DNA from: Bugula neritina
Lineage: Eukaryota > Bryozoa > Gymnolaemata > Cheilostomatida > Bugulidae
Length of the DNA: 64,000 bases
Direction: 5' to 3'
Assembly: GCA_964035545.1 (NCBI GenBank)
Contig: OZ037765.1
Coordinates: 14,626,698-14,690,697 of the forward strand
Under the pieces are notes generated by a model that saw nothing but the letters and a program-made list of their open reading frames with translations, had not been told where the DNA came from and did no database searches. Positions 1-64,000 of the stretch are shown one piece after another. Both the position numbers and the translations under genes were made by a program. Positions within the stretch are counted from its first letter, which is position 1. The number at the start of each line of letters is the position of its first letter.

Positions 1-119
1 TGTAGTTTGCTTTACTTGTGTATTATTCGTATAAATAAACTCTATTCATACTCTACGCCGGCAGTTGTTGGCTTAGTCTTAAATACCCGTATAATTGGTG
101 ATAGCATAAAATCACAATA
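1..119 (+). repeat. 5' LTR of gypsy A, 3' part only
   Basis: Nearly identical to 7922-8040. It holds a TATAAATAAA stretch (31-40) that could serve as a poly(A) signal, and ends in ...AATCACAATA one base before the primer binding site. The U3 side lies outside the window. Confidence 0.85.
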
Positions 120-120
120 G

Positions 121-139
121 TGGTGGCAGCGGTGGGATT
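121..139 (+). promoter_or_regulatory. Primer binding site of gypsy A (tRNA-Leu type)
   Basis: TGGTGGCAGCGGTGGGATT is the reverse complement of the 3' end of animal tRNA-Leu(AAG/TAG), ...CCCACCGCTGCCACCA. It begins one base after the LTR, the same one-base spacing seen in gypsy C. Confidence 0.8.
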
Positions 140-178
140 AATTTAAGGCTAATGCTCTTGGCCAAGGAGTAAAAGAGT

Positions 179-1700
179 ATGGCCAGCGACGACAAAGGAG
201 ACATCTCTCATCTAGAACAAATTGAACCGGAAGCTGTAGAGGATGTCATAGGCGGCCCAGCGCTGCCTATGGACAGGTATCATTTGCAGGCTCCTGCCTT
301 TTGTGGAGAAAAAGATGTAGAGCAATTTATCGCTGAGTTCAGCGACGTGGTAGCCATTTGTTGATGGGATCGGCCAAACTTTATGGTATCGGCCAGGATG
401 TCAGCAGCATCTTCGAGGCGTTGAGAGCCTGATTAGGGCTCACCGCTCGAGATGCGCGACCAACTCTAAGGGCTTAAGAGAGATCCTAAGACTGCTTTAC
501 AAGAGCACACGACCGTAGTGGAACGGCTGGCACAAGTCGCTTATGTCGACCTACCTGCAGAAGGCCGACGGAATTTGGTGCTAGAGGCGTTTCTCTAATC
601 TATCAACAACATCGGCTTGAAAAGGCACTTGCTGGTAGCCAAAGTTGATACGATGAAAGGGCCCTTTGGCATGGAAATGTCTATTTCCAAGCCGATAGCG
701 CGTGTCAGCCTGGTGTGAACGCGCAGCAAGTAGAAGCCGTCGGCGGCGGCAGCTGAAGAGGTGACCGGCTTAACCACGAGCCTGGTTCAGGAGCTGCTGG
801 CCAAAATTAGGCGCCTGAGGCACTGTTGGGGTTATTGTAATAGGTTGTAATTAATTACATTTTTTCAAGTAAATGAATGTAATTTGTAATTGATGTATAA
901 AAATGTAATTGTACTTGTGATTGTAACTAATTACATCGCTAATGTAATTGAATTTTACAATTACTTTATAATTGCATAACAATTACTTAAAATTTTTAAA
1001 TCTTATAAAATTCATATTTTTCCTGCCTTGCCTACTGTTAAATAAAAAGTTCAGAATATTTTAATATCATATTCATCACCCTATTTGTTACTGTTGAAAA
1101 CAAGGAAGGTTTTCCATCATCAAAATTGCCTTGGGTAGTTGGACCCCCCCCTCCAAAAATGAGATTATATAACTTTTATTTATCTCCTGTGACAAAAGGA
1201 ATTGTAAGTAATTACATTTATTTTAACTGTAATTATAATTGTAAATGTCATTGACAAAATTTCATGTAATTGTAATTGTGATTAATTACATTTATATGTG
1301 ATTGTCCCCAACCCCGGTCTGAGGAAACAGTCGGCAGCTGAGCGGCCTGCAAGGTTGCCGACAGCTGCTGCTGGCAGATGAGCCTCTCTTTGTTAGGGTT
1401 GTGGTTTTGCCGGACATCTCCTGAGGAGCTGTCCCCACGGTTGGAGGAAGCAGTTATACTTAAACGGCCCATAGCAGATCGCAAGGTTTGCCGAAACCTC
1501 TGGCTTGGCCACTTAAAAATCGCTTTAAGAGATTGCAGGAGGAGGAGGGAGTGTATGAGGAATGGGGGCAGGACTGCGAGATCCCTCGGCTGCCCAAGTA
1601 GGAGCAGGACTGAGCGTTCACTCAGCTGATCACTTGTGAGCAGGGCCAAGATGTCACTCGGCTGCCCACGAGATCTCGGAAACCCCTCGCAATCGGAAAG
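179..1700 (+). pseudogene. gag of gypsy A, broken and MITE-interrupted
   Basis: The first 60 codons (179-361) match the intact gag of gypsy C in a stretch around DRYHLQAPAF and DVEQFIAEFSDV, then a TGA stops the frame. Similarity continues in other frames to about 824, is interrupted by a 488-bp MITE (825-1312), and resumes with a decayed CCHC zinc knuckle near 1375-1430. The intact relative encodes a 317-residue capsid/nucleocapsid protein. Unlike C and E, this copy lacks the GAAG/GTGAGC motif near the start codon. Not functional. Confidence 0.75.
825..1312. mobile_element. MITE-like insertion in gag
   Basis: A 488-bp, very AT-rich block starts GTTGGGG and ends CCCCAAC, with imperfect inverted ends that continue into TAATTACA-rich sequence on both sides (for example TAATTAATTACA near 850 and ATTAATTACA near 1281). 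It splits the gag homology just before the zinc knuckle. There is no coding capacity, so it must be mobilised in trans. I could not read a convincing target-site duplication. Confidence 0.7.
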
Positions 1701-4700
1701 CGCGGGTGCATCCTCAACTTCATGCACATGAGGTGTCGCCTCAAGAAACAAGCCGCTCAGTGAGCGCCCAGCCATATGGAAGCAGCTGTTTCCTGCCCGG
1801 TAAACATGCCCGCAAAACTGCAACATTCCTATTGGACACTTGGTGTACCACTAATCTTTTGAGCCGGCGTCTTTTCGACACACTCAATGCAGAAGACAGG
1901 GCTAACCTGGAGCTATAAGTAGGGGAACACGGCATGTTAGCGGACGGGTGGCGTACTCTATTCTATAGTGTGATTGTTGAGACAGGTTGAGTCTGTTGGC
2001 AGGGCGTGAGCTTGCTTGTGTGGATAAGTTTGGCAGGCCCTTGGTAGGGGGAGTGCTGGTGGTGCAGCGCTGCACCATTCCTGGGCGCTCCCAGGCTACA
2101 GTTTGCTGCAAAGTGAACTGTAGGAAAATCTCTAATTTAGAAATGGTAGAAGGGGCACTGGAGGGAGTCCAGCTCGCAAACAGCCTGAATCCGCCGAATG
2201 AGCGTGTAGAGTTCCTGGAACAGTGTGTGAACCCTTTCACGGAGCCAGTGGAGTTGCTGGCTGTTTCGTTAGTGGGGAAGTTCCACTCCGTGCAGGAAGA
2301 GGATGTTGAGCTCGCCATGGAGATGGCGGAGGAGATCCGTGAGGTACCCACTGCAAACGGCAGAGGGCCGGTGCTTGAACATGTGGTAGAGATGTTTGGG
2401 AATGCCTGTTATGGCTGTGAGAGTAACAAGGAACGCTTGGCAATAGCACAATTACTCTCCAAGTACAAAGATGTGTTCAGTCGAGGCGACCATGACATGA
2501 GCCTGATTAAGGTTGTCTGTCATGAGATACCCCTGGTGGCGGGAACAGGGTCGATTCGGCAGCCGACCCGCTTCTGAGAAGAAAAAGAAGTGAGCAGTCA
2601 GGTGCAAGACCTTCTGAGCCGGGACCTGATTGAGACAGCCCATAGTGCTTGGAGCTCTCCAGTTGTTCTGGTTTGGAAAAAGGATAGGAGCTGAAGGTTT
2701 TGCGTGGATTATCGCAAACTGAACAAGATGCTTACCCTCTGCCGAGGATCGATGAGTCACTGGATACCTTGTTGGACTTGCTGAGCGGGTACTGGCAGGT
2801 GCCCCTGAGTCCTGACGCACAGGACAAGGTTGCGTTTATAATGCAGGATGGGCTCTGGAAGTGGAAGGTGCTGCCATTCAGAATTACATCTGCTCTGGCA
2901 ACCTTTCAGCGACTCATGGAGCCGGATTTCAGTAGGCTAAACTGGAAGACCTTGCTCATCTACCTCGATGATGTCATCGTCATCTCTCCTGACTTCGACG
3001 CTCATGTCAGTTGGCTCAGAGAGGGGTTCGGCATTTTGAGCCGCCGGTGCGAAGCTCAAGCCCACTAAGTGTGCGTTGTTGCAGCAAGAGGTCAAGTACC
3101 TAAGCCATGTAGTTGGTTGGAACGAACCGCTACCAACCCCGAGAAAGTACGGGCTGTGAAAGACTGGGCCGTCCCTCTGGATCTCTTTGAATTGCGGGCA
3201 TTCCATGGGTTAGTAGGGTACTACAGGCAGTACATACCCGACTCTGCAAAAATTACTCAGCGGTCAAACCTGCTGACAGCAAAGGGGGTCCGCTGGCAGT
3301 AGACGTATGCAGAACAGCAAGCATTCGAGCACCTCAAGGATAGCTTGATGGAAGCACCCAAATTAGCGTACCCCGATCCGGCGAAAGAGCACATTCTGGA
3401 CACTAATGCGAGTGACCATAATGTGGGAACTGTGTTGTGTCAGGTCCAGGATGGTCGCGAGGTAGTGGTGGCCTACTACAGTAAAAAAGGGCCCCTGAAA
3501 AGAACTACTGCGTTATCAGGAAAGATCTCTTGGCAGCAGTTAAGGCAGTTAAGCACTTCAGATAATATTTGTATCGGCGGACGTTCAGATTGCGAACGGA
3601 TTATGCGTCCCTGATAAGGTTATGCAGACGAGCTGAATCCTCTAGTCAAGTTGCGCGTTGGCTTGAAATCCTGAAATGTTTTCATACCGGATTGAGCACC
3701 GACCCGGAAAGAAACACGGTGATACCGATGGATTGAGCCGGCGGCGTGAAGAGGGGTGTCAGCAATGCCTAAAACATTGAGCGGTGGGATGGTGGACCCT
3801 CTTGCTCGGACGTGGAAGAACAGATATGGAGGGCAGGTGTATACAGCTGGGAAGAAGGCCAACTCCGGTCTAAACTCCCTCTAAAGCTGTCAACACCTTT
3901 CATGCAAACCCTACACTGCTCTGAAATGTCAGGGAGCTTTGCAAGCTCCAAGCTACCCTACCAATAGTGGTGGCCGACTTAGTTCAGGCCAAGAAGGAGG
4001 GACGGCGGCCTAGTAATGCCGAACAACGGGTCAAGGGTGCAGAGTTCAAGTATTTATGTGACTGTTGAGACTTCGTCAAGTTCAATGGTGATGAGCTGTT
4101 AACGACAACGTTAGCAACCGGCGTAAATCACCAGGAACGTTAGAGGGTAGTTTATCCGTTAGCCCTTTGCCGGGAGCTGATCTGGGACATCCATAAGCAA
4201 GCTCATACTGGGGCTGGGCGGGTAACTAGGTGCCTTCAGCTCTGGTGGTATTGGTCCGGGTTGACCAAGATTTTCGTTTTCGGGTGCGGAAGTGTAAGGT
4301 ATGCCAAGCTAGCAAGAATGGCCGTTTCACTGAGATCGTGGAGAGGTATCACCTCTATGCCGGTCGTTCGTGGCAAATAGTTGCCGTAGATTTGGTGGGT
4401 CCCATGCCCACGTCTGAGAGAGGTAATAACTGGATACTGGTATTAGCTGACCAATTTACGCGGTGGGCTGATGCTCTGGCTATTCCGGATGCGTCGGCCC
4501 CCACGGTGGTCATGGCCTTGGATCAGAATGTGTTGTTATTTCGGCTTGCCGGAACAAGTACACACTGATCAGGGTGCCCAGTTTAAGTCGCAGCTAATGA
4601 GTGATCTTTGCAAGACGTGGGGGGTAACCCTATATCACCCACAAGGAAATGGGGTTGTTGAGCGGAACAACTGTATGCTAGGTGACTTTCTGAGGAATCT

Positions 4701-4865
4701 GCTTATCGGTAAGAGCCAGGAAGAGTGGGACTTGGTACTGCCGCAAATCATGCGAGCATACCGTAGTGCCCCTCACTCCAGTACACTAAATACCCCGAAC
4801 TTCCTCATGCTCGGTAGAGAAACGAGGGCTGCTGAGCATTTAACCGACCATGTTCCTGCTCCTTA
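1700..4865 (+). pseudogene. pol of gypsy A (protease, RT, RNase H, integrase), 5' family
   Basis: Reading in several frames gives the same protein as gypsy C pol: protease region at ~1790-2577 with the catalytic D-S-G changed to D-T-W; RT at ~2580-3300 with an intact YLDD box (YLDDVIVISPDF, ~2960); RNase H at ~3310-3620 (LDTNASDHNVGTVL); a degraded histidine/cysteine integrase finger near 4190-4310; and the integrase core at 4370-4860, including VDLVGPMP, DQGAQF and QGNGVVERNN. At least six frameshifts or stops separate these parts. Homology to this family ends abruptly at about 4866. Confidence 0.85.
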
Positions 4866-7290
4866 TATTGATGAAGCACTAGGGTCCCTTGAAAGAGCTT
4901 GTTATTTTACTAAGCTAGATGCAAACTGTGGTTATTGGCAAATGACATCCGATGATTCTAAGGATTATAACACCTTTATTACACCTTTTGGGCGATATCG
5001 ATGTCACCGGCTTTCATTTGGGATCAGCTCAGCGCCAGAAATTTTTCACAGGGAGATGCAGAGAATTTTACTTGGATGTGAGGGAGTTATCTGTCACATG
5101 GAAAATGTACTTGTGTTTGGCAGGAGCAGGACAGAGCATGATACCAGAGTGTCTAAAGTGCTTTCGGTGTTGTCTAAAGCAGGACTCACTTTGAACAGGG
5201 ATAAGTGTAAGTTCGGGCTGTCAGAAGTAAATTTTTTAGAGCATGTAATCGGTGCTAGTGGGATCAAAGCTGATTCAAAAAAGATCAGTGTAATAGCTAG
5301 CTACCCTGTGCCTAAGTCAAAGAAGGAGCTCTCTCGATTTTTGGGACTAATAAATTTCCTTGGTAAGTTTTCTGCTAGTATTGCCAAGCATACTGAGAAC
5401 CTAAGATGGCTGTTGAAGAAGGACGCTGCTTGGCTTTGGAGTCATCCACAGGACAGGGTGTTTCAGAATTTTAAAGATGGGCTCACTTTATCTCTAGTGT
5501 TGGTGTCATTTGAGTTGCATCTGGAGACTAAGCTATCCACGAATACAGCATCATTTGCAACGGGAGCAGTATTATTCCAGAAGCATGAGGGAAAAATGGC
5601 GTATGGCGCATGCATCCAGGACTTTGATTCCGGTAGAGAAAGGAAGCTTTGGCCATGTGCTGGCCGCCAAATAAGTTTCATTTGTATTTGTTGGGACGAC
5701 AATTTGAGATAGAGACGGATCAAGTTTCTTTGCTAGGTGTGATGGAGAGAAAAGAGCTTGCTAAACTGTCAATCAGACTACAGCAGTTTAGATTACCAAT
5801 GTTGGGGTTCAACTACACTGTGTGCTATACAGCGGGATCGAAGTTGGTGGTGGCAGACGCGCTTTCTAGATTTAGTCTGGGCGACGATGGGTTGATGTGT
5901 TTGGTGGACCATGCTATGGTGCAAGAGTTGGTGGACTGTTTGCCAATCTCTGAGTGTATGAGGCAGGAAACACAAGCTGTGAGTTTCCATGATGATGTAG
6001 GTAGATGGTTGCTGCGCTACATAGAGGTGGGATGGCCCTCGTTGGCTAGTTCGGATCCAGGTCTAAAGAAATATTATCCAGCCGAACACTTCATGACAGT
6101 GGTCGATGATATGGTGTTTTTGAACCAGATGATTTTCATCCTGAAGAGTTGTAGAGAGAAGATACTGGGATACATCCATAGAGGCCATCTAGGCGAGGTA
6201 AAATGTGTTCAAAAAGCAAAGGAGGTTTTATGGTGGCCTGATATGATTTTGGACATCTGAAATGTGGTTAGTTCGTGTAAAACATGTGCAGAATACCGAA
6301 GAGTGCCAAAGGAGCCGATGGTGGCGCCTCCTTTTCCAGAGAGGCCTTGGTGGAGGTTGGCATTGGACTTTCTCCAGTGGGAGAACAAAAACTATATCGT
6401 TGTAGTTGACTACTATAGTAGGTTTATTTTGTGTGATATTCTACCAGATTTACAGACCAGCACCGTCGTGAAGAAGTTGGAGATGTGATTTTGTTTGTTA
6501 AGTATTCCTCACTCGTTGAGGTCGGAAAATGGGCCACAGTTTGTGAGTGATGTGTTTCAGTCATTTCTTAGACGATGGAAAGTCCAACATGTAACGAGCA
6601 GTCCCAAGTACCCGCAGAGTAATGGAGAAGTAGAGAGAGCAGTACAGACAGTAAAATCACTGTTAAGAAAGAATGTAAATTTCCAAGCCGCATTGTGTTC
6701 ATACAGAAATTCCCCACTAAGAAATTGCTACTCTCCACCAGACCTGCTATTTCAAAGGTCCCTTCATTCTATGGGCATAATTACTAACACTACTGTTAAT
6801 CTTCCTCGTCTATGACAAGCTGAGCATGATTACAGAAAACAGAAAACAAAGATGATTACAATCTCCGACATCAGGTGAAGTGTACTACTCCTTTTGCTAT
6901 TGGTCAAAATGTGCACTTGAGAGCAGAGGGTAAAAAAGGTCCTGTTGTGGCTACAGAGTTCCTGAGATTGTGGTCTAAAGTATTGGGTCTCTATTCAGGC
7001 GAAACCAGGTTTTTGCTTCTCCTTGTGTGCATGAGTTGCCGCGTAAGGAGGAAGTGCAGAACACGTCACTACAAAGGACGCCATCACCTGTTCCAGGGCA
7101 GCTTCTTCGGTCGAGCATACGACAAGTGGGTTTGCCATGCTGTAAAGCTAAAGAATCTCAACAGCCAGCATCAGGAGCGAACTTTGATCTCCCTCCAAAC
7201 CTGACACCTAGAGATGCTACGAAGGATGTCCCAGATTATAGAACCAGGTCTGGCAGGTTGATTAATAAGCCAGTCAGATTGGACCTGTAG
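4866..7290 (+). pseudogene. Second gypsy pol fragment (K02A2.6-like RT, RNase H, integrase)
   Basis: From about 4866 the frame continues without a stop into a different gypsy pol: RT motifs KLDANCGYWQM, TPFGRYRCHRLSFGIS and SRFLGLINFLGKF (~4910-5370), RNase H (to ~5860), an integrase HHCC finger (~6170-6290) and integrase core (6320-6720, including PQSNGEVERAVQTVK), ending with the RSGRLINKP tail and stop at 7288-7290. The RT YxDD box reads HMEN, so both catalytic aspartates are lost. Frameshifts lie near 5650, 6260, 6490 and 6815-6875. It is closer in type to gypsy K (15238-20142) than to gypsy C. Confidence 0.82.
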
Positions 7291-7544
7291 TTAATGAGAC
7301 TCAAGTTTCAGAGACATTAGTACTTTAATAGTACACATATTTGTATATTAACGTGGGGGTACTTCACTATACTTATTCTGTTGGCTTCAGATGACGATAC
7401 ATGAATGCTACCATTTACAGTTTGTTTGTTTCAATATTTTGTTAAAAGTTATATCATGATTTGGTACTGGGTTTGTTTGTTTTGACTAATTGCGGGGATG
7501 CGGTGGTATTCCTATATTGTTGATGCGATTGCATCAAACGGGGA
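7291..7544 (+). other. Untranslated tail between pol and 3' LTR of gypsy A
   Basis: No reading frame. Two similar purine-rich blocks occur, GCGGGGATGCGGTGGT (~7492) and ACGGGGATGTGGTGAG (~7539); the second abuts the LTR start and is the better polypurine-tract candidate. Confidence 0.5.
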
Positions 7545-8040
7545 TGTGGTGAGAAGTCATTGGCACACACAAGTGACGAGATACGACGAGAGCAGGAGAA
7601 AGGGTTCTCGGTGTACCAGTGAGGAGTCTAGACGGCCTTAGCTCTACTCAGATCTACTGACTTAACTGAAGAAGAGACACGCTCTATACTCAGGACAATG
7701 AATAGGATAAACCAATCAAAGGAGCTTATGATCATACGATCACCAGCAGCTTGCATTAGTAGTTAGTAGCTAATGCTTGGGATGGAGCTAATGCTTTAGG
7801 GATGGAGCTAATTATGCAAGCTCATTAGCAGCGTGCATCCACAGCAGCACAGTTAACTAGTAGGGCTTGAATAGTTAAGTTGTGTGCTTTATTGTACAGT
7901 TATGTAATTCCTTTCATTTTATGTAGTTTGCTTTACTCGTGTATTATTCGTATAAATAAAATCTATTCATACTCTAAGTCGGCAGTTGTTAGCTTAGTCT
8001 TAAATACCCGCATAATTGGTGATAGCATAAAATCACAACA
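7545..8040 (+). repeat. 3' LTR of gypsy A
   Basis: About 496 bp, beginning TGTGGTGAGAAG after a purine-rich tract and ending ...ATCACAACA (TG...CA). The last 119 bases match the window's first 119. The left edge is inferred from the polypurine tract and from the TGTGGTGG start shared with the gypsy C LTR. Confidence 0.7.
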
Positions 8041-9644
8041 GTATTACTATTAGAATCAATATTAATATAAGTTATTGTTTAAAAATCTTTAGGACTAGTA
8101 CTGGTAGAACTAATACATCGTAATAGCTTGGTTTAAATATCTATTAAAATATTTATGACACTAGAATATTAATATGTATTATAACTATAATAATAATTAT
8201 AATGATTATTATTACTATAACTATGATCATAAAAGTACTAATGTTATAAAATTAAAATTTAAATATTAAAATATATATAATTCTGTAATGTATAGATGCA
8301 TAAACTTTACTATTTTACAAATTACAAGGGTTATGACTTATGATTATTATTATTATTATGATTGTATTTAAAGAAAATATAAAAAATAAATTATAATAAA
8401 ACCAATTAGGCATTAGCATCATTATAATAAACATAATAAAATTAAAATAATATAATACAGTAAAAGTATAGCAAATACTAATAGTAAATCCAATGCTGTA
8501 GTAATACTATTATTATAAATATCAGTAACGTTATAGTATTAGTGGGTACAACTAGTACAACTGTCTTGAAGATAAACTCATGTGGATATAAAATATAAAT
8601 GTTAATTTGAGCCACTGGTACTACTAGTACTACTAGTACTGGTGTTAGTGGTACTACTACTCCTCGTGTTCATTATTGATGTAACCTGATGCTAGTTATG
8701 TGATAGTCAACCTGACGCATAGCAAGAAGGTCTGCAACTTTGTTCTGCACTGAAGTAGCCGCACAAATAGTTATGCAATTTATCATTTACATTATGAATA
8801 ACGCCCCGTTGCTCATTACGCAGGAAATTACAAAGTACGCGCAACAATGAGTGTAGGTGTATCCACTTAATTAAATCTAGGGTACAAGTTTAAAGTGACG
8901 TCGTTAGCACTTTTGACCTTCACCATAGAGACATCATTATGCCGCTTCCCGTGCTGTGAGTTTATATATGTTATAAAGGGAAAAATTTCCGCCTTTTTAT
9001 TTTATTATTTGTTTTTATTTTATATGTACAAATTTTTAGTTTTGCTTATTGGTATAGTTTTTAATCACATTTTTTATGCCTCTAAACTTAAAAACAGTTT
9101 CAAAACTCACTCATGTACATAAATACACAGCTATAAAGTTTCAGTTTATACTAGCAAACTTTGGTAACATCCGAGCTACATCGCACCCCGCTGCGGCGTT
9201 GATCAAGCGGTGCTCAATTCAAAAAATCACGGCGAACTCCCATTGGGTAGAGTTGATCTGGTACTAAAATTTGAAGAACATTATTGCTAGTATATTTTAA
9301 TCGCTTATTTTTGATTTAATTTAACTAATTCAAAAGTTTTAAAAGATTAAAAAATCTTTATCCGTTTTGTTTAAATTAAACTCAGCTTAAAAATCTAGCT
9401 TTTCCTGATCACAAAAGTACGCAAAATAACAACTTAAAAATTATTTAGACGGTTTAAATATTTATTATTTCAATAAGTTTGCACAATTATTTTAAAAGTA
9501 AATATATTTAAAAGAAAGATTTTTTCAGGTAATTGCTTCTATCTAGTCAAAATCATTTATATAACATCTTTTGATAAGAATGTTGCAAATAATTTGTAAA
9601 TAATATCCAAAGGCGTTCAAGTCACCGCAGACAAAAATTAGCCC
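8041..9644. other. AT-rich non-coding stretch
   Basis: 8041-8560 is extremely AT-rich with loose TTATTA/ATAATA runs; 8605-8660 has short ACTAGT/TACTAC tandem copies. 8690-9260 is more complex but I find no coding frame, RNA gene or repeat partner for it. 9261-9640 is AT-rich again. Confidence 0.6.
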
Positions 9645-9647
9645 TAA

Positions 9648-9795
9648 TATGATTGGTCACAGCTCATCGTCATGTGTTGTACTTGCCGTTGTACTTACGG
9701 CAAAATGTGAACGCCCGTTGACAAAATGTAACAGTGGCGCCATTTGGTTTGTGCTGTTACGGTTTATGATACGGCAATGTGTGAAAAGGAAGTAA
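9648..9795. mobile_element. Small dispersed repeat (MITE-like), copy 1
   Basis: About 145 bp beginning near ATGATTGGTCA and ending ...ACGGCAATGTGTGAAAAGG. It matches 14945-15083 along its length, including the shared CGTTGACAAAATGT core. In both places LINE sequence follows immediately. No coding capacity. Confidence 0.65.
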
Positions 9796-9849
9796 CCTTT
9801 TGATAATTTCGAGCTTCACACCCTACTCTTGCATTAAAGTCACCGGCTA
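9796..9849 (-). pseudogene. LINE scrap with the same internal deletion junction as 25612-26345
   Basis: TTTTGATAATTTCGAGCTTC... through CACCGGCTATA matches 25852-25903. On the minus strand it encodes an endonuclease GDFNARVG motif fused directly to the end of the LINE (KLEIIK...), the same non-contiguous join seen in the longer copy. Homology stops at 9849. Confidence 0.65.
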
Positions 9850-9943
9850 TACTGTGGTGGCCAGCAAAGCGTACTAATCATACACGTGCACGTGCACAAT
9901 AACCAAAAGTGTTGAAGCACGTGACTACCCCCTGCGAATCAGA

Positions 9944-12691
9944 ATGCGTCCGAACGAGCGGTCACCGATGAGGCCCCCTGCGGCCACCAGTCCTATGTTG
10001 GGGGTGTGGCGGTCGAGGACACCTCCGCACAGAATGTTCCCAGAACAGGCGGGAGTTAAACTTCCACGGCCTGCGGACGTCTCCGCCTCTCGCGAGCCGA
10101 GAATGAAGGATACCAGGCTGACATACCGCCGGCCGTCTGTACAGACCCAACGTGGCAGGTACCACGTAAGACCAGTCTACCGTAAAGACGACCAGGTACC
10201 TTTACATTGCCACTCGCCAACCATTTCCACCGGTTACCTGAATATGAGCCGACTAACGGCGTCAATCTGGAAGTTCATGCGAGAAACCTCAACCCTCCAA
10301 GGCAAAGGCCTCGCTACAGGAAACCCCGTAAGCTACGGGCCGACCCCCCAGAGCCCTACCCTGGCAAAGCCGAGTACGCGAGAGGAGTGAAGGTAAAACC
10401 ACATGGAGGTAGCTATTTTCTATTGAGTAAAGTGGCTGGCAAGGCTGCCACTTTCCTGCTAGAGTCTGGTTGTACCACGAACCTCCTCAGCCGTCGAGTC
10501 TTCGAGGCTCTTTCCTCTCAGGATAGGGGCAAGGTACAACCGTACACCGGGGAGCATGGCACCCTTCTACAGTGTTGTAGAGCTCACAAGGCATGTTCGG
10601 GACCAGGTTATACAGGATACGTTTGTCATCAGTCAACTCGAAAAGGACGCTTTCCTCGGCATGCCATTCTTGAAACGACATTGGTGCCGCATTGATATCA
10701 GTAAATCTGCGGTACTGATGGCCGGGCGAGAGCTTATCTGTGTGGATAAGTTTGGCTGTCCTCTAGTGGGAGGTGTGCAGGTAGTACAGAACTGTACATT
10801 ACCGCTCCTAAGCTACTATTCACTGCAGAGTGAACAATAGCCAAATTTCCGGAATAGGGGTGGTGGAAAGTGCGCACGATAGAATCCAACTCGCCAGCAG
10901 TCTAAATCAACTGACTGCGCAAGGAGAGATTTTAGTGCAGTGCATCAACCCCTTTACGAAGTCGGTAAAGCTACCGGCAGGGTCCATGCTGGGCCGTTTC
11001 CACTCTGGCCAGGAAGAAGACGTGGGACCGTCGTTGGGAGATACGACGGAGTGTTCCCAACAGCGCCCGCCAAAAGGGCGGGGGAACGTCCCACCACACA
11101 TCAAGGAGTTGTATGAGACAGCCTGTGACGGCTGTGCGAGCAACGAGGAATGCCAGGCTATGGCGAAGTTGCTACGCAAATACAGCAATGTGTTCAGCAG
11201 CAGACTTTGCGGGGATAGCACAGCCGCTACACCGGCTCACCACAAAAGGGGTGTCATGGCAGTGGTCCCCGGTCGAACAACAGGCGTTCGACTGCCTCAA
11301 GAGTTGCCTGCTGACGGCACCCGCCTTGGCCTACCTAGACACCCCGACGCCCTGGCAATTCCAGATGCGTCGGCTCTGACAGTGGGCAGGGTGCTGGATC
11401 AACATGTATTCTGTTACTTCGATCTTCCAGAACAGATACATTCTGACCAAGGTGCTCAGTTCTAGTCTCAACTGATGAGCGATCTCTGCCGCCTCTGGGG
11501 AGTGAACCAGAGCAGGACTACTCCCTACCACCCCCAAGGTAACGGAGTGGTGGAGCGCAACAACCGGATGCTAGACGATGCGCTCCGGAGTCTACTCCTC
11601 GGGCGTAGTCAGGAGGAATTGGATACGGTGTTGCCGCAGGTCATGCGCGCTTACCGCAGCACACCACACACCAGCACTGATGAAACCCCCAATCTCCTGA
11701 TGCTCGGGAGTGAGACTCGGATCTCTGACCACCTTACCTACCATGTTCCCGAGCAAGATAGCTTAGTTCGCAAGTACGCCAGTGAACTGGTAAAGCGGAT
11801 GAGGGTCGCACACAAAATGCTGCAGGAAAGGCAGTGGCAGGTGCGGCATGAGGATTCCCAGAAACTACCCCTCTATCAGAAAGGAGATTGGGTGTGTATA
11901 GTCAATTACCGTAGGCGTCGCGGACAGGCAGCAAATTACAGCCTAAGTTCGTGGGACCCTACGTGGTAGTCGAGGCTATGCCCAACCATACCTACAAGAT
12001 CGAGCGCTCAGGACAGGTATCTATTCAGAATGAGGCTCGCTTGAAGCCGTATTGGGCTAGCCCAGATGTGGTGGGAGAAGCTCCCCGGTTGTTGGAGCCA
12101 AGAAGGCAGACAACAACGCGTGGGCGACGGCGGCATGGACTTGAGTATGAGGTGGTCATTCCGCGAGAGGAGGACTTGGCAAGAGACGAGCGACCGCTTC
12201 CACCAGCAGAAGTGCGTTCGCCGCCTTCTACGCCAGATGTGACACCATCACTTCCAGAACTCGAGCCGGATCCGGAAGTGCAAACCTCCACGGATGGAGG
12301 GGCTCCATCTGGGCAAAGCGAAGAAAAAACAGTTACTAGGGAACCGGAAGCGCCGCCAGTGGAACTTGATAGTTCACCGGTGAGTGCACCACTTCCCCTG
12401 GAACGAGGACAGCGTATTAAATAACCCCCAGCGTATTTGAAAGATTTCGTATGTGACTGCATTCAAAGCGGCACATATGCAAGTCTAGCGAGAAACAATA
12501 CGGGAAAACTATCGGCAAATTGTTGGAGTTGGGAGCCCTACGTAAATTTCAACTTTTACGAAGGCGGAGTAGGGGGCAAAATTAATGGGTTCGAGGTAAA
12601 AAGTTCAAGTCACGTGCAGCAAGCACGCTGCCCGGCTTTTTTCTACGCTGACATCGCCAAAGGCAGACGTGTTCTTCAAGCTCATACATAG
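9944..12691 (+). pseudogene. pol of gypsy B, with large internal deletions
   Basis: Collinear with gypsy C pol but shortened. The protease region (10390-10840) reads ESGCTTNLLS in place of DSG, so the catalytic Asp is lost. RT is missing between ~11200 (NVFSS) and the thumb segment AGIAQPLHRL; RNase H and the integrase finger are missing between ~11340 (AYLDTP) and DALAIPDASA. Integrase resumes through DQGAQF and PQGNGVVERNN, then a GPYVVVEAMPNHTYKIER module (~11955-12010) and the family C-terminus ending at 12691. At 10055-10061 it keeps the GTTAAAC heptamer that gypsy C has at its gag/pol junction. Confidence 0.85.
10055..10061 (+). promoter_or_regulatory. Conserved GTTAAAC heptamer (former -1 frameshift site)
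   Basis: Occupies the position, and the phase relative to the pol frame, of the candidate frameshift site of gypsy C (34970-34976). The downstream GC-rich stem of C is only partly preserved here. Confidence 0.5.
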
Positions 12692-12712
12692 ATAGATACC
12701 TGAACGTTGAGT

Positions 12713-13866
12713 ATGTCTCTAAATACCGAGTTCCAAGGTAAGCCTGCATAGGTCTTGTATTCCTATCTGTGAAAACAGGTCTGTTACCGGTTAATTCTGA
12801 ACTAATCAATCTGATTGAGTCAGAGTTACTGGGGACCGTGTCTAATGTGAATGGCGACGAGGACATAGTAATGGCCGACAATCTGTTAGATCTAGAGCTA
12901 GACACTATGATACTTAGTCAGTCTACAAGTTTGAACACGGTCTCTCAAGTGCCTTAAAAATGGATTTGTGACCCTCAGACGAGTAACAGTCGATTGTCAC
13001 GAGAATTATGTTGTAAAGGTCAACTTCGATCTAACAATAATTCTATTCTTTTAGACGACACTCGTTCCCCCACTCCTCAAGGGATGCCATCTTTAGAAAT
13101 GGTGTAGGATCCGGAGCCTAAACCACCTACTAGATCAAACCGCACACTGCCACATGCATTAGAAGCCAAGTTGTGCTGGACGACGCCAGCAACAGAGAGA
13201 GAGATCCGTCAATACCGGGGTGATGAAGATAGTACTATTTGTTGGCTCTGCCAGCAACACTTCACCACCCGCCGCAGGTTGCGGGTGCATCTCTCACAGC
13301 ACTTGGTTACCACCTTCTGTCCTTGTAGAGAGTTCAGCTACTACAGGGACTATATACTCCGACATCAAAGGACGATGAACTGCTTTCAGGGGAATCTATA
13401 GGATGTGGACAAGGCCTTCTATCCAGAGTTCTTCAACTTAATATGACCCTTTGTCTCTGACCCAGCTCGGCTAGAGTGTCTCTCCCAGAGATTTCCTGCT
13501 CCCCGACCCATCACCCCTGATCCTACCACGAAGCCTCCTAGATACCTGAAGCCACGCATGAAGAACTCTATTTCCAAACTCATACTCCCACCCCGATCTA
13601 TTCCTCGAGTCCTACTACAGCGTATTGAGACAAAGCCCTACAAACGTTCCTCTTCTCTTCCTCCTATAGATTGTAAGAGATGGTGGCAGTCTTCTTCCCC
13701 TCCCCATCCTTCATCACTGGCCCGTAACTTGCGGAAAGTAGAGCTCCGGACCAGCGAACTAGAACGGGAGGTCCATCGGCTTGCTTTCAAAATTTCAGAT
13801 GCAACAAGTGAGCTGTGGCCACTAAAGGAGTCGGTAGCTCAGCTCAAACGGGCTGCTAAAGACTAA
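12713..13866 (+). pseudogene. ORF3 zinc-finger accessory gene of gypsy B (2 exons)
   Basis: Exon 1 is 12713-12737 (ATG TCT CTA ... CAA G), 25 nt, ending at a GTAAGC donor and starting 22 nt after the pol stop. The acceptor TTCTATTCTTTTAG ends at 13054. Exon 2 runs 13055-13866 in one uninterrupted frame except three stop codons (near 13106, 13399 and 13444). It contains CX2CX12HX3H (CWLCQQHF...HLSQH) and CXCX12HX4C (CPCREF...HQRTMNC) fingers, then YPEFFNLI, a basic Ser/Pro-rich stretch and a helical C-terminus ending LKRAAKD. Exon length, phase and finger spacing match gypsy C. It is dead only through the point stops. Function unknown; nucleic-acid binding is an inference from the fingers. Confidence 0.8.
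12781..12957 (+). CDS. Conserved short reading frame inside the ORF3 intron
   Basis: About 58 codons ending in TAA, beginning near LLPVNSELINLIESELLGT. The same frame in gypsy D (minus strand, ~45080-44900) is alignable codon by codon: NLIE/NLVE, LLGTV/LLGTL, NGDED/NSDES, LELDTM/VELESM, SQST/SQRT. This is protein-level conservation rather than an intron relic. An AACAG that could be an acceptor precedes it at 12778. It could be a cassette exon or a retained-intron product. The equivalent region of gypsy C is shorter and does not keep the frame. Function unknown. Confidence 0.5.
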   Translation: MLPVNSELINLIESELLGTVSNVNGDEDIVMADNLLDLELDTMILSQSTSLNTVSQVP

Positions 13867-13990
13867 GGTTGTGTCTCCTAGCCTGCTCGGTGTGACCTAT
13901 CTCATCCCCCATGACAACTTGGTGCTCAGTAAGTTATACAGGAGTATAACTGTGTATATATGGTGTGAAGACAGACAATTACCTAGGGTT

Positions 13991-13992
<2 letters not shown>
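13867..13992. other. Tail of gypsy B, no LTR recognised
   Basis: Short non-coding sequence after ORF3. I see no polypurine tract or LTR start, so the 3' end of gypsy B appears lost before the TA repeat. Confidence 0.5.

Positions 13993-14033
<41 letters not shown>
13993..14033. repeat. (TA)n microsatellite
   Basis: About 20 uninterrupted TA units, followed by AT-rich non-coding sequence up to the Penelope-like fragment. Confidence 0.95.
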
Positions 14034-14037
<4 letters not shown>

Positions 14038-14244
14038 AAATTGAAATGACACAGTTAAATTTGATAAAACATTTTATTACTAATAGTTTCATGCATATTG
14101 AAATATACACTCTTCAGATAAAATGTTTAAATCTACTAAAAAATATATTACATGGTACTATTTAAATAGTAAAAAGCTGAAAAGCTGGCGGATTAATGAT
14201 ATTTAAAATAGGCTGGTAAGCATATCGTATGAATTATAAAATGC

Positions 14245-14935
14245 TCATGTAACGCTCTCTAAAACAAATGCCCTCGCATGTCTACATGTAGAAATAAAAT
14301 CACTTCTGGTGTTTAATGAAGCGTATGTTGGTTTGTATACTATAAAATATTTCTCCCATAGACATAGGTGACAGAGGGGGGAGTTTTTATTGCACGGCCG
14401 GGCATGTTTTAAAATTCTCCATTGTATATTATAATCTATATTCTTGTCTTTTAAAGTCCAGACATATTTACTGAGCTCAGTGGAGTTGCGTTTATTATTA
14501 TGTTTAAAACTGGCTATATGGTTACGATATCTGAATTTGAATTCAGCCTTAGTTAGTCCAACATATGTTTCTGTGTGGTTGTTGGAGGAGACAGTGGCTT
14601 GGTAGATTAGAGATTTTGATCTGCAGTTACCATTGAGTGGGCACAGATTCTTATTTCTGCAGTTGCATGGGTCATTTACATTCTCCTGTTGATGTAGTAA
14701 TTTTTTGTTGTGTTCATTTATCATAGACCGTACATTCTTCATGCAGCTGTAGCTGACTTTTAAGGTTTTGTTGTTGAATATTTTACTAAGGGCATGGTTG
14801 TGTGGGAACTCTTCCTGTGCTATCCTCAGAAATTCTTTGCCTACATTTGTGGCTACATTGCGGCTGTATGGCGGGTTGAACCAGATTATGGGCTTCCGGC
14901 GGTTGATTTTGTTAGGATGGTTTTCCTTTGTCTGT
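14245..14935 (-). pseudogene. Penelope-like element 3' fragment (GIY-YIG endonuclease)
   Basis: The minus strand is open over ~690 bp and shows the end of the RT (FNPPYSRNVATNVG, HALSKIFN, VSYSCMKNV), then a Cys-rich linker (C-N-C-R-N-K-N-L-C-P-L-N-G-N-C) and a GIY-YIG-type nuclease (IYQATV, YVGLTKAEFKFRYRNH, WEKYFIV). The C-rich linker ahead of the nuclease is typical of Neptune/Naiad-type Penelope elements. It ends in ESVT-stop at 14245. The RT palm is missing: homology ends near 14935 where a MITE begins, consistent with 5' truncation. The first ATG at 14742 is internal and not a start. Confidence 0.8.
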
Positions 14936-14944
14936 GTCCACCAA

Positions 14945-15083
14945 CATTATGATTGGTCAAAACTCAACGTCATGCGTTGTACTTTGCGTCAATGTGTGAA
15001 CAACCGTTGACAAAATGTCACAGCGTTGCCGGTTTTTTTGTTTTGTTACGGGGTACGGTGCGGCAATGTGTGAACAGGGGGTT
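14945..15083. mobile_element. Small dispersed repeat (MITE-like), copy 2
   Basis: Matches 9648-9795 (ATGATTGGTCA... CCGTTGACAAAATGTCACAG ... GTACGGTGCGGCAATGTGTGAACAGG). Its right end resembles the terminal sequence of the MITE at 20182-20282/25440-25606 (TACGGTAC...GTGAA..AGGGGG), suggesting related TIRs. Confidence 0.65.
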
Positions 15084-15140
15084 AATCAGTTTGTCTGAGA
15101 TAGATATATTATTTACCGTTTCTCTCAGCTTATTGTAGTA
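15084..15140 (-). pseudogene. LINE endonuclease scrap
   Basis: CAGTTTGTCTGAGATAGATA... matches 25911-25965 of the deleted LINE copy. 15141-15237 is unassigned. Confidence 0.5.
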
Positions 15141-15237
15141 TAGGGTTGCAACACAGGGTTGCAACATTGCTCATCGGAGTTGTAGTCTCTTGGAGCTTTT
15201 ATGCCTCATAATATCATACAAGTACTTAGATAGAGGG

Positions 15238-15469
15238 TGTTTTATGTTAATTTGTAATATTATTTCAGCTATCGTGGAAAGGAGAGAACGTGCTCAAGTT
15301 AGTTGATTAACGGAAGAGGCCGAAGCCGTGATTTATTACCACAATATATATACAAGATAATACTAAAACTATTACAATAAGTGAGACAAATGATTATTAA
15401 GATTATGACAAAAATAGTAAAATAATAAAATAACAAATTACAAATAAATGTTTACATAAACACCAAACA
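15238..15469 (-). repeat. 3' LTR of gypsy K
   Basis: 232 bp, TGTTTGGTG...CATAAAACA on the minus strand, preceded on that strand by the purine tract TCTGTGGGAGA (15470-15480). Confidence 0.85.
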
Positions 15470-15479
15470 TCTCCCACAG

Positions 15480-18435
15480 AATAGAAAAAAGCTATTTAGA
15501 TATGAATGTTTTAAGAGGGCACATAGTCTGCCATCCAACTAGGGGGCTTCCGTTCTCTGGTTGAACGTCGTAGGATGTCGCTATGATTGGCGCTCTCGGT
15601 GGTGTCAACCTAAGTGCTACTAGCCATTTGTTTAAGATTCTTTGATGTCTCAGGACTGGCTGGCTCCGTGACGAGCGGTCTGATATCTCGCCAATTTCTC
15701 CGAAAGAGGTTGTTGTTAAGTTGTACGGCATAGGCTCTGCTACTCAATTGTCTGTTTATTTGTGCCTCCTGCCATTTTCTCCGGTGCTGACTCCAGTCTC
15801 AAACCAAAACTGGTTGCCCTTCTTTCAGCACTGCCAAATCTCTTGCACCGTCATTACATCTCTGTTGTAGTTTTTCATTGCGGCCCTGTTTTTCCCACCA
15901 ACCTTGGTTGTTCTCTGTTTTTGGCTGTACTTGTGGTAGTACTGACTTGGTGGGCCTTCCGATAAGTTGCTGAATTGCGCTGGCAGTCAGGCCTTCTTTG
16001 GTGTTATTGAGATGTTCCAGCAACGCAAGTTTGGGCTCTTCACATCTGCGGAGTATGCGTTTGACTATCTTCACAGCAGACTCTGCCTTCCCATTAGACT
16101 GAGGATGATATGGAGAGCTGGTGATGTGTGTGAAATTCCATGATTGGCTGAAAGTAGAAAACTGATGTGAAGTAAACTGTGGTCCGTTGTCAGTGTGAAC
16201 CTGTCTGGGTATTCCCAGGCGTCCAAAACAGCGCTTTATAGAGTTAATAACAGTCTCTGCTGTTTGGTTTTCCAGTCGGTCGTATTCAAGGTAGTCAGTC
16301 GTATAGTCAAAAATAGTAATTTAATGGGTGTGGTTGTATTCAAACAAGTCAATTCCTACTTTTGTCCAGGGTTGTTGGGAAACTGTGTGGAGTAAAAGTG
16401 TTTCCTTCTGTTGCCGGGGAGCATCCAGTTGACATTGTCGACAGCTAGCAGTATTGTTTTTGATTTCATTGGTGATGCCAAGCCAAAACACTGTGTGGCG
16501 GGCACGTCTTAGTGTGAAGTTAATTTCGTTATGGCCAGTGTGAAGTAGTTGGAGAAACTTTCTCTGGAGTGCCTTTGGAATAATAACTCTTAGTCTTTTG
16601 TAAACAATGCCATTGTCAATAGATAGTTCGTCCTGAAAGTGTTTGTACTTGTCATGAGTTGTGCAGTCGGTAGTGTTTCAGTCATGTTTAATAAGGTTTG
16701 TCAGTGTCATAAGTTCATTGTCCTGTGCAGTAGCAGTCCTAATGTTGTTAATAGTTGTTGATAGTTGGAAGAGTCAAAGTATGAGTCTCCTGAGAGTAGG
16801 TCAGCCGTGATCTGTTCAGCACACTTTTGCCAAGTTACCTTAATGTTGGGGTATCTTTGTAAGTGAAGAAGCATAGCCTGCAACCTCCGAGATGCCTTAT
16901 GAATGGAATTCCTGAAAATAGATACAAGGGGTTTGTGGTCAGTTTGGATAGTGACAGCATGGTGACCAAAGATATACTGGTCAAAGCGTTCAGCGCCAAA
17001 CACTATGGCAAGGCCCTCAAGCTCTAGTGGTACATAGTTCTGTTCCGATTTTGTTAAACACGAGATGCATATGCTACAGGCATGCCTCCTTGTGCATGAG
17101 TGTTGCACCCACACCAGCATTTGAAGCGTCAGTTTGTATAGTTACTGGCTTGTTGCAGTCAAAGTATTGTAGAGTTTCCGAGTCAGTTAGTAAGGCCTTC
17201 AGTCTATTAAAAGCGTTCATTTGGTGGCCAGTCCAGTGAAAGTCTCGAGCATTGTTTTGTGTCAGTAAACGTCGTAATGGTTCAGATTCTGATGCTAGAT
17301 TGCTAATAAATTTTGACATGTAGGTGATGTGACCAAGGAACCGTTTTACTCCTTGTCAAGACGAGGGAGGTTTCATCTTAAGAATGGCATTTACTTTGTT
17401 AGGATCTGGTTTAAGTCCATTAGTTGTCAGTATGTGTCCAATGTAAGGTAGTTCGTCCTGAAGGAAGCGGGATTTTTCCTTGTTCAGTCTCAGTCATGTC
17501 TGTCGAGCACGTTTGAAGAGCGCTTCAAGGTTTTTATCATGCTCTTTCTTTGTCCTTCCAAAAATTAGGATGTCATCTGCAATTATGGTGATGCCATCAA
17601 AACCAGCAAGATTTTCCGTGAGCCTTCTCTGAAACTCCTCTGGCGCTGATGCAATTCAGAAGGGTAGCCTTAGGTACTTGTACTTTCCTATGGAAATCCA
17701 AAAAGTTATCAAGTCTGTAGATTCTTCAGCTAGAGGAATTTGATAGAAACCTTCTTTGGCGTCAAACAAGGAGAAAAACTTGGCACCGTTGAGTTGTGGC
17801 AAAACATCTTCCAATGTTGGCATGACAGCGTGGTTCCATTTAATTGCTTGATTGAGATTTTGCGGATCTATGCAAATGCAGATCTTTCCATTAGGCTTGC
17901 ATACTGATTGTAGATGGCTTATCCAGTCTGTAGGTGCTTCTACCTTTGTGATAATTTGGCGTTGTTCTAGTTCAAGAATAGTCTTGATGAGATCTGATTT
18001 CATCGACAAGGGCACCTTCCGCGGTCGGACTTGCACTGGTACAGCTTCAGGTCTTAGCTCTATCTTATATTCCTGTTCAAATTTTCCAAGTCCAGTAAAT
18101 ATGTCATCAAAGTCAGTCAGTAAAGTCTGAAGGTCGGGGTCAGTGGTGGCAAAGTTTACATTCTCGCTTTTGGTGCTGGGCATTTGTAATAAATCTAGGT
18201 GCAAACATGATTTCCATGACAGCAAGCTATGTTGGGTGGTTTCCACAACTAGAAATTTTAATGTAGTGTAACATCCTTGCTTGTTTAGTATCTGTATCCG
18301 TGTCCACCCTAATGGTGCACACTTTCTCTGGTCATATAAAGTTAGTACAGTATCAGTCGGTGTAAGTTTCGGTCTACCTAGTTTGCCGTAGTCGACCGTA
18401 TTCAAAGTATTGCATGATGCACCAGTGTCAAGTTG
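15480..18435 (-). pseudogene. pol of gypsy K (protease, RT, RNase H, integrase)
   Basis: Protease LDTGAS lies near 18420, just after a TAA in the same frame as gag. RT spans 18200-17350: the frame 18405-17656 ends in a TGA after YKYLRLPF, and downstream the catalytic box reads IADD (~17565). RNase H is at 17320-16710 (TIQTDASNAGVGATL, TIQTDHKPLVSIF). The integrase is decayed at 16690-15500, with its C-terminal segment recognisable at 16074-15799 (VKIVKRILRRCEEP, IQQLIGRPTKSVLPQ). Type: K02A2.6-like Ty3/gypsy. Confidence 0.82.
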
Positions 18436-18438
18436 AAA

Positions 18439-19381
18439 TTAAATGTCATAAATAGTATCTGCTTGCTTGGCAGTGAGCATGGCTAACAATTTACAATCCC
18501 CTACTGTAGTGGAGATAGTACTTACATGTTGAGAGTCACTGTCTGAGGAGTAATTCCAGGTGACTTGATTGGCTGTTTCAGTTGAGTCGTGATAATGATG
18601 CATGCGTGACCTGCAGTATGCGGCAAAGTGGTTAAGTTTCTTGCAATGATTACACTGTTTCCCATATGCTGGGCATGCTGGAGGTGGGTGGTTGCCTCCA
18701 CAGTTTCTACACCTAGAAGCACCAACTGATCTTCTGACGTTGAGCTGAGAGCGAGTGTGTTTATCAGTGTTACGAGTGTTGTCAGAGTGATATTGACGAG
18801 TCGGAGGTCTATGTTTTACCAAGTTCACTTGTTCGAGTCCATAAGTGTTATCCTTAGTCATAGTCTTGTAGTCAATAGCCGATGCTTCTTCCGTCTGCAG
18901 AGCTCAATTGCTCTGTCAAAGTCAGTCAAGTCAAACAGTTTCTTTCTAATCTTGTCACTTTCAATTCCCAGTATCAGTGCTTGTAGTATCAGTTGGTTGT
19001 ACATGTCTTTTAAGTCACATAGTCCTGCAATGGTATGTAGTTCAGTCAAAAATTTGTCAATAATTCTATTCCCTTGTTTACAAGTCAGTAGTGAGTGATT
19101 CTTAGCCACTAAGTTTATTCTTGGTTTGCAGTAGTCATAAAATTGCGTCACAACTTTGTCGTAGTCAGTTTTGTCATTGTTGTCAGTCCAGTTAAAAGAG
19201 TCGTATATTTGGTTGCCTCGGCAACCGATAGTTCTAAGCAGGTATGCAGTTTTCACTTTGCTTTCGGCTGTATCTTTCGATGTGGCAGTTAAAAAAAGTT
19301 CAAAGTCACGTTTAAAAATCTTCCACTCTTCAGGTAAATTCTTCTATCTGCTAATGGTTTCGGTGCTAGTAATTGCTCCAT
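18439..19381 (-). pseudogene. gag of gypsy K
   Basis: Starts ATG (19381) with MEQLLAPKPL; a one-base shift near 19290 moves the rest into the frame 19256-18858, then a further shift to 18861-18439. The latter contains zinc knuckles (CRNCGGNHPPPACPAYG, CNHCKKLNHFAAYC). It runs in frame into the protease, separated only by TAA, so the original was probably one gag-pol frame. Confidence 0.8.
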
Positions 19382-19411
19382 GTTGTTTCAGTGTAATATT
19401 AATAATAATTA

Positions 19412-19425
19412 GACTCGGGGCACCA
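19412..19425 (-). promoter_or_regulatory. Primer binding site of gypsy K
   Basis: TGGTGCCCCGAGTC (minus strand) directly abuts the 5' LTR and has the TGG expected for pairing with a tRNA CCA end. I cannot assign the tRNA with confidence. Confidence 0.65.
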
Positions 19426-20142
19426 TGTTTCATGTTAATTTGTGATATTATTGCAGCTATCGTGAAAAGGAGAGAACGTACTCAAGTTAGTTGATTAACG
19501 GAAGAGGCCGCAGCCATGATTTATTATCACAATATATATTGTGATAAACTTTTGGGTTGAATGTAACTTAGTGCAGAACAAGAGAGGTTGAGGTAGTAGA
19601 GTTAAAAAATGTTTTATTGTAGCAGAATAACTTCGACTTATTCAGGCGAGCTCCAGTAGTAGACTGAATCTTCACTGGAACGCACCTGTTTTTATACACA
19701 GAGAACAAAAGAACATGTATACAAAAGATCTTCTGTGGTCCGAAATTTGGCAGCTCCGAAATTCGGCAGAGCCGAAACTCAGACCACAAATTTCCAGTAT
19801 CAGTATTAATGCAAAACGATAAAATAGCATAACAAAAGAAAATAACTCTAGAATGCGTATTTCAGCAAAATTACATTATGCTGAAAGCTTCAACAGTAAT
19901 CACAATAATTGGGCATTAGCACGCTAGCTTACTACAATTACAGCATTCAAAACGATATGCAACAGTAATCACAATACTCACAGTTATTTCAGAACTAATA
20001 GAGGATGAGAATCTATTACATTATACAAGATAATACTAAAACTAATACAATAAGTGAGACAATTAATTATTAAGATTATGACAAAAATAGTAAAATAATA
20101 AAATTACAAATTAGAAATAAATGTTTACATAAACACCGAACA
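19426..20142 (-). repeat. 5' LTR of gypsy K with insertion
   Basis: Homologous to 15238-15469 in two parts, 19426-~19547 and ~20023-20142, separated by a foreign block of about 475 bp. Confidence 0.82.
19548..20022 (-). mobile_element. Probable solo LTR inserted in the gypsy K LTR
   Basis: On the minus strand the block has LTR logic: a TATAAAAA box (~19692), a transcribed CAGTGAAGATTCAGTC stretch, then CAATAAAACA (~19615). A similar arrangement (TATATAAGG, CAGTCTTACACTGGAGCTC, AATAAAGG) occurs in the probable LTR of gypsy F at ~49035-49110. No coding frame. Edges are set by where K LTR homology breaks. Confidence 0.55.
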
Positions 20143-20181
20143 GAGGGTCTCTCTCTTGCAGTCAATCGATACGACTATCTC

Positions 20182-20282
20182 CCTATTCACACTTACCGTA
20201 CCGTATGCCGTAGCAGCAAATATCAGCCATTTTTAATGTGTCCGGATTGATGTTTTCAAAGTTCGCTATTATATCCAATAAA
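20182..20282. mobile_element. MITE left half (interrupted by gypsy G)
   Basis: CCCTATTCACACTTACCGTACCGTATGCCGTAGCAGC... is the inverted counterpart of 25540-25606 over roughly 55-60 bp, forming TIRs. Gypsy G sits between the halves. Without it the MITE would be about 270 bp. Confidence 0.7.
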
Positions 20283-20727
20283 TGTTGTCAAATTAGAATG
20301 AACGGCAGCTCCAAGCTGCCACCGTGACCACCTACCACCCCTGCGTCACACCAAGCGCCACCTCGACTTGCCCCACACAAGCCAACGCAGTTTGGCTCTC
20401 CCAACTGCCAAGCAGAATACTCTTACGACTACACTAGTAGCCCCCCTACCAGCAACACTTCGCTGGTAGGCAACTAAACTGAAAAACTATAGATTAGATA
20501 GACTAAAGATAACTAGAGCACTAAATTACAGAAAAGAAACAACTACCTACTAATAGTAATGATTAAGTATAACGATACAACTATTCTACTAAGTGACAAA
20601 AACAGAGAAATAATCTTAAGCCAAACCACACGTCCTTTGCTGAATAATAACAACTTTCAAAAGGGCCGCTAGTAATCCAACATGGCCGCTCGCAAGTAGC
20701 GTGGTCGGTCCGAGAGGACAACTCACA
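20283..20727 (-). repeat. 3' LTR of gypsy G
   Basis: 445 bp, TGTGAGTTGTCC...TGACAACA on the minus strand. The polypurine tract AGCTGGGGGAGA (20728-20739) directly precedes it in element orientation. Confidence 0.9.
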
Positions 20728-20768
20728 TCTCCCCCAGCTTCTCATGAAGCTCTAACAAACCTGCACGA

Positions 20769-23700
20769 CTAGCACTCATAGTCTGAGAGATAAGCAGGTT
20801 GCCGCCGCACTCGTTGCGGTCGTTCTAGTCGAACCGGCATCCGCTCTGCTGCCACCTCAGCTTGGTCTACTACACGGCGTTCTCCAACACCAACCGGTCG
20901 TGTGCCAACAGCCTCGAGACGCTCGGTCCCAACCCGCTCTGGGTCTCTCATCCAGCCGAGGTGCCTCTTCAACCTCACGACCAACCAGGTCAGGTGTGGC
21001 GTCTTCTGTGACCCGAGCCAGCAAAGGTTCCGAACCGAGATTGTCCTGACCAGCTGAGTCACCACATAGAATCTCGGGTTCACACCAACCGCGCTCTCGG
21101 CTTCCCTCATAGCGACGTGTTCTAACATCTCTCACATGCCGAGGCACCCCGTTCACACAGACTGTGTGCTTTGACGTGATGCCGGTGATCTGCCCAAGGG
21201 CCCACCGCCTCGTGCAAGAAGCAGGGGATGGTTTCACCCAAACGTGATCACCAACCGCGAACTTACTATCGCCTGCTGCGTCAACCTCCTGCGAGTTGAC
21301 ATCGAAAGGCACTCGCCACGGGTACCGGAACAAGACATTAGAAGGGACAGAGCTCTCATCGACATCCTTGCGAGGTGTAACATTATACCAAAATGCTGCC
21401 TCTTCTGGAGTGATGCCCCCTCTTTCCGCAATCCTCTTGATTGTCCTATGGTTTCTCTCTACAATCCCATTGCCGCTCGGGGCGTAGGCAGCTCGGAATC
21501 GAAGAGATATTCCCCACTCGTCAGCAAACCGCTCCACTGCTGCTGACCTAAACGCCATAGAATTATCCATGAGAAACTCATAGCATGGCCCTCGCTCAAC
21601 AACAATACTTCGCAGTTGAGCAACAATGTTATCTGCAGACTCTGTCTGCAGTCGTCGCCATATGGCAAACCTCGATGGACCGCAGTCCACCATTGACAAG
21701 AAAAGCCGGCCCTCGTAATGGGTCACATCAACAGCAACCCTGTGCCAATTGCCTTCCACGGACAAACTTCCGGTCGGCACGAAGTTCTCAGATCGCAAGG
21801 CCGGATCAATCCTCTGGCAAGCCTCGCAACCAGCGAGCTTGGACTTTACCTGCTCCCGGGACAGATCTCCACGGATCTGCTTAGCAAGGTATAAAGTTCT
21901 ATCGATGCCCAGGTGGTGAGGCAGATGTGCTGCCCAGACTGCATCCTCGACACTCTCGCCGGTGGCCAGCGCTGCAGTTACATCTGCACCGAGACTTCCT
22001 GTCTCTCGATGCCCGAGCCACGGCTTGGGCACCCTAGTCATGCAGTCTGCCTTGTTCTCGGCAGTTGGCACAAATCGTACTGACACATCAAGACCAAACT
22101 CAGAGATAGTGTCTCGGATCACGCCCAGCCGGCGCTTCACCAACATCTCTGCAGCACCCTTTGTCTTGACACGACTGCGTGCATCGATCGTGTTACCCAC
22201 CCAACTCACGACAGTAAGTGAGTCGACAGCCAATGTGAAAGATTTTAAGCCCCATGCGATGGCCAGGTTAATACCCCTTGCGACGGCTTCTAACTCGGCA
22301 ACATTGATGTGAGAGTGGTCCGCTTCCTTACGGAGCCAGGACGCGTCCTCTATGATGCGTCCGCCCACGTCAAGTACCACTCCGATGCCAATAGAGCTAG
22401 CATCGGTCCAAACAGTGACTGGATCACCAGAATCCACACGCCAAGGACCCCGAACTGGGTCCTCATTGCGAGCTTTGGTTAAAAGCTCTTTCGCCAGCAT
22501 GCTGACTGTCTCCCCAACAGGTGAATCCCAAGCCCCGCCACAACCCAGGCGCTTGAGGAAACTGCACTGCAGTCGCAGCCATCCTGCGACTGGGTAGTGC
22601 CCGACCAATCGACCGCACAAGGAGAATAGTTCTCGCTTAGTTAGCCTAACAAAGTCGGCGCTGATGTCAGTCAAGGGTGTGGTCCTAGACATTTGTAGAG
22701 CTCCGTGGTTATCCTGCTTTAGGGCAATTCCCAACAGACGGCCACCATCGAGGCCAAACGGCTCTTTCGTCTGGAGCCCATACTTTGCAAGATGCTGGCG
22801 CACTTCCTCAGCACTGGCGATAGTCTCTTGCACCACTATATCGTCAATATAGTGATCCGTCGCCCGACGAACACGATCGTCAAGAGACAGCACCTTGCCA
22901 AGAATGGAAGTCATGATCCTCGGAGCACACGACAGGCCAAAGCCTAGTCTCGTCAATGCGTAGTGCACCCCCTTGTATTTCACAACCTGATACTTCCACA
23001 GGTCCTTAGAAACATGGATCTGCAAATACGCAGACTTCAGATCCACCACCTTGAGCTCACCGCGCAGCTGCCTCCACTTCCTGATCTTTTCGCCACAGAC
23101 GGCAACTTTGTCGTCACCTGTATGGCACTCGACAAAGGCATTTAGCTCACGGTAGTCCATGACTGGCCGCACCTTGTCCTTTGTCGGCTGGAAAACTGCA
23201 AGCAGTGGGATTATCCCTTCGACTGGACCCTCCCACGGTTGCAGCCAGCCCTTGGAAATCCAGCTTTCTAGTTCAGCACAATAGCGCTCGTGCACCAAGG
23301 GTGTTTGAGTGCATTTATACTCAGTTACACGAGTTTGCAAACCTCTTGGAGTCTCGCCGGACCATCGCCAACTGACAGTCCACCGGCCCTTGAAAAACTT
23401 TGCCACAAAGTCAGGGTCCTGCACCTGCAGCGTCTCCGGATCACCGCTATGACTGGCAATAGCCGCATCGCCCGCAACACATGCTAGCCTTCGGTCTGTG
23501 TTCCCTTGCCGGGGAGAAGCACAGCACCCTGCGGAACTGAGCGCGCCCCAGACAACCGAATAGCCTGAGCTAGGCAATCTTTTGACCGTGACCCCTCCCA
23601 TGTGATCAATTACGTCTCCCCCAAGGAGACAGTCAACACCAAGGTTGCCCAGCTTACTCATAACCGGCGCAGTGACACTAAAACAGTGCCCCTGCAGCCC

Positions 23701-24132
23701 TACCACAATGCGACTCGTGCCACTCACATGAGAAGCACTGCCATCTGCTGTCAAGAGCGGCCTACCTGGCCGAAGGCCTATTCCCACCACCACCCGTGGA
23801 CTGACCAAAGTCCGCTCGCTTCCAGTGTCAACCAGACACAGGAAACATCGACCGTTCAAAACGGCCTGGACAACTGGCATTCGGCCTGATGTTAGTTTAA
23901 TACCAGCCGCCCTCGACAAGTCCAACCTGCCACCCGGCACACACGCACCGCTCAGCAACTCCCTCTTAGGAGAGAACTGCCCCTCTCGGTAAGCCCGGCT
24001 TACTCGATTTCCATCGGGGGAGGTACGCCGCCCCGGTCTGTACCTCCCACCAGAAAATCCTGCGCACCGACAGCTGCAGCTGCCTGCGGACAGCTGCTGA
24101 TGTAGTGCTCGATGCTTCCACACCGAAAACAC
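20769..24132 (-). CDS. pol: Pol polyprotein of gypsy G (protease, RT, RNase H, integrase)
   Basis: Open for 1091 codons (24132-20857); the first codon is GTG within the gag overlap, not an independent start. In order: protease LVDTGSERT (~residue 100), RT with VVDLKSAYLQI and YIDD (~350-470), RNase H (TVWTDASSIGIG and VDSLTVVSWV, ~570-670), integrase HHCC finger (HLPHHLG...CEACQ, ~745-780) and DDE core ending GNGIVERNHRTIK (~905). The last ~30 residues read a non-typical tail; another frame continues to RRQPAYLSDYEC at 20769, the expected kind of C-terminus, so one frameshift near 20950 probably altered only the tail. Pol is in the -1 frame relative to gag. I saw no classical slippery heptamer in the overlap. 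Confidence 0.88.
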
Positions 24133-24956
24133 CCGGACTTCCTGGGTCCCTTCGCACTAGGTGCCTTGCGCCTTGTGGTGCAGTCCTTCACTTTGTGAGG
24201 ACCACCACACCGATAGCAAGCGTTGCTACCCGGCTGCTGCCGCCCAGAGGCTGTCGCAGCAACCACACCCTGGCCTACCTTGCTACGGCTGGCCACTGCC
24301 CTCCGCGAGACCACCTTGTCTCGCACCCGTGCCAACACTGACCCAAAATCGGCCGTGTAGGCATGGTCATGGGTCACTGCCCACTCATGAATCGCGGGCG
24401 GCAAGCCCTCATAGAACTGAGCTCGAAAGCTCAGGTTATTGCAGGACATGCCAACCCTGCGGCCGAACCGCTCTAAGCGGTCCAAAAAGGTGTCAACTGT
24501 ATCGCCTTCTTCCATTCGGCTCGAGACAAACTTGCGCCATGCCTCCTGCCTTGGCATGGCATATTCGGCCAAGAGTGCCCCCTTCACAACATCCCACTGG
24601 GATGCGTCTCCCACCATCATCCTGCTGTACACGCGAGCAGCATTGCCACCCAGCATGTACACCAGGAGATCCGTCGGAGAAATATTCTCCACACGGCAGT
24701 ACCCCTCGTACCTTGCCAGCCACTCCGAGATGTCCTCACTTCCATCTCCAGTGAACGGATTCGCCAGCTGACGAATCCTGGTGAGGATCGGCCCCCTGGC
24801 CTGGTTTAGCATAGTTGCTAATAATTTTACGTCCACAAGGACTGGCGCAGTCTCAGCTGCCGAGGTTGAGGGCACAGCTACGCTAGCTGGGCCGTCAGCC
24901 TCCGAACTCTTGACCTCACTTCCAGAGTCCACACTTCCTTCTGCAGGTGAGGACAT
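24000..24956 (-). CDS. gag: Gag of gypsy G
   Basis: 318 codons from ATG at 24956 to TAA at 24000, 33 bases downstream of the 5' LTR. An acidic Ser/Ala-rich N-terminus is followed by a capsid-like helical region (residues ~55-220, including NPFTGDGSEDISEWLARYEG) and two zinc knuckles, CYRCGGPHKVKDC (~247) and CFRCGSIEHYISSC (~275). It overlaps pol by about 130 nt. It would assemble the cytoplasmic particle and bind the element RNA. Confidence 0.88.
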   Translation of the reverse strand: MSSPAEGSVDSGSEVKSSEADGPASVAVPSTSAAETAPVLVDVKLLATMLNQARGPILTRIRQLANPFTGDGSEDISEWLARYEGYCRVENISPTDLLVYMLGGNAARVYSRMMVGDASQWDVVKGALLAEYAMPRQEAWRKFVSSRMEEGDTVDTFLDRLERFGRRVGMSCNNLSFRAQFYEGLPPAIHEWAVTHDHAYTADFGSVLARVRDKVVSRRAVASRSKVGQGVVAATASGRQQPGSNACYRCGGPHKVKDCTTRRKAPSAKGPRKSGCFRCGSIEHYISSCPQAAAAVGAQDFLVGGTDRGGVPPPMEIE

Positions 24957-24989
24957 TTTGATTCATCAAAAGTAACAGCCGAAATAGCT

Positions 24990-25434
24990 TGTTGTCAAAT
25001 TAGAATGAACGGCAGCTCCAAGCTGCCACCGTGACCACCTACCACCCCTGCGTCACACCAAGCGCCACCTCGACTTGCCCCACACAAGCCAACGCAGTTT
25101 GGCTCTCCCAACTGCCAAGCAGAATACTCTTACGACTACACTAGTAGCCCCCCTACCAGCAACACTTCGCTGGTAGGCAACTAAACTGAAAAACTATAGA
25201 TTAGATAGACTAAAGATAACTAGAGCACTAAATTACAGAAAAGAAACAACTACCTACTAATAGTAATGATTAAGTATAACGATACAACTATTCTACTAAG
25301 TGACAAAAACAGAGAAATAATCTTAAGCCAAACCACACGTCCTTTGCTGAATAATAACAACTTTCAAAAGGGCCGCTAGTAATCCAACATGGCCGCTCGC
25401 AAGTAGCGTGGTCGGTCCGAGAGGACAACTCACA
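24990..25434 (-). repeat. 5' LTR of gypsy G
   Basis: Identical by eye to 20283-20727. The sequence immediately inside it (AGCTATTTCGGCTGTTAC on the minus strand) lacks the TGG that a tRNA 3' CCA end would pair with. Confidence 0.9.
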
Positions 25435-25439
25435 ATAAA

Positions 25440-25606
25440 TTAACGCAAGAGGTTTTTTTGTCCAATAGGAGTCCACCGCAACTTATTTGAATCAAGCAGT
25501 GCTTGATCCTACCGTACCGCAACACTGTACAGAAAGCTCAGACATTTGTAAAAATGGCTGATACTTGCTGCTACGACGTGCAGTACGGTAAACGTGAATA
25601 GGGGGT
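25440..25606. mobile_element. MITE right half
   Basis: Ends ...CAGTACGGTAAACGTGAATAGGGG, the inverse of the left TIR at 20182. It contains GAATCAAGCAGTGCTTGATCC, partly palindromic, near 25490. Confidence 0.7.
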
Positions 25607-25611
25607 ATGAC

Positions 25612-26345
25612 TGTTTCATGGATTTGACTTAAACTTATTGCAGCTTTCCACGCAGCTCTGTTGTCAGCCGTCTTTCACCAGAAACTCAAGTTAATGAAAC
25701 TCCATTTCCTATTCCTCTTGGCAACATATTTAAGTCTGAGTCTAGGTTGCTTTCTATTTTGTTTGTCGTCTTTTAGCTGAGAATAGAGCAGTTGTCTTGG
25801 GAGCCGGCTATGTTCCATCCTGTGCACATGGCCTAGCCATCTCAGGTTCTTTTTGATAATTTCGAGCTTCACATCCTACTCTTGCATTAAAGTCACCGGC
25901 TATAATCAGTTTTTCTGAGATAGATATATTGTTCACCGTTTCTTTCAGCTTATTGCAGAACTCTTTTTCTTTTCCTCAGGATTTGTCATCGTTGGAGCGT
26001 AAGCACTCGCTATTGTAGCATAATGATTTTTTTCAATGGCAGTCTCATGCTTATAATTGTTTCACTTTTTGCTGTTGGTTCTTGTTCTAGATAAGGCATA
26101 ATTGTATTCCCAATAGCAAACCCCACTCCTGATTCTCTTTTTTCTCCCCCACCTCTTCCACTCCAAAACAATGTGTACCCATTATCAACAAGGCTATCAT
26201 TTAAGGCAATCCAAGTTTCACTCAAAGCTGCAATATCTATATCATATTGATTCAGCTCTTTTGCAACAAGTGCTGTTTGCCTTTCAGATCTTTTTGAATT
26301 ATTCCAGTCTAGTAATGCTTTAACATGTTATTATCCTAGTCTCAG
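25612..26345 (-). pseudogene. Internally deleted LINE (RTE-like) copy
   Basis: Minus strand: an AP-endonuclease N-part (IAALSETWIALNDSLVDNG, YTLFWSGRGGG) with shifts, then FNARVG near 25885 joined directly to the extreme C-terminal part (KNLRWLGHVHRMEHSRLP, 25845-25780). The whole RT is absent. The order matches the intact LINE at 56298-59387 (GDFNARVG and KNLRWAGHVHRMDNSRLP), with about 700 residues between those motifs missing. It cannot encode RT. Confidence 0.78.
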
Positions 26346-26837
26346 AACTTTTCTGATTTTCCCATTTCGTCATAGCTTACTTTTCACTGGCTGCCGGAGT
26401 GAGAGGAGACTAGTGCAAACCTTATTAATCCGGGCGACGTTTGAGCTGGTAACAAGTACTGTTTCCATTGCCAGAATCTATAAAACTGCATTCAAAATGG
26501 TTAAGTGAACTTGACTTTTGCGTTACCATGTTCCCTCTTTTGGCAGGGTGTAAATGGGATCTGGTGGCAAGAACAGGTCAAGACGTGCTAGCATTTACAT
26601 CCTGCTACAGTGGCTGGCCGTTAAACATGTTTGTCTGTACACCCCTTTTGGGAACTGCCACAGATACCCACTGAAATGCTAGATTTTGTTTTTAGTTATA
26701 CATGGATGTCCAATACACCCTCTCTAATGTCAAGACTTTAAGGGGTATCGGTTTAGTCGCCGGCAGTCCTACCCTCTTGTAGTACTGGTTACAAGGGGGT
26801 AGGGGGTACTGGGGATATACATCCATCAGCCACGACA
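26346..26837 (-). repeat. Probable 3' LTR of gypsy D (outer edge unresolved)
   Basis: On the minus strand the sequence from 26838 downward begins TGTCGTGGCTGATGG.TGTATA..CCCCAGTACCCCC, close to the putative LTR start of gypsy E at 50717 (TGTAGTGGCTGTGGGAAGTATA). The preceding AAAGGCTTTCTACTAG matches the pre-LTR sequence of gypsy C. The outer boundary, near LINE sequence at 26345, is not determinable here. Confidence 0.5.
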
Positions 26838-27179
26838 CTCGCAACTAGTAGAAAGCCTTTTTTCTAATACATCTAGAGCATGGGAAAGTATCAGTGCAAA
26901 TAAAAAAATGAATGAAACACGTATTATATAAAAAAAAACTATTAATAATAAAATGGTACAAAATTTGGAAAGATTCTGCCATGAGACCTAAAATATCAAA
27001 GACATTACATGTCAATACGGACACGGCAAATGTCTAACATGTAATTAAACGGTCTGGCAGTACACCACATAAAAATATATAAAAAAAAAATAAAAAAATA
27101 CATATCAAGGAAATATCATGGGTATTCGGAGAAAAAATAGTTTAGAGATAACTGGGCACCTGGAGTAACAAAGCCGGTC
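26838..27179 (-). other. 3' untranslated tail of gypsy D
   Basis: AT-rich non-coding stretch between the degenerate ORF3 and the LTR start, with A-rich runs around 26930-27100. Gypsies C and E have a comparable AT-rich tail in the same place. Confidence 0.5.
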
Positions 27180-28072
27180 CCTAGGATCTGCGGGACCTGT
27201 TCGTCAGACAGGATAGGGAGTCTTCAAGTTGACCCAGTTCACTAGTGGTAGCCAACAGCTGGGGCGTAAGCCTACCAAATCCAACTTCTAACTTGTGGAT
27301 ACAATGCTCCAATTTGCGGATGGGATCGATTAAGGTCAGAACCGGGGAACTAGGCATTTTTAGATTGACCTAATTTCTCATGTGCTTCCTCTGCTTCTCA
27401 TCAGATCTAGAATCCCGTGAAGGGAAGAGGGACCTGAGAGTAAAAAATTTGATTGCCATGGTATCTGCATCCATTCGGCATAGTACCGCTGGGTGTTCCG
27501 GACGAAGCTGATCAGGAGATGCTGACTTTATGCCCTCTCCGTATAGGTGGGGTTTTGGAAGCAGCCCTTTTGTGATGACCTGAGGTAAAAAAAATCTGCT
27601 AGACAGGGCAGTCAGTTTATCTGGATCATTGGTCAGTGGCCGGATAACGGCGAAAATTTTCGGGAATGTAGGCTTGTCAATGTCAAAAAGGTGCTCGTTG
27701 TAACATCCTGTGGCCTGCTGATGACATGTTATGAAGGTTCTATAATAATTGTGCTCCCCACAAAGGTCAAAAGGTCGCAGTGAAGTGTTGGGGTACGTGG
27801 TGTTTTAGGTCTTGTGGAGTGCTGAAAATCCGCTGGCACAGCCTGCAGGATGTATTATCTGAATCTCCCCAAGCAGCTCTCATCTTGCGATCAGTTACTG
27901 CATAGATCTACCCAGTGCCATCATCGACGGAGAGGAGCGGGTAGTATTTCCTCTTAAGGGTGAAGGAGACTGGTACAAGAAAAAGAAGAGGATTGTCTCT
28001 TCAGCATGAGGTCGTCGTTTTAAACAATCTCGAGTGACGATGGAGTACCTGTGAGAGCAGGTCGAGTGAGAT
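27180..28072 (-). pseudogene. ORF3 exon 2 of gypsy D
   Basis: A splice acceptor, CTGATTCTGCATTTTTAG, ends at 28073 on the minus strand, and exon 2 starts AT CTC ACT CGA CCT, matching gypsy E (AT ACC ACT CGA CCT) and C (AT TAC ACT CGA CCC). It keeps the first finger (CRLCQRIF...HVPQH, ~27860-27800); the second has lost one Cys (DLCGEHNYY...CHQQATGC). FPKIFAVIRPL and the C-terminal LEHCIHKLEVGFG...LLATTSELGQLE follow. Several stops and a shift. The matching upstream part of this element lies 16.7 kb away at 44870-46250. Confidence 0.75.
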
Positions 28073-28122
28073 CTAAAAATGCAGAATCAGGGTTAGATCT
28101 ACATAGATCTTTGTACTCCAAT

Positions 28123-28708
28123 AGACGATGTATGTTTGGTACAATTAGTACCTTGTACTAAATCTAAAACACTCACCACTATAACTTATATAAACTTCTG
28201 CAAGTTCAAATGCAAAATGCATACTTCTAGAAAATAGCTGTGCAACTTTTATTACATGCATTATTTTATTTCATATCTTAACTTTATAAACCATGAGTTC
28301 ATTTTTCAAAATGTTTAAATTAAATGCTTAAAAAATGCATTTAAAAAATGTATTCCTGCAAAAATGCCCTGGAGCAGCTTGACCACAACCCCAGCTGTTC
28401 TGGCAAAACACATTTAATGGTTTTTTTATTGACATAGTGGTGAATGAGCTAGTTGTTTTTGGCAGTTGAATATAGCCACGTTGCAGGCAATTTTATACGA
28501 TTCTGATTGGCTGGACTCTACATGACCAGCTAATGATTGTATCTGATAGGCCTAATAATGCATTTGTTTTTGAAAATGTAGAGTTTTATATGAGTTATAG
28601 TGGTGATATTTTAGAGTTGGTACACGCCCCTTTTTGGTTGAGTTTTATAGTCTGATCATGCTGTAGTCATCGATACAACACTTGAGTGTATGGGGAAATT
28701 ATTAGTAT
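28123..28708 (+). repeat. Left TIR of the ISL2EU-like element, outer part
   Basis: Inverse of 44282-44867 with scattered single differences (for example CATCGATACAACAC against CATCTATACAACAC). It contains the palindrome GGTACAATTAGTACC near the tip and two oppositely oriented copies of a TCACCACTATAACT motif (~28174 and ~28590), possible transposase sites. Confidence 0.88.
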
Positions 28709-29013
28709 TGTTATAATTTCCAGATTTAGGGTTGATGTGCTATCCAGAGAGTCTATTTATTTACTATAGAACTGCACCAGGATAAGTCGAGTGAACGAGT
28801 ATATTTTACACACAATTATACATTACAAAAACGACACATTATTTCCAAACAAGTTACACATCTAATCTATTTCACACTCTAGCTTCGACTGCGTTAGCAG
28901 CGGGAAACTACAATTGCTGCTAACTATCAACTACGCTAATTGGCTATCCATTGTTCCGGGTCAATTACGCGACCCTACATGTTGTGCTGCTGGTAGTTCC
29001 ACGAACCACCACA
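28709..29013 (-). repeat. 3' LTR of gypsy C
   Basis: 305 bp, TGTGGTGGTTCGTGG...ATTATAACA on the minus strand. It is preceded in element orientation by a G-rich tract, CTGCTGGTGGGGGCGG, the likely polypurine primer (29014-29029). Confidence 0.92.
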
Positions 29014-29299
29014 CCGCCCCCACCAGCAGAAAGCCATCTTTCTGATATATATAAAAAAAACATTCAATAGTAATGGCATACATCAGTGGACAAAATAATA
29101 CATAATATACAGGAAGAGACATAATAATAGACAGAGTCATTATAACGATCCGTTGCATACAAATGGCCAGCTGTAGATAGACGAGGAATACTAGCTAGCT
29201 GTGGTATTAGACAAGGAATAACCTGTCTAGCAGTTAAGCATTTGCACGATCTTGGTTCCTCACAAGTTGTGAAGTTGCGGAGTATTCTGAGTAGCCTAA
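29014..29299 (-). other. 3' untranslated region and polypurine tract of gypsy C
   Basis: About 285 bp between the ORF3 stop and the LTR, non-coding. It ends with AAAGATGGCTTTCTGC and the G-rich tract. The AAAG.(T)GGCTTTCTGCTGG segment is shared with gypsies D and E. Confidence 0.7.
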
Positions 29300-30377
29300 C
29301 TAGAGTCCTTGTTGGGCACGCCTGTGCTTGGCTTGGCATGTACGCAGTTTCCGTTTCATACGGCATACGGATCCCTTTAGCTGGAAGAGTCCTGTTGTAG
29401 TGTTAAGTAGATCTGGTGCCAGCTGGGTGAACTCTTCTTGTAATCGTAGGAGGCGTTCTTCTACTGTAGCCAGGCGTACTGGGTCTGGGGACGGTGTCCG
29501 TCTGTGGCGCAAGGGTGGACTGGGGGACCTGGTTCGTCTCTTCGCCGGTGTGGGGGATATCTCTCCTTCTTCTGGATATGTAATTTCTTCGGGGGTGTAT
29601 GTAATTTGAGGACGGTCAGACACCAACGGGGATTGCTGGCGGGCGTTGTCTAACACACGTTGGAACCCCGAGGACAGAACGGCTAACAACATGGCCTTCT
29701 TCACCAGAGGTCGTATAAGTGTGAGGAACTCCGGGTATAGCTTAGCGTCGACCACGTAGTTTTCTCCAGGGAAACAGCCCGCCGCTCGGTGTCTGGTGAC
29801 GGGGTAGGGATACACATCATTGTACCCGCAGGGGCAGAATGTTAGTAGGAGATGAGCATTGACGTGTAGTTTAAGGGAGCGGTGAGAGGCGCAATCTTCA
29901 CCACAGATCTGGCATCTCGTCCGTCCTCTGGACCCCCAGGCCGTTTCTATTTCTTCCTCTGTTTGTGGAGACACCCACCGCCAACGGCGGCGTAGTGGCT
30001 CAGGCCGGTCACCACTAGCATACTCCTCCGGATACGGAGCGGGAAGTGTTCTATCCCGTACCCTGGTTGTAGCGGGTCGAGTGTAATCTGAAAAAGTTTC
30101 AACAGTGTTAATACAGTACACTGCTGTGTTGTCAGCTTGAACAGCTTGGCAACTCCTAATTCAGTTACCTCGTAGAGATTAATGGTAGTGAATAGTCAGA
30201 TAGAACACGTATTGCAATGAGATTATAAAAATCTCTAAGTCAAACTGAGTTCTTACTACGGTATTTCACTAACCTATCTCCAACTCGATTGACTCAGTGA
30301 GTCAGAGCTGAGCGATGCAATCTAGTTTCGTATTAAGATATAGTTAACTCACCCCACGATCTGTTGTCGTAAGACAT
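29300..30377 (-). CDS. ORF3: spliced tandem-zinc-finger accessory protein
   Basis: Exon 1: 30377-30353 (ATG TCT TAC ... TGG G, 25 nt, donor GTGAGT), 25 nt after the pol stop. Intron: 30352-30088, ending TTGAAACTTTTTCAG. Exon 2: 30087-29300. Predicted 270 residues, starting MSYDNRSW then DYTRPATT. Exon 2 has no ATG until well past the fingers (KKAMLLAVL), so translation needs a spliced leader. Domains: basic/Trp-rich (~30-55); CQICGEDC...HVNAH (CX2CX12HX3H) and CPCGYNDVYPYPVTRHRAAGC (CXCX12HX4C) at ~65-110; conserved VVDAKLYPEFLTLIRPLV; Pro/Ser/Arg-rich middle; helical, Leu-rich C-terminus (RLLRLQEEFTQLAPDLL, LFQLK) with a basic tail. No signal peptide or membrane segment, so not an envelope protein. 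Function unknown; RNA/DNA or chromatin binding is inferred. Confidence 0.75.
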
Positions 30378-30401
30378 ACTGAATGTGTGAAATGGTTTGA
30401 A

Positions 30402-33400
30402 CTACTGCTTAGAAACACGTCTACTCCTGACTGCATCAGCGTATGAAAAGATCGAGCAACGTGGTTGGGGTGCGTGATTAAGACTTTGTGCACCCGGCGG
30501 ATGAATTTTGTTTCTATTTCCGCCGATACAAAAGTTGATATTTCCGTGGTGTTGACAACTCCCACATTTGCTCGATTCTTTTCTCGTACGGTTTTCCCCT
30601 AGACTTTCATGTGTGCCGCTTTTAACGCAGTCACATACGAAGTCCTTCAAGTATGCGGGGGGTTGCCTCGTACGCTGTCCCCTTTCTAGGGGGGGTGACA
30701 CGCTTGCCGGTTCGTTAGTAGGGGCCTCTAATGGCGTCTCTACTTCACCGTTAGCGGTCACCTCTTCTTGTTCTCCGGATGGAGCCCCTCCCTCCGTGGG
30801 GGTTTGCACTTCCGGAACCGGCTCGGTTTCTGGAAGTGATGGAATTAGACTTGGTGGTGGCGGACACGCTTCTGTGGGTAGAAGCTGCCGCTCCTCTCTC
30901 ACCAAGTTTTCTTCCCGCGGTATGACCACTTCGTATTCAGGTCCATGCCGCCGTCGCCCGCGCGTTGTTGTCTGCCTCCTGGGCTCTAACAACGGGGGGG
31001 GGACTTCGCCCACTCCGCCGGGGCTAGCCCAATACGGTTTCAAGCGAGACTCATTCTGGATAGATACCTGTCCTGAGCGCTCAATCTTGTACGTATGATT
31101 GGGCATAGCCTCGACAACCACGTAGGGGCCTACGAACTTAGGCTTCAGCTTATCAGCCTGTCCGCGGCGCCTACGATAATTGACCATCCACACCTTATCT
31201 CCCTTTTGATAGAGGGGTGGTTCATCGGAATCTTCGTGCCGCACCTTCCACTGCTGTTGGCGCAGTATCTCGTGTACGGCCTTCATCCGCTCCACTAGTT
31301 CACTGGCATACTCGTGGACTGAGTTATCTTGCTCTGGAACGTGATAGGTGAGATGGTCGGGGACACGAGTCTCTCTCCCGAGCATCAAGAGGTTTGGGGT
31401 CTCACCAGTACTGGTGTGTGGGGTGCTACGGTATGCACGCATGACTTGCGGCAACACCGTATCCCATTCCTCTTGACCTCGTCCAAGGAGGAGACTCCGG
31501 AGTGCATCACCTAGCATCCGGTTGTTGCGCTCCACCACCCCGTTACCTTGAGGGTGGTAGGGGGTGGTCCTGCTCTGATTTACTCCCCAGAGGTGGCAAA
31601 GGTCGCTCATCAGTTGAGACTGGAATTGAGCGCCTTGATCAGAGTGTATCTGTTCGGGAAGCCCAAAATAACAGAATACATGTTGGTCTAGCGCCCTGGC
31701 CACTGTTGGGGCTGATGCATCTGGGATAGCCAGAGCATCCGCCCACCTAGTAAAGTGGTCGGTTAGTACTAGGATCCAATTATTGCCTCTGGGGGTCAGG
31801 GGCATGGGTCCGACCAGGTCTACAGCGACTACTTGCCAGGGCCTACCAGCATATAGCCTCCGCCGTCCTGCTTCACCAGGGGGGCGGCTATGCTTACTGG
31901 CCTGGCAGATCTCACACTGTTTGACTCTGAGCCGGACGTCACGCTCCATCTGCGGCCAATACCACCGGAGTCGTAATTTGGATATCACTCGCTTGACCCC
32001 TGCGTGGGCCTGCTTGTGAGTATCCCAAATCAACTCACGGCGGATGGCTGTGGGGCAGACTACCCTCTTCCTTTCCGGGTGTCTGCCGCTGGCAGCTAGA
32101 GAGATGGTTAGCAACCCATCCTGCCCGATCCGCAGCGAGTCCCAACGCTGACAGTATAGCCGGAACTCGGCGCATCCCTGTCGTATGCGTTCCTCGCTGG
32201 GTCGTCGCCCTTCCCTTTTGGCCCGGTATATGTCTGCCACGACTCCAGGCAGCTCTTCTTGGAGCTTCTTCAGCTCTCGAACATTACCGGCCAGTACAGG
32301 GTTGGCACGGAGGTTTTGTACATCCTCCGGGGACTCATCAACTCTTTGCCTGAGTTGACCTTGATCCCAGTCAAACGGTGCTCCGTGATGAGCCAGCGTC
32401 TCCAACTCGCATCGTGGGGGACCTCCATCCCTCCTCTCGATGTTGAGACACTGTTTGCAACCTCCGTCAGGTCGGCGACTCAACCCATCCGCATTGCTGT
32501 GTCTCTTGCCCGGTCGATGTTCGATCCGGTATGAGAATTCAGCTAGGATTTCGAGCCACCGGGCGACCTGACTAGAGGGCTCTGCTCTCCTGCACAACCA
32601 GATCAGCGAGGCATGATCCGTACGCAGCCGGAACTTCCTGCCATATAGGTATGGTCTGAAGTGCTTCACTGACTTGATTACTGCCAGCAGCTCCTTGCGG
32701 GTAGTGCAGTAATTTCGTTCAGCGGGAGAGAGAGACTTGCTGTAGTAGGCTACTACTACCTCTCGGCCTTCCTGCACCTGTGACAGCACAGCGCCAACAT
32801 TCTGGTCACTGGCGTCCGTGTCTAGGATGTACTCCAGAGTGGGGTATGGGTAGGCCAAGATGGGCGCCGTTAGGAGGCAGCCCTTGAGGCGGTCGAACGC
32901 TTCTTGTTCGACTGAAGTCCACTGCCACGTCACCCCCTTTGCGGTGAGCCGGTTTAGCGGCTGGGCTATGCCCGCAAAGTCTGGTATGTATTGCCTGTAA
33001 TACCCTACCAGCCCCAAGAAAGCCCGGAGTCCGGTCAAGTCTTGGGGGGTGACCCAGTCTTCTACTGCCCGTACCTTTTCGGGATCCGTTGCCACGCCGT
33101 TTCGACCGACAACGTGCCCCAGATACTTGACCTCCGGCTGCAATAGAGCGCACTTGGAAGGTTTGAGCTTAAGACCGGCACCTCGGAGTCTCTCGAAAAC
33201 CTCCTGCAAACGACTGACATGTGTCTTGAAGTCTGGAGAGATTACGATGACATCATCGAGGTAGACCAGCAGTGTCTTCCAATGGAGTCCGCTAAGGACT
33301 TGTTCCATCAGCCTCTGGAAGGTGGCTGGGGCGGAGGTTAACCCGAAGGGCAGCACCTTCCACTTCCACAAACCATCCCGTGTGATAAACGCCGCTTTCT

Positions 33401-35036
33401 CTTGGGCGTCGGGACTCAGAGGAACCTGCCAATAGCCGCTTAGCAAGTCTAACGTACTGAAGTACTTGCTGCCGGCTAGGGCGTCCAATGACTCGTCAAT
33501 ACGAGGTAGAGGGTAGGCGTCCTGTATGGTTACGCTATTGAGTTTGCGGTAGTCCACACAGAACCGCCAACTGCCGTCTTTCTTCCGGACCAGTACGACT
33601 GGCGAGCTCCACGCACTATGGGCGGGCTCTATCAGTCCCCGGTCCAGAAGATCCCGTACTTGTCGGCTAACCTCCTTCTCTTTCTCCGGCCCCAGCCTGC
33701 GTGTGGGCTGCCGGACAGGGACTGTCCCTGCAGTCAGCGGTATTTCGTGTCTGACAATTCCAGTCAGTCCCACGTCATGCTCTCCGCTGCTGAACACATC
33801 ACCGTAGTCGCGTAGTAACTTAGCCATAGCTTGGCGTTCTTTGTTACTCGCGCAGCCGCCACTGGCTGTTTCGTATAACTCCCGGAGATGTGTTGGGACT
33901 GCCCCCCGTCCCTGAATAGGGCACTGAGGGGGTGCCTCCGTCGCATCACCCAGCGACGGGCCTACGTCTCCCTCCTGAACAGAGTGAAAACGGCCCAGCA
34001 TCGACCCAGCCGGGAGCTTGATAGGCTCGGTAAAGGGGTTGACACACTGCACTAAGATCTCCCCTTGCTCAGTCAGCTGATTCAGACTGCTGGCAAGTTG
34101 GATCTTTTCGTGCCCGCCTTCAACCACCCCGAGTCCAGAGATCCGGCTACTATTCACCCTGCAGTGAATGGTAGCCCGGGAGCGGCCTGGTATGATACGG
34201 TTGCGTACCACTTGCACACCTCCCACTAAAGGGCGGCCGAACTTGTCGACGCAGGTGAGTTCCCGCCCGGACATCATCATTGCAGATCTGCTAAAATCTA
34301 TGTGACATCCGTGCCGTTTAAGGAACGGCATCCCGAGGATAGCATCCTCCTTGAGCTGACTGACGATGAACGTCTCTTGGATCGTTTGATCACGGACTCG
34401 TCCCGTCAGCTCAATTATACCATAGAAGGGAAGGCACGACCCGTCAGCGAGGGTGCCGTATTCCCCTTCATATGCTTCCATCTCGCCCCTGACCCTAGTA
34501 CTGAGGGTGTCGAAGAGCTGGCGGCTTAAGAGGTTTGTGGTACAGCCCGAATCAATGAGGAAAGTAACAGCTTTGCCTTCCAGTTTACCGGGCAAGAAAT
34601 AGCTGTTCCCATGGGGCTGCACCTGAACTCTCCCTTCAGGCCTTACTCTCGCAGGGAGTACCTCCCTCGCTTTGGGTCGCGAAGGAGGTCTCTTAGAGCG
34701 GTGGTAGGTAGGCCTCGGAGGTGCCGAGGCTAGATTCTCAGCTACCTTTGTGGGCTCCCATCCAGATTCTTGGACTTGTAGCCCTGTGAATCTGTTGTGA
34801 AGGGGCATAGAAAAGGCAGCTGCGGGGCGAAACCCCTTGCTGGTCCGTCGTGGCTGTTGCCACTGTTGGTTGCCAGTACGCGGTACCCGTCTGGGTGACC
34901 TGCGTTTCTTCTTCCCTGGAGGTTTCATCGTCGGCCCGCGGAAGGTGGGAACATCTGCGGGCCGCGGTAGTTTAACCCCTGATTTAGGAAGGGACAATAT
35001 CGGCGGAAATGTCCTTGATTTCCGCACTCCCAGCAA
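30402..35036 (-). CDS. pol: Pol polyprotein of gypsy C
   Basis: 1544 open codons in the -1 frame relative to gag; the first codon is CTG inside gag, so expression is as Gag-Pol by frameshifting. Order: basic linker; protease FLIDSGCTTNLLS (~residue 160); RT ~430-640 with YLDDVIVISPDF; RNase H (LDTDASDQNVGAVL, RTDHASLIW, ~740-840); integrase HHCC finger (HKQAHAG...CEIC, ~1020); DDE core with VDLVGPMP, HSDQGAQF and PQGNGVVERNN (~1060-1190); a GPY-type module VGPYVVVEAMPNHTYKIER (~1300); then an acidic/proline-rich tail with a Cys-rich end (DFVCDCVKSGTH). No stop or shift. The C-terminal extension ends 25 nt before the ORF3 start codon. Confidence 0.93.
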   Translation of the reverse strand: MLGVRKSRTFPPILSLPKSGVKLPRPADVPTFRGPTMKPPGKKKRRSPRRVPRTGNQQWQQPRRTSKGFRPAAAFSMPLHNRFTGLQVQESGWEPTKVAENLASAPPRPTYHRSKRPPSRPKAREVLPARVRPEGRVQVQPHGNSYFLPGKLEGKAVTFLIDSGCTTNLLSRQLFDTLSTRVRGEMEAYEGEYGTLADGSCLPFYGIIELTGRVRDQTIQETFIVSQLKEDAILGMPFLKRHGCHIDFSRSAMMMSGRELTCVDKFGRPLVGGVQVVRNRIIPGRSRATIHCRVNSSRISGLGVVEGGHEKIQLASSLNQLTEQGEILVQCVNPFTEPIKLPAGSMLGRFHSVQEGDVGPSLGDATEAPPQCPIQGRGAVPTHLRELYETASGGCASNKERQAMAKLLRDYGDVFSSGEHDVGLTGIVRHEIPLTAGTVPVRQPTRRLGPEKEKEVSRQVRDLLDRGLIEPAHSAWSSPVVLVRKKDGSWRFCVDYRKLNSVTIQDAYPLPRIDESLDALAGSKYFSTLDLLSGYWQVPLSPDAQEKAAFITRDGLWKWKVLPFGLTSAPATFQRLMEQVLSGLHWKTLLVYLDDVIVISPDFKTHVSRLQEVFERLRGAGLKLKPSKCALLQPEVKYLGHVVGRNGVATDPEKVRAVEDWVTPQDLTGLRAFLGLVGYYRQYIPDFAGIAQPLNRLTAKGVTWQWTSVEQEAFDRLKGCLLTAPILAYPYPTLEYILDTDASDQNVGAVLSQVQEGREVVVAYYSKSLSPAERNYCTTRKELLAVIKSVKHFRPYLYGRKFRLRTDHASLIWLCRRAEPSSQVARWLEILAEFSYRIEHRPGKRHSNADGLSRRPDGGCKQCLNIERRDGGPPRCELETLAHHGAPFDWDQGQLRQRVDESPEDVQNLRANPVLAGNVRELKKLQEELPGVVADIYRAKREGRRPSEERIRQGCAEFRLYCQRWDSLRIGQDGLLTISLAASGRHPERKRVVCPTAIRRELIWDTHKQAHAGVKRVISKLRLRWYWPQMERDVRLRVKQCEICQASKHSRPPGEAGRRRLYAGRPWQVVAVDLVGPMPLTPRGNNWILVLTDHFTRWADALAIPDASAPTVARALDQHVFCYFGLPEQIHSDQGAQFQSQLMSDLCHLWGVNQSRTTPYHPQGNGVVERNNRMLGDALRSLLLGRGQEEWDTVLPQVMRAYRSTPHTSTGETPNLLMLGRETRVPDHLTYHVPEQDNSVHEYASELVERMKAVHEILRQQQWKVRHEDSDEPPLYQKGDKVWMVNYRRRRGQADKLKPKFVGPYVVVEAMPNHTYKIERSGQVSIQNESRLKPYWASPGGVGEVPPPLLEPRRQTTTRGRRRHGPEYEVVIPREENLVREERQLLPTEACPPPPSLIPSLPETEPVPEVQTPTEGGAPSGEQEEVTANGEVETPLEAPTNEPASVSPPLERGQRTRQPPAYLKDFVCDCVKSGTHESLGENRTRKESSKCGSCQHHGNINFCIGGNRNKIHPPGAQSLNHAPQPRCSIFSYADAVRSRRVSKQ

Positions 35037-35878
35037 AAACTGACTGTTTCTCCCTGTGGCGGCGCCGATGGCCGCATGGGCTCAGGGGCGGTACTCACTG
35101 GGTTTTGTGGTGTCAGTGTTGCTATCAGCTTGGCTAGCATGTCTGTCAGTTGAGTGACTTTTGATGCCGTCGCCAACTGGGACACGGCAGCCGCGGCGGG
35201 GGTTTCCTCCCCTTGTCCCGCGGCCGTGTCTGCGCGGTCTATCTCCACTTGACGGGAGCTTCCGCGACTTTTATGCATTTGATTAGCTAGGAGGTAAGCT
35301 TCCCCCTCAGTCAGAGCATCTTCAACGGTGGTGACTCCCCTAGCTAGAAACTGGTGGTGGAGACCCAGATCGTCGACAGATGCTATGAAAGCGTCGAGGG
35401 TGTACCTCTCGCGGTTGACTGGGGGCAAGTCGCTGTACGCGATCTGTGCCAGCTTCATGACCGCGGCGGCATGCTCCCGCAGCGGGGTGCGGGAATCACG
35501 CCGCAACCTCTGCAATCGGGCCCTGGCATCTGTAGCAGAGAGGCCAAAGCGGGCCCGCAGAGAAGCAAAGATATTATCAATGTCTACACCCAGCCCATAG
35601 GGCTTGGCTTTGTCCATCAATGCCATTCTAAGCTTCAGCAAGGCCACCCTAGGGGGCCACTGAGCGACGTCCATTACGTCGCTAAACTCTTGGATAAATT
35701 GTTCCACCTCCTCTTCACCCGTGAAGGTGGGCGCCTTTAACCTGTAGCGGTCTTCAGCTAGTTCTCGCGGAACCCTTCGCTCTTCTACTACATGGTTAAC
35801 AGGCATTGTCTCTACAGCATTGTCTCTACGCTCACCTTCGATTGCCGGTGGTTGAGTTCCAGCATTTTCAGTCTCCAT
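34925..35878 (-). CDS. gag: Gag of gypsy C
   Basis: 317 codons, ATG at 35878, 12 nt downstream of the primer binding site. Capsid-like region ~45-215 (DRYRLKAPTFTGEEEVEQF, LGLHHQFLARGV) and one CCHC knuckle CWECGNQGHFRRYC (~290). It ends at 34925 just past the frameshift signal. Codons 14-16 (GAA GGT GAG) form AAG/GTGAGC, a good splice donor at 35835. Its phase also fits the ORF3 acceptor, giving a possible alternative Gag-ORF3 leader. Gypsy E keeps the same motif. Confidence 0.92.
   Translation of the reverse strand: METENAGTQPPAIEGERRDNAVETMPVNHVVEERRVPRELAEDRYRLKAPTFTGEEEVEQFIQEFSDVMDVAQWPPRVALLKLRMALMDKAKPYGLGVDIDNIFASLRARFGLSATDARARLQRLRRDSRTPLREHAAAVMKLAQIAYSDLPPVNRERYTLDAFIASVDDLGLHHQFLARGVTTVEDALTEGEAYLLANQMHKSRGSSRQVEIDRADTAAGQGEETPAAAAVSQLATASKVTQLTDMLAKLIATLTPQNPVSTAPEPMRPSAPPQGETVSFCWECGNQGHFRRYCPFLNQGLNYRGPQMFPPSAGRR
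34932..34976 (-). promoter_or_regulatory. -1 ribosomal frameshift signal of gypsy C gag-pol
   Basis: Minus strand: heptamer GTTAAAC (34976-34970), read in the gag frame as ..G TTA AAC; then a 5-nt spacer; then stem CGGCCCGC (34964-34957) / GCGGGCCG (34939-34932), 8 G-C pairs with a 17-nt loop. Slipping -1 at AAC enters the pol frame exactly. GTTAAAC departs from the strict X-XXY-YYZ rule at the first base but is the heptamer reported for equine arteritis virus. Gypsy B retains it. Confidence 0.72.
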
Positions 35879-35890
35879 CTTGGATGCACT

Positions 35891-35908
35891 ATCCCACCGC
35901 TGCCACCA
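35891..35908 (-). promoter_or_regulatory. Primer binding site of gypsy C (tRNA-Leu type)
   Basis: TGGTGGCAGCGGTGGGAT on the minus strand, one base after the 5' LTR, identical to that of gypsy A and complementary to the tRNA-Leu(AAG/TAG) 3' end. Confidence 0.85.
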
Positions 35909-35909
35909 C

Positions 35910-36214
35910 TGTTATAATTTCCAGATTTAGGGTTGATGTGCTATCCAGAGAGTCTATTTATTTACTATAGAACTGCACCAGGATAAGTCGAGTGAACGAG
36001 TATATTTTACACACAATTATACATTACAAAAACGACACATTATTTCCAAACAAGTTACACATCTAATCTATTTCACACTCTAGCTTCGACTGCGTTAGCA
36101 GCGGGAAACTACAATTGCTGCTAACTATCAACTACGCTAATTGGCTATCCATTGTTCCGGGTCAATTACGCGACCCTACATGTTGTGCTGCTGGTAGTTC
36201 CACGAACCACCACA
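35910..36214 (-). repeat. 5' LTR of gypsy C
   Basis: 305 bp, same sequence as 28709-29013 at a constant offset of 7201; no difference noticed by eye. Confidence 0.92.
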
Positions 36215-36218
36215 GTAT

Positions 36219-36700
36219 TACGAAATCTGTTTTGGCTTACTTTGCTATGCCAGTTTTCTGACTTGGTTTGTAAGCAACTATGTAGGCAGTTATAACTTAG
36301 GATGATTTCATCAAAGGTAGACATTACTTAGGCCTTAGAACATCAAATCAACCAGTGCTGTTACTTGGTTGTATTGTAAAGCATTATCGAGAGCATAGCG
36401 CACTAGCACAGTCACTGAGCTGCAATGGCAGTGCATGCTACACCAAACTTATCAGTTCTATTATAATATCTTATGTAAGGCACGTAAAACACTAGGCTAG
36501 TCTCTGTTAGTATGTAGAGCAGTAGCACAGTTACAGCAGTCACACCACCCTTCTCTATCCTGTCTACCTAGCACTGAGGTTGCAATAATGATAATCATTT
36601 CATGGTTTAGTTTTAAATCCATGCATACTACTAAATACATTCTCATAGTCTGGTTATTTTGTGTGCTTCAGTTTACTTTGATGTACTTATTCAAAAAATT
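36219..36700 (+). repeat. Left TIR of the ISL2EU-like element, inner part
   Basis: Continuation of the left TIR after the gypsy C insertion; inverse of ~43800-44281. Homology ends at ...GTACTTATTCAAAAAAT. Confidence 0.85.
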
Positions 36701-37618
36701 ATTTCACACGCTCATTACAAATGCATTAGCCTAGCTATAGCCATAAATTATTTGCTTGTGTACCCAATACTATTTTATTTTAAATTTGTAGAACAGCATT
36801 TTTTTACTCCGTCACATATTCATCTGCATTGAGTTTAAATGCACAGGTATTAGCAATAGATAATGTAGACATTTTGTATAAAAATGAGTATTAGCATGTA
36901 GTGCCTTGCATGTGGGTCTATATTGTTAGTTGGTATTATCACCATGGTACCATGTTGATAACCCTTTCTTGTATACGATTTACTTAGCTAAACAGTATGA
37001 TTATTCTACAAATGTAATGACATCAGCCATGGGACAATATAGTTTAGTTTCTTTTAACTGTGAAGTAATGTTTTATGCAATTTGCCACGTTTGTATAAGT
37101 GATATTAAAGTTGAACTTCTCAGTCTCAAGTCATTGCTGGATGAAACATCTGTACTTAGCTCTGAAGCTAATGCAATAACATCAACAACTTTACTAATGA
37201 GTTTCCAATACATTTTTTAGTCAGTTGGGTAAAATACAAAGGCTTTCTCCTAATAATTTGGAATGTTAGAATAAACGGTCATTAAACATTGGGCTTGAAT
37301 ATTTTTTCATATTGTGTGATGCAACATGATAGCTACAGAGAAAATGTCGATTCCATCAAAACGAAGGCATTATATTTCAACGCTGACTGCATACAATATT
37401 GGTACTAACAGAATATTATTTATGCATAAGTTAGCATTTTATAAAATGAGTATCAAGTCTGAGCTGCCATTTACTTTCACCCAAAATCCTTCTCAACAAT
37501 CATTAAGATAAGCAGATATGACAAAAGTGTAATAATATCAGACTTTTATTTATAAAGCATAGTGGTATAGCACATACGTATACAATAGCACATAAAGAAG
37601 AATATTATTATAAAAGTG
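36701..37618. other. Left subterminal non-coding region of the ISL2EU-like element
   Basis: AT-rich. The 96-codon frame at 36930-37220 has no recognisable similarity and is probably chance. No repeats or RNA genes seen. Confidence 0.5.
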
Positions 37619-38882
37619 CTACACTTCATTGGCTACCAAAGGTGGCTGCAGATTACAGAGAGCACAGCAGACTATCATTACTTTATCTAAAAGCGGTGTC
37701 AACAGTAAGCTTACACCCCCAGGACCATTTAAAATATTAAATTTCTTTACTCGTTTTATTGCTCTTTCAACGTGGATTCGAAGGTTAGCAATCAATTTAG
37801 TTTGCAGTAACTTCGCTCTAGTCATTTGAGAATGGCCTCTCTTCCCAGGTGGCATGGCCAACTTGGCTCCAGCTCCTATTAGCTCTTCTTCAATAATAAA
37901 GCCTTTATCTGCCATGACCACATCACCTGGGTTTATGAGACCCAAGAAGCCAGAATCATTAACTATGCACTTGTCTGAGGCCCTACCTCCCATTCCAGGT
38001 GAAAGAAAGCATATAGTGCCTCTGGGTGTGATTGCAATAAGGTATTTAATTGTATTTGATTTTTTATATTCACTCCACGTCAAGGCTTGTGCCAACTTCG
38101 ACTGTGGCTTGCATATAAATATTTCTGTGCAATCAATAATGCACCTAATGTTGGGATACTGACTTTGAAAATTGAGAGGAATGTTCAATTTCTCTCTAGG
38201 GGGAAAAATAATGAGATTTTTTAATTCTTTTGCTAGAATGGTTAATGTATCTTTGAAGATTTTGCTTGCTAGCATTCTAGAAATATAAAAAAGGTCAGCA
38301 AGCATTTGAAACTGCAGACCTTGACGCAGCTTCATCAAAGCCAACAAAAGCTCATCTTGTCTTGTTAACTTTTTTCTGAGAGTAAGACACCTCATCTTTG
38401 GGCATATAAATCTATATAAAAGAATAAAAAATAAATTGACAGCTGGAAATTATATCAGTGTATGTTCAACATATATTTAATTACTCAGTTTATATTCATG
38501 TAGCTTAATCTGTGTCTAATAATTATAAAAAGAGGAATAAAAACTTTTATAGCCTCAAATATTTGTGCTAACTATCATTCCTTTATAATATTTTATGTTT
38601 AAAATATTTCATAAGTTTTGCTATTTATTTTAAACACACAACAGTAACTTTAATGCCACTGTTGCCTGTTGAGCCTTGATGCATAAAATTTTCAATTTTT
38701 GAGATGGGTAAACATATTTTTAACATCTTCGATTTACAATATTTATATTTAATGATGATTTAATTCAATATATTATATTTTTCTTCATTTTATTTATTTT
38801 TAGTGCAGTTTAATGTATGAAACTATATAGTAGGGTGTGGCATTTTTTAATAAAAAAACATATATATATATGTATATATATA

Positions 38883-38977
<95 letters not shown>

Positions 38978-39690
38978 ATATATATATGTATACGCGTGCG
39001 TGTGTGTGGTGTGTGTGTTTTTAACAGTACGGTAATAAACTTTTACCTTGCTAAAGAAAAATATAGAGATCGTGTAGGTATTCCAGTGTAAAACTTGGTT
39101 CTTTCATCTGTTGTGGTAAACGTTTTGAAAACTTTAATTTTCCTAACACCTGCCTTTTGTTTAAACTTGGAAAGTCCTGAGCTTTTTCTTGTAACTTTTG
39201 GTCCAATATTTGAAAGCCTAGGACTCTTTTTTGCATTAGCTGGCAAAGTCTCATTTTGCTCAGGTACATCTAATGAAGTTTGCCTACAAGGATGGCTGTA
39301 AGATGAATTTTGTTGCTTTACATTTGTTGAATATATTTTCTGTTCTTTTCTTTTTCCAGCTGTTCTGTCAAAACCACTGTTTTCTGTGCCTCTTGAACTA
39401 TAGGTTTTGGTGCATTTGTATCCCAAGTGAAGGGTTGGGTTTGGATTTTGCTCAGTTGGCTGACCATCCTTAAAATGTAGGGAGCAAACTCTGGATTGTT
39501 GTTTTGGAGTCCATAAATTTCCTAATTCATCCTTCCGATTTATTAAAACACACCAATCGTGACGCTGTTGCTCACTTTTTCGTGGAAACGTATAAAGAGC
39601 GAAAGGATCCAATTGTCCAGGATTGCTCTTTCGAAACTTTTGAAGTTTATACTCTCCATTATGGCAGTTTTTAACTGCGCAGATTCTCAT
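37619..39690 (-). CDS. THAP-DDE transposase of the ISL2EU-like element (2 exons)
   Basis: Exon 39690-39047 begins ATG AGA ATC TGC. The ATG lies six bases after an acceptor-like GCATTTTACAG, so a 5' non-coding exon is likely. It encodes a THAP zinc finger (C-A-V-K-N-C ... CSLHF), a basic low-complexity linker and [15 protein letters not shown]. Donor CAAG/GTAAAA; intron 39046-38412 (635 nt, with a TA/TG microsatellite); acceptor TTCTTTTATATAG; exon 38411-37619. Phases join as SLAR-FICPKM. Exon 2 has an HTH segment ([18 protein letters not shown]) and the DDE domain: [26 protein letters not shown]. About 478 residues, no disabling change. Predicted to bind the TIRs through THAP and cut with the DDE domain. 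Confidence 0.85.
38861..39020. repeat. (TA)n/(TG)n microsatellite in the transposase intron
   Basis: Long TATATA run (38861-38964) followed by GTGTGT and mixed TATA/GCGTGTG tracts. The open frames over it are low-complexity artefacts. Confidence 0.92.
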
Positions 39691-39720
39691 GCCGATCTGT
39701 AAAATGCCAAGCAAAATATT

Positions 39721-41117
39721 CGGTATTGGATTAGATTCCTACCAGAACAAAACCTGATAACTAAATGTGTGTTACAAAAGATAGTGAAAGTTTTTTCCCC
39801 AACATAAATGCTTGCATGCTGTAAAGTTAAGGAATATACCACAGATATTTTGGAATATAAGTTGTCAACACAGTTTTGTGCTAAAGCCAGTAATTAATGT
39901 TGGTAACTTTGAGTAAGTAAAAGTTGAGGAAATTTGATATAGTAGCCATTGTTGACTGAAACCTTTACCTGTTTGCAAAAGGTTGTGCATTTAATAAGAA
40001 CAGCATTTGAAAAATTGCTCACAAGCATCTCAGCCCTTCACAGTAAACTGATTGAAATAAATCTATTTTTAGCCAGATCTAGTTGGAAATGCAAAAAGTG
40101 AAAGACTAACAAATTTTTATCTATTACTAAAATACATAGACTGCATATGCTCAATAAACTTCTGTGCTTTGCTACAGAACTATCCAAATGTGGACAGAAA
40201 TAACATGTTCAGCGACTGACTTTAGTTAATTATTGTTGAAATAGTTACTCACCTTTTGTGTAGCTACTATAATCCACTAAATCTCATTATGAGGAGATGA
40301 GTATGAGTACCAGCATGCCCGAGTACGGTACAAACTAATGACATAAACATAAGTTTCTAACAGAAGGTATTTGTATTATAATATAGCAAGCAAAACATAA
40401 GTGATATCCTTAGCAGATTTTACATTTACAACATGAATGTAAATGATTGTCAGACACCCACAGTATGATTCACTCATGCTGTCGCAACAACAAATTTCTC
40501 ATTAAAATTCCTAGTTCCGATTAGATAGACTACGTCAGCAAGCTCTGTGATGTGATTCATTTGCCTTCTGTTTACTGTTGGATTTAGGGTTATACCATTA
40601 TTGTTAGGGTTACTGTCCTTATTTCCCTACCTCTGCTGGCTATGTAGCTACCTTTGGGCTATGTAGTGAATGTATACCATAGTTTAATACTCATCAGCTG
40701 CAGTAGTTTTAGAGATACAGCAAAACGCAGCTCAGTTTGAAAACTCTTCACAACTTTATTAGAACTAGCTTTTTTTGCTTTCTTATAAAAACTGCCATTA
40801 TTTGTGACCTTTGCTTTATTCAATTTTATAGAGATCTGTATACATGAGCCAACAGGTTAGTTATATTTTATACATGTTTTACTCAAAATTAATAGTTATA
40901 ATGACACACCATACCATATTGCAACAAATACTGTTTCTCTAGTAAATAATTCTATTTTCTTTCTCTGTATACTGATGCCTGTTACACATTCTTAGGTAAC
41001 TTCATTTATGTACAAATATCACTTTTTATTATGATGATCAATTTAACTTATTTTGTGTTTTTACCAGCAAACATAAAAATAAACTTGTAATATCCTGGAC
41101 CAGCTACAGTTGTGAAC
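39721..41117. other. Divergent intergenic region between transposase and YqaJ genes
   Basis: About 1.4 kb of AT-rich sequence between the two oppositely transcribed genes. It should contain both promoters and leader exons, but I cannot point to a defined box. No coding frame. Confidence 0.5.
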
Positions 41118-43439
41118 ATGGCATTAGCAGTTTCTCCAAAAGAAAAACAATTGACAGAGACATTTGAAGAAATTTCTACATGGAAAGTAACTGCTCTAAA
41201 AGAATATCTAAAAATCAGAAACTTGCCACATAGTAAAAAAAGTAAGGTTGAGTTAATCTCTTTAGTTTATGGAGCAATGCACCTTGACTATCAGCCTGCA
41301 AAGTCGGCAATAGAGATGGAAGCACAAAGCAAACGGGAATATTTAGATCTTCTTAAAACTAATGACGGCACAGTAATACTGGATCCACTGACTATTAAAG
41401 ATTGGAGTGAAGAAAGAGACAGTATTTCAATGTGGCCAAAAGTTTTATTTAGTGATCTTGTTATGTATGTGAACGAAGCCAACACTGCTCTTTCTGCAGA
41501 AATGTATAGCAGATATAAGCAAGGAAAAGCCTATGCATATTTTGCGGATGATTGGGTTAGCACCATAAAATATTACCATGAACCTTCATCTAATGTAGCA
41601 TATTTTACAACAGTGTGTAGACCTAGTGAAAGAATTTCTGCAACCCCACATAGTGTTTGGATTGCTTGCCTTCAAATAACTGGGAAGATACTTTCTGCTT
41701 GGTGCAGCTGTACTGCAGGGTAAGCAATGACATGATATTATATTCCGGCTCTATCAAATTTTTCAAATGACTTAATGATAGTTATAAATAAGTATTGTGT
41801 GCAAATTTTGCCAGAGTATGATTTTCTGTGTTTTTAAAACATATTTACATATCATGCTGAACTAAATTTTTTATTTCAGGCTTAGCTCCTCTTGCAACCA
41901 TATAGCAGCAGTTGTTTTCAAACTTGATTATATATCCCAAAAAGAGCCATTCAAAAGAAGTTGCACTGACGGAGAGTGCAACTGGAAACGCTCCACCAAA
42001 AGTGTGTGTACACCAAGGCGTCTTGCTGACCTTCATTTTTTTAAACCAGATTATAAAAAAGGTAAGCATCAAGAATAAAGTAGAGAAAATATTTGGCTTA
42101 AATTGTTAAAGTAACTTTGTTTATGACTGTTACTTAGCGAATTTTTTACTAAAATAATAATTGAGTTAATAAATATTATTTTAACTGTTGGTAAAATAGA
42201 ATTAGGGTGCCATTTATAGTTATAACTGCTGCACTTTACTGTTTACAGGAAAAGACAGGAATTATGCCCGAATGCATAGAAAAGTGGCTACTAGTAACAA
42301 TGGAGGTGTAATTTTCAAAGAGTGGGAGGAAGAACTTAAAATCTTTGCTAGTGAGAGTACATATATTCTTGAAAAATATGGTAAAAAACCAAGCCTTGAA
42401 GAATGGCAAAAAGTTCAAGAAACCACATTATTAAAAGGTACAACACATAAGGAGTACTATGTCTGACCATCTAAATGTTCTATTTTCTGTAATACTGCAT
42501 ATGTTTGATATACACAACAAAAATTTTGTGTTGTGTATGTACATTAAGCATACATATAGATTGATAAGTTTTCTTATAGAAGTTGAACCATTTAAAGATC
42601 TGGTTATGTCAACCCTGGCAGAGAGCGCAGATAGTCCAGAGCATTTCTCTAAATTGGTCAGAACCATGTCCATAACAAGAAATCAAGTGTGGGAAATAGA
42701 AGCAGCAACAGTGAAGCAGAGTGACAGCCCCCTTTGGAAATTGCTCAGACATGGCCGAATTACTGCTTCTAATTTCTATCGTGTGAAGACACGAATGGAA
42801 TCTCAAGTTAAGGACGCACGTACTGACATGAGCAAATTAGTAAGCTCATTAATAAGCCCAGGAGACATAAGCTCTGTACCTTCCATTCAGCATGGCCGCT
42901 CAATGGAAGCTAAAGCAAAACAGACATACTTAAATTTAAACAGCCCTCATCACAAGAAACTAACTGTTAGGGACTGTGGACTGTTTTTGTCCACAGAGTT
43001 TGCATTTTTAGGTGCTTCCCCTGATGGGATAGTGAGCTGTGAGTGTCACGGGGAAGGCATTCTGGAAATTAAGTGCCCGGCTTTAGATGATCTCCCATCA
43101 TTCAATACAGTTTCCTTTCTAAAAAAATCTTTCGATGGCACAAAGTCAATCCTCAAAAAGAAACACCAATATTATGGCCAAGTACAAGGTCAGCTTAAAA
43201 TAACTAAAGCCGAATATTGTGATTTTTTTGTATTTACTGTTAGGGGAAGTGTAACTCAACGCATAACACATGACTTGAGATTCACAGAAACCATGTTCAT
43301 CAAACTGTCCAGATTTTTTAACGATTATCTCAGCCCAGCATTTTGGCTGCAGCATAATCAAACTGAGGAGCCTTCAAAAAAGCAGACCTGTTTTTCAGAA
43401 ATAGAAACAAAGCCTTTAGCTGCAGCAAAAATGGAGTGA
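41118..43439 (+). CDS. SAP-SWIM-YqaJ nuclease of the ISL2EU-like element (4 exons)
   Basis: Exons 41118-41719, 41880-42061, 42249-42437 and 42580-43439. Donors are GTAAGC, GTAAGC and GTACAA; acceptors TTATTTCAG, GTTTACAG and TTCTTATAG; all phases fit, giving about 610 residues. The start is the ATG at 41118 (MALAVSPKEK). N-terminal SAP-like motif (WKVTALKEYLKIRNLPHSKKSKVELI split at residues ~18-43), a SWIM-like finger across the first intron (CSCTAG / SSCNHIAAVV), then a YqaJ (lambda-exonuclease-type) domain: GRITASNFYRV, HGRSMEAKAKQ, FLGASPDGIV, GILEIKCPA, HQYYGQVQGQL. The catalytic D and E-x-K are present. YqaJ partners are known from ISL2EU elements; a role in processing transposon or repair ends is inferred. 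Confidence 0.84.
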
Positions 43440-43799
43440 AAGTTAAAATACTGAAAGTAGGTCTTTCCTTGATCTTCATTTTGGACTGAGGTTTTGTATG
43501 ACTGCCACTGATTTAATACAAATATATGCATATTTTGTTTATATACATTAACTATTTCATTTGTTTTGAAACTTATTATTTTTATACCAAGCCTTATTTT
43601 AATAAATAAATAGTTAATACAAGACTAGGTCAAATATGATCTGAAGATATTATACAAATGTAAATGCTTTTAATTCATAATAATATATAGATTTCAACAA
43701 AGAGAGCCGAAAGAAAGCTCGCGAACTCACACATATATAGATAAAAGTCTACATGCATTGTCTGTTGTTAACAACTGTTGACAAAATGCTAGGTAAAAC
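43440..43799. other. 3' region of the YqaJ gene up to the right TIR
   Basis: AT-rich. AATAAA-containing stretches near 43600 (TTTTAATAAATAAATAG) may be poly(A) signals. Confidence 0.5.
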
Positions 43800-44867
43800 A
43801 ATTTTTTGAATAAGTACATCAAAGTAAACTGAAGCACACAAAGTAACCAGACTATGAGAATGTATTTAGTAGTATGCATGGATTTAAAACTAAACCATGA
43901 AATGATTATCATTATTGCAACCTCAGTGCTAGGTAGACAGGATAGAGAAGGGTGGTGTGACTGCTGTAACTGTGCTACTGCTCTACATACTAACAGAGAC
44001 TAGCCTAGTGTTTTACGTGCCTTACATAAGATATTATAATAGAACTGATAAGTTTGGTGTAGCATGCACTGCCATTGCAGCTCAGTGACTGTGCTAGTGC
44101 GCTATGCTCTCGATAATGCTTTACAATACAACCAAGTAACAGCACTGGTTGATTTGATGTTCTAAGGCCTAAGTAATGTCTACCTTTGATGAAATCATCC
44201 TAAGTTATAACTGCCTACATAGTTGCTTACAAACCAAGTCAGAAAACTGGCATAGCAAAGTAAGCCAAAACAGATTTCGTAATACTAATAATTTCCCCAT
44301 ACACTCAAGTGTTGTATAGATGACTACAGCATGATCAGACTATAAAACTCAACCAAAAAGGGGCGTGTACCAACTCTAAAATATCACCACTATAACTCAT
44401 ATAAAACTCTACATTTTCAAAGACAAATGCATTATTAGGCCTATCAGATACAATCATTAGCTGGTCATGTAGAGTCCAGCCAATCAGAATCGTATAAAAT
44501 TGCCTGCAACGTGGCTATATTCAACTGCCAAAAACAACTAGCTCATTCACCACTATGTCAATAAAAAAACCATTAAATGTGTTTTGCCAGAACAGCTGGG
44601 GTTGTGGTCAAGCTGCTCCAGGGCATTTTTGCAGGAATACATTTTTTAAATGCATTTTTTAAGCATTTAATTTAAACATTTTGAAAAATGAACTCATGGT
44701 TCATAAAGTTAAGATATGAAATAAAATAATGCATGTAATAAAAGTTGCACAGCTATTTTCTAGAAGTATGCATTTTACATTTGAACTTGCAGAAGTTTAT
44801 ATAAGTTATAGTGGTGAGTGTTTTAGATTTAGTACAAGGTACTAATTGTACCAAACATACATCGTCT
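43800..44867 (-). repeat. Right TIR of the ISL2EU-like element
   Basis: About 1.07 kb, near-perfect inverse of 28123-28708 plus 36219-36700. It contains the empty site for gypsy C: CGTAATACTAATAATTTCC at 44279-44297 without the 7.5-kb insert. Confidence 0.9.
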
Positions 44868-44869
44868 AT

Positions 44870-46250
44870 TCATGTGAAGCTTTAGTTTGAACAGTTTGAG
44901 CATCAGTGACTCTTTTATAAGGCACTCGCAAAACAGCTGACAATTGTGTACGCTGACTGAAAGCCATGGATTCTAGTTCTACATCTTAGAGATCGTCTGT
45001 CATTGCCATGCTTTCGTCACTATTAAGAGTTGCCAGAGTCCCCAGCAAATCTAACTCAACTAAATTAATTGAGTTAGACTGAGCTCACAGCAGACCCATT
45101 TTTATATCAGTAGGAATACTAGATCTGAGTGACTTACAATTACTTCTAAACTTAGTATTTGATTTCCTATTTGAATGTTTTGAGGTAAGGTGTTGTATTT
45201 CATGAAGTGCACGTCCAGCCTTGACTACTGTTGCATATGAAAAGGCTGGGCAGCGTGATTGTTGTAAATGACTCGGGCACCGTGCTGCTGATGGATTAAT
45301 TTTGCACACTGCTTCGCCTTCACAAAAGTCACTTTAGCTTTTGAGCACACTACTCCCACACTGCCCGTGACAACTCCCTGCGATGGCTCCTGCATGACTT
45401 ATTAACTTGTCGCTTTGCAGGCAGTCACACACAAAATCTTGCAAATATGGCGAGGAATACCGTGACCGCTGACTTCTTTCCAGAATCAGCGGCGATTCCG
45501 CCCTCAGACCTTCTGGCACCGGGGGAAGGAGTTGACTGGACGGGGAGCCTATTGTGACTCCTACCTCGTCGTTGGAATTGGGACCATCCTCCGAGATGGG
45601 GGTTCCCACCTGCCAAGCCGGTTTGGGCATAGGCGGTGGTAAGGCCGGGGTCGGCTTTGATGGCTTTAGAGGCTCTGGCCTTTCCTCTTGCAGAAGGGGT
45701 GGCTGCGCCTCCCTAGACTAGTCCTTGGTCTGCTGTACAAACACCTCGTACTCCGGCTCCTGTTGCACCCTGCCCCGCGTTGCTGTCTGTCTGCTGGGCT
45801 CAAGCAGCAAGGCTGCTTCTCCTACTGCATCAAAGTTAGCCCAATGCGACTTCAAGTGAGCCTCATTTTGGATAAACACCTGTCCAGAGCGCTCAATCCT
45901 GTACGTAAGATTGGGCAGAGCCTCGACTACTAAGTAGAGCCCCAATAAATTGGGCTGTAATTTATCTGATTGTCTGCGGCGCCTACGGTAGCTGGCCATC
46001 CAGACCCAATGCTCCACTTAAAAGATGGAGGGGGGCTCCTCAAAGTCTTCTCCTAGCACCTGCCATTGCTTCACATGAAGGATGTTGTGTGTGACCCTCA
46101 TACGCTCTACTAGCTTCCCCCAAATACTCATGTATTGAACTATCATGGTCGACAATGTAGTTGGTTAGGCGGTCTTGGACCAGGGTATCTCGACCAAGCA
46201 TCAAGAAGTTGGGAATCTCTAAAGTACTGGTATGAAGTGTACTGCGGTAA
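44870..46250 (-). pseudogene. pol 3' part and ORF3 leader region of gypsy D
   Basis: Minus strand, starting abruptly inside the integrase core (RSTLHTSTLEIPNFLMLGRD, 46240). Then WMASYRRRRRQSDKL, the VVEALPNLTYRIERSGQV module, the acidic tail, PYLQDFVCDCLQS (~45430) and the family C-terminus to ~45170. A GTAAGT donor at 45137-45132 aligns with the ORF3 exon-1 donor of gypsy B, but the ATG is lost. The conserved short intronic frame follows (SINLVELDLLGTL, ~45080-44900, one stop). It is cut at 44870 by the ISL2EU-like element and resumes at 28120. Confidence 0.78.
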
Positions 46251-46251
46251 A

Positions 46252-47070
46252 ATGGGGTGGTAGAAAGAAACAACAGAAGGCTGGGCGACGCTCTCTGAAG
46301 CCTCCTTTTAGGACGAAGTTAGGAAGAGTGGGACGTTCTGTTGCTACAAATCATGCAGGCATATCAAAGTACACCTTACTCTAGCACGCAAAAGATCTCG
46401 AACCTGCTGATGTTAGGCCGCAACACTAGAGTTCCTGAGCAGCTCACTTACCACGTCCCAGCTCCTGAGTTCCCGATACATGAATACGTAGGGAAATTGG
46501 TGGAAACAATGAGAAAAGCTCATCAAGCCCTGTGGGAGAAGCAGTGGGAAGTGCGGACAGAAGACTTCAAAGAGCCCCCCTTATACTGAGAAGGGGACTG
46601 GGTGTAGATGGTTAGCTATCGTAGGCATTGCGGATAGTCGGCTAAACTGCAGCCCAAGTTCGTCGGTCTCTACTGTGTAGTAGAGGTTTTACCCAACTAT
46701 TCGTATTGTGTGGAGCAGCGCTTAAAACCCTGTTACGGTAATCCGGAAGCCGCAAGACAAGCACCATCATTGCTGGAACTAACCCTCTAACCCATATCTC
46801 GCGGAAGAAGGAATCAACCTAGAGACTGGGAAATATTCATTTGCAACCCCGAAAAAATTGGCGACAACCCACAACCACAGTCCCAGAATTCACCACCAAA
46901 TCCCCTCATTCCAGATCCACCCCATGACCGCCCGAACGGAAAACCTTCCGCCACCACCAAAAGACCCAGAAGAGACACTTCCAATAGAAGACAGCCAAGG
47001 TCAGCCAGACACTTCAGCACCCAACACCCTAGAACGGGGTAGAAGAAATAGAAGTTCCCGAAATATTTAG
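46252..47070 (+). pseudogene. pol 3' part of gypsy F
   Basis: Plus strand, beginning at NGVVERNNRRLGDAL in the integrase core, then QIMQAYQSTPYSS, LLMLGRNTRVPEQLTYHVP and the basic VSYRRH module. It becomes proline-rich and untypical, ending at 47070. A shift near 46300 and a stop at 46588 break it. Its 5' end meets the 5' end of gypsy D head to head. Confidence 0.72.
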
Positions 47071-47640
47071 CTGATTACCACGTAGAATGTCTGACTGGCC
47101 CTCAACCATCGAGTTATTCACTCAATACAAGTACAAACTCGACTCACAGCACCAGGCCAGCTATAAAAAACCTAGAAGCTAAAAAGAAACCGTGCCGAAA
47201 TTCGGAGGTAAACCGATACCCGGAGTTGTCAAACTTAGTTGACCAGTTGACCGGTCATGTGACCGGCGACTCCGCGAGTTTTAAATTTAAAAATCAAGAC
47301 TCGACCATTTTGACCCCAACTCTAGAACAAGAAAGACGTATTTTGAAACCAAAATTTAAATTAAGAAGTAAGATGGAACAAACCACAGCGGAGCGTATCA
47401 GAACCCCTACACAATCAGGCATTTCAATCATGCTAGAACTTCTTTTCACGGAATGTAGTAGCTCATTCGATTCATTTTCACCTGATTACCAGTTGGAAAC
47501 TGAATTGTTCAATGACAGCAAATGCCGGGTAGATGTGGGGGAGCCCCAGTCCATGACTACCTGCTAGACCAGGTGGTCGGACGGGTGACTCTCCAACTAC
47601 CACCCGACTTACCACTCTGTTAGAGGGTTCCTTATAAAGA
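47071..47640 (+). other. Region between pol and ORF3 in gypsy F
   Basis: Corresponds in position to the ORF3 leader/intron of B and C. A frame at 47226-47567 is open for 113 codons (ends MTTC) but only loosely resembles the conserved intronic frame of B and D; I would not call it a gene. Confidence 0.4.
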
Positions 47641-47641
47641 G

Positions 47642-48610
47642 ATGCCAAATTTCGGCGTCGGTAGAAGCGGCCACTCACGGCCTCTACTCTCTATTACAGA
47701 AGCCATGGAGTGCGAAAATGTTGGGACTAGTCATACCGACTCCCCACCCCTAGTCACCCCTGACACGGCTGCTGCCATTCCAAAGAGGGCTCTCCTGCCT
47801 GATCCCTCAATTTCTGCCCACCCAGACGAGACTACCAATCCACTAGCCAATGACTCTCTTTTTGAAGAAGACCCGCAACTGAAAGAGGAGCCTGCATACT
47901 GACAACTGGCCCTTCCTCAGGTACTGACGAAGCGCCTACATTGGACCACGGCCAAGACAAGACAAAAGATCAAGATCGACTGTGGAGAGGCAGGCAACCG
48001 CAAGTGCTGCCAGTGTGGTAGAAAGTTTTCTACTACCCGGCGACTGCGAATGCACCCTTCTCAGCACTACACGAATGTCTTCTGCCCGTGTGGCAAATTT
48101 TCATTTCAAAGAGACTATGTGTTGCGTCACCAATGCATAGCCCGCTGCCACACGAGCCAGATATTTGTAGTAGATGCTGAGACCTTCTCCGAGTTTCAGG
48201 ATCTGGTCTTGCCTCATGTCTGCGACCCCCAAAACAGGCCACGCTCGCCCGAGGGTTTCCGGCGTGCCGGCGTGTCGGCCCACACAAGACAGCACAGACA
48301 AGGAGACGATACCAACAGCTCGACCAGCGGCCACCCAGCCTCTCAGGGTCATGCTGGCCTGGGTTGACGGCACTGAAACACGGACCCCACGGGTCGCCGG
48401 ACGCAAAAGAAGGCGACAGCAAGAACAAGAATCCAGGCCTCTGGCTTCAGCTCCAGCTCCGGCCCACACACCGGCGGACAGGGTGCGGTGCCAACATAAA
48501 GGGTAAATTATCCACCTCAGGCGCCAGTTACGGTGCATAAACGATGGATGAGTTACGCTCTGTCTGCCGCCGCTTAGACAACTTAGAGCGTTCCAGGAGT
48601 GGTCGCCGCA
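47642..48610 (+). pseudogene. ORF3 of gypsy F
   Basis: Both fingers are intact: CCQCGRKF...HPSQH and CPCGKFSFQRDYVLRHQCIARC (48008-48156), then VVDAETFSEFQDLVLP, with shifts afterwards. Upstream a separate frame begins ATG GAG TGC GAA AAT (47705) just after an acceptor-like CTCTCTATTACAG. Its first residues (MECENVGT) resemble the start of gypsy C Gag (METENAGT). That frame stops at 47902, followed by another acceptor-like TTCCTCAG at ~47920. The N-terminal layout therefore differs from B and C. Confidence 0.68.
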
Positions 48611-48788
48611 ATTAATCTAGTGTAAAATATTGCTGACAATTTACTAGATCGTGCTTACTTTATTTCATATTTCTGTTTTTTTTGTATAGTTTTTTTACAT
48701 ATTTGTACCTATCTCACCAGCTCATAAGATGTTTTTTTATATTTTTTTATTTTTCTGATCGGAAAGGGGTGCTTTCCGATGAGGGTGA

Positions 48789-49207
48789 GTGCAATAGAAA
48801 ATAGAGATGTTATCTAGTTATATTTTTGTTTTGTGAGTTGTATCCCCCGTCACATTTTTTTTATATTAAACGATTGGCGAGTTATGTGAGCCGAAGCTCG
48901 ACTGAGATCGGACCCCGAAGGTACAATTTTGGAAGGGTCTGTACGATTTCGGGCAGACCCTTTCTGACTTTGGCCAGCGGAACTCCGAGTCTCGGCCGAC
49001 TTTTGAACGCTCAAAGTGGCGGAAAATTTCGCTAATATATAAGGAAGAGAATTTCCAGTGTAAAATCAGTCTTACACTGGAGCTCTACGAAGACACATCT
49101 GAAAATAATAAAGGCAATTATAATAATTCAACAAAATACTTCTTGTTATTCATGCGAGCATAGTATAGGCATGCAGACTGCCGAATTTATTTCATCATAA
49201 CCAACAA
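48789..49207 (+). repeat. Probable 3' LTR of gypsy F
   Basis: Follows a purine-rich GATGAGGGTGAG. It contains a TATATAAGG box (~49035), a CAGTCTTACACTGGAGCTC leader and AATAAAGG (~49108), and may end at CATAACCAACA. No partner 5' LTR exists in the window, so edges are estimates. Confidence 0.42.
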
Positions 49208-50640
49208 GTTTACTACAGTGTTTTACTCAGGCAAGGAAAGTGTCAAGTCAGTCTAACTATAGACTGTATAGCTCAACTAGCTTTTTCTATTAAATGCCAA
49301 GTTTGCATAACATAAAATAGTTGCGATAATCTTGACTCTTGACTTGACAAGCCCTTGATATTATGCTTGAGTGAACACTGCTCAGCTATGATAAACTATT
49401 GCTAGCAGTTGCCAGCAGTACAAAGTAGCCCAGTTGCTTTCTGGTCGCAAATTTATTTCCCAGTGTTGTGCAACAAGATATAGCTCATAGTCGATTTTGA
49501 AATTCAGTTAGCAGTCATGTAGGCTTGATTGAACTTTTTAGAGTTTAGACTGTACACAACAAAAACGAAATAGAGTATTTAAAACACAGGCTCACAGTCT
49601 AAACTTTAGTATAGTTCCAACTTACTTTAATGAGTGTTGATTATCGCATAGCCTATACTAGTGTACCAATGAGACCACAAAAGTACGAGATTTATTAGAA
49701 ACTTGCAGCAATCAAATCCTTTACTTAAACCATCTAAATTATAAGCAGTCACAAAAATTCTGCATTATTGCCCCTTGCAGCTACCAACAAAATGTCACAC
49801 ACATGATTATTTGACCTATTGTTGTAGTTTTGTACACTACTCTTGGGGTATTATTGTGTACTCAAATAATTACTGCGTATCCACTGTGTAGTGGTGGGTT
49901 TTACTGATTTTGAGTATCGTAAACTCATTGAATAATATATATATGGTAGCCTTTGGGTGAGCTTGGGGTCAGTGTACAGTTACGGGTTAATGGCTTGGCT
50001 GCGATGTAACTCCAGCTCCTGTCTGTCCGGTAAGCGTGAATTTGAGACTCCGAGTTAGAGTAGTTGGCTGGTGGTGCTCCTCAGTCTATGATCCTGGGCT
50101 AGCACTCGCTAGCGTACCCTAACACATTCTAATTGGGTCGCATACATTCTATACATTTATCCTCAATCGTTCCTCCATTCTACCATTTACTTTAGTTTTT
50201 ATAGCTACAACACTCACACAAGCCACATCCACACTATGTCCAATATTAATGTCAAACTTAGAGTTGTGCACCCCACACACATGCAACAATAAGAGATGAC
50301 AACTACACATACTTATAAATCACAATACAACAACTGCAAGGTTATGTGAAGAACCAAACCAGTTGATGTTTAATTAGAGAGCTGTATTAGTATTTCAATT
50401 ACACGCAATAAAAATTATATATAATTATAAAAGAGCAAAGAGTATAATCAGTAACTGTTGCGCAAAGTTAACACATCTACTTAACTACTATCACCTAGAC
50501 TGCTTTGGGCACGAGAAGGCGTGGTTTATTTACAAGGGTTGATCTTGATTGGTTAAGATAAGGTTCCGGCGGTGTCACCATAGTGTGTCAGGCAATACCG
50601 CAAGAGACTGCAGCATGGCTAACGTAGGTGTCCATCCTTG
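49208..50640. other. Unassigned non-coding stretch
   Basis: No frame above background, no recognised element. Part of it may be the outer portion of the gypsy E 3' LTR, but no repeat partner is visible to prove it. Confidence 0.5.
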
Positions 50641-50995
50641 AGACATTAGCTGCATCATAATATAATGTACATAATAGGTCGGGGGTACTGAGAGGTATAC
50701 TTCCCACAGCCACTACATCCCTTCTCCAGCAGAAAACCAACTTTCTGATACATTCCAAAACGCAGGGAAGTATCAGTAAACTCTTTAAAAAACTATAAAC
50801 AAGTATTATTATAAATCACTATGAAAACAAATAACATGATTATTTATAAAAAAAACTATTGCTATGCAATTATATAGACTAAGAGATGTTATGGTAGGAT
50901 GAAAGAATTAGTTAAGAATCACAAACACTTTGTTTTGTAACCACTACAATACATATCAGAGTGTCACAGTCTCAAAAAAGAAGCTGTCACAGCGG

Positions 50996-51869
50996 TTATG
51001 AGTTGCCCGTATGGGCAGCAAAAGCTCCTAGAGTTTGCTGAGTCTCCTTTTTAGGCAGGTCGCAGAATTTCAGCTGGTTCAGCCTGCTGGTGGTGGCCAA
51101 CAGTTTGGGTGCAAGCTGGCCAAACCCAGTTTGTAGTTTGTGGTTACCTTGCTCAGCTTTGTGGATGGGGTCATTGGGGGTCCGACCAAAAGACCTGGCA
51201 CTTCTTGGTCTGCCTTAATAGGCCTAGTGTCCCTTAGAGAAGAAATTTGCTGAGGAGGCGATCGTCCAGCTGGCACTGGGTTTGTTCCCACACTGCGGTG
51301 CGCCGCTGGGCAATGAGTACGAGGCTGACAAAAAGATGCTTACTGGATAATCGGTTCCGATTGATCTGGTGCTAGAATTGGTCCCTTAGTGATAGGCTGG
51401 GTAGATGTAAGTTCCTGGGACAAGGTAGCTAAGTTCCTTGGGTTGTCGATCAATGGCTTGATAATGCCGAAACACTTTGGGAACATAAGCTTGTCAACTT
51501 GGAAGATGTATCCCTCATAGCAGCCGGTGGCCCACTGGTGGCAAGTAAGAAAGTGCTCATAGTAATCGTGTACTCCGCACAGGCAAACAGTCACCATAAA
51601 GTGCCAGAGCAAGTGGCATTTCAGGTCTCTGGTAGAACTGAACGTCTTCTGGTATAACTAAAAAGACGTGTTGTTGATGTCTCCTCAGGCAGCCTGTATT
51701 TGGAAATCAGTCACTGGGTTCACTCAATGCCACTGTTCGTAAAGAGAGTCGGGTAGTTTTTCATCTCGAGGTAAAGGGAGAGGAGAGTGTGGCTGCTCCG
51801 GTACTAGGCTGTCATCCCAGATAATTTCAGGTGAAATGGAGGCACCCGCAGTAGCAGGTCGAGTGGTAT
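50996..51869 (-). pseudogene. ORF3 exon 2 of gypsy E
   Basis: Acceptor CTGTTTCTACTCTTTTAG ends at 51870; exon begins AT ACC ACT CGA CCT GC. The first finger is damaged; the second (CLCGVHDYYEHFLTCHQWATGC, ~51590-51525) is intact. Then YIFQVDKLMFPKCFGIIKPL and a C-terminal segment NYKLGLASLHPNCW in a shifted frame (51291-51079). The end reads GAFAAHTGNS-stop at 50996. The local exon 1 found in B and C falls within the deleted part. Confidence 0.72.
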
Positions 51870-52021
51870 CTAAAAGAGTAGAAACAGGGTTAGATCCCTG
51901 AGGATCCCAATACTCTAATTCATGTAAAACCCAACTTTATACAATCTGAGGATCACTAACTTTCTCACTACTATAACCATAACCATCTCTGACTTGCTAA
52001 AGCCAATATGTCATTTGTGTC

Positions 52022-53477
52022 ACATTAAGAATAGCATCCCGAGGATAGCATCCTCTTTGAGCTGGCTGAGTTTGATCACAGACTCAGCCAGTCAGCTCAA
52101 TGATGCGGTAGGAGAAAATGCATGACCCCGTTCACCAACATGCCATGTACCCCTTGGGTACAGCTCCAGGCCAGCATTATCTCCAGTGCTCAGGGTGTCA
52201 AAGGGCAGGCAGCTTAAAAAGTTAGTAGTACACCCTGAATCTAACAAGAAAGTGACAGCTTTGCGGGCCACCTTGCTGGGTAAGAAATAGCTGCCGCCAT
52301 AGGGTTGTATTCATACCCTCAATTTTTGCAGGTGACACTTTTCTAGCTCCGAACTTGGGCAAGGCCTGCACTCGATGGCTGCGGGAAGGTCTTCGAGGTT
52401 GCAAAAACTTCCTGCCAGACTCTAGGTCCTGCCTCTCTCATCTCCAGACTCTGGTTCTCGCAGCCTGCCAAAGCAATTTTGAAGCGGCACAGTAAGGGTA
52501 GCAGGCTGGCCATATGGCTTGCCACTTGCTGACAACTCTCCTGCAGTTGGGTTTTTACTTCTGGCCGACGGTAGGCAGATGTACCAGCCGTGAAGATGTA
52601 ACTTTCTCCGCGTCAATGGGCACTCCTTGCGGAGGTGTCCGCGACTACCACACTCCCAACAGGTGGTAGTCCAAGCCCTCAGTGGCCTCACCGCTGGGGA
52701 CTGAGTGAGCACCTCTACATGTTTCTCCACCATATCAGCTACCTGGGCCACTTTGAAGACTGTTGGAGACTTGGAGGTGACGGCAGCCACTCCCAGGTTG
52801 TTTTCTCGGTTTTATTGGGAGTAGTTGCCAACTCCATTTTGACCTGACAGAAATTCACGCGGCTCTTGTGTAGCTAGACCACCAACAATTAAACTTTGCC
52901 CTCCTTAAGTGTGTCTTTGACCGTCTGGTCCTCCGTCGCCACAGGCTGGTGATGGAGCCCAGGTCGTTGAGCAACTGCACAAAGGCGTCGAAGGTATACT
53001 GCTCACGGTTGACCGTGCACAATCTGAACCAGCCTTTTAATTGTGGCGGCATGTTCTTGCAGTGAAGTGCGTGGGTCACACCTCAACCTTTGCAAGCGGA
53101 CTCGGCGTCTACAGCAGAAAGGCTGAATCGAGCCCTTAGTGCAGCAAGGATGCTGCTGACATTGGGTCCTAACCCATAGGGTTTGGCCCTATCTGTCAAT
53201 GTCGGCTGCAGCTGTAACAAGAACATATGTGGTAGCCACTGAGTGACAGCCACTGTGTCACTGACTTTCTGAATAAACTGTTTTACATCCTCATTGCCGG
53301 TGAAGACAGGGGCTTTCAGGCAGTATCTGTCACCAAATAACCCCTGTGAGCCTCCTCGCCCCACGGCACCGGGCTTTCAAGAATATTATAATTTGCGGGC
53401 TCACCTTCATCCTGCTGTTGAGGTTGTACAGGTCTTTCAACTACGAAGGGAACTTCGTCGTTAGGTTCCGCCATCAT
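52022..53477 (-). pseudogene. gag and protease start of gypsy E
   Basis: ATG ATG GCG GAA at 53477. Includes FGDRYCLKAPVFTGNEDVKQF (in two parts), LGPNVSSILAALRARFSLSA, CCHC knuckle CWECGSRGHLRKEC (~52650), and at ~52240 SGCTTNFLS-like protease remnants ending near the equivalent of DAILGMPFL. Shifts at ~53080, ~52850 and ~52420. GAAG/GTGAGC at 53405/53404 near the start is a splice-donor-like motif in the same phase as in gypsy C. Confidence 0.75.
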
Positions 53478-53522
53478 AATCCTTTTTATTGTCCGGATAG
53501 CAGTTGCATTGGCACACAAGTA

Positions 53523-53539
53523 TCTCACGGCTGCCACCA
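53523..53539 (-). promoter_or_regulatory. Primer binding site of gypsy E
   Basis: TGGTGGCAGCCGTGAGA on the minus strand, a mutated form of the tRNA-Leu site of A and C, one base from the LTR start at 53541 (TGTTGTAG on the plus strand). Confidence 0.7.
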
Positions 53540-53540
53540 C

Positions 53541-54080
53541 TGTTGTAGTATTGTATTCTACAATTACCGGCACAAGGAAGGCAAGAATCTTACCCAATCA
53601 TGTTTTGTTGCCCTCAAAATGTTGTGGCACCTTGAAGAGCTACACAATACTCTGTCTCGGAAGATTGGTGCGGACTAGAAGACCTAAACCTGTGAATGAC
53701 TTGGCAAAGCAGTATAATAATACGCAATATAGTAAGACGCAGTATAGTAATCCTTCACCTTCACCTATCCCTTGGTCGGGATGACCGTTGGGGCACCACT
53801 GTAATGTGGTGTGTCTTGGGCAAGTAAGCTTGCGGCGCCCATCCCTCTCTAAGTTTCGCAATAGGATGCTAGTAATCCTGACTTAGCGCCAACCGTTGAC
53901 TCTTCAGAGTTCTTCCATTTGCCGCAGTGGTACCAAGCCGTTGACCCCAAGGGTTCTTCGGCCAAGGTGACCATCCAATGCCTTGCTGCCGACAGTTTTA
54001 TTGTAACCCTGGCAGGAGAGATAGTGGGGTTCTGGCCTTGCTCAAGGGTATCCCAGAGTGCAGTTTAACGTCATACCCAG
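53541..54080 (-). other. Region holding the gypsy E 5' LTR, outer edge not found
   Basis: The LTR begins at 53541 but no clear far end is seen. CAGTGGTGCCCCAAC on the minus strand at ~53803 is one possible LTR start. 53715-53760 already contains GTAATA/CGCAGTATAG units of the neighbouring tandem repeat. Confidence 0.35.
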
Positions 54081-54560
54081 GACTCAGTATAGTATAATAT
54101 ACTGTGTATTACTATACTGTCTATTACTGTACTGTGTATTCATATACTGAGTATATGAATACACAATACAGTAATAGACAGTATATTAGCGCACAGTGTA
54201 CTAATGCACAGTATAGTAATGCACAGTATAGTAATGCACAGTATATTAACACACAGTCTAGTAAAACAGTATAGTAATACAATATAGTAATAAAAAGTGA
54301 ATATTACACAGTCCAGTAATACATGGTATAAAAAAAGGTACAGTAATACACGGTATAGTAATAGACAATGTAGTAATACTCAGTGTAGTAATAGGCAGTA
54401 TAGTAACACACAGTATAGTAATACACAATATATTAATACACAGTACAGCACTAGACGGTATAGTAATATGCAGTATAGTATTACAGTATGGTGATACACA
54501 AAATAGTAATACGCAGTATAGTAATACACAGTATGGTAACACACACTGGATAGTTAAGGG
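54080..54560. repeat. 15-17 bp tandem repeat (CAGTATAGTAATACA type)
   Basis: Around 28-30 degenerate units of roughly CACAGTATAGTAATG. Up to ~54150 they run in reverse orientation (TGTGTATTACTATACTG), after it forward, so the array contains an inversion. Open frames over it are artefacts. Confidence 0.88.
54105..54190. repeat. Palindrome at the tandem-repeat inversion point
   Basis: Arms of about 40 bp (TACTGTCTATTACTGTACTG... / ...CAATACAGTAATAGACAGTA) around CATATACTGAGTATATG, nearly perfect with essentially no spacer. Could extrude a cruciform. Confidence 0.8.
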
Positions 54561-55289
54561 CATCCTTACTAAGAACATCATAAATTTAGCTCACAATGTA
54601 GTCCAGGTTCTTGCTATAATATTGTTCTGTGGGTGGCATGCGTGTTGCCTGCCTGTGTAAGTTTAGCCTGATATTAGACTATGACCAATAAACAGCAAGC
54701 TCAATTAGGGCTGCATTATATATCAACATTCCATTGTGGCTACTCTATAAATTAAATTACACACCAAGCTATTCACTAGCTTGTAGGCTAGCAGGTCTAA
54801 AATTAGTAATGGACAAGCCAATATCTTCTCATCTCTACACGTTCACTGAAGCGCGAAGTGATGCGCAATGCTTATTAGTAAAGAAAAATTATCTAATTTT
54901 CAACGTATATATTACTAATTTATAGAAAATCTATAAAAGCTATTAGAAACATTACAAAAACCGCGCTGCAGAAATATCTCAGGAATTCAACAGTGTTTCC
55001 TTTTTTCAGATATTATGTTTTCCTACTGAGATATTTTACTGGAACTGACATGATGTTTTTTCAGCTAGAAATAAGAGGAAATGAGTAGTTTTTTGTCTGT
55101 AGCTTAGCCAAAAAATGGAAAATTGAAAATTCCAAAAAACCGCGTTGAGGAAAAAAGCTATCTACAACATAGTTTTTAAATTTTGATTCTAGCATAATTA
55201 GGTAAGATTTTATTTTACGGGGACTGATTTCTTATAATTATGATAACAATGCATCATCAGCAAGGCAGTTGCAGCTAAAAGGTTGCCCT
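54561..55289. other. Unassigned AT-rich stretch
   Basis: No supported frame or repeat. Separates the CAGTATAG array from the satellite. Confidence 0.5.
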
Positions 55290-56272
55290 TAACTATCCTG
55301 TGTAATAAGCTGAAAAGTGCCTGAATGGGCTAAAAGGTGCCATAATGCATTAAAACGCGCCCAAGAGTACTACAATGAGCTAGATACGCAATTAGTTCAC
55401 CAATGTGCTAGAAAGTGCCCAAGTATGCTAAAAGGTGCCATAATGCACTAAAACGTGCCCAAAAGTACTACAGTGAGCTAATTATGCAATTATTACGCCA
55501 ATGTGCTGAAAAGTGCCTAAATACATGTGCTGAAGGGTGCCAAAACGCACTAAAACGTGCCCAAACATGCTACAATGGGCTAAATGTGCTTTATGTGTTC
55601 CTAATGTGCTGAAAAGTGTGCCAATAGTTGCACTAATGTGCGATAAAATGTGTAATTGTGCTAAATAGCGCCATAATGCACTAAAACACAACAAGATATA
55701 CTATAATAAGCTAAATACACAATTAGTACGCATATGTGCTGAAAAAAGCCTAATTCTGCTAAAAGGTGCCATAATAGACTAAAACACGCCAACAAGTACT
55801 AGAATGAGCTAAATACCCAATTAGTTCACCAATGTGCTAAAAAGTGTTTAATTGTGCTAAAAGGTGCCATAATGCACTAAAACGCGCCCAAAAGTACTAC
55901 AATGAGCTAAATACGCAATAAGTTCACCTTTGTGCTGAAAAGTGCCTAAATGTGCTAATCGGTGCATAAATGTACTGAAACGTGCCTAAATGTGCTACAA
56001 TGGGCTAAATGTGCATTATGTGTTCCTAATGTGGTGAAAAGTGTGCCAATTGTGGCACTAATGTGCTGAAAAGTGCTTAATTGTGTTGAAGGTGCCATAA
56101 TGCACTGAAACGTGCCCAAAAATACTACAATGAGCTAAATACGCAATTAGTTCAATGATGTGATAAAAAAAGTGCCTTAATTTGCTAAAAGGTGCCATAA
56201 TGCACTGAAACGAGCCCAAAAGTACTGCAATGAGCTAAGTACGCAATTAGTTCACCAATGTGTTAAAAGTAC
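55290..56272. repeat. Satellite, ~98-100 bp higher-order type
   Basis: Built of ~19-20 bp units (GTGCTAAAAGGTGCCATAAT and variants). Five successive variants make a larger unit, with AGTTCACC recurring at 55823, 55921, 56149 (as AGTTCAAT) and 56249, spacings of 98, 228 and 100. The same larger unit reappears at 59880-60600. Confidence 0.85.
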
Positions 56273-59200
56273 CTCATCATCATCATCATCATCATCATTA
56301 GCTGTCCTTCGTGTCCGAAGATGACTTCCGGTGAATCATGGTCCTCCATTTACATCTGTCTTTGCTGAGAGATTGCCAGCTACCAATAGGGATCTTCAGG
56401 TCTTTTAGATTGCGTTTAACGGTATCTTTGAATCTCAGTCGCGGCCTGCCAACACCACGGGTGCCTTCTTTCAGTTGTGAATAGAGAATTTGTTTAGGTA
56501 ATCTAGAGTTATCCATTCGATGCACATGACCAGCCCATCTCAGGTTTTTTTGAATGAGTAGTTCATACATGCTGGGTAGATTTGCCTGTGCTAGAGTCTC
56601 CTCATTCGAGATGAAATCCCACCACTTCACGTTCAAGATCTGGCGTAGATGTCTCATCATATAGGTGTTGAATTTGTGAGCGGCTATCCTGTATACAGGC
56701 CAGGCCTCCGCTCCATAGAGCAGAGAGGACAGGACAATGGCTCTGTACACTGTACACTTGGTCTTGAATGACAGATCCTTATTGTACCACACTTTGGTCT
56801 TTAGTCTGCCGAATGAGATTGAAGCATTGGACATCCTTGTATGAATCTCTTCATCCATCTTGTTGTTGCACATCACTGTAGACCCAAGATATTTAAACTT
56901 ATTGACGTTGGCAAGGTCTTCATTATCTATGCAGATACTGTCACCACTGTCATGGGCTCCAGGTGCCGGTTGGTAGAGCGTTTCCGTTTTCTTGATATTG
57001 ATTTTCAGACCAAAAGCTTTGGAAGCTCTGGCGAATCTGTCGACTAATTCCTGTGCATCGCCATGGCTGTGTGCAACGAAGGCAGTGTCGTCAGCAAACA
57101 TGAGTTCTCTAACCAATACTTTCTGTGTTCTTGTTGTTGACTTGTATTGGTTCACATTGAACAGATCAGCTCCAGGTCTACTTTGAATCCAGACGCCTTT
57201 ATCACAGTTTTCAAATGCGTGCTGTAGAACAGCCGATAAGAAAATAGAGAATAGCGTTGGAGCCAACACACATCCTTGTTTCACACCATTGTTGACCTGG
57301 AACGGCTCAGATAACTCCTCCTTCAGCTTGACTGAGGCCTTCATGCCAGTATGGAGAGCGCTGATAAGATTGGTGAAGTGACTGGGAAAACCGAGTTTCT
57401 GTAAGATCTTCCACAGGGTCGCCCGATCAACAGTATCGAACGCTTTGGTGAAGTCAATGAAGACCATGTACAGGGGCATATTTTGCTCGATGCATTTTTC
57501 CTGTATCTGCTTCAGTGCAAATATCATATCTGCTGTTCCCCTTCCACTACGGAATCCACACTGAGTTTCGGGTAGGAAGTTTTCTGCATATGATGTCAGT
57601 CTATTTAGAAGGACACGAGCAAAAACTTTACCGGGAATTGAGAGCAGGGAGATACCTCTGTAGTTACCGCACAGCTTCCGATCACCTTTTTTGAAGATGG
57701 TTATAAGTTGGGCATCTTTCCAATCTTGAGGGACTACAGCAGTTTTCCATGCCTCCTTTATTATCTCATGGAGAGTACTTATTAGTTTGGGCCCTCCCCT
57801 TTTGATAACCTCCGGGTGAATGCCATCAGAGCCAGGTGATTTCCCTTCACTTAGCATCGAAGTTGCCTTGATGATCTCTTCAATATCTGGGCAATCGTCC
57901 ATCCAGTCCTGAATGGGAGCTTGTCTCAGGTTCTCAATGATGTTGTCATCAATATCTGGAGTCTCGTTTAGTAGCTTGCTGAAATGCTCTGTCCATCTCG
58001 CTAGAAGATCTTGTTTTTCTGTCAGGAGTGTTGAGCTGTCACTGGCCAGGAGCTGGTCAGGATGACTCACTCTTGGACCCCAAACAGTTTTCATGCTTTG
58101 GTAAAAGCCTTTCATGTCGTTAGTGTCAGCAAACCATTGCAGTTCAGCAGCTTTTGCCAACCACCAGTCGTTCTTGAGCTCCCTGCATCTTCCTGTGAGT
58201 TTTCTGCCAGCCATTCTAAACTTTGACTTGTTCGAGCGAGTATTCCTGGTTAACATGTCTGCTCTGGCCTTGTTTCTCTTCTGGATGAGTTCTTGAAGCT
58301 CATCATTATTCTCGTCAAACCAGTCCTCATGCTTCCTGCTGACAGTGCCGAGGTGCACTTTTGACTCTGCATAAACTATCTCTTTGAATGCTCTCCACTT
58401 ACTCTCCACGCCCTCTGGAGCAGAGTTCAGTTTCCCAGCAAGGGACTTTTCCAGTTCTTGTCTTACTTCCTCATTCTTAAGTCGAGAAACGTCCAGCTTC
58501 TGGCAAGGTGTTCTCCCTTTCTTCATTTTTCTCCTCACTCTGAGCTTAGCTTTTGACCTAATCATGATGTGGTCAGTACTGCAATTCGCCCCTCTCATCG
58601 CCCTTGTGTCTAGAATGTCTGGTAGATCACGTTGTCGTGTGATAACAAAGTCGATGAGATGCCAGTTCTTGCTTCTCGGGTGCATCCAAGAAAACTTGTG
58701 AGCTGGTCTATGCTTGAAGAAGGTGTTGGTAATGCACAGTTGATGTTCACTACAGACTGAGATCAGAAGTTCACCATTGGAGTTCAGGTTTCCGCAGCCA
58801 TACTTGCCTATCACACCGGGCCAGGTTGAGTGATCTTGTCCAACCCTAGCATTGAAGTCCCCCATGAGTAAGATCTTATCAGCTGCTGGGACTGATCTTA
58901 GAGCCTGATTCAGTTGGTCATAGAATCTGTTGATGTTTTCTTGGCTGTTTGTCATCGTGGGAGCATAGACAGCTATTACAGTGCACCATCGCTCATCAGA
59001 CAGAGGAACCCTGAGTGACATCAGTCTGTCGCTTATAGCCTTTGGCTCTTCGATTAGTCTCGAAACAAGTTCGTTCCTGATAGCAAGAGCCACGCCTGAC
59101 TCACTGCGCTCAGATGCAGTTTTGCCACTCCAATAAATGGTGTAGCCTGAATCTTCACGAATGTTACCTGTATCTTTGAATCTGATTTCACTCAGTGCTG

Positions 59201-59405
59201 CAATGTCGATGCCATACTTCTGTAGTTCAGATGAAATGATTGCACTTCTTCTCTCAGGTCTTTCTGTGTTCTCCCGGTCTAGCATTGTTCGTATGTTCCA
59301 TGATGCAAGGTTGAGTTTAGAATTTTGGACCTTTTTATCCTGGGCGACGTCCTGCCAGTATGATTTCGTGTTCATTTTTCTTTTCATGATTCAATCGGAT
59401 TATGC
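56273..59405 (-). mobile_element. Full-length RTE-type LINE inserted in the satellite
   Basis: One long ORF, a very short 5' leader (~18 nt past the ATG) and a 3' end made of (ATG/TGA)n repeats (56273-56298) instead of poly(A), a hallmark of the RTE group. Satellite monomers continue on both sides. I could not define a target-site duplication. Confidence 0.88.
56298..59387 (-). CDS. LINE ORF: AP endonuclease and reverse transcriptase
   Basis: 1029 codons, ATG at 59387, no stops. Residues ~25-275 form an apurinic-type endonuclease: ASWNIRTM, ALSEIRF, VYAPTM, LLMGDFNARVG, HLIDFVITR, STDHIMI. A linker with basic and acidic helices follows. RT ~485-800: SPGSDGIHPEVIK, YRGISLLSIPGKVF, QCGFRSGRGTADMIF, FIDFTKAFDTVDR, NNGVKQGCVLAPTLF, and FADD in ELMFADDTAFVAH. 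The C-terminus includes NLRWAGHVHRMDNSRLPKQ. It nicks target DNA and primes reverse transcription on its own RNA. A single ORF of this size without an upstream ORF1 fits RTE. Likely competent for activity. Confidence 0.92.
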   Translation of the reverse strand: MKRKMNTKSYWQDVAQDKKVQNSKLNLASWNIRTMLDRENTERPERRSAIISSELQKYGIDIAALSEIRFKDTGNIREDSGYTIYWSGKTASERSESGVALAIRNELVSRLIEEPKAISDRLMSLRVPLSDERWCTVIAVYAPTMTNSQENINRFYDQLNQALRSVPAADKILLMGDFNARVGQDHSTWPGVIGKYGCGNLNSNGELLISVCSEHQLCITNTFFKHRPAHKFSWMHPRSKNWHLIDFVITRQRDLPDILDTRAMRGANCSTDHIMIRSKAKLRVRRKMKKGRTPCQKLDVSRLKNEEVRQELEKSLAGKLNSAPEGVESKWRAFKEIVYAESKVHLGTVSRKHEDWFDENNDELQELIQKRNKARADMLTRNTRSNKSKFRMAGRKLTGRCRELKNDWWLAKAAELQWFADTNDMKGFYQSMKTVWGPRVSHPDQLLASDSSTLLTEKQDLLARWTEHFSKLLNETPDIDDNIIENLRQAPIQDWMDDCPDIEEIIKATSMLSEGKSPGSDGIHPEVIKRGGPKLISTLHEIIKEAWKTAVVPQDWKDAQLITIFKKGDRKLCGNYRGISLLSIPGKVFARVLLNRLTSYAENFLPETQCGFRSGRGTADMIFALKQIQEKCIEQNMPLYMVFIDFTKAFDTVDRATLWKILQKLGFPSHFTNLISALHTGMKASVKLKEELSEPFQVNNGVKQGCVLAPTLFSIFLSAVLQHAFENCDKGVWIQSRPGADLFNVNQYKSTTRTQKVLVRELMFADDTAFVAHSHGDAQELVDRFARASKAFGLKINIKKTETLYQPAPGAHDSGDSICIDNEDLANVNKFKYLGSTVMCNNKMDEEIHTRMSNASISFGRLKTKVWYNKDLSFKTKCTVYRAIVLSSLLYGAEAWPVYRIAAHKFNTYMMRHLRQILNVKWWDFISNEETLAQANLPSMYELLIQKNLRWAGHVHRMDNSRLPKQILYSQLKEGTRGVGRPRLRFKDTVKRNLKDLKIPIGSWQSLSKDRCKWRTMIHRKSSSDTKDS

Positions 59406-59880
59406 TGACAAGTGTCTGAATGTGCTAAAAGTGGCTAAATGTGCTAAAAAGTGCCTAAATGTGCTAAAAAGTGCCTAAAAGTGCTAAAAGTGGCTGAATG
59501 TGCTAAAAAGTGCCTCAATGTGCTAAAAAGTGCCTAAATGTGCTAAAAAGTGCTTGAATGTGCTAAAAAGTGCCTAAATGAGCCAAAAAGTGCCTAAATG
59601 TGCTAAAAAGTCACTAAATGTGCTAAAAAGTGCCTGAATGTGCTAAAAGTGGCTAAATGTGCTAAAAAGAGCCTAAATGTGCTAAGAAGTGCCTAAATGT
59701 GCTAGAAAGTGCCTAAAAGTGCTAAAAAGTGCCTAAACGTGCTAAAAAGTGACTAAATGTGCTAAAAAGTGCCTAAATCTGCTAAAAAATGCTTAAATGT
59801 GCTAAAAGTGGCTAAATGTGCTATAAAGTACCTAAATGTGTTAAAAAGTACCTAAATGTGCTAAAAAGTGCCTAAATGTG
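59406..59880 (+). repeat. Satellite, 19-20 bp type, forward orientation
   Basis: About 24 units of GTGCTAAAAAGTGCCTAAAT with distinctive variants (GTGGCTAAAT, GTCACTAAAT, GAGCCAAAAA). The order of variants is the mirror of 60955-61425. Confidence 0.92.
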
Positions 59881-60604
59881 CTAAAAAGTGCCATAATGCA
59901 CTAAAACGTGCCGAAAAGTACTACAGTGAGCTAATTATGCAATTAGTACGCCAATGTGCTGAAAAGTGCCTAAATGTGCTGAAGGGTGCCAAAACGCACT
60001 AAAACGCGTCCAAATGTGCTACAGTGGGCTGAATGTGGTTTATGTGTTCCTAATGTGCTGAAAAATGTGCCAATAGTTGCACTAATGTGCAACAAAAAGT
60101 GTAATTGTGCTAAATAGCGCCATAATGCACTAAAACACAACAAAACGTACTATAATATGCTAAGTACACATTTAGTATTCCAATGTGCTGAAAAAAGCCT
60201 AATTGTGCTAAAACGTGCCATAATGCACTAAAACACGCCAAAAAGAACTACAATGAGCTAAATACGTAATTAGTTCACATATGTGCTAAAAAGTGCCTAA
60301 TTGTGCTAAAAGGTGCCATAATGCACAAAAACGAGCCCAAAAGTACTACAATGAGCTAAATACGCAATTAGTTCACAAATGTGCTAAAAAGTGCCTATAT
60401 GTGCTGAAAGGTCCAGAATGCACTAAAACGAGCCCAAAAATACTGCAATGAGCTAAATACGCAATTAGTTCACCAATGTGCTAAAAAGTGCCTAATTGTG
60501 CAAAAAGGTGCCACAATGCACCGAAACACGTCCAAAAGTACTACAATGAGCTAAATACGCAATTATTTCACCAATGTGCTAAAAAGTGCGTAATTGTGCT
60601 AAAA
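59880..60604 (+). repeat. Satellite, ~98-100 bp higher-order type, second block
   Basis: Same composite unit as 55290-56272 (GTGCCATAATGCACTAAAAC ... AGCTAAATACGCAATTAG). So the composite type lies on both sides of the LINE and the simple forward block. Confidence 0.88.
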
Positions 60605-63600
60605 TTTTGGCACTTTTTAGCACATTCAGGCACTCTTTAGCACATTTAGCCACTTTTAGCATATTTAAGCGCTTTTTAGCACATTTCGGCACTTTTTAGC
60701 ACATTTAGGGACTTTTTAGAAATTTAGGCACTTTCTAGCACATTTAGGCACTTTTTAGCACATTTAGTCACTTTTTAGCATGTTTAGGCACTTTTTAGCA
60801 CATTTAGCCACTTTCAGCATATTTAGGCACTTTAAAGCACATTTAGGCACTTTTTAGCACATTTAGGCACTTTCTAGCACATTTAGCAACTTTTAGCTCA
60901 TTTAAGCATTTTTTAGCACATTTAGGCACTTTTTAGCACATTTAGGCATTTTTTAGCACATTTAGACACTTTTTAGCACATTTAGGTACTTTTTAACACA
61001 TTTAGGTACTTTATAGCACATTTAGCCACTTTTAGCACATTTAAGCATTTTTTAGCAGATTTAGGCACTTTTTAGCACATTTAGTCACTTTTTAGCACGT
61101 TTAGGCACTTTTTAGCACTTTTAGGCACTTTCTAGCACATTTAGGCACTTTTTAGCACATTTAGGCTCTTTTTAGCACATTTAGCCACTTTTAGCACATT
61201 CAGGCACTTTTTAGCACATTTAGTGACTTTTTAGCACATTTAGGCACTTTTTGGCTCATTTAGGCACTTTTTAGCACATTCAAGCACTTTTTAGCACATT
61301 TAGGCACTTTTTAGCACATTGAGGCACTTTTTAGCACATTCAGCCACTTTTAGCACTTTTAGGCACTTTTTAGCACATTTAGGCACTTTTTAGCACATTT
61401 AGCCACTTTTAGCACATTCAGACACTTTTTAGCATATTTAGGCCCTTTTAAGCACATTTGGGCACTTTTTAGCACATTTAGGCACTTTTTAGCACATTTA
61501 GCAACTTTTAGCACATTTAGGTACTTTTTAGCACATTTGGGCACTTTTTAGCAGATTTAGGCACTTTTTAGCACATTTAGCAACTTTTAGCACATTTAGG
61601 CACTTTTTAGCACATTTAGGCACTATTCAGCACATTTTGCCACTTTTACCACATTTAGGCACTTTTTAGCACATTTAGGCACTTTTTAGCACATTTAGGC
61701 ACTTTTTAGCACATTTAAGCATTTTTTAGCACATTTAGGCACTTTTAGCACATTAGGGCACTTTTCAGCACATTTAGGCACTTTTTAGCATATTTAGGCA
61801 CTTTTTAGCACATTAAGGCACTATTTAGCACATTTAGCCACTTTAAGGACATTTAGGCACTTTTTAGCACATTTAGGCACTTTTAGCACATTAGGGCACT
61901 TTTTAGCACATTTAGGCACTTTTTAGCACATTTAGGCACTATTTAGCACATTTAACCGTTTTAAGCACATTTAGGCACTTTAGCAGACTTAGGCACTTTT
62001 TAGCACATTTAGGCACTTTTAGCACAGTTAGCCACTTTGAGCACTTATAGGCACTTTTTAGCACATTCAGGCATTTTCTGGCACATTAAGGCACTTTTTA
62101 GCACATTTAGCCACTCATAGCACATTTAGGCACTTTTTAGCACATTTAGGCACTTTTTAGCACATTTAGGCATTTTTTAGCCTATTTAGGCACTTTTTAG
62201 CACATTTAGGCACTTTTAGCACATTAGGGCACTTTTCAGCACATTTAGGCACTTTTTAGCACATTTAGGCACTTTTTAGCACATTTAGGCACTATTTAGC
62301 ACATTTAGCCACTTTAAGCACATTTAGGCACTTTATAGCACAGTTAGGCACTTTTTAGCACATTTAGGCACTTTTAGCACATTAAGGCACTTTTTAGCAC
62401 AATTAGGCATTATTTAGCACATTTAGGCACTTTTTAGCACATTTAGGTACTATTTAGCACATTTAGGCACTCTTTAGCACATGTAGGCACTTTTTAGCAC
62501 ATTTAGGCACTTTTTAGCACATTTAGGCACTTTTTAGCACATTTAGGCACTTTTTAGTACATTTAAGCACTTTTAGCACATTTAGGCACTTTTTAGCACA
62601 TTTAGGCACTTGCTAGCACATTTAGGCACTTTTAAGCACAATTAGGCTCTTTTTAGCACATTTAGGCGCTTTTTAGCACATTTAGCCAGTTTGAGCACAT
62701 TTAGGCACTTTTTAGCACATTTAGGCACTTTTTAGCACATTTAGGCACTTTTCCAGCACATTTAGCCACTTTTATCACATTTAGGCACTTTTTAGCACAT
62801 TTAGGCACTTTTTAGCACATTTAGGCACTTTTTAACACATTTAGGGACTTTATAGCACATTTAGCCACTTTTAGCACATTTAAGCAGTTTTTAGCACTTT
62901 TAGGCACTTTCTAGCACATTTAGGCACTTTTTAGCACATTTAGGCTCTTTTTAGCACATTTAGCCACTTTTAGCACATTCAGGCACTTTTTAGCACATTT
63001 AGTGACTTTTTAGCAAATTTAGGCACTTTTTAGCTCATTTAGGCACTTTTTAGCACATTCAAGCACTTTTTAGCACATTTAGGCACTTTTTAGCACATTG
63101 AGGCACTTTTTAGCACATTCAGCCATTTTTAGCACTTTTAGGCACTTTTTAGCACATTTAGGCACTTTTTAGCACATTTAGGCACTTTTTAGCACATTTA
63201 GGCACTTTTTAGCACATTTAGCCATTTCTTAGCACATTTAGGCACTTTTAGCACATTTAGGCACTTTTTAGCACATTCAGCCACCTTTAGCACTTTTAGG
63301 CACTTTAGGCACTTTTTAGCACATTTAGGCACTTTTTAGCACATTTAGCCATTTTTAGCACATTCAGACACTTTTTAGCATATTTAGGCCCTTTTAAGCA
63401 CATTTGGGCACTTTTTAGCACATTTAGGCACTTTTTAGCACATTTAGCAACTTTTAGCACATTTAGGTACTTTTTTAGCACATTTGGGCACTTTTTAGCA
63501 CATTTAGGCACTTTTTAGCACATTTAGCAACTTTTAGCACATTTAAGCACTTTTTAGCACATTTAGGCACTATTCAGCACATTTTGCCACTTTTACCACA

Positions 63601-64000
63601 TTTAGGCACTTTTTAGCACATTTAGGCACTTTTTAGCACATTTAGGCACTTTTTAGCACATTTAGGGACTTTATAGCACATTTAGCCACTTTTAGCACAT
63701 TTAAGCAGTTTTTTAGCACTTTTAGGCACTTTCTAGCACATTTAGGCACTTTTTAGCACATTTAGGCTCTTTTTAGCACATTTAGCCACTTTTAGCACAT
63801 TCAGGCACTTTTTAGCACATTAGTGACTTTTTAGCAAATTTAGGCACTTTTGGCTCATTTAGGCACTTTTTAGCACATTCAAGCACTTTTTAGCACATTT
63901 AGGCACTTTTTAGCACATTGAGGCACTTTTTAGCACATTCAGCCATTTTTAGCACTTTTAGGCACTTTTTAGCACATTTAGGCACTTTTTAGCACATTTA
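60605..64000 (-). repeat. Satellite, 19-20 bp type, reverse orientation
   Basis: Uninterrupted to the window end, ~170 units of GGCACTTTTTAGCACATTTA. Orientation flips at AAAATTTT (60601-60608). A 600-700 bp segment with a specific variant order starts at ~61002 and recurs at ~62841 and ~63662. Short open frames over it are artefacts of the period. Confidence 0.95.

What the first reader, a model, noticed from the sequence alone, without database searches (positions are those of the whole stretch)
29300..30377. Undescribed accessory gene (ORF3) with a tandem C2H2 + C-X-C...H-X4-C zinc finger downstream of pol in a Ty3/gypsy family
Five copies in the window (12713-13866, 27180-28072, 29300-30377, 47642-48610, 50996-51869) share the finger spacing CX2CX12HX3H then CXCX12HX4C, with the second finger degenerate in D and the first in E. 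They also share a following (V)D...YPEF..LI.PL segment and usually a Leu-rich helical end. It occupies the place where other gypsies put env, yet has no signal peptide or membrane helix. I recognise no known retrotransposon accessory protein with this architecture.
Basis: partly seen in the sequence, partly recalled or inferred. Interest (0 to 1): 0.88.

Follow-up and report, generated by a model that had tools for sequence, protein, structure and literature searches.

The report
Zinc-finger accessory gene of bryozoan retrotransposons
A jumping gene of the sea moss Bugula carries an extra zinc-finger gene, made by splicing and guarded by natural selection, that in related elements is the tail end of their main enzyme; next to it lies a conserved folded RNA, and together they may control the element's own RNA.

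Summary
In detail: five places in the window match an ORF3 profile. The best (29300-30377) lies in a complete, very young Ty3/gypsy-type element (28709-36214; LTRs identical; empty site present). The host is Bugula neritina by COX1.

ORF3 is real: conserved in at least three families (dN/dS 0.08-0.17), with tandem C2-X12-H3-H and CXC-X12-H3/4-C fingers and a C-terminal helix with a basic tail.

Three findings change the picture. (1) ORF3 is spliced: DNA copies joined exactly at the predicted splice sites exist in three families, and two copies join the first gag codons to ORF3. (2) The same module sits behind integrase in 36 of 120 listed metagenome Pol proteins (24 with the first profile), so ORF3 is most likely a detached Pol module, not an env replacement. 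(3) The intron carries a strongly conserved RNA structure (0 of 200 shuffles reach it), and a lineage that lost RT, RNase H and integrase keeps gag, this RNA and ORF3 while its pol remnants decay neutrally.

Best reading: ORF3 acts on the element's own RNA (export, splicing or packaging), working like Cer1 CERV or Rev. The mechanism is inferred, not shown.

The parts
28709..36214 (-). complete LTR retrotransposon (family A), LTR to LTR, flanked by the 4-bp duplication ATAC (36218-36215 and 28708-28705)
   Evidence: LTRs 305 of 305 identical; the two flanks are contiguous at 44870-43793 (99.3-99.6% identical), an empty site in a repeat
35910..36214 (-). 5' LTR
35891..35908 (-). primer-binding site TGGTGGCAGCGGTGGGAT, complementary to an animal tRNA-Leu 3' end (tRNA sequence recalled, not from a call)
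34925..35878 (-). gag, with a CX2CX4HX4C knuckle seen by eye (Pfam zf-CCHC only 12.7 bits, under its cut-off)
   Evidence: 122 places listed in the host (capped list)
35836..35878 (-). gag exon 1 (14 codons plus one base), followed by splice donor GTGAGC at 35835; same phase as ORF3
   Evidence: a spliced gag-ORF3 protein P0026 and one host locus
30402..35081 (-). pol: protease, RT, RNase H, integrase (H2C2 and core); SH3-like tail below the Pfam cut-off
30353..30377 (-). mini-exon, ATG plus 22 nt, MSYDNRSW; donor GTGAGT at 30352
   Evidence: length 25 or 22 nt, always phase 1, in 89 of 97 distinct loci; spliced copies
30088..30352 (-). 265-nt intron with conserved RNA structure; both splice sites lie in predicted helices
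   Evidence: removed in L050
29300..30087 (-). ORF3 main exon: tandem zinc finger, DxxxYPEF..LIRPL segment, linker, C-terminal helix with basic tail
28709..29013 (-). 3' LTR, preceded by the purine-rich tract GGTGGGGGCGG at 29024-29014
12713..13866 (+). copy 1: decayed relative; 25-nt mini-exon (12713-12737) ending AAG|GTAAGC and acceptor TTCTTTTAG near 13054 still readable
27180..28072 (-). copy 2: decayed relative; acceptor CATTTTTAG|ATCTCACTCGACC directly in front of 28072
47642..48610 (+). copy 4: decayed relative of families whose fingers can share one frame with the stretch in front
50996..51869 (-). copy 5: decayed relative, first finger lost; acceptor CTCTTTTAG|ATACCACTCGACC directly in front of 51869

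Best explanation
ORF3 encodes a small, probably nucleic-acid-binding protein (two zinc fingers, long C-terminal helix, Arg-rich tail). It most likely arose as a C-terminal Pol module behind integrase and became a separate gene in the window's lineage. Shown: it is spliced, by removal of a 265-nt intron after a mini-exon or by joining gag exon 1 to the ORF3 exon. Shown: the intron, present in unspliced RNA and absent from ORF3 mRNA, holds a conserved structured RNA; and a non-autonomous lineage that lost RT, RNase H and integrase keeps ORF3 under selection, keeps the intron, and keeps gag (selection on gag was not tested). Inferred: ORF3 protein acts on its own element's RNA, binding the unspliced genomic RNA (probably at the intron structure) and multimerising through the helix, so that this RNA is kept unspliced, exported or packaged, much as CERV does for Cer1 and Rev for HIV. 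Splicing by default to ORF3 mRNA, then protection of full-length RNA once ORF3 accumulates, would be the control loop. My confidence in the module identity and splicing is about 0.95; in the RNA-directed function about 0.45.
For: Coding and selection: dN/dS 0.076 between A subfamilies, 0.107 B-C, 0.135 A-B, 0.164 A-C (the last three with saturated dS); between A subfamilies finger block 0.036 and coil 0.043. Splicing: 7 spliced mini-exon junctions in the host against 0 for the reversed pattern; L050 read directly; gag-ORF3 junction in P0026 and in 1 of 146 host hits. RNA structure: alifold -84.1 against shuffles -38.7 +/- 4.2, 0 of 200; 18 of 77 pairs with both-side changes, G.U 95 cells against A.C 14. 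Non-autonomous lineage: 29 of 30 loci lack the integrase core. In 27 of them pol remnants evolve about equally at all codon positions with frameshifting indels in 23 and 25 of 27, whereas ORF3 has 0 of 27 with indels and 0.049/0.029/0.124; the intron diverges by 0.026, a third of the remnants (0.076-0.079). Analogue: CERV is spliced from gag-frame exons to an ORF between pol and 3' LTR, has a Cys-rich possible finger and a potential leucine zipper, and is needed for gRNA export (PMC10309623: outline, sections 9 and 15 and found passages).
Against: 36 of 120 listed Pol relatives carry the module fused behind integrase, which fits a particle- or integrase-linked role at least as well; these may not need splicing or export control. 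Structure matches, all weak, are to DNA-binding C2H2 fingers, and the second finger is poorly predicted. The RNA structure alone could simply control splicing, since both splice sites are paired in it, without any ORF3 binding. Intron-less RNAs were also reverse transcribed and inserted, so the intron is not needed for that. Small indels against L070 occur in the intron of 25 of 27 B loci. No expression, binding or localisation data exist here. The structure was derived from the same sequences used in the slid-partner control.
Confidence: 0.45

Rival explanations
1. ORF3 is an integration or nuclear-entry factor: a DNA- or chromatin-binding tether, like the chromodomain behind integrase in chromoviruses, that was cut loose from Pol but still works with integrase.
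For: Module lies 181-698 residues behind the integrase block in 36 of 120 listed Pol proteins, in none of these before it; weak matches of the finger model are to DNA-binding C2H2 fingers.
Against: The lineage without integrase, RT and RNase H keeps ORF3 under selection, although a tether could be borrowed in trans together with integrase; does not explain the conserved intron RNA.
Confidence: 0.27
2. ORF3 is a packaging or RT-assisting protein: a second nucleocapsid-like factor that binds genomic RNA in the particle.
For: Fused form would enter particles with Pol; the gag-ORF3 splice form carries gag's first 14 residues; the non-autonomous lineage keeps gag and ORF3.
Against: gag already has a CCHC-like knuckle; intron-less RNAs were also reverse transcribed, so packaging does not strictly need the intron RNA.
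Confidence: 0.15
3. ORF3 is a transcriptional regulator or a suppressor of host silencing that binds the element's DNA.
For: Tandem C2H2-like fingers plus helix and basic tail.
Against: Such a factor can be supplied in trans, so its retention under selection in the non-autonomous lineage is not expected; no LTR binding motif was tested.
Confidence: 0.08
4. ORF3 is a remnant or substitute of an envelope gene.
For: Position between pol and 3' LTR; a 250-aa coiled-coil extension behind integrase in the ostracod element Gypsy_Ds1 was read by its authors as a possible env remnant, or as a coil that helps integrase contact other proteins (PMC7998251 section 3.3).
Against: No clear membrane segment on a hydropathy scale, no viral structure match at E <= 0.001; fingers and coil are conserved instead.
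Confidence: 0.03
5. ORF3 is a host zinc-finger gene captured once and drifting.
For: C2H2-like fingers are common host domains (recalled).
Against: dN/dS far below 1 between families, many families and distant metagenome relatives.
Confidence: 0.02

Closest known systems
CERV of Cer1 (C. elegans Ty3/gypsy element), PMC10309623
   Same: ORF between pol and 3' LTR; spliced mRNA that begins in the gag frame; Cys-rich possible finger; potential leucine zipper; not env
   Different: CERV is 517 aa with H, M and G domains and a possible C4-type finger; sequence kinship was not tested here, and its authors report no obvious homology outside nematodes; here the fingers are C2H2-like, the protein is about 260-270 aa, and the module is fused to Pol in relatives
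Extra ORF3s of bdelloid rotifer LTR elements (GDSL, DEDDy, coiled-coil, env), PMC5408684 (passages seen)
   Same: non-env ORF3 behind pol, stated there to be typically expressed from spliced messages
   Different: no finger module mentioned: 'zinc' and 'finger' occur 0 times in the held main text
C-terminal extension of Gypsy_Ds1 in the ostracod Darwinula, PMC7998251 (one section and passages seen)
   Same: about 250 aa behind integrase with a coiled coil
HIV Rev and its structured RNA target (recalled; Rev summarised in PMC10309623 section 15)
   Same: small spliced protein with Arg-rich segment; structured RNA absent from the protein's own mRNA
   Different: no sequence kinship tested; RNA binding not shown here
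Chromodomain behind integrase in chromoviruses (recalled; mentioned in PMC7998251)
   Same: accessory module at the Pol C-terminus
   Different: zinc fingers and coil instead; here detached in one lineage
Non-autonomous LTR elements that keep gag only (TR-GAG; recalled)
   Same: gag retained, RT and integrase lost
   Different: here a second gene, ORF3, and an intron RNA are also kept

Membership tests
Ty3/gypsy LTR retrotransposon (the element) | LTRs, target-site duplication, primer-binding site | tested here: met
   the tRNA match is recalled
Ty3/gypsy LTR retrotransposon (the element) | Pol order PR-RT-RH-IN | tested here: met
Envelope gene / endogenous retrovirus | transmembrane anchor and signal peptide in ORF3 | tested here: inconclusive
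   hydropathy median 1.51, maximum 1.95 (host), up to 2.15 (metagenome); no membrane or signal-peptide program run
Classical C2H2 zinc finger (Pfam PF00096) | profile match above the curated cut-off | tested here: not met
   13.4 bits against 25.2; ligand spacing of finger 1 is canonical
Pol C-terminal finger-coil module (defined here) | C2-X10-14-H3-5-H, then CXC-X11-13-H..C/H, then V(D/E) segment and coil | tested here: met
   81 of 84 host ORF3 loci, 30 of 57 metagenome ORF3s (many truncated) and 23 of 36 fused proteins fit the tandem pattern; V(D/E) and coil of the fused forms judged by eye
CERV of Cer1 | sequence or fold kinship to CERV H, M, G domains | not tested
   no CERV sequence was fetched
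CERV / Rev type function | required for nuclear export of unspliced RNA | not testable with these tools
   needs experiments
CERV / Rev type function | made from spliced RNA | tested here: met
   spliced DNA copies; no RNA data
RRE / CTE type RNA element | conserved structured RNA removed by splicing | tested here: met
   no Rfam family at E <= 1
RRE / CTE type RNA element | binds the element's protein or an export factor | not testable with these tools
   needs experiments

The most novel reading that the evidence does not exclude
A Pol C-terminal zinc-finger/coil module became a stand-alone, spliced regulatory protein that works with a structured RNA in its own intron: an independently evolved Rev/RRE-like pair in an animal retrotransposon, acting so much in cis that a lineage stripped of RT, RNase H and integrase kept gag, the RNA and this protein.
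Probability: 0.3. Interest if true: 0.88.

Novelty: new variant of a known kind. Interest (0 to 1): 0.74.

Why it matters
Env-position ORFs in animal and plant retrotransposons are mostly unexplained. Here one has a traceable origin (a Pol C-terminal module), a splice history written in DNA copies, a conserved RNA structure beside it, and a natural gene-loss experiment showing what the element keeps when it can borrow enzymes. If the RNA reading is right, export or splicing control has evolved again from new parts, and the bryozoan families are a tractable set of protein-RNA pairs to test it. If the integrase reading is right, it is a new tether class comparable to chromodomains.

Full report
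Setting. The window is part of a 216-Mb genome in 295 contigs. Its mitochondrial COX1, read under code 5, is identical over 447 residues to that of Bugula neritina, the next by score being Flustra foliacea at 89%. The host is therefore Bugula neritina, a bryozoan, or something indistinguishable by this gene.

The element. A self-comparison of the window shows two identical 305-bp LTRs (28709-29013, 35910-36214) whose outer flanks are contiguous at 44870-43793, 99.3-99.6% identical. That is a natural empty site inside a repeat; a 4-bp duplication, ATAC, brackets the insertion. Between the LTRs lie gag (34925-35878), pol with protease, RT, RNase H and integrase, and ORF3. ORF3 thus belongs to a mobile unit that moved very recently. 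Of the 136 ORF3 places I compared 101, taken from the upper part of the list with a few skipped, with all 122 gag places: 90 have a gag match upstream on the same strand, and 84 of these lie at about 5.6-5.8 kb, the spacing of the window copy.

The observation. Finger spacing is as stated: 81 of 84 distinct host loci with an open exon carry the tandem pattern, none of 28,200 shuffles does. No Pfam family reaches its cut-off; the C2H2 model scores 13.4 bits against 25.2. 57 homologues of 45-98% identity come from metagenomes, none with a name.

Exon structure. The main frame of the window copy has no ATG before the fingers. An alignment of 25 loci (families A, the window's; B; C; plus the single loci L069 and L075) shows, upstream, an ATG exon of 25 nt, or 22 nt in C by a 3-nt deletion, ending in G|GTGAG (GTGAA in L075), then an intron of about 265 nt with many indels not divisible by three, then (C)TTTTTCAG, CTCTTTCAG or CTCTTGCAG. 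Read across the join, the exon begins D-Y/H-T-R in most and G-Y/H/N-T-R in L047, L051, L053 and L075. By regular expression 89 of 97 distinct loci have this exon, always in phase 1. Of the 8 misses, in five the exon or acceptor differs from the expression (one has lost the ATG), one (L050) lacks the intron, and in two (L031, L091) no donor was found. The acceptor is in phase in 102 of 104 loci, 7 of the 104 being duplicates. Copies 1, 2 and 5 of the window, though decayed, keep the acceptor, and copy 1 keeps a 25-nt mini-exon.

Splicing is shown by DNA. The joined mini-exon/ORF3 sequence occurs 7 times in the host genome (by its letters A 4, B 2, C 1) and its reversed control 0 times. One of these, L050, was read and is joined exactly as predicted. 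The other three A copies have gag 5551-5552 nt before residue 24, against 5805-5817 nt in four unspliced main-A copies, so they are otherwise about full-length. Two further unspliced copies of the divergent A subfamily gave 5780 and 5515 nt, so deletions can mimic this distance; the junction is the stronger evidence. A second splice form joins gag exon 1 (14 codons plus a base, same phase in A and B) to the ORF3 exon: metagenome protein P0026 begins MAEEGTELPIPRNE-DHTR, B gag begins MAEDGTELPIPLNE, and of 146 host matches to P0026 only one, C4:11843579-11844361, covers residue 1; the next start at residues 12-16 or later. Its junction was found independently by pattern (1 hit, with 3 and 1 hits of the reversed control elsewhere, so the pattern alone is weak). 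Its letters could not be fetched.

Selection. On the ORF3 exon of 84 of 97 distinct loci (13 dropped for an early stop or no acceptor), dN/dS is 0.122 within main A, 0.132 within the diverged A group, 0.150 within B, 0.169 within C, 0.076 between A subfamilies, 0.107 for B-C, 0.135 for A-B and 0.164 for A-C, the last three with saturated dS. Between A subfamilies the finger block gives 0.036, the coil 0.043, the linker 0.143 and the N-terminal part 0.238. The linker is much freer between families (0.40-0.64).

A non-autonomous lineage. Family B is about 5.4 kb long. Two mapped copies keep gag and the protease part but jump in pol from about residue 450-464 to 906-909 and from 1097 to beyond 1400, losing RT, RNase H and the integrase core; the gag of one of the two is only partly matched. 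29 of 30 loci from the B search lack the integrase core; the exception is L075. The RT-RNase H junction is read directly in ten of these loci; L069 shows only the integrase loss. L069 and B share the integrase junction, so that loss precedes their split. Among 135 ORF3 places of the P0026 search, 98 have a listed gag upstream and 89 of these lie at 3.1-3.9 kb, so C is probably reduced too; its pol was not read. Most gag rows of B show no stop, but selection on gag was not tested. In 27 B loci sharing the deletion, the pol remnants diverge about equally at the three codon positions (0.071/0.075/0.092; 0.078/0.082/0.069) with frameshifting indels in 23 and 25 of 27, while ORF3 shows 0.049/0.029/0.124, no indel, and a stop in 1 of 27. 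ORF3 was therefore under selection after the enzymes were lost.

The intron RNA. In the same 27 loci the intron diverges by only 0.026, a third of the neutral remnants, although 25 of 27 differ from L070 by small indels. Thirteen non-redundant introns (mean identity 72%) fold jointly to -84.1 against -38.7 +/- 4.2 for 200 column shuffles, none reaching it. Of 979 cells in 77 pairs 95.6% are standard, 18 pairs change on both sides, and G.U (95) far exceeds A.C (14), as expected for an RNA of the sense strand. With partners slid by 1-3 columns 34-43% are standard and 1-6 pairs change on both sides; the structure was derived from these sequences, so that control leans its way. Antisense alifold energy is -77.3, so energy alone does not decide the strand. 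Both splice sites lie in predicted helices. Rfam has no match at E <= 1.

Origin. A search with the integrase part of the window's Pol gave 705 proteins, of which 120 were listed. The ORF3 profile finds the same module behind integrase in 24 of them at domain E < 1e-3, and a second-round profile, trained partly on these, in 36; 69 of the 120 have at least 150 residues behind the integrase block. In none of the 36 is it in front of integrase. These proteins show, by eye, the W-V start, the two fingers, the V(D/E) segment and in many a helical end. In five of them scanned, Pfam sees nothing above cut-off in that part. In Bugula itself, the stretch in front of copy 4's fingers (47052-47564, which lies behind the integrase match at 46251-46859) and the fingers match five places in one open frame, of 594 to 1996 codons, and about ten places in frames of different length. 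Many other finger matches lie in frames of about 1980-1998 codons; RT was not sought in them. In the integrase tree family A and P0058 are sister to two fused proteins, P0059 and P0063 (support 0.85), and fused proteins are scattered through the clade. Detachment is thus more likely derived, though losses and unlisted proteins leave room for doubt.

Structure. AlphaFold2 gives a mean pLDDT of 63: about 90 for the first finger, 58-82 for the second, 64-93 for the final helix; the first 58 residues, 24 of which come from the intron part of the frame, are below 50. Matches are weak and to DNA-binding C2H2 fingers. The C-terminus is basic (median net charge +9 in the last 30 residues, range -2 to +10).

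How it may work. [quoted passage not shown] Here the added facts are the intron RNA and the lineage that discards enzymes but keeps gag, RNA and ORF3. Proteins that can be borrowed in trans were lost; those kept are best explained as acting on the element's own RNA. That is an argument, not a demonstration. The integrase-linked origin keeps the tether rival alive (0.27).

Novelty. A non-env ORF3 is a known kind; this module, its Pol-fused relatives and the intron RNA are, as far as the listings of searches show, undescribed. The nearest printed trace is the unexplained 250-aa coiled-coil extension of one ostracod element.

Noticed in passing
20283-25434: A second LTR element with 445-bp LTRs 100% identical, pol with DUF7047, gag with CCHC knuckle; no ORF3 module hit in it.
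   Followed up: partly
55309-60607: A 1030-aa LINE ORF (endonuclease plus RT, 56298-59390) sits between two blocks of the same tandem repeat (55309-56274 and from 59399), which suggests insertion into a satellite.
   Followed up: no
42435-43439: ORF with YqaJ / viral alkaline exonuclease domains.
   Followed up: no
ORF3 exon, family A against its diverged subfamily: dS differs by domain (N-terminal 0.27, fingers 1.24, linker 0.57, coil 1.40), which suggests recombination between lineages or constraint on the 5' part.
   Followed up: no
G000:C4:11843579-11844361 (-): Intron-less gag-exon-1/ORF3 locus, open, 81% identical to metagenome protein P0026; could be a processed copy or a domesticated gene.
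   Followed up: partly
G000:C2:22724085-22724441: A finger match reported inside an open frame of 63,007 codons; perhaps masked or satellite sequence.
   Followed up: no
G000:C6:11174072-11175412, C196, C65, C17: A COX1 copy like the mitochondrial one in a large scaffold, two contigs with COX1 in two pieces that look foreign, and a contig whose oxidase looks bacterial (judged from memory): organelle insertion or assembly join, and other organisms in the assembly.
   Followed up: no
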